Source of the DNA: Bryum argenteum
Taxonomy: Eukaryota; Streptophyta; Bryopsida; Bryales; Bryaceae
Length of the DNA stretch: 64,000 nucleotides
Direction: 5' to 3'
NCBI GenBank assembly: GCA_037043015.1
Contig: CM073327.1
Span: 1,966,727-2,030,726, forward strand
Part shown: positions 1 through 64,000 of the stretch, piece by piece
Numbering within the stretch: position 1 is the stretch's first letter
Layout of the letters: every line of letters starts with the position of its first letter
Position numbers and translations under genes: made by a program
Notes under the pieces: generated by a model
Databases searched by the model: none
Seen by the model: the letters and a program-made list of their open reading frames with translations, nothing else
Told to the model about the DNA's origin: nothing

Positions 1-248
1 TACTGTTTCATGTGATCTGCAAATTTTAACTACTGCGCAGATGCGAAACCCTAAGAATCTGTCAGATTTTTCATAATATGGTACTGTGAAATCCACATTC
101 TGAGAAGTTATAATATACGGATCATTGCATCAGGGAGGCTTTGAGTTCTTGTAAATCTTCGATTTACATGTTGGATGTTTGGACACGAATTTCGGGGAGC
201 ATTAGGTCACAATGTCCTGAGTGTGAGTATCAAATGTGGCTGGTGCAG

Positions 249-506
249 GTGGGAAACAGGATCATCCAGAAGCGACTTCATGTGCGCATCGAGCACGTGC
301 AGCCGTCGCGTTGCCGTGAGGAGTTCCTCGAGCGCCGCAAGAGCAATGACGTGAAGAAAGCCGAGGCGAAGAAGAGGGGTGAGACTGTGGACCTCAAGCG
401 CCAGCCGGCTGGTCCTAGGCCCGGATTCGTCCTCGACTCCTCCACCCTAGAGACTGTTACCCCCATTCCTTACGATGTCGTCAATGACCTCAAGGGAGGA
501 TACTAG
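249..506 (+). CDS. RPL21: 60S ribosomal protein eL21, C-terminal exon (gene starts outside the window)
   Basis: Structural protein of the large cytosolic ribosomal subunit. The frame after the acceptor CAG at 246-248 reads [20 protein letters not shown] and ends in [15 protein letters not shown] and a stop. This is the hallmark C-terminus of eukaryotic eL21, about 85 of the usual 160 residues. The open frame runs further upstream to 141, but that part does not resemble eL21 and is read as intron. The N-terminal exons lie before base 1. The sequence is diverged for so conserved a protein (for example [19 protein letters not shown] in the linker), but no break is visible. Family identity is certain; the exon start is inferred from the splice site and from conservation. 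Confidence 0.93.
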
Positions 507-2113
507 ATTACCTTCGTCGCTCAGGCCTTCCGACCTCGTTTGTATCTTTTCCCATCGAATACATTTAAGGTTCTGGATTACCAATCGGAGGAGTTACCTG
601 CATGCCTCTGTTGAAGAGGATGATATCTGCATAACCTCTGTGGAGAGATGTTGAGTCTATGTCGACTATTCAGTTGATTTGTAAATTGCAGGGTCTTGAC
701 GTGATCTTTTCGCTTGTCACTGTGTGAAGTCTTAAGATTACAACGAGCTGAATAGCTGGTTGAGTTTGTCTGCGAGTTTCTCATCGTTTAAGATGTTGCT
801 TGGACGCCTGAGAATCTGTTCCATTTGCAAATTATATGGTTCTTGGAGGTGCTGCTGAGATGGAGTTGTGAATAACTTGAAGTGCGGCTGGTGTCAAGGC
901 TTAGGATGATGGGCGAGCTTTATGTCGAACCTTGGGTCCTCATTGATGGAACTTTGCACTGATTTTTGTCGAATGTATTTTAGATGTGGCTACGTTACTT
1001 GATTTATCAGGTGGGATTGATCATCCAACTTGTCATGGGTTCGTCTACATCTGCCAAGTACCAGTAGTATTTGAATGGGCTGCTTTATCGAAGAATTTTT
1101 TGGATTTAGTATAACGAACTGACTTGAACATGTCTCTAAGTTTCATATTCGGCTGACTGCCGAGAACCTAAAAGAAACTGAGACGATTCTGATCAATATT
1201 CTTGTACTGTATGTCAGAGGAATTACTCATACTTGCTCAAATGCAAGAATCAAATTTGTGGAACCCTAACGCACAGGATCACAATTGCAGTCTATGCAAG
1301 GATAACATGCGCCGATAACCATTGTTCCGACCTTCACTCCGTCAGGTGATAGGGTGTTTGCCTTCTACTGTGAGGTTGGTGTTTCAACCTTTACATGTTC
1401 GAGTGTGTTAGTGCGTGTAAGCAATGCCTTAGACAAACTAAGCGGTATGGGATAGCTTACCTCTTTCTGTTCTAATTAAAAACTCTACAGTATGGTCCGA
1501 AATGAACTTGAAGTAATCGATGAGGGAGTAAGGGGTTATTATTCATGGCCTCAAAAATTGTCAAAAGCGGAAATTTTTAATTGTTAAGAATTTCTTGTGT
1601 ATGTAATCATAGGATCTAGTACTTAACTTGTACATGTATATATACTCAAACTTTCAGATTCAAATTTCTCACCAATTGTGAGATCTTAATGTTCAAAGTT
1701 GAAAAAAAAAGTTTATATCACTTATTGCAAAATGGGTTTGAATTGTTTTGTGAGCCAAAAACAGTTTAAAAACACTATTTGAAAACCCTATTTGTTAATT
1801 TTTGACTGTGAATATCTCCTCAAGTATGAAATTTTTTGAAGCATGAGATGTATTTTTGGAAAGGTATGGGAAAACTACATAATCTGAAAAAAGTTTCAAT
1901 TTCATGCAATCTAAGTTAAGTAATTGAGAGTTTGGTCATAACAACCCCATTATGGCCCTTTGGAGCATCAGGGGTTAACTATGCGGTTGGGGTTTAGAAA
2001 CCTGCCGGCAGCATAGCCTCTCACCTAACAGGTCCGTGCAGTGTGTTACACTGGCGACATGGAAGAAGAAAAAAAGAAAAAGAAAACAAAACAACAGTAG
2101 TTTCGAATGATCC
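507..2113. other. Intergenic stretch, no gene recognised
   Basis: The first few hundred bases are presumably the 3' UTR and terminator of the eL21 gene. The rest is AT-rich, with only short open frames lacking recognisable protein. It contains the dispersed repeat listed at 1790-1978. Confidence 0.6.
1790..1978 (+). repeat. Dispersed AT-rich repeat ending in CCCC/TTAA
   Basis: This stretch shares ordered blocks (ATATCTCCT, AGTATGA, TTTTTTGAAGC, GGAAAGGTATGG, CAATCTA, AGTAATTGAGA) with the reverse complement of about 16790-17010 and, more weakly, with 20430-20520. Its right edge is AGGGG followed by TTAA, like the TTAA-flanked MITEs in this window. No matching left TTAA end was found, so it may be a truncated copy. 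Confidence 0.5.
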
Positions 2114-2713
2114 CAGAAAATAAGCTGCAGGCTGCCGACTTTTTTCTTGTGAGCACATGACCCCACTTCGTAGCTTACACATTACTTCTCTTCATTCCAT
2201 GAGTTTCTAAGCATGCGTTTAGTAGCACACATTACTTGACTGCAGTGAGTTACATGATGTATAAATGCACATATATTCAATTCATGTAGCATCATCCATC
2301 ACGTCTTGTATGCTGAATACCATCATTTTCTTCCAAGAATCAAGCACCAGGCCCATACCAAGAATGATTCACGGTTGACTAATATAGCATGTGCTCCAAC
2401 AAGTCACAAGAGGTCCCGACCAAGAAGTGGTGGAATCTTCCTGGCAGCGCAACAATCTTCGGTAGGATGCACGAGGTTTTGCTTGTGGATGAATCCGCTT
2501 CAGAGACTTCATGGGTTTGGAGCAAATAACATGTAAAGTGCACAGGGTATTGATCTTCAGTCGATTTCAGAGAGTCAGTTCGATCGAGGTTTGTGTGCAT
2601 CGATTTAGCCGCTTCGATCTGCTCAGACAAGAGACTTCAATAGTACGAATTGGATGATGCACAGAGATTCCGATTTCTAGTCAATTTTAGTCGTGCAGAG
2701 GTGATAAGTGGCG
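2113..2713 (+). promoter_or_regulatory. Upstream flank of gene copy A, duplicated upstream of copy B
   Basis: Blocks such as GAGCAC.TGACCCCACTTC.TAGCTT and AAGAAGTGGTGGAATCTTCC recur in the same order at about 11905-12502, before the second copy. The tandem duplication therefore carried promoter and 5' UTR. I cannot point to a specific TATA box or factor site. Confidence 0.55.
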
Positions 2714-5700
2714 ATGGCGTCGAGCTGGTTGTCGAAGGTGATGGGAACAAGCGCCGGTCGCGCTCCGAGTGTTGTAGGACTGCCTCCGGATTCTTATCAG
2801 CTGCAGCAACAGCAACAACAAGAACACCTCACTCCAAGAGCGTGCTTTCAGGTAACACTCACTCTCTCCAGATTTTCAGAGTCAAATATTCGAATCGCCT
2901 ACTCCTAAAACGCTCGAGCTAGAGACTACTAAGATCGCGTTACTACACTCATCCACATCCCCATCCTAGACCAAAATGAAACCGCGAGAGGGATGATGTA
3001 GAAAAGCGGATTGAGCTTTTCGGAAATCCAGTTCAAACTAGCACTAGTCAAGCTCAGATCAACCTGAAAGATCGATAAGCTCATCCTTATGAAATTAACA
3101 AACGAGATTTCGGAAAAGTTCAAATCGATTTTTCAGTTCCAAAGTTCTGTGCAGTATGAGAAACCGAAAAATCAAAGAGTGGAGATCGAAGCAAACTGAG
3201 TATGACAATGGCGTTTAATGTGGCGCAGGTGTTTATCAACGTGAAGGGAGCAAGAAACCTCCCCGAAATCTCAAGAAAGAAGGGCTTCCACATAACGCTT
3301 CGGGGGTTAGAGAACAGCGGCAATTTCGCACTAGAGACACCGACAGTGGAGGAACCCGAGCAACTTCGCTTCCCAGGTGAGCATCGAATGCTCCACATGG
3401 AAGCCTCATCGGTAGGCATAAGCTTGGAGGTGACAGCAACGCGCAACATGCTGCCCCAGAAAGCACTGGGAAGGGTAATGATCACGTTCCGGCACCTGCA
3501 GCAGCAACCTGAGCAGTCGGTGGAGGAGTGGTTCAGTTTGAATTTGGGGCAGGGCGAGTTGCTTGTGACCGCGAGGCTTGTGGAAGTGAATCCCGTTGCG
3601 GCGCCATTCCTGCTGCGAGCTGTGAAAGGGGAGTTTCAGAAAGATAATCTGGAAACGATTGTGCCCAAATCGAGGGTCATGTATCCGGAAGGGCGATGGT
3701 CTACTCGTGTTATGCTTGATCACTTTTCTCAAGAGAAGTACCTCGTTCGCGTTCGGTGAGTTCTTCCTTGCACTCCTTCCATAATCCTTCCAGAAGTGCT
3801 AGTCTAAGAAGAATGAGAGTTCCAACCTATTTACAGGCTGGCGTGAATAGAGTGTTCGTTCGACCTATCCTTGAATGTATGCCCAGAGATCATCCCACCA
3901 ATGGCGGAACTACTGACCCCTCTCGGGGTGAACACTATTCTAGTTTCTACTTAGCCACTAATGTAGTGCCTTAGAGATACCCGACATGGTATCCCCAAAG
4001 GCCTTTGAGGTACCCATACAACGAGGTTCAAGAACCTCACCATAGTTGGATGGACTATGATGATAGGGCGAGTTTACAATATGGTGGAGAAGGTGAGCTT
4101 TATCAAGTATTTCACTTTTAACCTATGAAATAAGAAGCTCTATAGTGCACCTGCAGATGGCCATATCAGAAACTCGTGAATAATTTATCTTAAATTCATT
4201 CATAATCTCTTCTAAATACTGAGTTTCAGTATTTAGATTTTTTCATGTTCCCTTTTTGGGAGTCATTTCTCTTTTAATCTAGTATTATTCTTGCTTTGAA
4301 ATTCATTTATTTGGGGCTGAATCTCAAAATGTTGAAAGAAATTCTTATGTGTTACGAATACCGATACAGGAGAGCCAAAGTGAAGCTGCGATATCAAAGG
4401 CTGTTCAACTCTGCTGTGGAAGAGTGGGAGAAAGAAGTGTGTATATTCCAACAAAGAGTGACTTTTGATGCTTACCGCCGAAGAACTAATACGACTGTGC
4501 ATACGGGTTCAAGTAAGTTCAAGCATGTCTAAGTGTTTCATAGTTTAGCCCCTGAAATTACAATTGACTACATCGTGGTTGATTGTCTTGAAAAAGATAT
4601 GTTGTTTTTGCAATAACTAGAACTTTGATTGAATATAACTCAAGTTTCTCACGGTGAAATTTGATAGAATTTGGTGAGTAATCTAATTAGACAGTTATAA
4701 ACAAGAGCCTATAGTTGGATTTCTCAAAATCAAATTAATAATAATAAATAAATTTTAAAAAAAAAATTGTTTACAGATGTCAGATATGGCTGTTTGGAGG
4801 TATAATATAGAGCTTCTCCTTTAGGGGTTGATAAATTTATTTTTAGAATAAGTAGATAACTACGTTTATTATTTCGTTACATATTGTCTTGATTTAACAA
4901 TGTGGACACTTTTTGATATAAAAGCACACATCAAAATAGTTACACATGTTAGTAAAAAGGTATCATGTTTACAAAAATTTGCCTTGAATTAAGTAGGGCT
5001 AATAATGTTGTCAAATTAAGGAATGAAAGTTGTAAATTAAGTGTTGCAAAGTTTGAGAGAGTTTCTTTTCAGACCACAATAGTAAGGTTATTCTAGTAAA
5101 TGAGGAAGGTGGGGATTGTTCGAGCATTCAAGTGGTTGCATCGCCCAATTTCTTTGTACAATGTTTGTAGTTGTCGAATACCAGTTTGAATAGCTTCGTA
5201 AAATGAAGATGGTTTGAGTGTTAGGCTCTTACAATTAGTGCGACCTTCGGATTTCTTCATGTACTGTTCACCCTGAGAGGGGTTAGTAGTCCTATACCAC
5301 TGTTGTTAGGTCCTGTGGGCATATCACTAGGGTAGGTCGAACGGACACTTTATTCTCGCCAACCCTTACGGGTCCAGTGTTCTTCTTCTTGCCACCTTCG
5401 GAAATTATCAAGATAAAATTTGTGTGTAATGATGCAGTTGCCGGGTGGGCTGAACAAATCATTGATACACATTCCATGAAGATAAATGGCCACATACAAC
5501 GTGAATGGATTTTATTTGGAACCAAGGATGTAACGTTCAAAGTGCAAAGGGATATACACAATGCTCAATGGGCTGACACTTTGCTCCTTTACCTTGAAGG
5601 CGAGGGCTTTCTCTATCCTGTAAGATTTTCCTCTAATATCATTTACTCTTTGGATTTGTTATTGATGCAAAATCTGCAAATAATATAATTTAACAATGAT

Positions 5701-8432
5701 TATTTCATAACATAATATATCCAAGGTAGAGTATATATTTTTTGTAAAAAGGTTAACTAATATACTAGATAGAAATTGCATCATTCCGCGTCCTCTTGTG
5801 AAAACACAAACATACCAAACTTGAACAACCAAGGAGAGATATGAAAGTTCAAGTTTAGACTTCCCATTGATTCCAATTCTGAAAGGAAGAGGGAAGTCTA
5901 GTTTTGGATTAAAAAAAAAGAGTGAGTAATAACATACCAAGTTAACAAATAAATTGGTTGAACAATAGGTGTGGGTGCAAGGCTATTTACACCCCACATA
6001 TGGTCCTTATATCTTGCTACATTCTTAGTCCACAACATGGTTCCAAATTTCCTATTTGTATTAAGGGTATTGGGAGAACTTTAATTATTTTTTTTACGAA
6101 TCACTTATATCCTAAATTAGATCCCATATATACATTTCTCATATTAATACACATAGAATTTAGTGTTGTTCTTTATTAGTATGATGATTTTTAAAATTAC
6201 AATATTTGTGAATGTTTAGGTGGAATTGCGAGTTGGGAGACACTTGCAATATGCAGTTCCGGGTGCAGGATTCAAAGATCCTCAATATGAATCAGGATTT
6301 GTGACTGTGATAAGAAGAACCCCTGATTTTCCTGAAGGAAAAGCAACCGCTTTATTCAACTGGAAAGCCATTGCTATGGAGGTAAAATTGCATTAACCTC
6401 TTCATTTGCTTTTAGCATTTTGAGTGTTATTATATGTGCATTCTAGGTGCAAGAGTTGCTATTTTTGTAACGTGCAAAAGTAGAATATAAACCTATACAA
6501 ATACTAGTACACATGAGTTGTTGATTAGTGTCAGGTTTATCTAAACTTTGAACATTTTATAAGTTTTTAGTCTTGGTATAAATTTTTACTAGGAGTATTG
6601 ATTCTAAATCTTATAGAAAATTTTCCGTTTTGACCCATGAAGAGAATAAAATTATTGATTAGGAATAAAATTTTATGACATGTTTATGTAAATTAGTGCA
6701 TGTAACACCAAACAAGAACTCGTGTGTAGTGAAACAATGTGCAATTTTCACCAAGCTTTCCCACTACTATGTTCACCAAGAATGTCTCATTGCAGTATAT
6801 TCTATTGGAATCACTCACTTTAGCTTGGTAGAAACTACACACTTTTCCAATACACAAGAGTTTTTGATTAGTGTTACATGCACCAATTTACATAAAGTTG
6901 TAATAGATACTATATACTAGTTGAGATGGAGATTTTTAAAAGAATATTGGGATCAGTGCACTCGATAAATATTTAAGTCAAGGGTAAAACATAGCATTTT
7001 TAAGTCTTAATAACACGTAACACTAATCAACAACTCTTGTTTAGTGAATAAATTGACATATGAATTGGACTTGTCTACTATTGAGTTGCATGATGAACCT
7101 TTTAGTTACCTTGGACGTGATATGAGACATTTCTATAATTTTTCCGGTAGTATTTCAAAGTATTGTTATTCAGTTGCTAATATTTATTCTTTGGAATTTT
7201 CAGGTTCTGCCCGAGGAAAATGTGATGATGGTTATGTTGATGATGATAGTAGTTGCTCTAGTTGTTCAAAATTGGTTCGAACAAGAGACAATGTACCTAC
7301 AACCACTTGAGAAGACAAAGACCAAGATAACAAATTCTTATGCCGACAAAAATGGCATAATTTGGGGTAGGCAACTCTATCCATTTAAGTTGGTTTTGAT
7401 TGTGCACGATATACACTAAGATTTAACATTTTCTCTGTAGTAATAAAAAAATTCAAAAAATACACAAGTTTGTACTTGATTCACAAATTGGAGTAATCTA
7501 AAAGAAGTACTAGCAACTAGTAGTCTTAATTCCAAATCCTATTAGTAAAAAGTATCTCAGGAAATTCAACAACATAATATTCATTATTAATTCTGAGAAA
7601 TCCACTTCCAAAGTAGATTTTCCTATTAAAAGTTCTTAATCTTGTGTTAGCAGATTTCAATTTATATATATTTCTATGTTTGTTTATTGGAGATTTGTTG
7701 TTTAGTAATGAAAATTAGAATTTTCATGTTTAGCTTATAGTGATGGTACTACAAATGATCATACTTATGAACATGTTTGATTCTTGTCAAATTTAATGAA
7801 AAATGACATAAAAAATGGGTACTGGGTACACTAGATGTATTGATTGCTCACTTTCGATTTTTAAGACAGCTGAGATTATTTTATGTGAATATGTGATTAT
7901 AGGTGCAGTGAATATGGATCCCAACAATGGCATGGCACTAGCAGCCTTGTTGAGGCAATTGAAAGCTTTCAACATTGATGCAAAAGGGTGGCGTGAAGAA
8001 TTAAACAAAAAGCCACAATCTCAGTGGCCCACAGAAACCTTTGAGATGATAAATGATATATTCGGTGGGGGTGTCAATCTTGGTGAACTTGCTGGCTTTG
8101 AAGGTGGTTATTTCGAAAAACGCAAATCCACATTTGGTGAACTTGTCGGAGGTGGTGTCGGTGGCGGTGGCATCGGTAGAGGTCGAGGAGGTGGTGACGG
8201 TGGTGATTGTGGTGGTGGTTGTAGTGGTGAGGGTGGTGATTGCGGTGCTGGAGGTGATACTGGTGGAGGAGGTGGTTCGGGTGGAGGTGGTGGTTGCGGC
8301 GGTGGTGGAGGAGGTGGTTTGGGTGGAGGAGGTGGTTGCGGCGGTGGTGGAGGAGGAGGTTCGGGTGGAGGAGGTGGTTGTGGCGGTGGTGGAGGTGGTG
8401 GTTCGAGCGGAGGAGGTTCTAGCGGCACGTAA
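2714..8432 (+). CDS. C2-like / glycine-rich-tail protein, tandem copy A (GRDP/DUF1399-related)
   Basis: Exons 2714-2851, 3229-3755, 4370-4512, 5438-5619, 6220-6381, 7204-7366 and 7903-8432 join in phase to 614 residues. The start is the ATG opening MASSWLSKVMGTS, conserved in copy B. Residues 1-46 carry a Gln run. Residues 47-220 begin VFINVKGARNLPEI and look like a C2-type beta domain. A middle part contains PDFPEGKATALFNWK, reminiscent of the C-terminal region of plant glycine-rich domain proteins. A hydrophobic Met/Val stretch (about 390-405) follows, and residues from about 520 are a Gly-rich tail with scattered Cys. The N-terminal DUF1399 repeats of full GRDPs are absent, so this is either a shortened relative or a separate family. 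Introns 2 and 3 hold SINE pieces. Gene structure is well supported; function is not known. Confidence 0.72.
3810..4075 (-). mobile_element. SINE copy, 5'-truncated, in intron 2 of copy A
   Basis: The reverse complement matches the body and 3' region of the full SINE at 27137-27489: the GGCGTGAAT...GTGT CCGTTCG-like tail, the CCCCTCTCG block, GGTATCCCC.AAGG, TTTGAGGTACCCATACAAC and GTTGGATGGACTAT. The tRNA-like head is missing. It is more diverged than the 27 kb copy, so probably old. Confidence 0.8.
5262..5390 (+). mobile_element. SINE 3' fragment in intron 3 of copy A
   Basis: Shares CACCCTGAGAGGGG and then GGTCGAACGGACACTTTATT, CTCGCCAACCC and GGGTCCAGTG with the last 130 bases of the SINE at 27137-27489, in the same orientation as the host gene. 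Confidence 0.72.
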
Positions 8433-8581
8433 TTACAACTATACAAGATTTGATGATTACTGTTATGTGGAGATTAGTGTAACGGGTATTTTTTGATAAA
8501 TAACACTATTTCTCAACTCTCTTGAAATTAGTGTTCACTTTGGGCCACCATTGAGATCAATGTTCCTTGTCTTTTCTTTAA

Positions 8582-8806
8582 CCCTTAAAGGTCCCTTGGG
8601 GATAGTATGTACGGTGGCGTATAATTGAGATTTGCTACCAACAAGAAACTCTATATTGAGATCTTAAAAGCTTAGTAGAACCGCATGGATTTATATGTCA
8701 ACTTGTTCTTTGAACTCAAATCTATTAAAGGTGTGCACTCATTCCAATACAAACAAAATACGCTGTATTCTAGCAACCAAAATATGGTTGTTCAGACCTT
8801 TAAGGG
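8582..8806 (+). mobile_element. 225-bp TTAA MITE, copy 1
   Basis: Flanked by TTAA on both sides (8578-8581 and 8807-8810). The inverted ends are CCCTTAAAGGTC and GACCTTTAAGGG, a perfect 12 bp. A copy of exactly the same length lies inverted at 42542-42766. TTAA target duplication and CCC-starting ends are the piggyBac superfamily signature. There is no coding capacity. It sits 150 bases after the stop codon of gene copy A. Confidence 0.88.
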
Positions 8807-8810
8807 TTAA

Positions 8811-9589
8811 GCCACTAATTGCACCACTACCAATGAATTTTTCCACTTGCAAGAAAGTTTGCATGCTCTTACATTTAGTGCTATGGTTTGACAATCACTA
8901 TTGTATCACTATAGTGACATGTGTGACTTTATTGTTACGGTTCGCAAATTAACATTTATAACACTAAATAACAACTCTTGTGTAGTAAATATATATAATG
9001 AGTTCGGTTTGTCTAGATTTAATTGTATATTGTTTTATACTTTTGTGGGACATTATAAAATAAATCTTCTTTACGTAAGGTGATATCATTTAGTCACATC
9101 AAAAATTGACTACACATTAATAGTCAAAAATTTATGACTACACCTAGATATTTCTAGTCATACATTTATAACTACCGTAGACTACAAGAAATGAAGCTTA
9201 CAATACAGGAAATGAAGCTGATCTAATAAGAAAGGAAGGTGATCACTTCGAGAATGAAAAAAACGGAAAACAAGTAGAAATAAGGAAAAACCGACACACA
9301 CACACACACTATTCCACGCAAATTATTTTGAGGAAAGGAAACGGACTTCCTCACAATCGTAAACCCTCCCTACCAAGACCTTCATCTATAGCTCCGATAG
9401 GAATCTTAAATCTGGATCTCATGCGTTCTATCTTCATGAAACCCTTCTTATAAGAACCCATACAACGCAAACTAAACCCTAAGTAAAAAAAGGAACACGT
9501 CTCACTTCAAGGAACGGATTGCAACCGTCTAAGGAACCTTCAAACTAAGCAAACAAAATCCTAAGCAAATCCTAAGAAAGACCGTCTCT
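8811..9589. other. Intergenic, no gene recognised; CA microsatellite
   Basis: AT-rich DNA with short meaningless frames. A (CA)n run lies at about 9294-9309. Around 9085-9190 several TAGTCA-type motifs and ACTACAAGAAA occur, loosely like subterminal repeats of CACTA transposons, but I could not define ends. Confidence 0.5.
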
Positions 9590-10475
9590 GTCAGAGGTGA
9601 GGGCATCAATGTCCTTCCTAAGAGCAACGGTTTCTATTGAAGCTCACCCTAAACCGTTCTCAAGAACAGCAAGGGCTCGAGTCTTCTCCTCCACAACGCA
9701 CTAGAGGGAAAGCTCTTCCTCACTAAGCCAACTCATATGAAGCTAGACTTCATCAAGCATATTCAGCTGTCGATCGCCCATAAGTAGCTTCTCCCTCCGA
9801 AGCTTGTCCTCCACACCTTCCAGAGTTCCAGCACTCGGCGACTCGCAACCAACGACGTCTTGCATGCCTGCGCTAAGGCCTCGTGCCAGTGAATCGCCTT
9901 AAGCATGCTGACAATTTCGTCACCGCCCAATTGTGGTTCCCCAAACCCTCTCCCCGACTTTGAATTGGACTTCCTCCCCATTCCTACAACTTCAGTAAAC
10001 TCAATCTTGACAGCCAAACTAAACGATCCAGGAAAATCCCTCCCAACAGCCCACCTCTTCTTCCCAAGAATTGAAGGAGAACTAAGCGAGCCTCCACTTC
10101 TCTCACCACCTTCTTATTCTAGAGCTTTTTTTCTGTCATTCGCTTTAAGCTTCATAGCTTCTAGCGCCTTTTTCCTCTCAGCAGCGAATTGCGACCAATT
10201 AACCCTACGACCCTCAGACATCAATATCAGCCCTTTAGCGAAGGAAAGTGTGATCTCCTTGTTGGGAGGCTTGTCATTATCATACACCTTGCGCTACAGA
10301 CACAAGATCGCGTATTGCTCCTCTGTCGTCGTGGGGGCGCAGTATTTCCACCTAGACTTGGAGCTCTTTAGCGAGAAATACTTGCAAAGAGTGGCCTCAG
10401 ACACTTCATTGCAAAGGTCACCAATCAAGACGTCTTCTATAGGAGCCCCTCGCACATGTAGCGTGGAGGCTCCAT
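9590..10475 (-). pseudogene. Decayed ORF of unknown family with C-terminal heptad repeats
   Basis: On the minus strand an ATG at 10475 opens a reading line of about 290 codons interrupted by stop codons and at least two single-base frameshifts (near 10443 and near 9800). Readable pieces include RWKYCAPTTTEEQYAILCL, GLILMSEGRRVNWSQFAAER and a Leu/Glu/Lys-rich end (EDKLRREKLLMGDRQLNMLD) that looks like coiled coil. GC content is higher than in the flanks. I do not recognise the family. Its position between diverged repeat-like flanks suggests a transposon-carried gene, but captured host sequence is equally possible. Confidence 0.5.
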
Positions 10476-11904
10476 GCTAAAAACAACAAATCCACACGAG
10501 GAAATCAGGGTGCAAAAGCAAAACAGGACGGACAGACAAGCTGCAGACTGACAGCTTCCAAGACTTTCACGGCACACGGAAGATAGACGCCGTAAAGGCG
10601 ACCACGTACAAGCTCACTGGGCGGGAAGTCGGGTCCCGTAAAAATCTGAAAAGGACAAAGTGCCGCCAGTGATTCGCGCCAGCCATTTGAAGCTACCCCA
10701 TCGGGAGCTACTAAGAAACGACTACCTGCCCTTCGCGCCACTCGAGGAGGACATGTTGGCATCCCTTCCCTCCAAAACCCTAACGTCCGGAGAAGGACTC
10801 ACCTCCATGATGACCCTGCATAACAGTAATGCGAGTACTCCTTTCCACTCCTTTCCGAGACTCTTTTTTGTCCTTTTGGGGATACCTAACCTGAAATGCG
10901 GCCTATTAGTCGAGAGGACGTTGGTCACGGCCTCTTTGAGATTCCTAAATTAAATTAGTAATGCGTTTTTGGCAACGGTAGAGTCCAAAATGACCATTAA
11001 AAACCTCATGCACAAGTTTTTGGAGAGACTAAGAGTAGATGACTTGGTCCCAATCACATATTTTTCTAGTCACCACAGATTATTGCAATTACACATAGTT
11101 ACAAAAGTTAGTCACAAAGTTTTGAATCTGTACATAGTAGTGTAGAGCAAAGTATGATAAGATATTGGAAGTTTGGAACACCACAAACCACGAGAATCGA
11201 CAAGTTGTAAAATTAATAACTTATCTTGTTCAATATTTCACCAAGTATCTTCCATGGGTAAAAACTCAATAAATTCTACTTAAATATTAGATTCTTGGCA
11301 AAAAGCATGATGACACCTCCTAATTGTAAAATGTTTAGACTCTCGAAATTCCTACTCAGTCTCAAAAAACATGTGAAAGCATTTGTAACAAGACCAAGAT
11401 TATTCCATACTTGTGTTAAAAATCTTCTACATACATACATTTTTCTTCGTACTCAACATTTTTTCTATGTGTACTAATTATGGATATTTGTAAATACAAA
11501 TATTATTTCAAGTACTTTACCTAGGTGTCAAGCATAAATTTGTACTCGAAACATGAAAGTATGCTCCTGTAAGTGTGGTGCCACCCTACACCCTTCATGT
11601 AATAGGGTGTTGGGCTTCTAGTTTGTGATTCAAGTATTAGATACTCAAAAGTGTAAGCAATGCCCGTGACAAGGTGCCATAATAGAGCTTGCATCTTCCC
11701 ATTTCAAAATGGCACTATGCTAAAGTGCCTGTACCAAAACTTGCTCTTGTATGACTCTATAATATCACACTTTTATGTAAAATCACTCATACTTATATAT
11801 ATCACTCATATTCCGTAATATCACCGCTGAAATCTGTACTACCGTTCGTAAAGTTAAGATATGCCGTTTTCAACAAAATTGGGTTTTACAATAAATAACC
11901 CAGG
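10476..11904. other. Intergenic between the tandem copies, no gene recognised
   Basis: GC-richer to about 10950, possibly the upstream part of the decayed ORF unit, then AT-rich. TAGTCAC/TAGTTAC motifs at 11070-11120 echo those near 9100 in inverted sense. No intact coding region is seen. Confidence 0.45.
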
Positions 11905-12502
11905 ATCTCATGGGAGATAAGCTCCAGAGCGCCGCTTTTTTGTGAGCACCTGACCCCACTTCATAGCTTTACACTTCACTTGTCTGCAAACCGTGAGTTT
12001 CTCCGCACGCGCTTGCAGAGACTTACGAGCACCTCAGTCCTCGAAGGATCAATTTATGTAGCAACATCCATGAAGTTACGTCTGGTGAGCACAATATTTT
12101 ATCGCATTCTTGGCAGAATTACTCCAAATGTCAAGCACCAGGCAAATTCCAAGTCTCACGGTTGACTAACAGACGAGTGCTCTAACATGTCTCAAAGAAG
12201 TCCCGGGTAAGAAGTGGTGGAATCTTCCTGGCAGTGCAACAATTGTCGGCAGGGTGATCGAGGTTTGCTTGTGGATCAATCCACTTCAGAGACTTCATAG
12301 GTTTGATATGGATGTGCACAGGGTACACATATACATATTCAGTCGATTTCAGAGAGCTGCAGAAGTCAGTTCGAGGTTTGTGTGGATCAATTGAGGTTCT
12401 TCATCAATCCGCCTGTTCGATATACTCAAGAGTACGAAGTGGAGGAGATCTTCAGTGCAGAGTGATTCGATATTCGTGATCATCGGAAGCTGATTTGTGG
12501 CG
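11905..12502 (+). promoter_or_regulatory. Duplicated upstream flank of gene copy B
   Basis: Ordered blocks match 2113-2713 upstream of copy A, including the sequence around GTGGAATCTTCCTGGCAG and the last bases before the start codon. It is more diverged than the coding exons, as expected for a duplicated promoter and 5' UTR. Confidence 0.55.
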
Positions 12503-15500
12503 ATGTCGTCGAGCTGGTTGTCGAAGGTGATGGGAACAAGCGCCGCTCCCGGTCCAAGTGTTATAGGACTGCCTCAGGATACTTATCAGCTGCAGCAACA
12601 GCAACAACAAGAGCACCTCACTCCAAGAGCGTGCTTTCAGGTACCGGCCTGTTGCTCTCTCAACAGTTCCATTTCAATCTCCTAAAACTCGAGAGTAACG
12701 ATATCGAAATAGCGTATAATTGTAGCCACTTCTTAACTCATGACCATCAAACAGAGAGACAAGTTCAAACTAGCACAAAGCAACCTGAAAGATCGATAAC
12801 CTCACCGTGATGTATCTCGGCAAGAAGCTCAAACCCGATTTTGCAGTTCCGAAGCTTTTCTGCAGTATGAGAATCGAACAGTGTACTGACTCAGTGGCTA
12901 TGGCTATGGCAACCCCGCAGGTGTTCATCAACGTGAAGGGAGCCAGAAACCTCCCCGAAATCTCAAAAAAGAAAGGCTTCTATGTGACAGTTCGGGGATT
13001 AGAGACCACCGGGAATTTCACTCTAGAAACCCCCACATTTGAAAAACCAGAAGACATCCACTTTCCAGGTGAGCACCGGATGCTCCACATGGAGGCCTCA
13101 TCAGTGGGCATAGCCGTGGAGCTCACAGCAATACGCACCATGTTGACCCAGAAAGTGTCGCAGCAACTGGGAAGGGTGATGATCACGTTCCGGTACCTGC
13201 AGCAGCAAAAGGATCAATCCGTGGAAGCGTGGTTCAGTTTGGGGAACGAGAAGCACGCGCCGGAGTTGCTTGTGAAACTGAGGCTTGTAAGCGAGGTTCC
13301 CGTTGCGGCGCCATTCCTGCTCCGAGCTGTAAAAGGGGAGTTTCAGAAAGATAATCTGGAAACAATTGTGCCCAAGAAACGGGTGAAAGTGCCGGAAGGA
13401 CGATGGTCTACTCGTGTTATGCTCGATCACTTCTCTCAAGAGAAATACCTCGTTCGCGTTCGGTGAGTTCTTCCTTGCATTTCCTTTACACTATGGTAGA
13501 AAAGTGGAGAAGTCCAGTAGAGTAGTTCCTTAAGGATTTCACTTTTCACCAATTGCAGATAGATAGAAACTCTGATAGGGGCCGGCGTGAATGAAGTGTC
13601 TGTACGTAATGCTAATAGCCCGATGGCCTTCACCAATTGCACAAACAAGAGTCTTAGTTTTGGTTGATTTTGTTTTTAAAAAAATTTCAATCATTTTTGA
13701 CTGAGGTGATACGCTCAATAATAGTTTAGATTTTAGTATGGAAAATCTACATTATAAGCAAGTTATGTGTATGGGCAAAGTAAGGAGAAGGATAGACCAA
13801 GTATCGAGGCATCATCATTTATGGACTCTTCTACAGTTTGTTATGAGTTTTATAAGCTAGACGTGTACTAGGTGTTTTTAAAATGATGTTGTAACCCTTT
13901 TCTGTTGGCAAAGGCCTTCAACAAGTGTATGAATGTTTAGGCCTTGGACATTTTTTGACCATATCAGGGTCTTCTCGGCGGTAAAGGGTTAAAATGACAC
14001 TCTTTGATGTTTGTTGTGACAATGGAGTAGAGTGGATTGTTAAGTTGTTGTGTCTTTGGGTTGTGAATGCAGAAGAGCTAAGGTGAAAACAAGATATCAA
14101 AGGCAGTTCAACTCTGGTGTGGAAGAGTGGGAAAAAGAAGTGTGTATATTCCAACAAAGAGTGGTTTTTGATGCTTACCGCCGAAGAAATACGACTGTGC
14201 ATACGGGTTCAAGTAAGTTCAAGCATTGTTTTAAATTGCATATGGTTCAAGTATTATGCCACTAGAGTTGATTTTAGCCTTTATATTTTATTCTAAAGAA
14301 ATTTGTGTGTGACGATGCAGTTGCTGGACGGGCTGAACAGATATTTGATGCACACTCCTTCAAGATAAATAGCCACATACAACGTGAGTGGTTTTTATTT
14401 GGAACCAAGGATGTTACCCTCAAAGTGCAAAGGGATGTAGGCAATGCTCAATGGGCTGACAATTTGCACCTTCAACTTGTTGGCGGGGGCTTTGGCTATC
14501 CTGTAAGAGTTTGTCCTATCATTCTATCTCTCCAAATGTTATTACTACAAACGTTGCAAGTGATGGTATTTGAACTCTTTTGAGGGAGGGTAAAAATTTC
14601 TATTAAAATATGAATGTATTTGTGAGGGGGAATTGAAACATGTACATTTCATAGAGCTCGTTAATATGATCCTATTCTTCAATTAACTACATTTGGTCAT
14701 AAGTGGTGTTTTCATTTACCATGATACTTGTTAATATTGTGAATTCTGTAATATGTCAGGTGGAATTGCGAGTTGGGAGACACTTGCAATATGAGGTATC
14801 TGGTGAGAAATTCAAAGATCCTCAATATGAATCAGGATTTGTGACTGTGATAAGAAGAACCCCTGATTTTCCTGAAGGAAAAGCAACCGCTTTATTCAAC
14901 TGGAAAGCCATTGCTATGGAGGTACTGCATTCACCTCTTACTTTGCTTTTAGCAATTTGAGTCGTATAGAATGTGTCTTGTAGTTGCAAGAGTTGCTGTC
15001 TCTAAAAATCTTTAAAACCCGGAACTTGTTTTGAGGATTCTCGGGAACAAAATTCAGTCAACTTTGACAGTTATAATCTCACAAATGGAGAAGAATCAAT
15101 AGTTTGAAATTGGCATGCAAGTAGTATGTTATGCTAACTCCAAGATCTTACAGTTGAATCCTCTAATTGGGCTTTTTTGGTCTTGAAGTAGGAGGTTATT
15201 ATTTGTAATTTAGGCAATTTTGCACCAAGGATCTCTAGACGTCAAATAGTGTGATGGTAGAATATTAACCTATGCAATGAATTGCTAATTAAGTGAATAG
15301 GACTTGTCTACTAAACTCATTAACCAATTTCCTTGACAATGACTCCAAAAAATACTGATTTTTACTTTTTTGGAGTACTTCAAAATAATGTTAGGCTAAG
15401 TACAATTTTGGTTGATTCTTTTTCAGGTTCTACCTGAGGAAAATGTGATGATGGTTATGTTGATGACCATTGTAGTTGCTTTAGTTGTTCAAAGTTGGTA

Positions 15501-16551
15501 TGAAGAAGACACGTTGGACACTCAACCACGGGAGAAGACAAAGAACAAAATAAGAAATTCTTATGCAGACAAAAATGGCATAATTTGGGGTAAGGCAACT
15601 CCATTCATTTAAATTGGTTTTGACTGTGCATGATCACTAAGTTGTTTACATTTGTTTCTTTGCAATAGAAAATTAAACAGCATACACGAGTTTATGGTTT
15701 CCAATTTGGAATTAGTCAAAATAAAAGTATATTTCAACTTGTATTAGTAACCAGCAAATATCAAACTCTATGTGTAACATAGCAGAAAACATGTCTTTAT
15801 GTCGATTGAAAGTATGTTTCTATGTTTGTTTATTAGAGTATTGTTGTTTATTTCTTTCATAGTCTCATATCAGACTATTCATGTTCAGCTTATATGAAAT
15901 GAAAATATTACAAAATAATCATAGTTACTTAATTGATTCTTGTAGTAATGAAAAAAAATCAAAAAAATCAAAAAAGTACTTGGTATGTAACTTGATGTGA
16001 GATATTTTTGATGATTTGATAGCAAATTTTTGATTTTCTAAACATTGGATGTGATTGTAGGTGCAGTGAATATGGATCCCAACAACAGCATGGCACTAGC
16101 AGCCTTGTTGAGGCAATTGAAAGAGAGCTATTATCTCAATATAGATGCCAAAGGGTGGCGTGAAGAATTAAACAAAATGCCACAATCTGAGTGGCGCCCA
16201 GAAATCTTTGAGTTGATAAATGATATATTTGGTGGTGGCGTCAAGCTTGGTGAACTTCCGGGTTTTGAAGGTGGTTATTTCCAAAAACTTAAATCTGGAT
16301 CTGGCGGTGGTGGTGTCGATGGTGGTGGTGGTGGTGGTGGTGGCGGTGGTGGTTGTGGTGGTGGCGGCGATGGTGGTGGTTGTGGTGATGTTGGAGGTGG
16401 TGGAGGCGGTGGTTGTGGAGGTGGAGGCGATGGTGGTGGTGGAGGTGGTGGTTGTGGTGGAGGTGGCGGGGGTGGAGGTGGATGCGGTGGTGGCGGCGGT
16501 GGAGGAGGTGGTGGTTGTGGTGGCGGTGGTGGTGGCGGTGGTGGAATATAA
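12503..16551 (+). CDS. C2-like / glycine-rich-tail protein, tandem copy B (GRDP/DUF1399-related)
   Basis: Exons 12503-12640, 12921-13462, 14073-14212, 14321-14502, 14760-14921, 15427-15589 and 16061-16551 join in phase to 605 residues. All six intron positions and phases equal those of copy A. Exon 2 is 15 bases longer than in A, exon 3 is 3 bases shorter and the Gly tail is shorter. Exon 5 is nearly identical between copies, apart from a few residues after RVGRHLQY. The domain order is as in copy A: Gln run, C2-like region, central conserved part, Met/Val-rich hydrophobic stretch, Gly/Cys tail from about residue 525. Introns are shorter than in A because A carries more insertions. Both copies are open throughout, so both may be expressed. 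Molecular function is not inferable beyond a family guess. Confidence 0.72.
13552..13630 (-). mobile_element. SINE 3' fragment in intron 2 of copy B
   Basis: Reverse complement of the SINE 3' end: AGATAGATAGAAACTCTG, then GGGGCCGGCGTGAATGAAGTG and a CCCGATGGCC block. The GATA repeat at its edge shows that the SINE tail is a short (TATC)n run. It lies in the same intron as the copy A fragment at 3810-4075. Confidence 0.78.
15010..15230 (+). repeat. Relative of the 46050-46309 TTAA MITE, in intron 5 of copy B
   Basis: Matches the reverse complement of 46050-46309 in order: GAGG.TTCTCGGG, TATAATCTCACAAATG, GAAGAAT, CAGTT/TAGTTTGAAATT and AGATCTTAC.GTTGAATC. TTAA ends could not be located, so the copy is probably degraded. 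Confidence 0.62.
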
Positions 16552-16789
16552 TGACCACTACAAAATATATAATATTAAAGTGGTTTGTTTAGGTTAGTAT
16601 CCATTTGTTAAACTATCGCTTTTGGATTCATTGTGAAGTTTACTTTTTCTTAAGTTAGGTTGTATAAAAGAGCCAAATTAGAAATTGATACTTGTACATT
16701 TTAGAGTTTCAAAATCATTTCCCAAGTCTTCTATACATCTTCTTTTGAAGTTACAGTTTGACATCAATACTCCTTCTATTCAAGTTCAA

Positions 16790-17010
16790 CCCCTAGTGGC
16801 CAAAACATTCATGATATAGTCGTTTTGACTTTGGTCAAGTTCTCAATTACTAATCATAGATTGTATGAAGTTGAATTTTCTTGCAAATCGTAGGTTTTTT
16901 CCATACCTTTCCAACAAGACCATTCACGCTTCAAAAAACCTCATACTTTAGGAGATGTTTATGGGCAAAATTTGAAAACACCATTAGAACATTTTAAAGT
17001 CTCCCCAAAC
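16790..17010 (-). repeat. Dispersed AT-rich repeat, inverted copy
   Basis: Reverse complement of the family at 1790-1978, with shared blocks CCATACCTTTCCAA, GCTTCAAAAAACCTCATACTTTAGGAG and TCTCAATTACT. The terminal CCCC lies at 16793-16796 next to TTCAA instead of TTAA. Confidence 0.55.
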
Positions 17011-18087
17011 CTGCGATTAAGCAAAAATTGAGGTTTTACTTTTTTTTCAATTCTGATTCATGTATGTGTATATTAGGTTCTAAGGCATGATCCCATTACT
17101 CAAATTTTCGATTCAATAGTTCTTGCATGTTGTTTTAATTGTCAAAAATTGACCTTAGTATTTGAATTCTAGCATACCTCCATGTGCAAATTCAAGCATT
17201 TCTATAGGGCTGGCTTTATAGACCCTATACGGGTAAAATTTATAGACATGATCCTTACTCACTTGAGCACAAGGATTCGAGAAGATTCCATATTTAGTCT
17301 CAAAAGATTGACTTTTCTAAAGTGGTAGGAATGGTGACTTGCACTCAAATGTTCAAGTTTTGAGATTTAGGAATATGTTTTTGCATGCTAAAGTGCTTTT
17401 TTTTGGCAAAAGCTTGATTTCCATTTGTTCAAAACCTCTCAAAAAAATTGGTTGGACATTTATAAGATGTAGCATATATGTGCATGGTATGATATGATAG
17501 AGAACATAAAAAAAAAACACTTCCTATGGTAATAAACTTGTATCATCTAACTATGAAACTAATTTAAATTAATATTAACCCTTCGCAAATGAAAAATTGC
17601 CATTGCCACTGTGAAAATCTTTGTTCAATTATGAAAATCTCACTACGTTGTTTGTAAGAGTGGACACAAGAGAAAAATTAAGTCTCATCCAATAAAAAAT
17701 TCACAAAAATTTGATAATAACATTGAATAAGTAGAAATCTTTAGGTGAGAAAGTTGAAAGTCACCTTATAAGGTAACATGAATTGTAAAGACCAATTTGG
17801 ATACAAAGACTTTATCATTACACGATAACACAATCGTGTAAACACACAATTCCACACAAAGATTCTGGATTGCTAAGGCAAGTAAAAACATCACAATTTC
17901 TTGGCAACCATGATCTACATACACCCTCATTTTTTTTCTTTTTTTTTTTTCTTGCACAAGCATGTTGATGAAACACACTACAAGAATCTATCAAGTGAGA
18001 ACCTGCGAGTACTATGTTTCAAACCCCCAACCACATGATTAACAACACCTCACTCTCTCATCTGGTAGTTTAAGTATAGTAGGAGCC
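17011..18087. other. Intergenic, no gene recognised
   Basis: AT-rich, with only short frames. An ACACTACAAGAATCT motif at 17975-17989 resembles a CACTA-type terminus, but no partner end is visible. Confidence 0.5.
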
Positions 18088-18400
18088 CCCTATATAACCT
18101 AAATACTCACATATTACATCCATCCACACACCAAAGCCATCCTGACAGAACCATCCTAACAGAAGTGGTTGAAATATTACAAAACCGTACCCAACCCACT
18201 ATATTCCACAAAGTTAAAGTGCACATTAACATCACTGGCAATGAACAAGCAAACAAACTTGCGAAAGCCGGAGCCACCAAGCGATATTTGGTAGCCACAC
18301 GAAGTCGCAAAACAATACGTCCTTCTGTCCGGTGGGCTTTAGGTTGTTGGTTTGACGAACAGACACTCTAATTACGCCAGTCCTGAAAAAGGATTGGAGT
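18088..18400 (+). mobile_element. Relic of a non-LTR retrotransposon (LINE): RNase H end plus 3' tail
   Basis: The frame leading to the stop at 18369-18371 encodes SHPDRTILTEVVEIL, then VKVHINITGNEQANKLAKAG. This is the C-terminal part of the RNase H domain found at the end of some LINE ORF2 proteins (consensus H...GNE.AD.LAK.G). The family's catalytic-region Asp after GNE.A is Asn here. The stop lies inside a tail (CGAACAGACACTCTAATTAC and on to GGATTGGAGTTTTTATT) that matches the 3' tail of the SINE family. Reverse transcriptase sequence is not visible upstream, so this is a 5'-truncated, dead copy. Confidence 0.78.
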
Positions 18401-18411
18401 TTTTATTATTA

Positions 18412-18520
18412 GGAACCCCCGACAGGAGGGTATTCCGCTGGGAGAGATACTCGACGCGAAGGGTGGTAGCCTGACGCAGAGGGTATCTCCCCTCAGCGAA
18501 ATACCCGACCGTGGGGGGCT
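18412..18520. repeat. Imperfect palindrome, about 109 bp
   Basis: 18412-18450 and 18483-18520 are inverted copies: GGGTATTCCGCTGGGAGAGA against TCTCCCCTCAGCGAAATACC, with outer CCCCCGACAGG-type arms. The spacer is about 32 bases. It may be a small foldback element or the end of a degraded transposon. Confidence 0.6.
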
Positions 18521-19869
18521 CATGTGGCATGAGACACTTTCTAGTTTTGGCTGTCCGGTTTGACGGAAACTTTTTGGTTTCGGCTGCCCGATTTGACGGA
18601 ATCTGTAGGATTCACTTTATTAGTGTTTGCTTTGCTTATGTATTATACTGCTTATCGTACAATTTCTATGAAAATTTCGTGTCTTGCCCGGGTTTTTTTT
18701 GTAAGATGAGAATTGTAGAGGGCGTTATGCCTTAATCCCCTCTATGGAGGGACATAACGGGACGGGAGCTCCCTTAACACACACACCAGGAAAGTGTGAT
18801 ACGGTCATTCTAGACCATCACCCTCGCTTCTCCACCTCGCACTTCTTGTTTACTCGTGAATTTGGCACCGCTCAAAAACTGCTGTCAATCCATGATCGGC
18901 ACGAGAATCCTGAACATTTCGAAGATTCGTGAGCACGACAAATTGAACCCTGCACTTTTCAGGATTCGAATCTATTCAGCACCTCCTGCACGCATCATGA
19001 GCAATGGCAATGAAACGAAGTCCAAGCGTTGAAGCTCCTCACTGGAAAATGATTCAAAGCATTAATCGTTTCGAAAACAGTGTTACGTACAAATATCGGT
19101 GCTCCAAATTCTTCTCCGCGACTGCCACCACAAGCTTCATACAGTCAATGCGGCACCTGCCAAACAATGTCACCGAGCTACACAACCCTAAGGAACATCC
19201 TGTCACGAGCTACACAATCCTAAGGAACATCCTGGCACGAGGTTTATTGCTATTTTATTTTGTTCTAAAGTAGCAATCCATGTATTGATCAATCTGTCAC
19301 GGGGTTTGACGGACACTCCAACGCATCCTCGACCGACAATTGAGGACATGCGAGCTCGCCGTCCTCCATCCTATACAATCAATCTGCTCAAATGTCAATC
19401 AGTCCATTACTAGGAGCCTAATTCGCTACAGTGAATTGCAGTGGTGGCCGGTAACGAGTTATGTTGACAATTCGCAAAAAAGTACTGTGGCGTCGTTGAA
19501 TCCGATCCCTATTTGTCTCAATCGAACAGGTTGCAAGCCTATCTTTGTAGGGTTTGACTCTTAGTGTTCATCCATCCCTCATCCATGTGTACTGGATGAA
19601 AGTTCTCTTCCTCTTGCTTGCGCTTTATGCATTGTGAATGTTTCTTGGCTATTGTGTACTTTGAGATGTTCCAACCAACTTAGTCAATTGATGCTTCAAG
19701 ACTTTTTAGAAGATGTTGAATTTGAGTTTTGAGGTTCAAATCAACTTGGATGCATGTAAATAAATGTAAAACTTCATCAAGAAAAAGAGCTCTAAAGTTG
19801 TTTTGAGGTTGGCGTGGATGAAGAGTAGATTCCACAGAGACTTGAATGTATGTTTAAAAGTCATAAATC
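18521..19869. other. Repeat-derived stretch without a recognisable gene
   Basis: Contains a direct repeat of about 34 bases at 18543-18602 (GGCTGTCCGGTTTGACGGAA / GGCTGCCCGATTTGACGGAA) and one of about 33 bases at 19175-19240 (GAGCTACACAA.CCTAAGGAA). GC content is above the flanks. Probably an old transposon remnant. Confidence 0.45.
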
Positions 19870-20025
19870 CTCTAGTTGAGAGAATACTAGTTCCTACCTA
19901 GTGACTAGAGCCTAAGACAAAACCAAAATGTTATATCCCCAAAGGACTTTGAAGTACTCATACACCAAGGTCCAAGAACCCCCATCATAGTCATTGATAG
20001 TTGGGTGGACTAAGATGGTTGGGAG
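19870..20025 (-). mobile_element. SINE copy, truncated at both ends
   Basis: The reverse complement matches the SINE body: CCCCAAAGGACTTTGA.GTA, CTCATACACCAAGGTCCAAG, AACCCCCATCATAG and GTTGGGTGGACTA. It lacks the tRNA-like head and the 3' tail. Confidence 0.75.
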
Positions 20026-20196
20026 TGACAGTTTTTTGACTCTCTTTGCGATGCTTGGGAATCAAAGTTAAGTTCCCCTTTAAATTGTTCTTAGTTGAAA
20101 CACATATGCTAAAATTTAAATACAAAGGCCGGTCTCCAACAATGAATAAGACATGTAAAATAGTATAACATTGAAAATCAGACTCTAAGATTCTAA

Positions 20197-20365
20197 TTTA
20201 GTGCCTCTTTAACATCTTCAAGAATCTAAAAGATGAAAGAAAGATCTTGATTCTTGCAAATTTATGAAGTTGCTTTAAGATTTTATTTAGTGCCTCTTTT
20301 ACATCTTGAAGAATCTAAGAAATGAAAAAAAGATCTCGTTTCTCGCAAATTTATGAAGTAAGTTA
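20197..20365. repeat. Tandem duplication, period about 89 bp
   Basis: TTTAGTGCCTCTTTAACATC at 20197 recurs as TTTAGTGCCTCTTTTACATC at 20286, each followed by AGAATCTAA.A.ATGAAA, AAGATCT and GCAAATTTATGAAGT. Confidence 0.8.
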
Positions 20366-20917
20366 CTGCAATGTAATTTGGTGAAAAATTGAGAATGAAT
20401 AAACTCCTTGCTTAGGGCGAATTCCAAGAAATTTTGAAGCACAAATTGCCTTACTGGAATGGTATGGAAAATTTTGCAACTCTCATAATTTTTAGCTTCA
20501 TACAATCTAAATTTAGTGGTCCCTATGTCTCAAATAAACAACATGATTTGCTAAGAATAATTGGATCTTTCGGATAATGTGGATTTCTTCATTGATATAG
20601 TTGGATATGGTTGAATTATTCATTGATATAGTTGAATATGCTTTGTTCTCTATTACTCATTAGTTAGTATGAAATCATGGTATTATCGTGAGACAAACTT
20701 TTCAAGCAAATCAAGGTATTTGGTATTCTCCTAAGACGGAGGGAGAATATGAGAGCCTCTGTCACCAATAGTGAAGTCTTTTTGGGGTTGACTTGTAAAT
20801 ATTTATCAATTCAAATGGTAATGACCTTTCCAAGTGTTAGCATAACATGGATATTTGGGCTTTTGGAGTAAGACGTGTAAATTTTACATGTAATGAAATC
20901 ATATGCCTTTGCAACAT

Positions 20918-20958
20918 GGATGAAGAACGGATGAAGAACGGATGAAGAACGGATGAAG
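20918..20958. repeat. 11-bp minisatellite (GGATGAAGAAC)
   Basis: Three full units of GGATGAAGAAC and a partial fourth (GGATGAAG), upstream of the calmodulin-like gene. Confidence 0.9.
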
Positions 20959-21332
20959 TCGGTTGTTCGACATGTAAAACGCCGGAGCCTCGTTCATACC
21001 GGCGAGGCGGCGACATGCATGCGGAGCTGTGAGTCAAAAGTTCAGCTTCTCCGTCGTCTCCTCTAGATCCTCGTCGGTCCCACAACAGAGCCGCCGCAAG
21101 CCTACTAGAAAGGAAAGAAAGCGTGTAAACGCCTGACAAATCGTCATTCTTCAGTCAGCGGACACAGAGACCTCGAATCAATTGCGGAGCGGCACTCAGT
21201 TCATCATTAGTATTCACACTCGGCGGACCCTGGTGCACAATATGATCGCTCAATCACCGCTAACTCACTTACTCACTCAATCGATCGTACTTTACCCTCA
21301 CTGATAGTTTTTGGCAGCATAGTTAGATAGAT

Positions 21333-21857
21333 ATGGAGTATTCCAGGACCGGATCGATGGGGCCCTGCATCGATCTGAACTTGTCACCCCAGTTAGTGCA
21401 AGAGCTTACAGACTCCTTCCGATTCTTCGACCGCAATGGCGACGGCCAAATCTCGAAAGAGGAGCTTGGGAGCGTCGTTAGGTCGTTGGGGCAGAAGGTG
21501 AGCGACGCGGAGATCGAGAAGCTGATGAGCGAGGTGGACAAGAACGGAGACGGATTCATCGACCTCCAGGAGTTTATGGACTTGAACACCAGGGCTATGG
21601 CACCATTGCAAGTGTCAGAGACGAGATCGACTACTAGTGGTTCCGAGTTGCAATCCGCCTTCAATGTGTTCGATGTGGACAAGAATGGCTTGATCTCTGC
21701 CGAGGAGCTTCACAGTGTGCTGGCTGGGTTCGGCGATGAGAAAGTGTCGCTTAAAGATTGCCGCTCCATGATTCAGTGCGTGGACGAGGACGGTGATCAG
21801 ATGATTAACTTTCGTGAATTCGAAGCTCTGATGAAGTACGGCTCTTTCCTCTTGTGA
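21333..21857 (+). CDS. Calmodulin-like calcium sensor with four EF-hands (single exon)
   Basis: Cytosolic or nuclear calcium sensor of the plant CML type, 174 residues and intronless as many CML genes are. EF-hand loops: residues 33-44 (DRNGDGQISKEE), 69-80 (DKNGDGFIDLQE), 114-125 (DVDKNGLISAEE) and 151-162 (DEDGDQMINFRE). Loops 1-3 have all calcium ligands. Loop 4 has Gln instead of the usual Gly at position 6, which may weaken binding but leaves the acidic ligands. The linker between the lobes (about 84-105) is longer than in calmodulin. The first ATG is taken as the start. The stop codon begins a tandem repeat that fills the start of the 3' UTR. Targets are unknown. Confidence 0.93.
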   Translation: MEYSRTGSMGPCIDLNLSPQLVQELTDSFRFFDRNGDGQISKEELGSVVRSLGQKVSDAEIEKLMSEVDKNGDGFIDLQEFMDLNTRAMAPLQVSETRSTTSGSELQSAFNVFDVDKNGLISAEELHSVLAGFGDEKVSLKDCRSMIQCVDEDGDQMINFREFEALMKYGSFLL

Positions 21858-21955
21858 TCGTTACTTTCAAGGACCATTGCTCTTATGATCGTTACTTTCA
21901 AGGACCATTCCTCTTCTGATCGTTACTTCCAAGGACATTCTTCTTCTAATCGTTA
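21851..21955. repeat. 31-bp tandem repeat starting at the CML stop codon
   Basis: Three units beginning TGATCGTTACTT, each followed by YCAAGGAC, CATT and a CTCTT-rich end, plus a partial fourth starting TAATCGTTAC. The first unit's TGA is the stop codon of the calmodulin-like gene, and the codons before it (TTCCTCTTG) match the unit end. Confidence 0.88.
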
Positions 21956-24156
21956 CATTGGTTTTTCAAGAGCCATCGGCTGTAAATACGTTGATAGTCG
22001 GATCCGGAATTCAGAGCGCCGAAACCGCGACTGCAAGACTCTCGAATGTTGTTGCAACGAATTTGTTGTAACTTGTCTGAGCTCGAAAATCTAGGGAGTG
22101 TGTAGATATGAGGCAACTCTAAGTCTCTGTAGTGAGTCTCTGCCGGATACTCCGATTCTTCAACTGTGACCGTCAATTTCGTTCCGTTTCTATCGTCGGT
22201 TTCTGAGGAGTGAAGCTCTGGTCATCATTTTTCCTCATAGATTAGTCGGAGTATAAGCTTATTATTCCTGTTTCTTCTGTCGAATCACAGACTTGGCAGC
22301 AAGCATTGTATAGTAGAAATTATGTGCCAGAGAAATCATCAAGAGTTGGACTTTTTTGCCACTATCAACTCAATCACTGCATTCTTGTCAATTTTCAAGT
22401 GCACTTATTGGCTTTGTCCCCTTTCGGCCAGAGTGTACGTAGCGTTTGAAGAGATAGATTTTTAGGGTGGAAAGTGACAAAGTTTTGGTTGGAATTGGTA
22501 TATTCTAGAACTTTTTGAGAATATTGATCACTGTATCCTTTTGAGCTTCATATTGATTCTATAAGCGCATGAGTCTTTGTCTTTTTTTTTTTTTTAGTAT
22601 TAACGGATACCTTTTTGGAACATCAAAAGAATGTGATGATTTGATTTTATCGATGGAGTTGACGATGCTGTTCAGAGTATGTTGTTGAATCTTGGAAGTC
22701 AAGCTAAGTTGATATTAAGTAATGCTATTAATGAGCTTCACCTCAGATTCATCACAAGTTCTCTCAATTATATATTCTCAGAGTTTGCATGTTCTGATTC
22801 GTATAAACAATGACTATGAAGTTTGTGTCGAATCTTAACTCTGAAGTTTCATGCATTTTTCACCCAGAATCGCTGTTTCTAGCGTAGTGTTTATGAACAA
22901 ATTTGGAATAGGTCTTTGTAGCAACAAACTGTAGGGTATTGTATTTCATTAGTATAAGAATGAGTGTAGTAGCCCTGCGTCTTTTAACATATTTGAACTA
23001 GCACATATAGTCCAATTGCAAAACATGTCTCATATTCAACCCCTCTTAAGTTTCTAAGAGTCCTCTAGCAATAAATAATATGATATCTAAAACTTCATGC
23101 AATTGGAAAAGAATGGTGAGGCTAAAGCGTACCCCCTCAGAATAATCAATGAAAGGGAGAAGGCATGTCTGCTTGATCAAAGCTCCATGACGATGTACAC
23201 TCCATCCCCGACAGGAAATCAGTAAAGAAATGCATATTTGACTTGTTTGTGGTCATACCACACACAAGTAGGGGCAAGCAGGGCACACGTTTTGTTAACA
23301 GGGCACAGAATTTGTTAGCGAGGAAACGAATGATGATTCTCGGAGACACGGACACACGAAATTCTCGTGGCAATCAGCTAGCGCTAGTGGACTGTAAAGA
23401 CATGTTAGAGCTTCTGAAGAGAATGTGAGAAGTGTCTCAATTTCTTGAAATAGAGACGATTGTATGTGAACGCAGAAGATGATTTGCTGTTCCTGAAGTC
23501 TATGGATAAGCTCCGCAAGACATGGTTTGTTTGAATTCGCAAAACAGTCGTTACTGGTATACCAGAAAGTGCCATACTGACTTTGATTACCCTAATATTT
23601 CAGATGAAGAATCGGAGAGCTTCACACAGCGGGGTCAGAAGAGCATTGTGGTTGCCCACATGTACAGTACAGCAGGCTACCAAATGCTTTCAAGGTTCCA
23701 TGGTCAAGAAGTTCTCTGCATGCTTTCCTCAGTTCACCTTGAAGAAGCTGAAAACAACGTTAGCTGATACAGAGTCAGTGTAGGAGCAATCTCCAACATG
23801 AAAACTGAACCCACAAAATGTGCGCACCTTTCACATGATCATGAATCAAACAGATTACTCAAGCAGGTAAAGTGGTATTAGACTAGGAGATCATGCTCCT
23901 CCTTTCGACGCACTTTCACTTCTCAGTAGCAATCTACTTGAAAGTTCTTACATTCATGCCATCCATGCATCCGATCCAGTGCCCCCTGACGAGAAATATC
24001 GTGAAATTATTCATAAACAGCTCAGAAAATAGAGCAAATGAATCATTCAGTGTAACTATTCCTCAGTCCTCCTCCCGCGAACCGGACCTTCGATCTCTGA
24101 AATTTTGTGAAATGAGATTATTAGACATGCTGAAGTTTTTGGTTTCTACTTGCATT
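21956..24156. other. Intergenic, no gene recognised
   Basis: Contains the rest of the CML 3' region, a T-run near 22583-22596 and several open frames of 60-95 codons at 23.2-24.1 kb that show no domain I know and no consistent splice structure. The last part is downstream of the convergent peroxidase gene. Confidence 0.5.
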
Positions 24157-25536
24157 CTAAGGGTTGGGTTTAGTACATAATAGGCGGACAGATCTACGTG
24201 GTGGTATAATCGGTAAGGAGCCGATGTTGCCGAGCTTGATGAGAGCTTGCCCAAACTGGGCACCAAAGAGGACAGAGTCCTTCGCCAAGTTGTTGACAAC
24301 CGCACTAGCAGCGGTATCCTTGGTGAGAGATTGATCAAGTTGCAACACGCCACTATTATCTTGCAGTTGCTTGTAGTACACATTGTCTATCACCTCTGGG
24401 GTGTCCCCATCCAGGTCTGCTTTCGGGGCTGTTGGTTCCAGCTGGGAGTTGTCATTGGGAGGGCAAATCTTCGTGAGCCTCTCCACCAGTTTCGGATTCA
24501 TGGTTGGATCTGGGCCTCCTCCCGGTTTGCCGTTGTACAACCGGTCCCTAAAGAAGACACAGTGAGCAACTCCCACTGTGTGTGCGCCTGCATCAAACTC
24601 CAAACATTAGCGTCGAAACCAACCTCCCCGCTTACCACTGTTGAACCAACAATAAGTCTGCTCTATCCAAGAATTTAATGAGTCATGTGCAATGGATAGT
24701 ACATTCATACACAGTTCACAGTTCAAGAAAGATGGTTTGATATGGTATTTCTACGCCAATGGATTGAACGCCGACGATGGAATCTACTTACCTAGAAGAG
24801 TGACCATGTCAGTAATGTCCAAGCCTCTCGCTTGAAACAAGCTCGCAGCTGCCATCACACTTGAAGTAGGACCAGGAAGACCCGCATCTGCGGCCGCTTT
24901 CAGGGATAAAAGGCCGTCGGAGCGACCACAAGGTACCTCATAATGCTGACCGCCTGCCTGCAGAGACATTCCATTCATCAGTAACATCAAAGGAGCCTTG
25001 CTCCAAAGCTAGAAATCAATGCAAGCTGCAGATTGAGCAGGCATATCGGTAGGAAGCAATTCGAGCAAGCGTACCAATACAACCGCGTCCCTGGTGGCCA
25101 ACGCGATGATATCGGCACACGAAACAACACCTTTGCACACCTTCTCCACTTCCAGCTTCGCCGCGTCAATCACATCAATGCCATGAATCGTTTGGTTCGG
25201 CACTGAGTCTCTCTCCTCATTTCCGGAGCCCGTGTTCAGCAACAACGACGCATCACACCCCTGATCGATGACCCACTCAATATATCATTTCATTAAACAG
25301 ACTTTCCCAAAGATCGGTGGAGAGGGCGTACTTACCTGAACAAAACAGTCGTGGAAGTACATACGCAAGAGCCCAGGTACGATACTCTTGTCATTGTTGA
25401 ACTTGGCTTGTACCACAGCTTTGATCGCTCCCTCCACATTCGCACTAGCTGGACAATTAGCTTTGTAGAATCCCACTTCTAAACTGTGTGAACTTAGGAT
25501 CTGTAGCAGCAAAACCAAAGCTACTACAAGCTTCAT
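24157..25536 (-). CDS. Class III secretory peroxidase
   Basis: Haem peroxidase of the plant cell wall or vacuole, oxidising phenolics with H2O2. Exons (minus strand) 25336-25536, 25075-25260, 24792-24957 and 24157-24587 give 327 residues with the classic three-intron layout of the family. Residues 1-18 form a signal peptide (MKLVVALVLLLQILSSHS). The distal site is R58 and H62 in LRMYFHDCFVQGCD. The proximal haem ligand is H187 in TLLGAHTVGVAHC. Cys28 and Cys64 are in place. Two features are unusual: CGRSDG where most members read GRRDG, and a C-terminal end LLCTKPNP. No frameshift is seen. Family assignment is certain; the substrate is not predictable. Confidence 0.93.
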
Positions 25537-26054
25537 CTTTCTCTAACCTGTGCAAACTCCCAAGAGATTTTAACAAGCTCTCATCTGTGTAAACTCCCAC
25601 GAGATTATAGTCCATAAAAAGTTTATTAAAAATCGTCGGGAGAGGTGCTTTTTGAGTGGATTATGATGTCCTATTAAAGCAGATCTGCAAATGGTCAAAC
25701 TCTAAACAATTGCTGATCACAGACTGAAGAGCGGCAGCAGCAAGATCGTCGTACGTTTTAGTGGCAACGTGAATCATGACTAATACTAACAGCCGAGGAT
25801 TTTCTTTTTATTTATTGAAATTGATACGGACAAGGGCGCGTGGAAGTGCATCCTTCTATCAATAGAACCTTCCTATTTCTTTGCAACAAGATTAGGTTTC
25901 CGAAGCAAATGCAGGCTTGGATTCGTTTTGTCGGTGATCGCATGCAATCAATGCGATATTGCAAGAACACCTACAATCAGCCCTTTTGAGGTGCCTGTAA
26001 TGTGACCCTGAGTGGTTCCAATTTGTATTGCAGATGAATCAATAGTGCAAAGTT
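25537..26054. other. Upstream region of the peroxidase gene
   Basis: Contains a near-duplicated block just upstream of the start (GTGCAAACTCCCAAGAGATT at about 25552 and GTGTAAACTCCCACGAGATT at about 25587). No gene is recognised and no certain TATA box is assigned. Confidence 0.5.
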
Positions 26055-26520
26055 GCTGATAAATCAGTACCATTCATGAAGCTGTCAAAGAATCACAAGT
26101 GCAAAGTAGCAAGTGAAGCATAAGAATCAACAAGGGAAGCTTGTAAAGTATCACAAGTGCAAAGTAGCAAGTGCAAAGAAGTATAAGAATCAATAAGGGA
26201 AGGTTGTAAAGTATCATTAGTGCAAAGTTGCATATTATCACTAATGTAAGGTTGTAAAATATCACAAGTACACAAATCATCAGTGCAAAGTTGCAAAGGA
26301 TCATTATTATTGGAAAGATGCAAAACATTCACCAGTAGAAAGTAGCATACCAATCCAACAAATCACTAGTTCAAAGTTGCAAAAGATCATTATTATTGCA
26401 AAGACGCAAAAAATTCACCAGCAAAAAGTAGCATACCAATCCAACAAATCACTAGTTCAAAGTTGCAAAAATCATTATTATTGCAAAAGATGCAAAACAT
26501 TCACCAGTAGAAAGTAGCAG
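26055..26520. repeat. Tandem repeat array, 86-bp period at its right end
   Basis: Three units start at about 26286, 26372 and 26458, each with CAAAGTTGCAAA, ATCATTATTATTG.AAAGA, GCAAAA.ATTCACCAG and AAAGTAGCA. To the left, shorter related units of about 64 bp repeat GTGCAAAGTAGCAAGTG, AAGAATCAA.AAGGGAAG and TTGTAAAGTATCA. Open frames on the minus strand here (runs of Leu, Ile and Cys) come from the repeat and are not genes. Confidence 0.88.
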
Positions 26521-27037
26521 ACGAATGTCTCATTCCACCAAACTTGGTGGAAAGATTTGACAGAATTCATCAAGCATGGGACAAACTTTTCGCTATTGTA
26601 GTGAACTCTGGTAATGGATCGTGAATTGAGCAAGGTTAGTAGGAAAAAACTGTAGAGGTGGCACCTTCCCCGTTGGATGAGGTAAGTGTGGTTATTTCCC
26701 ATAACGTTGGCTTCGCTAGCATTATGGCCATACCAATCCACCACCATTGATCCCGAAGATCAATGGTCTTCATGTGCCGCCTTGTCAAATACTGTGGAGG
26801 AGGGGGTTTTTATACCTTGTTTTTTTCCACCTGCAATTAGTATGGGATAAATCTCTTTTTTTTTTTTTTTTTTTTTCTCGGAGGATGACAATTGAGTTAT
26901 TCCCAACTTCATGTAATTTTTGAAATTTTTTTTGAGAGTAAATGAATTTTTTTTGGATTTTTGAATTTTTTTTTTTTTGTTTGCAAGAAGGGATAAATTA
27001 GTTTTTTTTAAAATTTTGAACTGCGGTTATGCTTGAG
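26521..27037. other. Intergenic, T-rich, no gene recognised
   Basis: Contains long T runs (26856-26877 and 26958-26978). Nothing coding is recognised. Confidence 0.5.
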
Positions 27038-27521
27038 AACTCAAGAGGAGCCTCTGGTTATGGAAAATATCCAGTGGGGCACCTCCCTCGCTGCCCCCCT
27101 GGCTCGAAAGGATGCCCCACTAGTTATTTTCCATAAAGGCACCACAAGCCTTGGCTTGGTGGTAAGGGCTTAGGCCCCCAATGAGGAGGTTGTGGGTTCT
27201 ATTCCCCATGCCGGCGTGGTGCTCACCACTATAGTCCACCCAACTATTGTGGGGGGTCCTTGGACCTTGTTGTATGGGTACCTCAAAGCCCTTTGGGGGG
27301 ATACTATGTCAAGTATCTTCAAGGCAATAGTAACTAGGCTAGAAACTAGCGTAGTTATAGTGGCCACCCTCGAGAGGGGGAAGTAGTATTGTTTCAATTT
27401 CCCCTTGTCCGGTGGCCATCAGGATATTAGCATTACGAACGGACACTTCATTCACGCCGGCCCTTTAGAAAGGGACCAGAGTTTCTATCTATTTTCCATA
27501 ACTAGTGGCTCCTTTTGAGTT
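27038..27521. mobile_element. Short foldback (hairpin) element split by a SINE
   Basis: The left arm 27038-27081 is inverted against the right arm, which reads 27113-27136 and resumes at 27502-27521 after the SINE. About 39 of 44 positions pair. Arms start AACTCAAGAGGAGCC and end GGCTCCTTTTGAGTT. With the SINE removed, the element is about 119 bp with a 31-base loop. No clear flanking target duplication was found. Confidence 0.8.
27137..27489 (+). mobile_element. Full-length tRNA-derived SINE with target-site duplication
   Basis: The head has a Pol III box A (TGGCTTGGTGG, 27152-27162) and box B (GGTTCTATTCC, 27195-27205) at tRNA-like spacing. The body carries the blocks found in the other copies. 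The 3' tail is CGAACGGACACTTCATTCAC and GCCGGCCC...GACCAGAGTTTCTATC. A perfect 12-bp direct repeat, TATTTTCCATAA, flanks it (27125-27136 and 27490-27501). It is non-coding; open frames within it are chance. Confidence 0.9.
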
Positions 27522-27940
27522 ACCTAGTACATTACGTAACGAATGCCTCATACTCCTCGTATGAATACCTCAATCCATGACTTGAGCTTTTCCTGCCACT
27601 TGTCCATCCATGCACGAAAATAGCAACATTGCCACTCACAGACGCTTTCAGTGCAATTCGCACAAGTCGGACTTACAGCTCTCTTTTTCGCTTCTCTCAC
27701 TCTTTCAAAAATCGTCCATTAGCAAAACGAGAAGCGTTCCCATGTACCGAAGCGTACATTGAACCTTGAGAAAGAATGTGTTGTCATTGTAGCCACCAAT
27801 TGTAGAGTTCACATTCTTCACTTCTCTTGCACCTTACTTTCACTTTCTGTTGCATGTCCCTGTCAAGCTCCGAAACCAGGAGTTAGAGTCTTACCTATGG
27901 AAGTCGGTCTTGGGGTTTGAGGTGAAGCGAATTTGAGAGC
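27522..27940. other. Upstream region of the SDR gene
   Basis: No gene seen. Presumed promoter and 5' UTR of the dehydrogenase gene that starts at 27941. Confidence 0.5.
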
Positions 27941-30141
27941 ATGGGTGCCACGATTTCGTATTTGCGAGGAACTGCTGGACCAAGTGGGTTCAGCTCCGCA
28001 TCCACAGCTGAGGATGTCACGGCCGATTTGGACTTGACGTCAAAGACTGTCATCGTTACTGGTACAAGTGCTCCGCATTCTCTTTCCCTCTTTTCATGCA
28101 TCAATCAATGTAAGCTCTGAGCAGTTTCTTGGGTCTGCAGGCGCAACATCCGGGATCGGCAAAGAATGTGCGAGGGTTTTGGCCAAACGAGGAGCTCATG
28201 TCATCCTCGCTGTTCGCAATGTAAAGCTTGGGGAGTCTGTGTGTGAAGAAATACGCAAAGATACGCCTACAGCTCGTCTCGATGTCATTCATCTTGACCT
28301 CAATTCTTTGACTTCCGTTCGTGACTTTGCGGCCAATTTCAAATCCCAAAATCTTCCTCTCAACATCCTCATGTGAGCATAATCCATCCTTTCAAACAAA
28401 AGCAATGTAACTTAGAAGAAGGATCGATCTTGGCTTTGAATTGTGGAGTACCCTTTAAACCCTAATTATTTGCCTGGAGATTTTTCTCAAGTGATTGCTT
28501 CACTAGTTTCCAATTTTTCAAATCCCAAATCTTCCTCCCCGCGAGCCTATTCCGTTCTTTTAAACAAGAGCGATGTAACATCTTAAACCTTTAAAGGAAG
28601 AGATGATCTTGGGCTTGGAAATATGGAGTATTCTCTAAACCCTAATCAATTTTCTGGAGAATTAATCTATCAGTGATTGCTTCAATTATTGTGGCAAAGT
28701 CTCATGGTTGTTTTGGTTTGCAGTAACAACGCGGGACTATGTTACATGAAGTTCCGTCTTTCTGAGGACGGTATCGAGCAAACTTTTGCCATCAACCACC
28801 TTGGCAAGTTTTCTATCCCTGTCACTTGTAGTTTAAGCTATCTCCTTCACTCTTAGCAGTTTTCGGGAGTTTGTATATGTTCACGAAATGCTTTAAAGTG
28901 CCGCAAGGATTATGATACTCACACGCTGATCGAGGAAAATGGCCATTCATCATGAATGAACCTTTTGGCAATCTTTTGTATTCTGCAGGTCACTTTCTTC
29001 TGACCAATCTTTTGCTGGACACCATGAAAGCTACGGCAAAGGAGTGTGGAGAAGAAGGCCGAATTGTGATCGTTGCATCGATGGCACATCTTATGACCTA
29101 TAGAAACCATGACCTTGAACACATCAACGATCCAAAGAGGTACTCTTTTGCCATATTCAAAATCACATTCTTGTTACTCAATCATGAAGAATCCTTTGTT
29201 CATGTTATTGAAAAGAGTGACTTGATTCATTGACAGGTATGTTGGTTTTCAAGCATACGGTCAATCAAAGCTTGCGAATATTCTGCATGCACTTGAGCTT
29301 GCTCGTCGTCTCCAGGTACGCTCTTCATTGTAAAATGCTCATGTTTGGTTTTATAGAAGAATATGCTCATCCCTTGACAAAATTTTCCTTTTTTCAGGAA
29401 GAGGGTGCGAATGTGACTGTCAACGCACTCCACCCAGGCACCATGGATACCGGTCTTGGTAAACAGGATGCGATTACCAAGTATGCATTAGGTATTCTAA
29501 AGAGCCCACACCGAATGAATCTTCTGTTTAATAAAGTGCGAGATGTCCCACTTGTGACTTTCGTGCTGTAGGTATATCAATCTTTTGCGTGCGAGGCTTT
29601 TCATTCGATGTTTAATATATGATAGAGTGGATCGTCGTTATGTACTTTTCCAATGAACTGTATCGCAGGTGCTGTCTTTTTTTTCGGCAAGAAGTTCGTG
29701 AAGACTATTCCACAGGTAGAGTTTGTTGCATACCACCGACCTCGCGTTTGCTCTGAACCCTGAGCTCTTATATTTTCTTTGAAAACCTCATGTAACCTCA
29801 TGTTTCAGTATAATTAGGTTATTGAGCAAACACTGCTGTAACTTTGCAAGGTACGCTTCACATACAAGTGTCATGATTTACATAGTTTAGGGTGTAACAC
29901 TTGCATGTGCTTGAGGATTTGACCTTTTTTGGTGGAATTGCAGGCAGCTGCTACATCATGCTATGTGGCCACAAATCCTGGGTTGAAGGGAGTCTCTGGG
30001 AAGTTTTTCATGGATAGTAATGAGGCTGAGCCGGGGCAAGCTTGTGCTTGCGATATGCAGCTCGCAGCCACTTATTGGAAGGTCAGTGAGGAGCTCATTG
30101 CATCCAAGAGCACCGACAACCAAGTACCGCCACAATCTTGA
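27941..30141 (+). CDS. Short-chain dehydrogenase/reductase, TIC32 / retinol-dehydrogenase type
   Basis: NAD(P)-dependent oxidoreductase with a Rossmann fold. Exons 27941-28061, 28141-28372, 28724-28803, 28989-29139, 29237-29315, 29398-29458, 29669-29715 and 29944-30141 give 322 residues in phase. Cofactor motif TGATSGIG lies at residues 40-47. NNAG follows at the exon 2/3 junction, then the Ser of VIVASMAH, and the catalytic YGQSK. The C-terminal part (AAATSCYVATNPGLKGVSGK) is typical of plant TIC32-like SDRs of the chloroplast envelope, although location cannot be shown from sequence. Intron 3 has a GC donor (CTTG/GCAAGT). Intron 2 contains a tandem copy of the exon 2 end. The open frame continuing past 29458 is intron. 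Substrate unknown. Confidence 0.88.
28340..28695. repeat. Tandem duplication of the exon 2 end and intron 2 start of the SDR gene
   Basis: Period about 178 bp: TTCAAATCCCAAAATCTTCC at about 28338 recurs as TTCAAATCCCAAATCTTCC at about 28517. Both are followed by AAACAA.AGC.ATGTAAC, GATCTTGG, TTGGAA/TTGAA, GGAGTA and CTAAACCCTAAT. The second copy has lost the splice donor through a small deletion. Confidence 0.8.
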
Positions 30142-31131
30142 GCAGGATATATGAAAATCCACTTACAAATAGAGGTTCTTTGTCAAGTTTAAAATTGATA
30201 TGAATAGTCACATTGAGGGATATCCCTTGCATCTTGACCATAGCGATTCAAACGCCTTCTTCAACTGAAACCCAAATTCTAACTTTTAATATCGGGTTAT
30301 GTCATAACCTAAGTAAGAAATATGTTGATGGAATGTGTTGTTACATTCACTTCTCAAAGTTCCACCGCTGGTGACTGTCTTAAATATAACAGTGATGTTT
30401 AGTAGATCTGGAAGTTATTTCTGCGACTTTCCTATGAAGGACTTGGGTAACGGAACCAAAAAAAATTCTGTTTGCTGATTGACGTTTATTGAAGTACGCT
30501 TTCATTCCTGTCTTTACTATCAAGATGTGCCTTGATAGGACCTCTTAATTCTGTATGCTTTGACATTTAATCGAAGCAATAGCAATTTGGAAGTGCCTAG
30601 AACCCTCATTTATATTAGGAAGGGGCCCAGTCTTAAACGATTGTCCTTCCCTTGTCACTAACTAAACGGACCAAACTAAACAAGATAAATTAGGACTAAA
30701 CATGATACCGTGCTTACTTCAGGTTTCCACCGCAATGCTTACAGCCTCTCTTAACCAATCGATGAAAACCAACTCAAATATGCATCGACCTATACTACAC
30801 ATTTACAATAACCTGCACTGTAGAACCCACCTTCAAGCATATACAAAAAGGTGCCACTTGACAAGGATGCATTTTCGAATTTGTGTGGAAAAAATGCTGA
30901 GTCGTACGGTCCCACTAAATAATATTTGTGCTCAAACCGGCTCAAACAGGTTGGTAGTCGAACCCTTCAAATCTGTAAAAATGAGAGTAGAAAACATCTC
31001 AACTGTGAAAATTTGGAACATGGCAGCTGCCCTATCGCATACCCAGCGTACCTCATCCTGGGAAGTTGTGGATCTCTTTCGCTGAAACAAAGTCTAAAAT
31101 GTGGTGGATGAGATTGTACAATATGCAGCCC
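30142..31131. other. Region between two convergent genes
   Basis: 3' flanks of the SDR gene and of the minus-strand glycosyltransferase-like gene. An open frame of 127 codons at 30702-31085 has no recognisable domain and lies where the 3' UTR of the minus-strand gene is expected. Confidence 0.5.
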
Positions 31132-33075
31132 TCACAAATCCATTACGGCTAAACGGGAGGCAAGCTCCCTGTACTTGTCTTGACTGTGCTCCTCTACGTA
31201 ATGTGCCACAAAGTCCCCATCTTCAAATTTATCCAGCTCCGTTGCAAGCGGACTGTTCATAAACCTGCACACAATCGTCCGATGATCTCTATTCAGCAGT
31301 CACATTCAACAGAAAAGCTTGAACGAGGTGTTGCTACTGTTAACGCATACGTGGTAGTACGACCAAGAGCACAAAAACGAGATGCATAAGATACGAGATG
31401 AGAACCTGTATGGTATTACGGCAACGTGTGCATTGAAGTCATCGGCATTCTTCATGCGGTAAAGCATTACAGCATCACGCTCCCGATTCTTTTGAAACAA
31501 GGAGGAGCTATAAAAATTGTAGAGAGATTCCAAAAACCCCTGCTCAACACAGCCAAACATACAGTTGTCATACATGAATAGAACTAGGAAGTTGCACCTT
31601 CAGACTGGCAAGATCATGTCATTGATTTGAAATGTTCTCAGTAATCTGATGAAAAGAAAAAGGTAAAGCATGGACTCACCTTAGACCACGGCGTGTTGCG
31701 CATGATGTAGACACCAGTGTTGATGTATGACTTTGCAGTCGCCTCACTTTCTCGTTCTTGTTGATAGTCGTTCGTGTATATGACATCTTTGTCCGCCAGA
31801 TTATACTCTTCGAGCTCAAGAATACTTTCTATCCTCACCGTCTTGTTTCGGATGATTGCATCTGCTTCCATGGCGACCACGATCTCCGTGAAGCTCAGCA
31901 GCAACAACATCGACTTCACCTTCGTCCAGGATGGTGGTCGGGAGTTGTCCAAAGTGGTCGAGACTTCACAATATCTGTACCCATGAATTGATGCGTAGGA
32001 CAATCGATTTCTTCTTAACTGCACAAGATAGGCCTGCCATCATAGCCTGCCAAAATCAGCGCCCCATAAGGTCTCAAAATTGACAAATGGTCTACATGTT
32101 TCTCAATTCGAAGTAATTTCAAGAAGAGCGAAAGAAAACACACCTAAAGTACGGCAAGAAGGGCTCTGTCATCAATTATGACGAAGTATGTAGAACAAAG
32201 CATTCATAAGTGGAATAGAAGTGCGACTTCTCCTACTAGTCGAAGTGCCTAGGAACTGGTGAACGGTGGATAGTATGAACATCTGAGTAGAGCCTTCAGA
32301 GCTTCCTAGTGATGATTAAAGTGATCCCTGATGCATAATCCCTCGAGACAAGATCCTGCTCTGCTGTGAGAAATGAACATCCCGCTGTCTTCCGACTCCA
32401 AAGTACGAATAAAAATACCACCTCGGTGTGGACGTACCTTCGGAAGGTCGATAGCCACAGTTAGAATCGTGACATTGCCGAGCCCAAAGCAGAGCGAATT
32501 CGGCTTCTCGATCCAGCGCCGCTGCTCCTGCTCTGCTCGTGAGACCGGGGGCAGTATGATTGATCCATTCTGTACTAAAACCTCATGACCGGGAGGCGCC
32601 TCTTCATCGTCATCTGAAAGCGCAAACCAATTATCAGACCCGTCCACGTCGGTATACCAAACTTCCTTCACAAGGAAGCCTCGATCAAATTTCAAGCAAA
32701 TCTTCGCTTAGCAATCCAGTCCTCCAAAAAAAATTGCAATCTACGAACGTCAAAGTTCGATCCGTCAACATCATTAACCCTAATTCCTCTAAATGGCGCT
32801 ATTCCACGAATGCAGCTGACACGATACGAGCACAAGCTTCATAAAAATCACTGATTAGTACAGTTCCACAATCTCATAAACCTCCAGTAACAGGATCTTG
32901 ATGTTTTACCGGAAGTGGAGGTCGAAGGAGCGGAGCGGAAGTGAGCGAGCACGGCATATATCGCGGTCAAGACACAGACGACATAGCAAAACCTGTAGCA
33001 ATAGCGTCCGAGTTGCCTCATGGCTGTCATCCGTCTAACTCTACTAGAAGCCGCCCACGCCTTCGGAGAGCCCAT
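31132..33075 (-). CDS. Type II membrane protein, GT34-like glycosyltransferase candidate
   Basis: Exons (minus strand) 32910-33075, 32438-32706, 31680-32033, 31406-31539 and 31132-31264 give 351 residues in phase. Residues about 22-42 form a signal anchor (YCYRFCYVVCVLTAIYAVLA) after a basic N-terminus, the topology of Golgi glycosyltransferases. The lumenal part has NVTILTVAIDLPK, then YASIHGYRYCE and PPSWTKVKSMLLLL, the order seen in the GMA12/MNN10 (GT34) fold. Next come INTGVYIMRNTPWSK and a C-terminal FEDGDFVAHY. The metal-binding DxD expected after the Trp/Lys motif reads AMEADAI here, so the first Asp is replaced by Glu. The catalytic class is therefore a guess; plant xyloglucan xylosyltransferases are distant relatives at best. 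Confidence 0.62.
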
Positions 33076-34884
33076 TGTACCTCCCCCCCTTCCGTCTCTA
33101 AAAACTCCTACATATCCACTCCCTCACTCATCTTCTGTCCCCTAAAGCCGCTCGCCCTCGGATCGCAAACTCCTCGCTCAATGCGTTCAAATTCGCAGCA
33201 TCAAAGGAGAAGGTGAATGATACGAAACATGTAGAAGCGCTATATCATTTTAAACGGCAATGAGCGGTCAAATGCAAACAAGAATCACGCATCTGGGACT
33301 GCAGCTGGTCATCGACATTGAGTGAGAAAGGCATGGGCAAAGGACGGAGGCAGAAAGGCAAGCAGGCGGGCCTCCTGTTATGATGCGATCGCCAAAAGAA
33401 GCCAGCAGCTGATGAAAAGCTCTTCCGGCCACAGACAGGCGCCTCCGTCAGTCTGGAGACGATGACAGTTCCGGGCAGAACACGGTGGACAGGACGACTG
33501 TTCCACTTAGAATTGTTATGGAATCTCGAATTTCACCCTAAATCCTTCCATCTACATGTAGCTTTCTTTTGCCCAAAAATTGATGGGTATAAGTATCCAC
33601 ATAAAATCAACAAGGTAATTTATTATTAAGTGTGATATTAGTGAGTTTAGTACATGTCTTATTTGAATAAAAACATTCTAAATTATCCTATTTTTGGAAT
33701 GCAAGTTGGAAAATCTAACATACATCATGAGTATATAATTCAATGATGTTTGGATTGTTCTTTGTTTTCTAAGATTAAATGTGTATGGACTAGAGAGTTG
33801 AGTTTGATTAGTATCATATGAAAAAAAGTATGAAGTTATTTGGGATTGAGTTCATTAATGGTCTATAAGTACTTTGCACAAAGTTTATGTAATGTAATAT
33901 TTTGAGCGAGTTGATAGGCATACACCACATTTGATACGTTTTACAAATGGTGTGAGTCTTATTTTAACACAATATATTGTTGAATACTGATCATGGGATT
34001 TGTATAGGTAGTGGTTGTTTACAATTAGTGTCATGAACTTTGTCCAAATAATCTTGTCAACTACTATCTTACTAGAAATGAAATGAGTTGATGTTCTCTT
34101 GTAATGAAAGCTAATGCATACTTATGCCTTCCAATTAATCCTGCTCATAAGTGCTTCAAGTAATAAATACGATTATTGAGATAAATCCACAAAATGAAAA
34201 AAGTTGCATATGAAATTTTGTATTTGATTTGAGACTTGAGGTTGAAACATCATGAACCAAAATTTCCCTCAAATCATCATGTAAACCTCCTTTGAGATTG
34301 CATCCAATGCCCTAAAATGGAAGAGTGTATGTCTTCCTAATTGCATAGAGCTATTGGTTTTCAAGGGGAATTTATCTTACATGGAATTTTCCTGTAAAAT
34401 GTTTCCAAATAGGAGAACAATTCCAGATTACTTAGAAAGAGGAAAAGGGAAAGTGTCTAATTGTTGCTACAAAAGCATAACAAAGAAGTCACACCTGAGC
34501 TTCAATTTACTAAAATATCAATTTTCTACTTATTGACTTCAATATGTTTAGTATTGATAGGAAAATTAAATATAAAAATAATTTCGGCTCCCTCTTTGCA
34601 AATATTTTGGGATTGTTCTATTGTTTGGAAATACTTTACAAAAGTGTTCCCTTTTGTGAAAATTCCCCATTTTAAAATGTAGCAGGAAGTTGGTTTTAAA
34701 AATGTATAAAGTAGTCCTGGATGAGGTAAGATAAACTTCGGAGTTACTGAGGTGAGACTATTTTGTGAACCACTCTAATTCTTCATTTGGACTGCAGTAC
34801 TGTAGCTCGTGTCCAATTTCCTTATCACTCTGACCTTCAATCTTCGAAGGGAGGGCGCTATTGGAACACAAATCAGCTGTCGCG
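33076..34884. other. Intergenic between divergent genes, no gene recognised
   Basis: The first 450 bases are GC-richer, promoter side of the minus-strand gene, with meaningless open frames. From about 33500 the DNA is AT-rich. Nothing coding is recognised before the start codon at 34885. Confidence 0.5.
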
Positions 34885-36011
34885 ATGGCTATGGCGATTG
34901 CTTCGCCATGGACAGCCATGTTAGCAAGCAATTCGATAGCAAGCCATAACAGCAGCGCCGCTTCTCAAAGAGCATGCGCCTTCCCTTTAAAGAACAAGTG
35001 CATTGCTCAGACTCCGCTTCGTCAATGGCAGTTGCCGCGCCATCTGAGCAGCCCGAGGACGACGAAGGTGCTGGCTCCGAGGGCCGTCACTGAGGAGGAC
35101 AAGGAGACCACGACTGTCGGGATCAAGGAATTTCTTGAAGACTTGAAATCAGTCGGTCGGGTAAGCAATTTCCAACCAATCGTGCGATAGCGGATGCAGT
35201 CATTACGAGCGAGCACCTGACCTTGTTGTGGCTATAAGCTGAATGCGCAAGAAACGGTGACGAATTTCAATGTTGTGGCACTTCTCGATCGAGAGGTGCA
35301 ATGTGATGTGGTCCTGGCCGGTCTCCCCTGTTCGAGGGGCTCAGTAATCGTTGAATTAAATTAGAGAAGAACGTACAACGCATTTTGTGAGAGTGCTGCT
35401 CGCGCGTAGACTGTTTGCAGAGCCTGAGGTTGAGCTCAGTAATTAGCTGTTGCGGTAGAGAAGCTCAGTAATTTGCTGTTACCTTGTTTAATTGCAATTG
35501 ATTTGTGAGCTTCTTGGACCTTGTTAACTTAGCTTAGTGTTGTGTATATCAGGCGTTTGTGCAATGTGCAAGTTCTCTTTGGCAGTGTGGACGATGATGC
35601 CTAGCGCGCTTTGATGTCCTATGCTTCTGGTTCTTGCAGGTCAGATTGATCGTGAACACGGGCGTGGCAGTACTGGAATCGGTCACGAACTTAGACAAGC
35701 TTTTCTATCATGTAATGCCTGGGCGTGGAGAGTATGCTAATTTGATGTTGAAGGAGGACAATGTGGATTTTCATCTGCTGATTGACCAGGTTGCCTCTGC
35801 CAAGCTCGAAACCGGCAAATCGATGAGGGGCGACATTCCAACTTACATGGTTCGAATCACAGATGTCAATGAGACGGTTGCAGCAAGCTTACTTGTTATG
35901 TGGAAACCTGGCAGCAATGGCGATTACGATGAAGGCCAAGTTGAAGCTTTTCAAAATTTGCAGAAAAAGTACGGCTCTGAAATCACGTTTTCTCCTAAGG
36001 ACTCTCAGTAG
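34885..36011 (+). CDS. Plastid-targeted protein, possible ChuX/HemS-like fold
   Basis: Two exons, 34885-35160 and 35640-36011, give 215 residues. The N-terminus (about 1-65) is rich in Ser, Ala and Arg and poor in acidic residues, as in a chloroplast transit peptide, ending near APRAVTEED. The mature part begins GIKEFLEDLKSVGRVRLIVN and contains GEYANLMLKEDNVDFHLLID and RGDIPTYMVRITD. These resemble the small haem-utilisation ChuX/HutX family fold that plants carry in plastid versions, but I am not certain of the family. No iron-regulatory site is visible. The first in-frame ATG of the MAMAIASPW cluster is taken as start; a later ATG would shorten the transit peptide by two or more residues. 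Confidence 0.6.
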
Positions 36012-36263
36012 GATACACTCCCTTTGAGTTTTGGCGTACATACTGTTCTGCAAGTTAGCACTTGCACCATTTTTTGGTACACTGATTGTAACCTTACTTA
36101 TATGACCAATTGTTTTGATCCCGTTCAAAACAATGTTAGTAGCAATATTTCATTAGATTGTTACATCTTAAGTTTTGCATTTTGGGCATCTCAAGTGGGT
36201 TGTATTCTTGTGCTAGTCCATTGTGAACGTCTGTTCAAGCATCCTTCTTTGTTTTAGGTGAAC

Positions 36264-36387
36264 GTGCACATTTACTCTTCTCATTCCGTATAAATGTGAA
36301 GAGTGAAAGCGACTGCACTCAGTCTGTGCAAATTTACTCTTCTCATGCCGTATAAATGTGAAGAGTAAAAGTGACTGCACTAGGTCT
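36264..36387. repeat. 62-bp tandem duplication, each unit able to fold as a hairpin
   Basis: GTGCACATTTACTCTTCTCA at 36264 recurs as GTGCAAATTTACTCTTCTCA at 36326. In the second unit TTTACTCTTC and GAAGAGTAAA are perfect inverted repeats around a 17-base loop. It lies about 250 bases after the stop at 36011, perhaps in a 3' UTR. Confidence 0.82.
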
Positions 36388-37290
36388 TTGGTAACGGCCC
36401 AAGGTGAGTTGTATCTGTCAAATCCCCTTTTCGGGGTGATTCAAAGTGAGTTTTAGATAAACTCCTTAAAATGAAAATCAAATAATATACAATATGTATT
36501 AGGTCCTTATGAGTACTTTTGTCATGTTTTCCTTTTGACATATTGATACACAAATTGATATCTCATCAACAAAAGTGTATTCACCAAGATAACTCTAGCA
36601 AGAGACACTCAACTTTCTTACAGTATGTCCAACATTCTCACAAAGAAATACAATCAAAGCTTAACTAAGGTCATTGAAATAAGATTGGCCCACGCTACTA
36701 GCACAGATACTTTGAAGCTTTATGAGCATAAATTGTGGAGTTTGAGTACTTAAAAAAATCAAAAGTATTGTATCATCACTTTGTCCATATTTGTTTTGAA
36801 AGTAAAAGGAGGTTATAATTATTAAGAGTAATTTTGAGAAATCAAGTTACTCCTTTTTAAAATAACTAATTTTTTATATTAAAAATAGAAGAATTTTACT
36901 TCGAATTCAATGTTGGTGTTGTGAAGAAAAATATCTTCATCACTTTCTTTGGAATTTCCTTTCATATGTACCTCAAAATATATTATTGTACCTATTTTCA
37001 AGTATCTATGAATTATCATAAGACATCTCTTTTTCACCAAACAAGATTTCAATCCCTGACAGTGTTTCAGGTCAATGAAATTTGATCACCAAATGAAGAT
37101 GAAGTTCACCGCAGTCCTTTCAAGCCTCAAACCTTTGTTTCTTATCATCTACCCTTTCTACGATGAGGTTACAGTAACTTGAATTGAGTCGCCATGATGC
37201 TTTGAAATGATCTAAACTCTCAATTCTTTCATTGAAATCACATCGTCTTGCTTTCCTGAGATTACTTTTTCTTCAAAGCGAAGTTGAACA
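36388..37290. other. Intergenic, AT-rich, no gene recognised
   Basis: Only short frames. Presumed promoter of the EMSY-like gene at its right end. Confidence 0.5.
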
Positions 37291-38040
37291 ATGGTGAACA
37301 AGCGGCCTAGGTATGAGAGCACAAGTGAATTGGAGTTTGAGGCATACCAGAATGTACTTAGATCATACAAAGCACAGTGGGATAACATCCATGTTCTTCA
37401 AAAGAGGATGTCTGCGCTTCACAAGAGACTTACACGATCACGAAAAGAAGTTAACAATTCCGACGAGCATGACACAGAGAAGCGGAAACAAGGGTTCAAG
37501 AAGCAACGAAGACCAGAGGGTGCGATACCGAAATCGCTTGTAGGGCAGAGGCTGTCGATCTTGTGGCCGCCGGAGGATAACGTACGCCGCGACGTTCTCG
37601 TTACTGAGTACGATAAGAGTACCGACTCGATTTGCGTGGAGTTTCCTGATGAAAGCTGCGCGTGGATCGATGCGGCGACGGCGAGAGTGGACACCGAACC
37701 GTCGATCGATCAAGGAAAAGCAGAAGCGCAAGGGTTGGATGTTAGTGCCATGCAGTTGCTGGTGAATCGGCGACTCCGAATCAGGTGGCCGGAGGATAAC
37801 AAATTCTACGAGATCTTGGTTACGAAGTTCAACGAGAAAAACGGCATGCATCGGCTAGAGTATGGCTCCAGGACTTCGAATGTAAGCTGGGAATGGGTGG
37901 ATTTGACAACTCTTGATGAAAATGATCTGCAATGCCTCGAAGACGATGAAGATGATGACAATCAACTCTTTACCGCCGGGAAGAAGGCCGTGATACAATC
38001 GAGAAATCTCCGAAGCCGGCGGAAAAGGGTTAAAGAGTAA
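37291..38040 (+). CDS. EMSY-like protein: short ENT region and two Tudor/Agenet-like domains, intronless
   Basis: Probable chromatin reader, 249 residues. Residues about 14-58 (FEAYQNVLRSYKAQWDNIHV and a following Leu/Arg helix) resemble the ENT domain of EMSY-like (EML) proteins, which act in histone-mark recognition and defence/flowering control in seed plants. Residues about 150-205 contain RRLRIRWPEDNKFYEILVTK and VSWEWVDLTTLDENDL, close to the EML Tudor domain (RKVWTRWPEDN.FYE, TWEWVDL). Residues 84-130 (LVGQRLSILWPPEDN) are a second, more diverged Tudor-like unit. The end is acidic and then basic (LRSRRKRVKE), a likely nuclear signal. Plant EML genes usually have several introns; this one has none, suggesting a retrocopy. 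A SINE sits at the stop codon. Confidence 0.8.
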   Translation: MVNKRPRYESTSELEFEAYQNVLRSYKAQWDNIHVLQKRMSALHKRLTRSRKEVNNSDEHDTEKRKQGFKKQRRPEGAIPKSLVGQRLSILWPPEDNVRRDVLVTEYDKSTDSICVEFPDESCAWIDAATARVDTEPSIDQGKAEAQGLDVSAMQLLVNRRLRIRWPEDNKFYEILVTKFNEKNGMHRLEYGSRTSNVSWEWVDLTTLDENDLQCLEDDEDDDNQLFTAGKKAVIQSRNLRSRRKRVKE

Positions 38041-38044
38041 TAAC

Positions 38045-38143
38045 CTAGATAGAAACTCCGGTCCCTTTCTAAGGGGCTGCCATGAATGAAATGTCAGTTC
38101 GTAATACTAATATCCTGATGGCCACCGGACAAATGGAAATTGG
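38045..38143 (-). mobile_element. 5'-truncated SINE inserted at the stop codon of the EMSY-like gene
   Basis: Reverse complement of the SINE 3' end (GATAGAAACTCCGGTCCCTT ... GATGGCCACCGGACAA). A perfect 13-bp direct repeat AAAGAGTAATAAC flanks it (38032-38044 and 38144-38156). The left repeat contains the gene's TAA stop. Confidence 0.9.
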
Positions 38144-38156
38144 AAAGAGTAATAAC

Positions 38157-40749
38157 TTCATTTAAGTTGATTAGAATCTTGTATGATCACAATTTTGTTC
38201 TTGTTGTGGCATCAAAATGAACAAAAAAAAATCTTGTGCAAGTGTGAGGAATTTTTGTTGTGGTCATACTTTTCTTGCATTTCATACTCTCCCCTTTTTA
38301 ACAAAGATGAGTTCTTATCTTTACCTTGTGTGATCAATGTGAAAGTTTTTGTACAATTGTTTTCCTAAATCACTTAAAAGTACCCATTAGGTTTGTAAAG
38401 TAGAGTTTGTGGTGAAGGATGCATTAGTATTTAAATTTTTTACCATATTACAAGAACTAAAAGAAGAGACTTACAATAGAGTTTTTATTGAGTTTTTTAA
38501 TGACTTGGAATTGAATGTATGAGTAAGTTTTGAGTTGTCATGAATTGTTTGAATTTTCTACTTTTGTCCTAGTGTGCTAGCTTCAACGACATTTTGGAGT
38601 ACATTTTTACATTATTGTTGGAGCAGATTGATTCATGTATGTTGATTGCGCTTATGCTACTAACCAAGTGAGGCTTGCAAGCTATGAGTTGTATTTTTTC
38701 ATGTTTTATGTGCTAACATTGAATGACTGTGTGAGAACGTATATAACCATTAAGAAATTGTTTCAAATTGTAGTAGCAACTTTGCATGTTACAAATAATG
38801 TAGAGGCGGTTGTATTGAATTGTGATACAACTATATCATGATGAAGTGAATATATTAGTTGCATATATGTGGAGCTTGAAAACTAACAAAAACATTGTTA
38901 GTTGATGAAAAAGATCGTATCCTTTTGGCACGTACCTTCATTGATATTTTATAATATGCTAAAAAAATGTGAGTATATATGATTAGTTTAGAATTTGAGG
39001 AAATTTATAGAAAATATAGCTTCATGAAAGTAAGTATCAAATAGGGAAAGATTTACAAATGGGCTCAAAATTGGCTCATAGTGTAGGCAAGTGGAACTTA
39101 CCAAATGTAAAGTAAGAATACCATAATTTCTTACAATAAGGTGATTAGGTGTATGAGGATGACTTTTTGAAATTGAAGTTATAAAACTTCAATACAAAAG
39201 AAACAATTAGTGTTGATTGTGTAATTGAAATTCCATTAGATAATTTCATACAAATCTTATCAAAAACAGTAGTAAGTAAATCCCCTCTACCTTTCCAATA
39301 ACACATACTAAACCAAAATGGAATCATTCATTATTACCATCTCCATTTGAAAAACACATCATCGTGGATGAAACAACTTTTTTGAACTTGGAATTTAAGA
39401 AATTAACTAAGAGAAATGTCAGTGACTTTCAAACCCTCCTTGCCGCTATATTTTTTTGATAGTGAGCAATTCGAGTTGTTGCCCATTATATACCAGTATG
39501 AATTTGAATGGTTTAGAGTTTGCTCTCTAAAGTGCCCACAAAAATAATCTTGCTGAGTTTGTGTTTGGGGGCTTGCAAGAAGAAAACTACAAGGTCAAAT
39601 GAAAGTCTGTAAATTGCAAATGAAACTAGACGCACTAATCCAGACACACTCTTTATAAAAAGACTTATTATTTTAGGCGTGGCAGCCCTCTTAAATATTC
39701 TCAGCTGACAAGAAAAAGCTTCTTTGGACTATTAGGGGTTAGATATAAGATTAGGTAAGTGAATCTTGCTCAATGAACAATTTTGAGTGTAAACATGGTA
39801 GAAGGTCCCTCTTTTTTACACTCTACGGAGTACAATTTCTTTAATAGAAATCTTTACCATACAAAGATGATGATCCCTAATCATTCTTCATCAACTTCTA
39901 TAAAAAAGAAATAAATGATCTTGGAGAATTCTATAGAAAAGTGAGAGTATTCATTTTCCATACAACCTTTCAAAAGGCTACCCGTTCACACTTTTTATTG
40001 GTGGGAGGTGCGACTTATGAAGGTCAAGATACATAACTTCTTTTGCATTCTCTGCTCACAACAAGTTGCCATCGTCATAGAGTTCAAAAGTACAACATTT
40101 ATTAAATTCTTATAATGATGGTGAAAACCCAAAGATTTGAAATTCATATAACGATGTTTACCCAAAATTAGATCTATTTGTTGAAAGTAGAATCATTACT
40201 ATCACAAAGAAGAATTTATTTTGCTCACAATATCAAACAAAAGTAAATAAAACTCATATCAAACTCAACATCATGAAGTAGAAAAATTGTAGTTTTGACG
40301 CACTTATGTGTACATGATTACATCATTCAAGGACTTCATGATTGAATGCACTTTGGAATTGTTTTGATGAGTAGAATGTTGTCTTGACAACACCGATTGT
40401 AGAATGCACAACTCTTTTCATTGAGTTGAGTTTAATTATAGATTTTGAAATTAAAAAGGAGTTACATTGGAGCTTTTTTGAAAAATATGTAGTATAAAAT
40501 TAAAGATTTAATATAAAAGAATAAAGAATCGTACATTTCTCAATTACCAAACTCATTCTCAAGCTCGAAAAACTTGGCGTTTTATTCTTGAGCTAAGCAT
40601 AAAGAAGAGACTCCACACAATACAAGCGTGTAATTGGTGCAGTTTATGCTATTGCTGTTGTAATTGTTTATTCCTTCTTAGATGTTACAATTTATGCTAA
40701 TAAAAGTGAGGTAAGCACAATAATGAATAAAAGGGGTTTTGGCTAATTA
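38157..40749. other. Intergenic, AT-rich, no gene recognised
   Basis: 2.6 kb with only short AT-driven frames. No transposon ends or RNA genes recognised. The right end is the presumed promoter of the kinase gene. Confidence 0.55.
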
Positions 40750-42950
40750 ATGGGACAATTAGCTTCAAAAGTTGGATCGATTTACGGGTCTCCTGATGAA
40801 AGGCCAAGGCTTGAATCACCTCAAGGATCCGTTTATGGCTCTACTGATGGATCATCCCCTCGATTCGGCAATGAATCCAATTATGGTTCTAGCAATGAAA
40901 CTAGTTATGGTTCCGGTAGCGACATGGAATCTCTTTCATCCAAAGAAAGTTTAGGTGAAGGCAAGGAGAATGATAAACCTCTTATCATGGTACTTGGTAT
41001 GTTTTTACATACCCCTTTTACTACATCTTGAGTAAGTACAAATCTACGTAAAATTTTGGTACAAAAGTGTAGAAAATGATAAACTCGCATTACATACTCT
41101 AGGAACAGATCTCATCAATGAGCAAGACAACATTACTTGACTAGTTGTTGTGCATAAAGGGCAAGATTGTTTAGGGACCAAATTGGATCAATCATTTACC
41201 TACATCTAGGTTTCAGGCACTTTTGACACAAATTGCTCTTACTAGGCTTCACAATATGTTGTTGTGGAGTAGATCTATTGGAATGTTTGAGGATGTCATG
41301 GATTTGTACGAATGTGTTATACATGTGATTATTCACACCTAAACAATGAATGAGTGTTGATGTACGCAGGTGGACCGGGGACAGGGAAGGGCACCCAATG
41401 CGAGCGCATGGTGGAGGAGTTTGGTTTCAAGCACATCTCCTTGGGGAACATCCTCCGCGAGGAGGTCAAAAAGGGGACTCCTATTGGTCTTGAATGCAGC
41501 AAGATCATAAAAGATGGCAAATTGGTGCCTACAAATATGGCAATGACACTCGTGAAGAAGGCAATGGCTGAATCCAAGGACGCTAACGGCTTCATTCTAG
41601 ATGGCTTCCCTCGTGCTACTAGCCAAGCCCATGCCTTCCAAAAACAAGTATGCCCTACCCTGTCACTCATGCCATCTCTTGTCCAAAAGTAAGGATAATA
41701 ATAGAGTTGCAAGGCTATTTCCTATGAGAGTTAGTTGTTGTTCAGGAGCTATAAGTGCCCATGCCTTTCAGAAACAAGTATGCCCTACCCTATCACTAAT
41801 GTCATCTCTTCTCTTGTACAAAAGCAAGGATGATAATAGGATTGCAAGGCTATGTCCTATGAGAGTTAGTTGTTCAGGAGCTCTAGAAAAAGGTGCATCA
41901 TTTATTCAAATTATGCACGTCATGTGTCATTGAATTCAACCGAGTGCAAAATTTCACAAGATTTTTACAACACTATATTATTTCTCAATTTTTTATTTAT
42001 TTATTTTTTTTTAATCAACTACATGGACAATTGTTTTGTTAAGACTCACAAACAATGATTTGTCTTGCATCATTCTTGCACATTTGTAGATGAAGGGCCC
42101 AACATTGGTATTGTACCTGCATGCACCGGAGCATGTGTTGCTACAGAGGCTCATGGAACGGGGTGCAGAAAGCGGGCGAGATGACGACACGTGCGTGACT
42201 ATCCAAAATCGTTTCAACACCTTCAAGATGGAGTCGCTCCCTGTGATCCAATACTACGAAAAAAAATCCCCCTCAGCTGTTCGGAAGGTGGGTTCTTGTT
42301 CAACCCTAAAAAAGTACTCCCTTTGTCACATTATATTTGTCTAGTAGGTTCTCTCAAATCTACTTTCTGAGGTAGAATATGAATAATTTTTCTTAATCAA
42401 AATGAACATGAGAATAGCAATAGCAGATCGTGAATGCACAACAACAAGTATTTGAGTTCATTTTATAGTATCGAGTCTTTGAAATGCACGAAAACAAATC
42501 TTATTTCATGCGTATATCTTGATGTCATTCTCACTATTTAACCCCTAAAGGTCTGAGCGTGCCGTGGCGACCAGTAGAATACATTGTATTTTGGTTGTAT
42601 TTGGAGTGAATGCACACCTTTAATGGGTTTGAGTTCAAAGAAGAAGTTGACATTTGAATTAATGCGGTTCTAGTGAGCTATTACGATTCCAGTTTAGAGT
42701 TTCTTGTTGGTAGCAAATCCTAATTATACGACAACGTACATACTATCCCCAAGGGACTTTTAAGGGTTAAAGAAATCCTTGATGTTTTTTTGAGGCTATG
42801 AAAGACTTCTATACACCACCCAATTCAGTCAAAGAGTGTTTAAGTTAACGGTTTCAAATTCTCTGCCAGGTCTGTACAATGAACGCGCCAGACGATGTGT
42901 ACAAACAAATCCAGTCGGCAATCAGAACTGCGGTACCTCTCTCCACTTAA
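40750..42950 (+). CDS. UMP/CMP kinase-like nucleoside monophosphate kinase with an N-terminal extension
   Basis: Transfers phosphate from ATP to UMP, CMP or a similar nucleotide. Exons 40750-40996, 41370-41647, 42090-42287 and 42870-42950 give 267 residues. P-loop GGPGTGKGTQ at about 83-92; NMP-binding part HISLGNILREEVKKG; ILDGFPRATSQA; lid GRDDD, followed by RFNTFKMESLPVIQYYE. The lid and C-terminal pattern fit UMP/CMP or adenylate kinase 1-like enzymes; exact specificity is open. The first 80 residues are extra: MGQLASK could be N-myristoylated, then IYGS, VYGS, NYGS and SYGS repeats in a Ser/Gly/Glu-rich, probably disordered stretch. Exon 2's end is duplicated in intron 2, and a TTAA MITE lies in intron 3. 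Confidence 0.85.
41627..41884. repeat. 130-bp tandem duplication of the exon 2 end and splice donor
   Basis: GCCCATGCCTTCCAAAAACA at 41627 recurs as GCCCATGCCTTTCAGAAACA at 41757. Both are followed by the donor GTATGC and by ATGTCATC/ATGCCATC, AAGGATRATAATAG and CCTATGAGAGTTAGTTGT. The second unit keeps an intact donor and several possible upstream acceptor AGs, so a small alternative exon is possible. Confidence 0.88.
42542..42766 (-). mobile_element. 225-bp TTAA MITE, copy 2, in intron 3 of the kinase gene
   Basis: Flanked by TTAA (42538-42541 and 42767-42770), ends CCCCTAAAGGTC and ACTTTTAAGGG. It is the inverted copy of 8582-8806, with long matched blocks (TTTCTTGTTGGTAGCAAATC, GTACATACTATCCCCAAGGG, GCACACCTTTAAT, GATTTGAGTTCAAAGAA-like). 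Confidence 0.9.
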
Positions 42951-43518
42951 ATCATTTCACATCTATGAGAACATATTAACCATTATCAGCAGAAAAACAA
43001 ACTATGTAATAATTCACCTCTTGATAGAATGACATCCTTCCTGCCAATCCATGTTATGATCCAAAGAAAAAGAGAGATCATCAACATGGATCGATTGGAA
43101 GTTCGTGGAAAACCAAGTAACTTGCGTCAACAAAGAGTTCGATAGTCGATCGTTGTTACTCGAGAGTTAGTGAGTCTCCCATGTAGCATGTGACTGGCAT
43201 AAAAGTGCCGTAAACAGAGAGCCCATTCAACAAGAATCAAAATAAAAATATAATCTTGAATCAAAAGAGGAATGCACAAACTATAAGAAGTTAATGTCAA
43301 TACATCACTGACCGAATATTTAGTTTCAAAACTGTTTCTGTTTCTCTTGAAAACACCTCACCATGTAAACCAAAAACGTATTTCAAGCTCAGATGAGATA
43401 TATGTCCCACACAAGTTCTGGTGTTTGTACAAGTATTTAACAAGATTGTGGTGTTTGTATGCTGAGTAGTATGCGAGGGGATGAAGATTGAGAGTGGCGC
43501 TCACGGATAGCTGATAGC
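42951..43518. other. Intergenic, no gene recognised
   Basis: 3' flank of the kinase gene and upstream flank of the small ORF at 43519. Confidence 0.5.
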
Positions 43519-43755
43519 ATGGGGGTGGGGGTGCAGATCACGTCGACGAGAAAGCTGAGGAAGCACATAAGGCGGCGCGCGGCTCGTTCCAAGCGCAAGA
43601 ACGAGCTGGCCGTGGATTCGCATGTGCAGCGCGTCGCCAGCCGCCGGGACCGCACGAAGCGAGGCATGAACGAATGCTGCGGCCACCCTTACTTTCCCCC
43701 TCCACCCGAGCCGCTTCCGCCCCCTCCACCCAAATGGTCATGCACCATCCTCTGA
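43519..43755 (+). CDS. Small basic, proline-rich protein with a C-terminal CaaX box (hypothetical)
   Basis: 78 residues. The N-terminal half is strongly basic (RKLRKHIRRRAARSKRK). The C-terminal part has two Pro runs (PPPPEP, PPPPP) and ends CTIL, which fits a prenylation CaaX box with Leu, favouring geranylgeranylation. Basic stretch plus CaaX is a common way to hold a protein on a membrane. High GC content relative to the flanks supports coding. It could also be the last exon of a longer gene. No family recognised. Confidence 0.45.
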   Translation: MGVGVQITSTRKLRKHIRRRAARSKRKNELAVDSHVQRVASRRDRTKRGMNECCGHPYFPPPPEPLPPPPPKWSCTIL

Positions 43756-43898
43756 TCCCATCCGCTCAGGTTCGATCAATCACCTCCGAAACCGATGATT
43801 GTACACAAGCTCCCGATCCGTCGTCTGCCACAACCCACCCGCCAATCCAACAGTTGTAAAATTCTGACACTAGAGTTTCAGGAACTGGATCGGAGCCA

Positions 43899-45058
43899 TT
43901 AGTGGACATGGTTGTGGGTTACCTCCAGGAATCGGATCAAGCTGTCTCGGCTTTCGGGCTGGATGTGCGAGATGGTACTGGAGAGGCGCACGACGACGCC
44001 GTCCAGGGTGATGCCAGACTTCCAATCCTGGCCTTCCTCGGTGGCCGTCATGGAGAATTTTAACACGAAAGGTTGGACGTCGTGCTCGTCGACTGTAAAC
44101 TCGCCAACATCGTATTCCCTCCATCCACCGTCCACCACGCGGATGGTGGGCATGGGCAGGCGAAGCTCGCCGGCCGATCGTCGTCGGTAGCGCGGCGGCC
44201 GGGGATCGATGAAGCATTGGCGCTCCACGACCTGCTCGTCGTTCTTCGACAATCGGAACGTCACCGGCTTCTCTCCAAAGTTTTGCAATCTGCTCAACAT
44301 GATCCGCCAGCATGCCGTGTAGGTTCCTGCTGGCAAGCTGCACTCCATCTCGCCTTTCGCTTCCAACCAGCACACTGTCGTCAATTGTGCCACCTCCGGA
44401 AACCTGCCACAGGAACAATAATGTCCATTTTTAGGGTTGGAAGAAAACTTGGACGATGCATAATCCTCTTTCTGAGAGAGATTGTTTAGAATGTGAGGAG
44501 TGGAGGGGGGCTTACCAGGCGTGGTGGAAATCGGGAACCCACTGCCAATACTGACGCGCATCAATGTGCTCGATGTACATCCCGCGTGCGGCCATCGCCA
44601 CACATAAACCTCCCGTCGCGCGTTCCATCCTAAAACCCTACGCATTTTTGTTACCACTCGATCAGCCTGCTTGTACCGATCCAAATATGAGAAACTGGCG
44701 GTACGCGATCGATGTATACCTGTGTGTTGTCGGCGAAGAGGATCAGATTGGTGCAGAGATGGTCGAACAGGTCTCTCTCGCTGGCAAATTGCTCCAGCGC
44801 CACAAGCTCACTGTACTTAGCCGGTAGATGCGAGACCGCGGCGTGCGCCCACACGGACTCGAAGGCCGCCGCTGCTCGAAACGATCGGCACACGCACGCC
44901 GCTCTCGCAACATCTCGCGGCGGCATGCGGCATAGAATCAGCGCCACGAAATCGACTGGAAGATCGCCCAAAAAACTATTAGCCTCCTTCTCCTTGTCCC
45001 CCTCACCAGTATCTACGTGCAGCAACGAGAAAGCTCTCGAATCCATCACCGACACCAT
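43899..45058 (-). CDS. F-box protein with PP2 (phloem protein 2-like lectin) domain
   Basis: Substrate-recognition subunit of an SCF ubiquitin ligase, with a carbohydrate-binding type domain. Exons (minus strand) 44720-45058, 44516-44637 and 43899-44403 give 321 residues in phase. F-box at about 30-70: LGDLPVDFVALILCRMPPRD and CRSFRAAAAFESVW. The PP2 domain starts GFRMERATGGLCVAMAARGM, with YWQWVPD, WFPEVAQLTTVCWLEAKGEM and the pattern TACWRIMLSRLQNFGEKPV. This is the order of Arabidopsis F-box/PP2-A proteins. MVSVMDSRAF gives two possible starts five residues apart. The minus-strand frame continuing past 44720 is intron. Confidence 0.9.
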
Positions 45059-45208
45059 GGCTACGAATCACGGACAACAGTGCAGACTCAAGACGATTTG
45101 TAAGCCCAATTGAAAGAGCTTCTGATCGACACCTGTTGATCGATCGATCGATCTGTGCACCGGCCACCTGGTTACGGTAATCGAGATCGAAGCTCAGTTG
45201 CGTACGAT

Positions 45209-45571
45209 TCACTGCTGTTGCACATGAACCGAGGTGATTGATAGTGCAATAACATAACAAGAGATTTGAATATGTCTCTTGGAAGGGGAGGGGAGGGGCG
45301 GGGTGGCTGTGACCGACAAGGCGTTGCGCAGAAAGAACCCTTGGCACCGACAGTCATCACTGTAGCGCACTTCACGCGATGAAGCGCCCACCAAGCATCT
45401 CGGAATCTTTCGCGACACCTCACCGAATTCGAGCGCCCGTTCGTGCGAGATTTCAAACACGCCGGAGAGGTGTCGATTCATTCTGCTAGCGACGACGAAC
45501 ACGAGGCGGCCCCGTCCGTCGGCTCCGTAATCGAATGATGATCGAAGGATGATGTAAGGGAGAGTGCTCAA
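45209..45571 (-). CDS. Hypothetical ORF upstream of the F-box gene
   Basis: 120 codons with coding-like composition (for example RGRLVFVVASRMNRHLSGVF and ERALEFGEVSRKI), on the same strand and 150 bases before the F-box gene. It may be an independent short gene, an upstream ORF in a long 5' leader, or a gene remnant; the end (after ALSVTATPP) looks like non-coding read-through. No family recognised. Confidence 0.3.
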   Translation of the reverse strand: MSTLPYIILRSSFDYGADGRGRLVFVVASRMNRHLSGVFEISHERALEFGEVSRKIPRCLVGASSREVRYSDDCRCQGFFLRNALSVTATPPLPSPSKRHIQISCYVIALSITSVHVQQQ

Positions 45572-46045
45572 AACCGGAGCGGTATTAGGTTACTCTATCC
45601 GGAGCTAATCCCCAAGTCTCCTTGTATTCTTTGGGATTCAAAACCCCAAAATTTTCTTATTTTCTACTACTTTGTAGATATCAAAGAATAGATCATAGAT
45701 TTTTACTCTTTGAGTACTTTCATCTGAAGAAAGGCCAAATTTTAGTTATCGGTTGTGCACCAGCTGTGAAATCATAATTTCCAAAGTTGATGCTAAAATT
45801 TCTTGTTACCTTGCTTCAACGACATAGTTTACTTTATGCAATGACTTTGTGATTATTAGCCAAAACATTTTTACAAACATATATATATATATATATATTC
45901 TAAAAGTTAACTAATATCAGTACACCCATGAAACTTTTCATGATTTTACCATTTTCATGCCAAATTATTTCTCTGAAGAAGGTAAAGTAACAAAGTATAC
46001 AACCATGATCTTTGATGAAACACGCACAATGTTAATCATACTCAA
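45572..46045. other. Intergenic, AT-rich; (AT)n microsatellite
   Basis: About ten AT units at 45879-45898. No gene. Confidence 0.7.
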
Positions 46046-46049
46046 TTAA

Positions 46050-46309
46050 CCCCTAAATCTCGTTGTTGCAAAACTGTCTAAGTCACAAAATTTGACCTTC
46101 CTTTAGATTAAGCGCAAGAAATCTCAATCTAAGCATTATTTTAAAGATTCAACCGTAAGATCTCAAAGTTCACTTGACATTCTTTTCACACACCAAATTT
46201 GAACTGTTCATTCTTCCTCATTTGTGAGATTATAATGGTCCAAGTTGGCTGATTTTCTCTCCCCCGAGAACCTCTGAAACCCGTTTTGGGTTTTAAGGAG
46301 AGTTAGGGG
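46050..46309. mobile_element. 260-bp TTAA MITE of a second family
   Basis: TTAA at 46046-46049 and 46310-46313. Ends CCCCTAAATCTCG and CTCTAACCCC-type: reading inward from the right end gives CCCCTAACTCTCC. A related, degraded copy lies at 15010-15230. It ends 64 bases before the left TTAA of the piggyBac element. Confidence 0.75.
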
Positions 46310-47264
46310 TTAAGATAAATTGAACAACTAATGAGGTGGCTTTATAATTTTGTGAAATAATACCAAATTCCTCTTAACCCCTAAACGTTTCGATCCATTA
46401 GGGTGGCTGGAGAAAGGTCGAAAAAGGCAAAAAGTGTCAAACTCGTTATTAGAGAGTAGAAGCAGTAAGGGGAAAATCCAACCGTAGGATCTTCATCTCT
46501 ATTGTCTAGATATTGCATGGGAAAAATTTTGTGCCACTTGGAGTTAGGGAGATGCTCCATCCACATGATTGAAGCCCAAAAATGAGGGCCTGAAATGGGT
46601 GGGCAGGCACCAATTTTGGACTTTCATCCAAAAAGTCATATTGAGGATTGCCCCTAAGCCAATTTTGGTAAACTACAAAGGTAAGGGGCATGAAAGAAAG
46701 AAGCTATTTTTATAAAAAAAACAAACAATGGACCTTCCATTCACCCACAATCTGGCTTGCAATGCAAGTAGCTTCAAAACATTGTTTTAGGACGAGGCTA
46801 TTTGAAGCTTGCCCAGTCATGCTCTTGTCCTTCGTGAACAAGGGGCGGGCAGAATTTAGAAAGAAAACAAGCAAAAGAAGGCATGGTGAAGCCGTTGGGT
46901 GGTCGACACAAATGCTAAAAGCAAAAAAATATTCGCAACGAGCCAAAAATTCGGGCATATGTCCCTGGCGGCAATAAATTGCGCCTTGCCCCAATAACGA
47001 CCTCTGCGGATGTGCCTCGCCTCCCATCTACGGGTGATGAGGCAAGGAGGTAAGGGGGAGCCCGATGCACCCCTCTCCCGCCGTCGATCGGCTCAAAGCC
47101 CCCCGTTGTGGCCGCCTCGATCTCTTGACCGGTCCGTAATTCCCCGCCCGCAGATCGAGCTGTTAGAGGCCGGTCCGCCACTCACCGAGTTGACTCCCCC
47201 TTGGCGGCCCCCATACCTATGCCCATCTTTGTGGAGCATAGTCGTAGCAAAAAAATTGCTCCCC

Positions 47265-47309
47265 GGAAGTTGAGTCCCCGAAGTCGAGTCCCCGGAAGTT
47301 GAGTCCCTG
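47265..47309. repeat. 15-bp tandem repeat (GAAGTTGAGTCCCCG)
   Basis: Three imperfect units inside the 3' part of the piggyBac element. Confidence 0.8.
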
Positions 47310-47499
47310 TACCAAAAAAACAACCGAAATCCCCGCAGCACAAATTTTTAGGACCAGAATCCTTGAACTTATGAGTGGGTTCATACAACACTAAAATTCA
47401 TGGCCAAATGGGTTATAAAAATAAGGTGGTTCAAAAAAATCAACCAAAGAAAAAAAAAGGGAAAAAATAAAAAAGCAAATGTGCTAAGAAACTTACATG

Positions 47500-47862
47500 T
47501 TCATCTTCGTCGTGCAAAATGTGACTTGTTGAAGCAATCACCCATGTGGTACCAAACACCACCACAATCTCTACAAACAAGATTGGTAGTCGTTTTTTTC
47601 TTTTGCAATACGCACATTGATGTCTACCACGTGGAACCTTCTCGAGCCCATGAACACCCCGGTGTATGTGGTTAGAGAGACCACACCCTTCCTGTTCTCT
47701 CTCCACTTCTCCATAAGTGAGAATGCCAAGGAAGTCACAACTCCAAGTGATTCTTAGGGGTCTTCCCTAAGTCCAAATTCTCCCGCTTGTGGATTATCCA
47801 CGAGTTTGTAATTGACAAGTCTATCAAAAACATAAAGATACGGTGCCACCACTTATGCGTTT
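47500..47862 (-). pseudogene. Frameshifted C-terminal remainder of the piggyBac transposase, with the Cys-rich domain
   Basis: After about 47862 the main frame runs into a stop, but the adjacent frame continues the expected transposase sequence (KWWHRIFMFLIDL). Further shifts near 47730 and 47660 lead to a Cys-rich end: CAYCK, then CRDCGGVW and CF..SH, read in different frames between about 47620 and 47505. This is the zinc-binding tail by which piggyBac transposases recognise their ends. At least three single-base changes separate the pieces, so this copy probably makes no complete transposase. Confidence 0.78.
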
Positions 47863-50800
47863 TGGATAACGCCGTATATACGCCCGAAGTTGGTCACTCA
47901 CATCTACGCCCGCATCATACGGGTGTACTCCAAGTGTATAGGAGAGGTGGGTATGTGCTCGTCGACCACGGGTGTATCGGGGCACCGTAAGAGGCACCTC
48001 GGGATTCGGCGACAACGGCTCCGCATGCGTAGACAACAACAAAACCGGTTTTTTGTCAACCCACACAAGAGCGCATAACGTACCGGTGCAATGCATGCGC
48101 CAATCGGAGCTCCCTTGGGTTTGCTTCGCCCACCGCCGCTTGTTCACCAAGTCGCTTGGCAAGCCGATCCGGTTGGCGCGTACGGTGCCAGTAGCATAAG
48201 TCCCCAAGTCGTGTAAATCTACAAAGAGTTTGGGAGAGGTGAAGAAGTTGTCGGTGACGACCACATGCCCCCGCCCATGCAATCCCTCCATCAAGCCCAT
48301 CACCACCTCGTATCCGGTTTTCGCCTCTCCCGGTTTCGCCGTGTGTAGAGATTTCTTCAAGTCCGCCCCCGTGTAGACTTGAAAGTTGTAAAGGTATTTG
48401 GACTTCGAATCGGCCATTGCCCAAATCTTGAACCCGAATTTGACCGGCTTGTTTGGCATGTATTGCTTCATGCCGTGGCCATACATTCCTTTGTACCTAA
48501 CCGTGAGTTCGTCAACCGTGACAAATTGGCCAAGATTCCAATTTGCAACGCATTGAAGTCTCACCTCTTCAATTAGCCACCTCAATTTTACTAATTTGTC
48601 AAAGTTAGGGTCATTTCTATCGGTTAGGGCACTAGAATCATCATAAATGTGCAAACACTTCGTTATTGCCTCATATCGCTTCATGCTCATAGTGTTAGCA
48701 ATGGTTTGGCAATAATAAAACTTAGAATTAGTCTTCCAATAGCACCTACGGTTAGGTTCTATTTTCAAACCCATAAGTATAGAAATTCCCAACCATGCCT
48801 CTAATTCGGGGACCGTCAAACTCCACCAATCTTTTGGCCCTCTAGTGAATCCGGTGGCGGGGTCAATGGAAGATGCATAACGGTTAGATTCCCTCACTAT
48901 TTTCCTCAAAGTCTTCTTAGTGAAGAATTTGTAGAACAAGTCTAACAAGGTGGAAACTTTTCTAAGAACATAAGGGGGTCCCTCACTAGGCCCCTTGAAA
49001 ACAACCTCATCATGGGTGTAGGTTGACCGAAATTTACCCCAATATTCATCTTTATAACAATCTTTGAATGTTGGCCCATTATCCCAATCCCTTAGGCCCC
49101 TTACCGACTCTCTTCTTCTGCCCCTTCCCCCATTAGGAACCCCACTTACCATCATACTATGGTGAGAGATACGGTCAGTAGATGTGTTAGAAAAATAAGA
49201 TGGCAAACTTTGAGAGACACCCACCCTCCCTTCAGAACTCTCTGATGGCACCCTTACTGCCATGTTTACCATTGGCCCCAAGTTGTCATGAGAGGCCCCA
49301 TATTGCCTGCCATCCACCAAGACGTCGTGGGAGGCCCCACTGACAGCAATGTTTGGCCAATCTGGTATGGTTATGTCGAAAAGAGCCGTGGAAGACTGAC
49401 TGCCAGCCAGAGGCAACGTTCCTTCCCCGTAGCTCGGCGCTGCCAGCTCACAGCTCGGATCAGCCTCCCCTTCAATAACTTGGCCCATACCACGGCTTCC
49501 CCCGCCCATGCCTTGCTCTTCTAGCCCAGGTATCGACATGCGGGCTTCGGTGGGCATAATCCCATGACCGGGCTGCCCGGTCAGCGGCTCTCTCAGCCTG
49601 GCCTCCTCCGGTCGATGCGGTATCTCCAGCCCGTAGCTCCCAGCCATGAGACCGACCTCCCAGGTTTTCTTATCCACTGATCCGGTGCCGTTGGTGGTCA
49701 TTTTGAGAAGCGAAGTCTCCTGTCGCCGCTTCTGGTGGATCTCGGCAGCTCCAGGAGAGAGATGGTTCTGAAGGACCTCGTTGTGATCAACTTCTCGCTG
49801 CTCCAAGGCAACTCCAAAGTCATCAACCATGAGCATGAGATCTACATCATCGTCGCTATCGGAGTCCTCTAAATCGCTCTCGTCAGCTTGATCACCATGT
49901 TCTTCTAAACTGTCTTCTTCTTGAGATCCCTGCACTAGAGTGTGAGCATGAATTGTAGTAATCTCACCAAATGGAACTTCTTTCGTTTCGTCATTGATTT
50001 GCACTACATACATCAACCTAGAAGTTAAATCACACACAAAGCTTCTGATGGTGATTCCCCTCACCCACTGTTCATCACTTTCGTTCTCCTCTTCTCTCAT
50101 GTTACTATCTAGATCAATCTCCCTTCTTTGATTTACTCTAACTTCTACTGGTTGAATGATATTGCGTGGCAAATCTAGAACTTCTTCTCTGGACCTTCTA
50201 ACAACCGCACATTTCTCACGTAAGTTTTCCTTGCTCCTACTGCTTATCTTCGTGACTACTCGCCTCCCACTTGTGATCGTAAAAGTCGGTTGCTTTGTTG
50301 TTGATCTTGTCCTCCTGTTGATCGAGGCAGTGGACAGCGACGGCGCAGGTCCAGCCACTGTCTCCGCTCTGGATCTCGTCCTCCGAGCCGCATTCTTGTC
50401 TAGTTCGGAGGTTGTAGGCAGCCCCGTCGACGTACCTGCTGGTCGCCAGGGCAGTCGGATCTGCCGCTCTTGTGAAGCCGTTGGAAGAGCTCTCCCACGT
50501 CCTGCAATCAAACTTGATGGTTGACTGAACGCCTGCGAGGGATGCGCACCCTCCACCTCCCTCCGTCTCTCTGATCTGCGCAGCGAACCCGTTGCGAGGG
50601 AATCTAGCGCTGTCGGCAGACCGCAGACTTCCAGATGAGGCGCGACCTCGTTTGTATCGACAACATCCTTCTCGGCTAGCACCTCCGCTGTGGAGGGTAC
50701 CTCCGCCGTGACTGGCACCTCTGCTGTGCACGGTATCTGCGCCGCCGTGACTAGCACCTTCGCCGTGTTGGGTATCTGTACCGCCGGTGGCATCTTTTTG

Positions 50801-50937
50801 CCGTGGATGGCGCCTCCGTCGTGGTGATCCTCCACCGGGATCTCTGATGACTGCAGTCTTTGGATCTCGGTATGCTCTTGGAGTGGCCATGAGGATCTTT
50901 GCGATCGTGTACCTCCTCCTCTCTCTGTCACCTCCAA
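47824..50937 (-). CDS. piggyBac transposase with long N-terminal extension, C-terminus lost by frameshift
   Basis: Open frame of 1037 codons. The DDE core starts about residue 633 (WGKFRSTYTH) and carries LEAWLGISILMGLK, the first catalytic Asp at about 809 (FVTVDELTVRYKG), the second at about 896 (VVTDNFFTSP) and the third at about 1012 (GVDVSDQLR). These are the piggyBac D-D-D positions. The first 630 residues are not typical: a TAEVP-type repeat region (about 55-90), basic and Arg-rich stretches, a compact part around 295-345 (GITIRSFVCDLTSRLMYVVQ) and an acidic run (about 350-385). They may be one or more extra exons or a fused element protein. The first ATG of the open frame may not be the true start. 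The last part of the transposase follows in other frames. Confidence 0.85.
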   Translation of the reverse strand: MEVTERGGGTRSQRSSWPLQEHTEIQRLQSSEIPVEDHHDGGAIHGKKMPPAVQIPNTAKVLVTAAQIPCTAEVPVTAEVPSTAEVLAEKDVVDTNEVAPHLEVCGLPTALDSLATGSLRRSERRREVEGAHPSQAFSQPSSLIAGRGRALPTASQERQIRLPWRPAGTSTGLPTTSELDKNAARRTRSRAETVAGPAPSLSTASINRRTRSTTKQPTFTITSGRRVVTKISSRSKENLREKCAVVRRSREEVLDLPRNIIQPVEVRVNQRREIDLDSNMREEENESDEQWVRGITIRSFVCDLTSRLMYVVQINDETKEVPFGEITTIHAHTLVQGSQEEDSLEEHGDQADESDLEDSDSDDDVDLMLMVDDFGVALEQREVDHNEVLQNHLSPGAAEIHQKRRQETSLLKMTTNGTGSVDKKTWEVGLMAGSYGLEIPHRPEEARLREPLTGQPGHGIMPTEARMSIPGLEEQGMGGGSRGMGQVIEGEADPSCELAAPSYGEGTLPLAGSQSSTALFDITIPDWPNIAVSGASHDVLVDGRQYGASHDNLGPMVNMAVRVPSESSEGRVGVSQSLPSYFSNTSTDRISHHSMMVSGVPNGGRGRRRESVRGLRDWDNGPTFKDCYKDEYWGKFRSTYTHDEVVFKGPSEGPPYVLRKVSTLLDLFYKFFTKKTLRKIVRESNRYASSIDPATGFTRGPKDWWSLTVPELEAWLGISILMGLKIEPNRRCYWKTNSKFYYCQTIANTMSMKRYEAITKCLHIYDDSSALTDRNDPNFDKLVKLRWLIEEVRLQCVANWNLGQFVTVDELTVRYKGMYGHGMKQYMPNKPVKFGFKIWAMADSKSKYLYNFQVYTGADLKKSLHTAKPGEAKTGYEVVMGLMEGLHGRGHVVVTDNFFTSPKLFVDLHDLGTYATGTVRANRIGLPSDLVNKRRWAKQTQGSSDWRMHCTGTLCALVWVDKKPVLLLSTHAEPLSPNPEVPLTVPRYTRGRRAHTHLSYTLGVHPYDAGVDVSDQLRAYIRRYPKRISGGTVSLCF

Positions 50938-51055
50938 TGCGAGATGGTTGCCGGGTGATGCGCTTGAAGCGGATCGGGATTGAGCTCACATGGTGCATCA
51001 CATCGGTCTTCTTTGGAGCGATGTCGCGCCTGGATCGCCTTGTAAGAGGCTTGGC

Positions 51056-51481
51056 TCATAAGCGTCGGGTTCTAGCAGGACGGGCAGCTGGTAATTGTTG
51101 ATTTCTTCCTCCACATGCAGATGCTCCATCTCCCTTGATAGGTGTGTTGATTTGCTCCTTGTTGTCCTCATCTTGTGCATTAGGCCAAATTTGCCTCACT
51201 AATGTGTAGAGGAGAGGACTAATTCCATGGATGTCTCCTTCAGGTACTCTCTCCTTCCAACCCAAGGTTGAGCTCACATGGTGGTAGAATAAATGGCGCA
51301 ATCCAGCAGGTGTGTCATGCTTCTCTACCTTGGAGGAGCATGGCAATGTCAACAAAACTTCTCTATCCAATAAGTCTAACAAAAACCCAACTTGCAAGTC
51401 TCCCAAGCCCTTCTCTTGTTTTCCCCATTTAACAATCTCTTCCCTCGCATCATCAAGCAAATTTGCCGTTGTTGTCACCAT
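51056..51481 (-). CDS. Hypothetical ORF inside the piggyBac element, upstream of the transposase
   Basis: 141 codons on the transposase strand, 119 bases before its first ATG. The first 100 residues look protein-like (DDAREEIVKWGKQEKGLGDL, then LRHLFYHHVSSTLGWKERVP); the end (after about 125) looks like read-through. It may be a separate element protein or the first exon of the transposase gene. No family recognised. Confidence 0.4.
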   Translation of the reverse strand: MVTTTANLLDDAREEIVKWGKQEKGLGDLQVGFLLDLLDREVLLTLPCSSKVEKHDTPAGLRHLFYHHVSSTLGWKERVPEGDIHGISPLLYTLVRQIWPNAQDEDNKEQINTPIKGDGASACGGRNQQLPAARPARTRRL

Positions 51482-52228
51482 TTTATGTCTACTTAGGAAA
51501 CTTTGGAGTAATTGGCATTGAGGCTAAATGGTGGTGGAAGTGTTTACTTGAGCCGCCCATGTACACCTATTTTCAAATTTGAATATGATGGCATTGAAAG
51601 TTTGTGGTTGGAGTGTGATTTCCTAGGTTAGATTTTGTTTTCAAATTCAAATTTGAATGTAAAGAGGTGGATTTACACATTTTGCAATAGATTTGCCATT
51701 AGTGCATTGATGATAGTTGGGTATAGTATGGTAAAAACATGTTTGTAAGGTGTTCAAATTTGAAAACTCCCTTTGTGCCCAAAAACCAAGGGATGACCCT
51801 TCTAAAACAGTCATGCAATCAAAAAGTGATGGTTTGAACTACCTTGACGGTTGCAATAACTCTCAAATCCTCCATTCTTTCTAATTTATGGCCACCTCAC
51901 CCAAATCCTTCTTTCCAATTGCCCTTCTTTTCCAAATTGGCACCCATGCCCCACTGCCCTATTTCATTGCCCAAATGGCAAATTTTCACACAAAATGGAA
52001 GAAGTTGTCCCTCAAAACAAAAGTGCAGCCCACTCAAATCGCGATTGCAAAATATGGGAGGAAGAATTGACAGTGGGGTAAAAACAGCAATAAACTAGAT
52101 CCGTTTACCCATTGGGGGAAAAAATCGCCGGATGAAAAAACGCGAGGATGAGAAGACGGGGAGATTTCAAACATCCCTGGCTTCATCCAGAATGTAGAAA
52201 AACGACATTCGGCCCGCTTAAGGGTTAA

Positions 52229-54722
52229 GATCTCAAATATCGCAAATCTTCAACACGACGAATATGTGGATTTATCAAAAACTTGGAATCCCGCCCTTGC
52301 AAGATTGAAGCATGCTCTTGTGGAACTCATAAAGTATTCATTAAAACACTTGGAAATTTTAGTATAAACTTGATTAAATATAGATCACCAAAAAGGTAAT
52401 CTAAAATCTTGAAGATAGAAAGATTAGAGCTAGCTCACGTTGGCTTAAAAAATTGAGATTCGTAATTCTTAATTCACACTTCTCTTTCTATACTTCTCTA
52501 TCATGAAGCTCTTTATTTACGAAAGATTACAAAAATAGATGAAAAAATTGTTATTCCATATAATCCCTAAAGTCGTGTCATATGTTGAATTTGATACAAG
52601 TTTTTAGTGAAGGCAACTTCTGCTTTTAGGTTTTTGGATTTAAAACATGTTGTATCATTGCGAGCCAATTATGTGAGATCAAGAATAGTTTTTGATAATT
52701 TTTCTTTTATTTATTTATTTATTTTATTTTATTCTTACATAAGTATGATCTCAAGATAAAATCCAGATCATATTTTGTAGTTGGAATTTTTTTGTTTTGA
52801 ATAGTTTAGGTCTTGGATTTGCAATGATGTTTCTTTGTTTAAGTAGTGAAAAAATTACATGGTTTTTGAGGAAAATTGTCTCATTCATCCACCATTTAAG
52901 TTCATATTTTATTTTTTTGTTGGGATTGATTCCGATGTGGATCTAGTCTTCTTAGCAGAAACCTTAGTTCCATCTGACATGTGAGGAAGTTATGGCACTC
53001 ATTTTTGTGCAAAGAGCCTAGTTTTTGACATTTTTTCCTTCGTAAACTATTAGGCAATTGTCATCATGGTAAGGCCATTATTTACCCACAGACATTCTTT
53101 CAGAGTTTTTTATTTTTTCAAGGGTCTTATTGAGATGGAGGTAAACATCTTTGTACTTGGTGATTTTTTCATTGCAAAAAGTCTATTGGTAATAATATCA
53201 CTTCGAAGTTAAAATGATGAGACTTTCAGATGTTTTCAGAAGACTACTACGTCACGATCTTGCAATCTATGAGGCGTTATGACTCAAAATTTGACCCACA
53301 TGATGTACAATATGTCTACTATAAGATTCTATCGTTGAGATCTAAATAGCTTAACTTTGTTTTAATTTATGACACTGTTTTTGAGAGTGTGTTCCTTTCA
53401 CTACAAATGCGTGAAACCACTTAGGTATTAAAGCCCTTCTGTTGTAATACCATGTATCATTCAAAGGACTGGTCACAAAATGCTACTTAATGAGATCACA
53501 CTTTAGTTCACTATGTGTTGAAGTGCAAGTCAAATGAAGGATTTCTTTAGACAAACTTACTTGAGAATTATCAATTTTTCATAGTTTTTGAAAAATGTGA
53601 AGTTTTTGCGTACCTCCGCCCAAATCAAGCCACATAGATGATTGTATACACCTCCAATGGTAGGTAATTATACAGTGCAACCTATGTTTGAGATATCACA
53701 TGTTCTTAACCCCTTGTAAAGTTGTAATAATGAGTTAGAATCCTCCACCCAAAATCTTTTCAAGTGCCCAAATTCCATTAAATTCTTGGATCTCTCAATC
53801 CGCATAATAGAGAATTTTCATTTTTTTCTGAATATCTCATACTAGTGCTCTAAAAGATCCTTTGGTTACAATTTCTTACTAGATTGTCTTTTGGAGATTC
53901 AAAAAATTCATTCATTGACTTCCTCATTTTGGAAAAAAATTGAAGGTTGGTACTCCTTAGGGGTTAAATTTCACCAATCAAAAAGTAAAAAGTCATATGA
54001 ACCAATATGAACCATCCTTAGTCCAAGTGAAGCAATAAACTTTTTCTCAAACTTAAAACACAACTTCCTATCAAGTTAGTGGATGTTGTTTCTTTTGGTA
54101 GTATACATGAAATGATATTCTACAAAACATTGGTAAATGAAGAACCATGAAGAAAGTCTACTTATCCGCTTGATCAAGACTACTTAAAACTTTGGTGTCA
54201 ACTCATAAAAGTTGCACTTTAGTGATCTCTATCACAAGCTCTACGATGAAGACAACTTTCCATGGCAACTCATGTAGCTAGCATTGTAAATTTTAGAATC
54301 ATGACTCAATATATCATGAAATGATTTTTACAACCCAAACCTTTGAAATTAATAGTTTGTTAGAATCAAATGGACCTCTATTTTCGAATAGTTACATTTG
54401 ATATGATTGTATAGGAGTTTAATTCTTTAGTGAAACCTAATTTTTCAGTATAGATATCATTACAACAAAATTTCAACTCACAAGTAGAGTCTTGCTACAT
54501 ACTCTCTTTTAGGAGATACATCACAAGATATGTATGAATTATCTAAATTGCAACAATGTTAAAAAATGATGTAATGTGTGTACAAGATGCACAATTATAT
54601 ATATACAATATGCATTATAATTATATCAAATCACTCTCAACTTGGGTATTGGGTATTGACAAGACTAAACTCATAACAAAATTACAAAAAGTGTGAGATT
54701 TTCTATGTAAAAGGCACCAAAC
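52229..54722. other. Intergenic, very AT-rich, no gene recognised
   Basis: 2.5 kb without coding signal, apart from the repeat at 53710-53963. The right end is the presumed promoter of the OSCA gene. Confidence 0.55.
53710..53963. mobile_element. Possible TTAA MITE, third type
   Basis: TTAA at 53706-53709 and 53964-53967, with CCCC starting each inward end (CCCCTTGTAAAG and CCCCTAAGGAG). Only the first five bases pair and no second copy was found, so this is weaker than the other MITE calls. Confidence 0.4.
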
Positions 54723-57700
54723 ATGACAAGTTTGAATGACATTGGAATTTCTGCATTGATAAATTGTGTTAGTGCCTTGTTTTTCTTCTTATGTTTTGTC
54801 CTTTTTAAGATACAACCTTTGAATGATCGAGTCTATTATCCAAAATTGTATATCAAAGACAATCAACGAAAAGGAAGCCCTTCAAGTAGAAGTCATCGCC
54901 GAAATATGGAGCGCTATTTTGAAAATGAATGTCGCCCCTACCTCACATCATGTTCATGGATTTCAGCTGCATTTCACATGTCTGAGGAAAATCTCATTGA
55001 GCATGCAGGTTTAGATGCAGTTGTTTATCTACGCATCTATTTGCTTGGGTATTCTTTTAACAAATTCATTATATAAAATTATTTCTCTACCAAAATTTAT
55101 TTATTGTATTATGCTTATTGCACTGTATAATTGGCCTTCACGTATTCCACTTATAGATGTATTGTAATAAATAGATCAAAAAATCACTAGAAATGGGTAA
55201 GAAATTTGATTTTCATGCTAAGACACCAAAGTATGAATTTTTATCTACTTTCATCAAAACAAGTAACTATTAGATTTTCATTAATTCTTAAGATTGGATG
55301 ATCTTAATATATATATAGTGCTTAATATGTGTAGAATCTAACACTAATCCATTTGATGATCTTTATAAATTTATAGAAAAATATATAGTACTTCATTCAT
55401 ATACTATTCAATGATTATTTTTAACCTAGAAATATCATATGAATAGTTGATAATATTGAATAATTGAAGGCAATAAAAATGTCTATCTTGTGTGATTACT
55501 AATAATAACAACTCTATTTTAAAATCTATACCAAATGAATGAATTTTTCTTCCTATAGATGTATGAAATTAAAAATACATTGATTAGATTGAAGATATTT
55601 GTACCGTTGATGATCATGGGATTATCAATCATATTAACAATCAATATTGGAGGAGGTCACTTGAACACATTAGATAAAGTGGTTGATTCAACATCAACCT
55701 CAACTTCCAATTCAACGTTGTTATTCAATGATATTGACAAACTTTCAATATGCAATGTACCAAGTGGATCTGGAAGGTGCTATTTAATACGAATCTTGGT
55801 TTTTTTAGAAACATATAGAATATAAGTTTAGTTATAGAAATAACATCATGAGGACAAAAAAGTGGTAATATATATTTTTATGAGATAGTTTCCTTGATGA
55901 AATTAATATATATATTGAATTAAATCACTACATAGAGGGATTGACACAAGGGTTTTCTATTTATGGATGTTGTAAACTCAAAGGTTATGGACGCATTTGG
56001 TGATGGCATATGTTTTCACGGGGTGGACTTGTTTAATGTTGCATAGAGAATATAAGATTGTTTCAAGGATGAGGTTGCAGTTTCAAAGTAGTGATCGTAG
56101 ACATGCTGAACAATTTACGGTGATTTTATACAGAAACCAAATATGTTACTTATTTATTTTGGCAATGGTACATCTAAAATTTGAATATATTAATTAGAAT
56201 TAACCTGGAGTACTACACCATAGAGAATAAGATGGAATTGTTCAAAACTGCAAATTGATTTTGGATGATTGATATTCAAGAATCAATGATGTTTGAGGCA
56301 TGACCACAACATTCATAGATAGTAAGAATAGGATTTAGTATAATAACCAATATTTTGTTTGGATAATAATTCCACTTAACTTTTTTCCAGCAAGAGTTGA
56401 AGTTTAAGAACACCATTGTAAAAAACTCACCTGATGCTATTATGTTCAGTGAGAACCAATGTTTTCTAAACACTTGTCCCAGAGAGATGTTCAATCAATA
56501 AGACATTTTCTAGTTTAATGTTAGAAGAGTATGCCAATACTCTCAGTTTCCTCTCTTCATGTGGCTAGTTGTATAGAGGTATACAATAATAATTCTTGTA
56601 TCATATTAAGTGAAAGAATTTGAACTTCATCATTATTTATTTTCAATAAAATCAATTTTTATACTTCAGAGCAATTTTTTTCATGAAGTGGTTTAGGTCC
56701 AAGTAATTTAGCTACATAGTGTGCTCAATATGATATTATATATGAAAGAAAGCTACTTATATCGATCTCTTCAACTATTATTAAATTGAATATAAAATAT
56801 ATTATTCATCTTAAGTATAAAGATACTTTTCTTATAATGAATAATATTGTAATGCATCAGGTTCTTGTTCGGCAAGTACCATGGTCGTCACAAGAGTCAA
56901 TCACCGTTCAAGTTCAAAACTATTTTCAAATCCATCATCCAGATTATTATTTATCACATCAAGTGAGGAAATTTTGAAGCTATTTTAAAAGAGATTTTGT
57001 ATAAAAAGTTAAAAAGAATATAGCAGTATAGATAGATAGTTATATAAATAAGAACACCAATCTTGTTTTGGAGCTTGGCATAAATGAATTGTCGATTGAC
57101 CTACTCTTGATGATATGCTTGCATGGATAATACGTATAAATATATGTATAATCTCCAACAAGGTATCCAATGTCAAAACCTTGTAATTGCTAAAATAACA
57201 TCATGATCATTAATAAATGTTTTCATTATTTTAAAGTTAAGTATCTTAATTTGTGATAGGCAGCTTGTTTACAATGCAACTAAACTCGCACGACTTATTA
57301 GAAAAAAAGAAAGAGAAGAAGAATGGTTGTCATTTTGGCTACTAAAATTTCAAAAATCAAATGAAAAACCTACAACAAGGGTATTGCTTTAGTGTGCATC
57401 ATGAAATGATTGTCAATACTAGAAAACAAATTATTGATGCACAAAACTATCTACTCTTCATATATTGAAACAATACTAGCAATACAATCTTGAAGCACTT
57501 ATACTTGAATAGTCATGTACAAAAAGTCAATGAATGTAGATTATATTTCAAATACAAAAGTAGAAACAAATTTACAGAAATTATTTACTTGTTCCTACCA
57601 GACTATGATGTGGGGTCTATGCGGAGCAAAAGTTGATGCCATAGAGTTGTATCTCTCGAAGATTGAGAACTTAAATAAAGAAGTAAGCAAAAATTACAAT

Positions 57701-58705
57701 AAATGCTTCCTTATAATATTAATCACAATAGCTATAAAACTAAAATTTGGATACCAACTCAATATAGAGGTACATTTTAACATCTTGACTAAGGATACAC
57801 TTACACTTGACATTATCAAACGTTGTTATATAGACTACTTAAAATGAAGTTTTCCTAAATACATTGCTGCAAGAATCTAGCTAATACTGCTTCTAATACC
57901 AGGTGTAAACATACCTTGATGTAGGCAGAGACTGAAAGAAAATTAGTCCTCGAAGATGCATCTTACATGATGTCGACGGCATTTGTATCATTTAAAACAA
58001 GGTGGGGAGCAGCAGTTTGTGCGCAAACTCAACAAAACTCAGACCCAACAGTATGGATGACAGAGTGGGCACCGGAACCTCGCGATATAAGTTGGAGCAA
58101 TCTTGCGATACCATACATGCAACTAGGATGTCGAGCGGTCACCGTGGGGGTTGCACTATTTCTATTAGTGTTCTGTTTCATGATTCCTGTGGCGATGATA
58201 CAATCGTTGGCAAGCCTTGAAGGGTTAAGATCGAGTTACCCTCAACTTGGACCACTACTTGAAGAGTAAGACTTCATTAATAAAAATTATTTGCGCTACA
58301 TATAAATGATGTGGTTTCAACTTTTCAAACATCTAAGATAATTGAATAAAAATAATTACATAGGACTCTTTTTGCATCATTCATTCAAGGATTTCTACCG
58401 GGCTTTATCTTGAAGATATGTATGATCTTTGTACAATACATTGCCTATTATTTAGCCAATGTTGAAGGTCATGTATCAAATTCAGTAATTGATAAACAAG
58501 CTGCCCTAAAGTATTATTATTTTACTCTTGTAAATGTATTTTTTGGGAGCATTCTCACTGGATCTGCATTTCAGCAACTTCAATCATTTGTGAACTCTTC
58601 ATCTGTTGTTCAGTAAGTACTCTTTCGGTTTCATATCAACACCATATTATTAACAAATGATTAATAAATAAAAAGTAAAAAATGATTTTTAAAAAAATTG
58701 AAAAC

Positions 58706-58768
<63 letters not shown>

Positions 58769-61436
58769 GATTTGTGCTAAGTAATCATTGAGTGGTCCTA
58801 ACTATGAGTTTAATGTTTGAATAGTAAGTGTCTAGTGAGGACCAAATCTGAAAAAATTGGACAATGGCCTCACTAAAGTGGAATCTAAATGCAATTTTGT
58901 TTGTTTGGTCCACATTGAGCCTACTTTGTTGTTGAGTTTCAACTTTTTAAAAAAAATTGGGTGTTTTAATTTGCAATTTGGAACACTTAATCGATACATT
59001 CTATTTGAATGAATTGTACATGAACATGTTGAAGCTATAAGATGGACATTGCTCTTGCATCAATTGGTTTGATCGAACCAATTGTTCATGTGAAAATAGG
59101 CATAGGATGTTGTATGTTCTAAGTTATGATATCCGTTTTATTGCAGATTCATAAAAACACTAGCTTATACAATACCAATGAAAGCAACTTTCTTCATAAC
59201 GTACATCATGGTTGATGGGTGGGCCGGAGCTGGGTTCGAAATTCTACGGCCTATGCCTTTAATAATGTATCATATAAAAAATTCAATGTTTGTACGAACT
59301 GATGCCGATAAGTTGCGCGCGATGGCACCTGGCCCTATATGCTACTATATCAATTTGGCCAAATTACAGCTATATTTTCTAATGGGGCTTGTATATTCTG
59401 TCATAACTCCTATAATTCTACCATTTATTGTACTCTCTTTTGCGATCAACTATGTTGTTTTTCGACATCAGGTGATAGTTTATATCCCTTAACAAATGCC
59501 ATATCATATAAACTTTAGAAGAAGACATAGCCAATTTGCCATAAAAGTTAATACAAAGGTGATCTAAGATTGTGCTAAGAGTTGTTACTTTAGATTATAT
59601 TGATAGTTTGTAGGACAACTTTATGTCACCTTACTCTACATTCATGGATACAAAATGACTCTACTCACTTCTATTGAATGATACGTAGATATAGTTGCAA
59701 CTATCTCCTTAGTTTTAATTTGAATTCCACAATTTGAATGACATCAGGTGATCAATGTTTATGAAGCAACATATGAAAGTGCAGGAGCATTTTGGCCCTT
59801 TGTGCATGGACGCATTATATTATCACTTATTATTGAGCATCTTATGTTAATTGGGTTGTTTCTTATTCAAGGACCAATTACATTTCGAACCATAGAAACA
59901 AATGATGATGATTCTCCTACACAAAAAATTCTTATTTTTGTACAACAAACAATGAGTTCTACTCCATTTATAATTGCACTACCAATATTGACGTACATTT
60001 TCCATAGATACTGTAAATCTCGCTTTGAGCCATGTTTTACCAATTTCCCTTTGGAGGTAATATTCTCAATCTTCTCCAATGCATTTTGTTGATGATAATT
60101 CTTTTTAATGAAATGCAACAAGGACTAGAGTTTTGTTCTAAAAGTATTGTTACATATTTTACAGCATGCAACAAAAAAAGATATGGATGATAAAGTCAAC
60201 AGTCCAAACTTCAATATCTCTCAATTTCTTCAAAACTCGTATAAACATCCAGACTTTCTTGATGAAAAGCCAATAGAAGAAACCAAGAAAAGAATTAAGT
60301 CCTTGGAGCGAAATGCTACAAAAAAAATGACAAAGCCCAAAATCAAAAAAGTTGAAAAAGTGGACTCTACTATTGATATACCTAACGTGGTAAATAAAGA
60401 TGTAAATAAATGAAATCTCTTCATATATCTCTTAATATATTTAGATTTTTTTCTATAATCTATTTAGACAAGAATTTATATATAAACGCATTGCCAGATG
60501 TTTTGATAAAATAAACAATTACATAAGTATAATCATTTGATCATTTTATTGAGAATCAACTTTATAGTGAAACTCTTTAGAATATATAAATCTTGAATGA
60601 GGATTATTAACTAAATGAGCAATGAGCAACTATATTCTAAACTTCAGGAATGTCAAATTTACATATTGTTGTGTTTTCCAAATATAACATGTGTGAAGTT
60701 TTTATATTAGGATATGAAGAACTTACATAAATTTTGGCACGTGCAGGTTAAAGATTTACCTTCACCGCAAGTAATGAAGCTAGATGATTCACGTGGTACG
60801 TCACAAAGAAAACCAAAAAAATCAAATACAATAAAAGAACCTCTAAAGTCTATTCCTTCTATAGCCTCTTCTTCGAATCTTGATTCACAACCTCAAACAG
60901 TTACTATTGAGAATACAAACAATGGATTACAAATACCTACACAGAATACAAATGAAGATCTTATCCAAGCACAAAAAGATAATAACATGGTTGTTTCAAC
61001 TTCAGAAACACAAAAAACAAAAAAACAAGAAGAGTTAGAAGTTTCAAATAATATCAAAGTTAAAGTTGATTTGGATACTTCGCCAAGTTTACAACAAATT
61101 GCAATAGCTCAAGATGATAGAGATATGATTCAAAAAAGTGATAAATCTACATCCCTATCTCCATCGTCATACGAACAAGTATCAACAATAACATTGGAAC
61201 CTACAACAACATCATATGAGCAAGTGTCACCAATATCATTAAGTCCTATATCACCGATAGCATTGGAACCTACATCGTCAACATCTGAAAGTTCATTACC
61301 AACATCAAGTGAGCGTAGGTCGTCAGTATCGCCGGAGCAAGAAGATACAATTTTTCAAAATTATCAACCTACACCAAAAAAAGAACAAAAATATATAGGA
61401 AATTATGCAAAACCAAAAAATCAAAAGAAAACTTGA
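54723..61436 (+). CDS. OSCA/CSC1-type mechanosensitive (hyperosmolality-gated) calcium-permeable channel
   Basis: Multi-pass channel of the OSCA/TMEM63 family, in the plasma or an inner membrane. Exons 54723-55048, 55588-55776, 55984-56119, 56861-56962, 57264-57380, 57602-57682, 57925-58265, 58364-58612, 59147-59471, 59748-60056, 60165-60389 and 60747-61436 give 1029 residues in phase. N-terminal membrane segments include DIGISALINCVSALFFFLCF and LKIFVPLMIMGLSII. Strong family blocks: AAFVSFKTRWGAAVCAQTQQ-like, TEWAPEPRDISW, IQGFLPG, PMKATFFITYIMVDGWAGAG and YESAGAFWPFVHGR. If intron 11 is kept, the protein ends at 60413 with 807 residues. Exon 12 adds a Ser/Thr/Pro/Gln-rich tail of 230 residues that typical OSCA proteins lack. 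Introns are unusually AT-rich. Confidence 0.9.
58709..58765. repeat. (TA)n microsatellite in OSCA intron 8
   Basis: Uninterrupted TA dinucleotide run of about 57 bases. Confidence 0.95.
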
Positions 61437-62221
61437 AAGAAGTTGATATATTTATGAAAAAATATAAAGTAGGGTTTTCTAATTCTTATCCACAAGTTTG
61501 TTTTTCATTGGTAGCACAATGTTTGAGTCCTCTATGTTTTCATTCTAGGACTGTCATAAGGTAGCAAAAATTTGTGATTCTTTGTGGTTAGTTTGTAGCT
61601 AATGAACCCTATTATTAATAAGCTAATACATTTAATTCAAGCCATAGAGGTTAGCATTTCACATTTGAATTGTTGGACTTTTGAATCTAAACATGAGAGT
61701 GACTCCTAAGAGATGGCTAAAGGTTGGTTAGGTGATGCGACAATTTTGTATTCAACTTTGGTTAATCTAAGAATCATATTCTGTTGTTTGTGTAAATTCC
61801 TTTATTTGATGTCAAAATAAGGCCTTCTTGCTATTGGAGAGGTCTCACACAAAAGCCTAAGGCTATATTAGTATTTCACAAATAAGCTTGGGCTTGGAGT
61901 GGTGTACCTCTAATTATGAAGGCTCATAAAGTATTGGGAAGTTATGCTCGAAGATAACAAGAGGTTTATCTTATAATTGTGAAACTTTGCGTGATTGACT
62001 TTCAATTTGAAACATTTTAATATTTTCAAAAACACTAAGTTGGAGCAAGACACTACTTTGGAAGTATAAGGGCTTATGGGTTGTTTGATCAAGATAACAT
62101 TGAAAAAGTTGGTGTATATTGTGGTAGACTTGTATAATGCTTTTGATATATTATATACATAATATATATTGCAACCTCTGCAAGTAAAGGACTTTTGGAT
62201 GATAAAAGATTGCTAATTACA

Positions 62222-62410
62222 CTAGTAGGAATTTGCAAAAAAAATGACGACATAAATGACACTAATTTGTTAAGGGCTTTGCAACAAGTGTCGCAAATGA
62301 CAAATAATATTCACTATCACTCGCGTCAAGTCATTACGGCATTGTGTCATTTTGGACACGAGGTGGGACCATAGTAAGACACTAGGTAAGTATGGGAAAA
62401 TAGATTACCA
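62222..62410. repeat. Possible CACTA-type transposon end
   Basis: CACTAGTAGGAATTTGC is followed by inverted short motifs (ATGACGACATAAATGACACT and AGTGTCGCAAATGACA), the layout of CACTA subterminal repeats. No matching opposite end lies in the window. Confidence 0.4.
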
Positions 62411-62431
62411 TGCCTTGTTTTGAGGATTTCA

Positions 62432-62545
62432 AAAATCTTTATATAAGCCGAGTTTTTGAGGATTGTGGCAAAGTAGGATATTAAAAATCTTCATACATGC
62501 TAAGTCTAGTTTTTGAAGATTGTAGCAGATTAGGATCATGAAGTT
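62432..62545. repeat. Tandem duplication, period about 55 bp
   Basis: AAAAATCTTTATATAAGCCGAG at 62431 recurs as AAAAATCTTCATACATGCTA near 62486, each followed by AGTTTTTGA.GATTGT.GCA and TAGGAT. Confidence 0.7.
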
Positions 62546-64000
62546 ATAGCTACATCAATCTCAGGACCTACCTTAGGCCAACCAGAAGAGTCGCTTGGAA
62601 CCTAACCCTAATCGTAAGTAACTACACAAAAGACAAATTCCTCTCCTGCCAAAACTGACCGGGAAAAAAAAACAAAAACAAAAGACGGAAATTAGACACT
62701 ACATAGCAACGGCAATTACATTATCTTTGCAAAGCAACCTTTATCTTCAAGAGCAAATATTCATACAAAGAAATTGCAAGGAAGAAAAACAAAAATAAGA
62801 AATCGTTCCTGCCATAATCTCTTACAAAGGTCTACACCGCTTCTAGTCCAACATAACAGCAACAAAGTTGTGACTCTCACACACACATATCTCTCAAACG
62901 ACCAAATCCTCTTCTATCATGCAAAAAGCAGCGATACCGAAACCCTTGCCATCCGAACATAGGGCTCCCAAAAGAAAACTTCAAAGAAAAGCTTCAAACC
63001 GCTACCACGAGAAATAAGAAACAAATTCGAGGCACAGTGTTGATGGAAGAGACTCAAGAGAAACATGGCTATGCAACATAGATTGTCCTAGAATTTCCAC
63101 TCTAAAGTGAAAATGATGAACTTTCATATTCTATTTTAAGAATTAATATGCTATAACCTCCGATGTATAGGGCTTCATTGCCCACATTTTGGTCCACATT
63201 ACCTACAATTAGTTTACTGCAAGGTTGACATCCAAATAGCTTACCTCCATTTTCAGCTAAGACACTTTTTCTAACTAAAACTAGGTTGGGACTCACACCA
63301 AAAATTATGGGTATCATTTTGGAAACACCTTCTTGTCCAAATCCAAAATTTCATAACAAGATAGAAGAGTCCAAAAATGATAATTCCACTTAGACTAACC
63401 TTCCAATTACTTAACCCATGCACATTGTTAGCACTTCACTACAGATTTGGGAAACTGCTGAGCAGATTACCTTGGATACTTAACCTCCTTTTCTGATCTT
63501 CATCATTTTGGCAACCAAGACTACAGCCTAGAGACTTTAAGTGATTCTGCTATGTGCCATACACTATCTCTCTAATTGGATGCTGCAAGCGTTATCCCTA
63601 TTGAGTAAACAGGTTGCGTAAAACATCCTTAGAAAAGTTACAAAAGCTCAGCATCCTCTCCTCATCAATATCATGAAGAAAAGGACGACCATGTTCCAGA
63701 AACCAACACTAACCTCAAGTCAAGACTATTCGAAGTTGGTGTGCATAATCTATCTACAAACTCCACTCAGCTCACGACCTTCTCCGAAATTCCAACAAGT
63801 TAATCATGGTTTCAATTCACCTTCTCACGAAATAAGCAAAAACTGAAGCACCGGCAATGCAAACACTCGATCTCCTGTGCTAGTCCAGAGGCATTCAAGT
63901 GCAAAGCCGGTCACTGCAGTAGATTGATACTTGACGAAATCAATAACTAAAAGGCCAAATGAATTGCGACAAATGTTTATTGTACAAATGAATGCAATCT

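Follow-up and report, generated by a model that had tools for sequence, protein, structure and literature searches.

A moss genome carries a decayed, very probably once autonomous piggyBac-superfamily transposon from a large, partly recent population

In the piggyBac system of T. ni, the transposon ends are brought into synapsis, cleaved by an Asp triad and transferred to TTAA, and the element can be excised seamlessly; the TTAA target is a trait of T. ni piggyBac and is found in the same way in the moss element described here. T. ni piggyBac (6x67/6x68) and the bat element piggyBat (9c0f) share with the moss element a catalytic fold that contains the Asp triad. Elements of this kind are known mainly from animals and are poorly documented in land plants; piggyBac is one of the main transposons for engineering animal genomes, whereas almost nothing is on record about its natural history in land plants. 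The repeat table excerpted from a Ceratopteris paper lists 1230 piggyBac pieces amounting to 122,417 bp and 0.00% of the assembly (PMC6890710), and the corresponding excerpt for Stipa lists a single piece of 75 bp (PMC8319324). In the accessible portion of a review, PiggyBac is named among the angiosperm MITE superfamilies, as a superfamily only (PMC10004981), and the available text of a 2015 survey places it among the superfamilies present in all groups studied. The available text of a Physcomitrium transposon paper describes Mariner elements akin to fungal ones and does not contain the word piggyBac. No paper on piggyBac in mosses was found in the literature searched, which fell short of most subscription papers.

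The window analysed here is a 64-kb stretch of an 18.7-Mb scaffold in an assembly of 258.8 Mb and 25 contigs. It contains a 5.85-kb piggyBac element at 46378..52224, with TTAA on both sides and the transposase on the minus strand. These boundaries, which had been proposed in a first-pass annotation, proved exact, as the TTAA target sites occupy 46374..46377 on the left and 52225..52228 on the right. The left inverted end, CCCCTAAACG, lies directly after the left TTAA (46378..46387, plus strand), and the right inverted end, read on the minus strand as CCCTTAAGCG (52215..52224), shows GGG at 52222-52224 and then TTAA. The inverted ends can be written as CCCYTAARCG; with TTAA counted in, they form an inverted repeat of 16 nt that is 88% complementary, and both look intact. 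Similarity to two other copies in the genome also stops at TTAA. The TTAA sites and CCC-type ends noted earlier are borne out.

The main transposase open reading frame (47824..50937, minus strand) encodes 1037 aa and has lost its C-terminal frame. Residues 666-1026 (47860..48942, minus strand) match the Pfam domain DDE_Tnp_1_7 (PF13843) with an E value of 1.5e-64, and the assignment is shared by the fold. Sequence matches to solved transposases were obtained for piggyBac 6x67 (2.3e-18) and piggyBat 9c0f (1.1e-11), the former alignment spanning the first two catalytic Asp residues and the latter all three. The first and second Asp codons, aligned to both structures, lie at 48511..48513 (residue 809) and 48250..48252 (residue 896), and the third, aligned to 9c0f, at 47902..47904 (residue 1012), all on the minus strand. 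D809, D896 and D1012 thus confirm the DDE core with three Asp residues that had been recognized previously, and are presumably the counterparts of D268, D346 and D447 in T. ni piggyBac. An AlphaFold2 model that took the window core together with 19 homologues as input reached a pLDDT of 78.3, and its best Foldseek matches in the PDB were 6x67 (E 2.4e-20) and 9c0f (E 4.2e-18), followed by Tn5. At 47440..47823 (minus strand), remnants of the C-terminal part and the cysteine-rich domain are distributed over three frames, which correspond to a single open frame in the copy on scaffold C2. The frame of the window copy is therefore broken ahead of the cysteine-rich C-terminus, a point missing from the first-pass annotation, and this copy most likely no longer yields a working enzyme; with both ends looking intact, it might still be moved in trans.

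Two further copies of the element were found, on C2 and C7. The three copies are 97.7-98.0% identical pairwise over about 5.8 kb; their similarity ends at TTAA on either side and their flanks are unrelated. The left 37 bases of the element occur at three genomic places with up to 3 mismatches, compared with 0 for the control. In the C2 copy the cysteine-rich C-terminus is in frame, within one open frame of 1226 codons that gives a full-length PF13843 match (E 3.1e-76), and a stop is present inside the N-terminal exon; the C7 copy is interrupted. Whole copies in the window subfamily were accordingly seen in 0 of 3 cases. The subfamily has relatives within the genome at 77-85% DNA identity. When the DDE and C-terminal part of the C2 copy was compared with these relatives, dN/dS was 0.066-0.117 in six of seven comparisons (238-527 codons) and the seventh alignment failed. 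These comparisons belong to a set of 16 pairs. One pair, L046-L039, was removed with 54 codons aligned, and another, L008-L015, had saturated dS; among the other pairs, six younger ones gave 0.32-0.45 and two older ones 0.115 and 0.137. The low dN/dS in six of seven comparisons implies that the enzyme was under selection during the spread of the subfamily. Purifying selection in the relatives, together with the long open frame, would also be expected of a piggyBac-derived gene domesticated by the host, a reading that is nonetheless extremely unlikely in view of the intact TTAA ends, the three dispersed copies with unrelated flanks and the broken frame of the window copy. A transposon is the preferred reading, and we consider it very probable that the window copy is a decayed, once autonomous DNA transposon of the piggyBac superfamily in a moss nuclear genome, and a member of a large, partly recent population.

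The nature of the host was examined through LEAFY, for which one gene was detected in the genome. Its DNA-binding domain scored 244.8 bits to 4bhk, which we take to be LEAFY homolog 1 from Physcomitrella, and at most 173.5 bits to four other LEAFY structures. The domain reads KMRDYVH and AWCQAC, so that both the Asp and the Cys are present that presumably characterize the moss type of LEAFY (Asp312/Cys345). The score to 4bhk and the moss-type Asp and Cys therefore identify the host as a moss, a call resting on one gene, and the earlier proposal of a piggyBac element in a land plant is supported by it.

A genome scan with PF13843 returned 776 candidates, of which the best 116 were scored; all 116 exceeded the cut-off, and 93 of the 116 had no stop inside the domain, as counted from rows. 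The window copy, whose score is lower, is not one of these 116. A 33-mer taken from a young family (see below) had 62 exact matches in the genome and 0 in the control. Taking the 116 PF13843 loci and the 62 33-mer sites together, 10 of which coincide, there are 168 distinct transposase places, spread over all of C1-C11. These are large scaffolds, with lengths of 7 to 44 Mb among those inspected; C12 measures 114.6 kb. Thirty of the PF13843 loci were fetched and a frame could be read in 28 (L003 and L029 gave none); by reading, the cysteine-rich C-terminal domain was visible in 21 of the 28 frames. A GGGTTAA end was seen downstream of the frame at 12 of 28 other loci of this genome, within the short stretch examined. 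These counts bear on the possibility that an animal, oomycete or algal piggyBac was misjoined to plant DNA by contamination or chimeric assembly, a caveat attached to the element at first. The named relatives among the protein matches listed are all animal, as such an origin would predict, but they are only about 26-32% identical and lie outside the clade of the moss copies described below. Moreover, the position of the window in an 18.7-Mb scaffold of a plant genome that has a moss-type LEAFY gene, three copies on two large scaffolds, two of them near-identical to the window element and located elsewhere, the 168 transposase places on C1-C11 and the MITEs with the same end type near plant genes in the window make a misjoin scarcely credible.

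Two phylogenetic trees were built. For the quick tree, 164 sequences were reduced to 115 by a coverage cut, which excluded L007 and L013, and then to 113 rows, 28 of them from this genome, after two isoforms of one fish protein had been dropped. The careful tree used 58 of the 113 rows, 22 of them from this genome; these were hand-picked, and long and near-identical rows were left out. The results showed that the copies of this genome and unnamed environmental/SRA proteins form one clade, with a support of 99 in the quick tree and 100/99 in the careful tree, and that nine named animal species fall outside it in both. Within the clade the copies of this genome fall into five or more lineages, and unnamed rows stand between several of these. 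Among the matches listed (15 of 15 in one search and 120 of 164 in a second), no protein came from a named plant, alga, fungus or oomycete. When the core alignment was run against viral contigs, there were 25 pattern matches, 0 of which were confirmed.

The first-pass annotation had left the choice between a lineage-specific survival and a horizontal transfer. A recent transfer of the window element into the moss from an animal or another distant host would be in keeping with the poor documentation of piggyBac in land plants, with the lack of a named plant protein among the matches listed and with two short proteins of no given host, P0018 and P0052, which match 39-55% of the core at 67-70% identity. 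Against this, the longer outside rows reach 43-58% identity across 68-96% of the core, at least five lineages occur in the same genome, and the relatives of the subfamily within it, at 77-85% DNA identity, show strong purifying selection; we therefore judge a recent transfer to be very improbable. That a single genome holds five or more lineages, together with the purifying selection, favours long residence over a recent jump from animals, whose nine named species lie outside the clade. As to the first origin of the clade, either vertical descent or an ancient transfer may apply, and the unnamed rows may derive from any source.

A second open reading frame of 141 aa, at 51059..51481 on the minus strand, carries a conserved N-terminal domain, which the first-pass annotation lacked. 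It shares 66-70% identity with stretches that precede three related elements, and 35% with the counterpart in another lineage. Of 150 N-terminal matches listed, 49 had a listed transposase of the same strand 1.4-3.1 kb downstream, compared with 0.4 expected at random, whereas none of the 150 had an opposite-strand transposase within 9 kb; the count uses an incomplete transposase list, and the window's own pair lies outside it. The open reading frame had no match in Pfam, and a PDB search with a profile built from the N-terminal domain gave no hit below E 0.5. An AlphaFold2 prediction of this frame alone, from the single sequence, had a pLDDT of 49.5, too poor for a structure search. The frame at 51059..51481 is probably an upstream first exon that would be spliced to the main frame.

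A separate lineage bears signs of recent movement. Six of its transposase domains, on five chromosomes, show 0-1 differences per 1149 bases, and it is from this young family that the 33-mer was taken. A search with the N-terminal domain of a related copy yielded 398 candidates, of which 150 were scored; 58 of these had the same score and the same frame length. In all 58 the identical 33-mer follows, in the same orientation, at a distance of 2218-2230 bp downstream. The long copies of the young family thus look nearly identical, the base-by-base comparison covering six domains.

Short elements with piggyBac-type ends are also present in the window; both families are missing from the first-pass annotation. 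MITE-A is represented by a young copy of 233 bp including TTAA (42538..42770, plus strand) and by an older relative that differs at 57 of 233 positions (8578..8810, minus strand). MITE-B, 268 bp including TTAA (46046..46313, plus strand), lies 60 bp to the left of the transposase-bearing element. Both have CCCYTAAA ends with TTAA, are short and occur in high copy number, and are therefore classed as MITEs. The genome search with MITE-A returned 964 candidates, of which 40 were scored, with 41 matches at 97-100%, and its 30-base end has 526 exact occurrences (control 0). For MITE-B there were 2168 candidates, of which 40 were scored, all at 92-94% identity except the window copy itself, and its end, when up to 3 mismatches are allowed, is found 610 times (control 0). 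The MITE ends agree with the transposase-bearing ends seen over about the first 12-14 bases only, and no autonomous partner of MITE-A or MITE-B was found among those ends. We infer that both families may have been moved by piggyBac enzymes of the same genome. A TTAACCCC site pair at 53706-53967 was considered as a third MITE and rejected, its 29 other matches being 67-96% identical and mostly partial. The 64-kb window contains no Rfam family and no tRNA.

Taken together, several old lineages, copies that look close to identical and more than 1000 TTAA-element ends point to recent jumping, and some family of this genome may be moving today, as judged from its sequence. A broader proposal, for and against which we see the balance as even, is that mosses carry their own old piggyBac clade, distinguished by a conserved domain of about 90-100 residues in the N-terminal part for which no match was found in Pfam or the PDB, with at least one family moving now and accompanied by MITE swarms. 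If true, this would amount to a piggyBac system that is naturally active in a land plant. A moss that combines dozens of near-identical-looking coding copies with more than 1000 TTAA MITE ends would provide a plant host for work on how piggyBac naturally moves, is silenced and chooses its targets, and it allows ideas on the spread of piggyBac through the green plants to be tested with bryophyte genomes.

By analogy with the T. ni and bat enzymes, the transposase would bind the CCCYTAARCG ends and subterminal DNA through its C-terminal cysteine-rich zinc domain, the two ends would come together in a synapsis and be cut by the Asp triad, and the DNA would move seamlessly from one TTAA to another. 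The cysteine-rich C-terminal domain is common to T. ni piggyBac, piggyBat and the moss relatives that have an open frame. Past the CCC, the end sequence of the moss element is unlike those of T. ni piggyBac and piggyBat, and identity to the two proteins in the fold comparison is only 20-25%. The N-terminal part also differs: in the moss it comprises several hundred residues with the conserved upstream domain, whereas that of T. ni piggyBac consists of about 100 residues and is disordered, according to the available text of PMC9499001. The unnamed environmental/SRA proteins P0016, P0017, P0019-P0022 and P0001 are nearer to the moss element, namely the rows with 43-58% identity mentioned above; such proteins, where long enough for trees, fall in the same clade as the moss copies and are known from protein sequences without source organism, ends or copy numbers. 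With the entries for Ceratopteris, Stipa and the angiosperm MITEs the moss shares the superfamily label; unlike them, it has complete elements as well as coding copies, and a burst that is recent. The kind of transposon is thus already known, and its host is the new part.

Genome matches to MITE-A, the 233-bp family of TTAA MITEs with piggyBac-type ends, showed three pairs of copies spaced 229 bp apart, one at 10781398-10781859 of the large scaffold C3 and two on scaffold C2 (at 15510331 and 15510560, and at 18330730 and 18330959). This spacing fits adjoining head-to-tail copies with one common TTAA, and the pairs look as if one copy had inserted at the TTAA of another.

An exact count of MITE-A ends in the genome showed 12 in scaffold C1 (44.1 Mb) vs 80 in C2 (34.6 Mb), and the PF13843 search placed on C1 only 5 of the 116 scored transposases, which were the best 116 of 776 candidates. 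C1, the largest scaffold of the assembly, holds few of these elements. This scarcity could reflect a sex chromosome or heterochromatin, a lead only, because the first 3000 bases of C1 are N and part of the scaffold may be missing from the counted sequence.

To the right of the decayed piggyBac element, two inverted TTAACCCC sites lie at 53706-53967, and a match search with 53706-53967 found no high-copy family behind them. The window also carries an F-box/phloem protein 2 gene (43899-45058, minus strand) and an EF-hand calcium-binding protein gene (21327-21857, plus strand). A further ORF at 37288-38040 (plus strand) matches ENT and Tudor-like domains weakly.

The genes at 3160-3759 and 12789-13466 are alike. 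For the second, a weak similarity to the C2 domain of glycine-rich domain proteins (E 0.004) falls short of the cut-off. The first may end in a glycine-rich frame at 7812-8432, which lies directly before the older MITE-A relative at 8578. An unnamed database protein, P0135 (source 'lgn'), shares 95% identity with the gene at 12894-13466, so there seem to be sequence data from the host itself or from a close relative.
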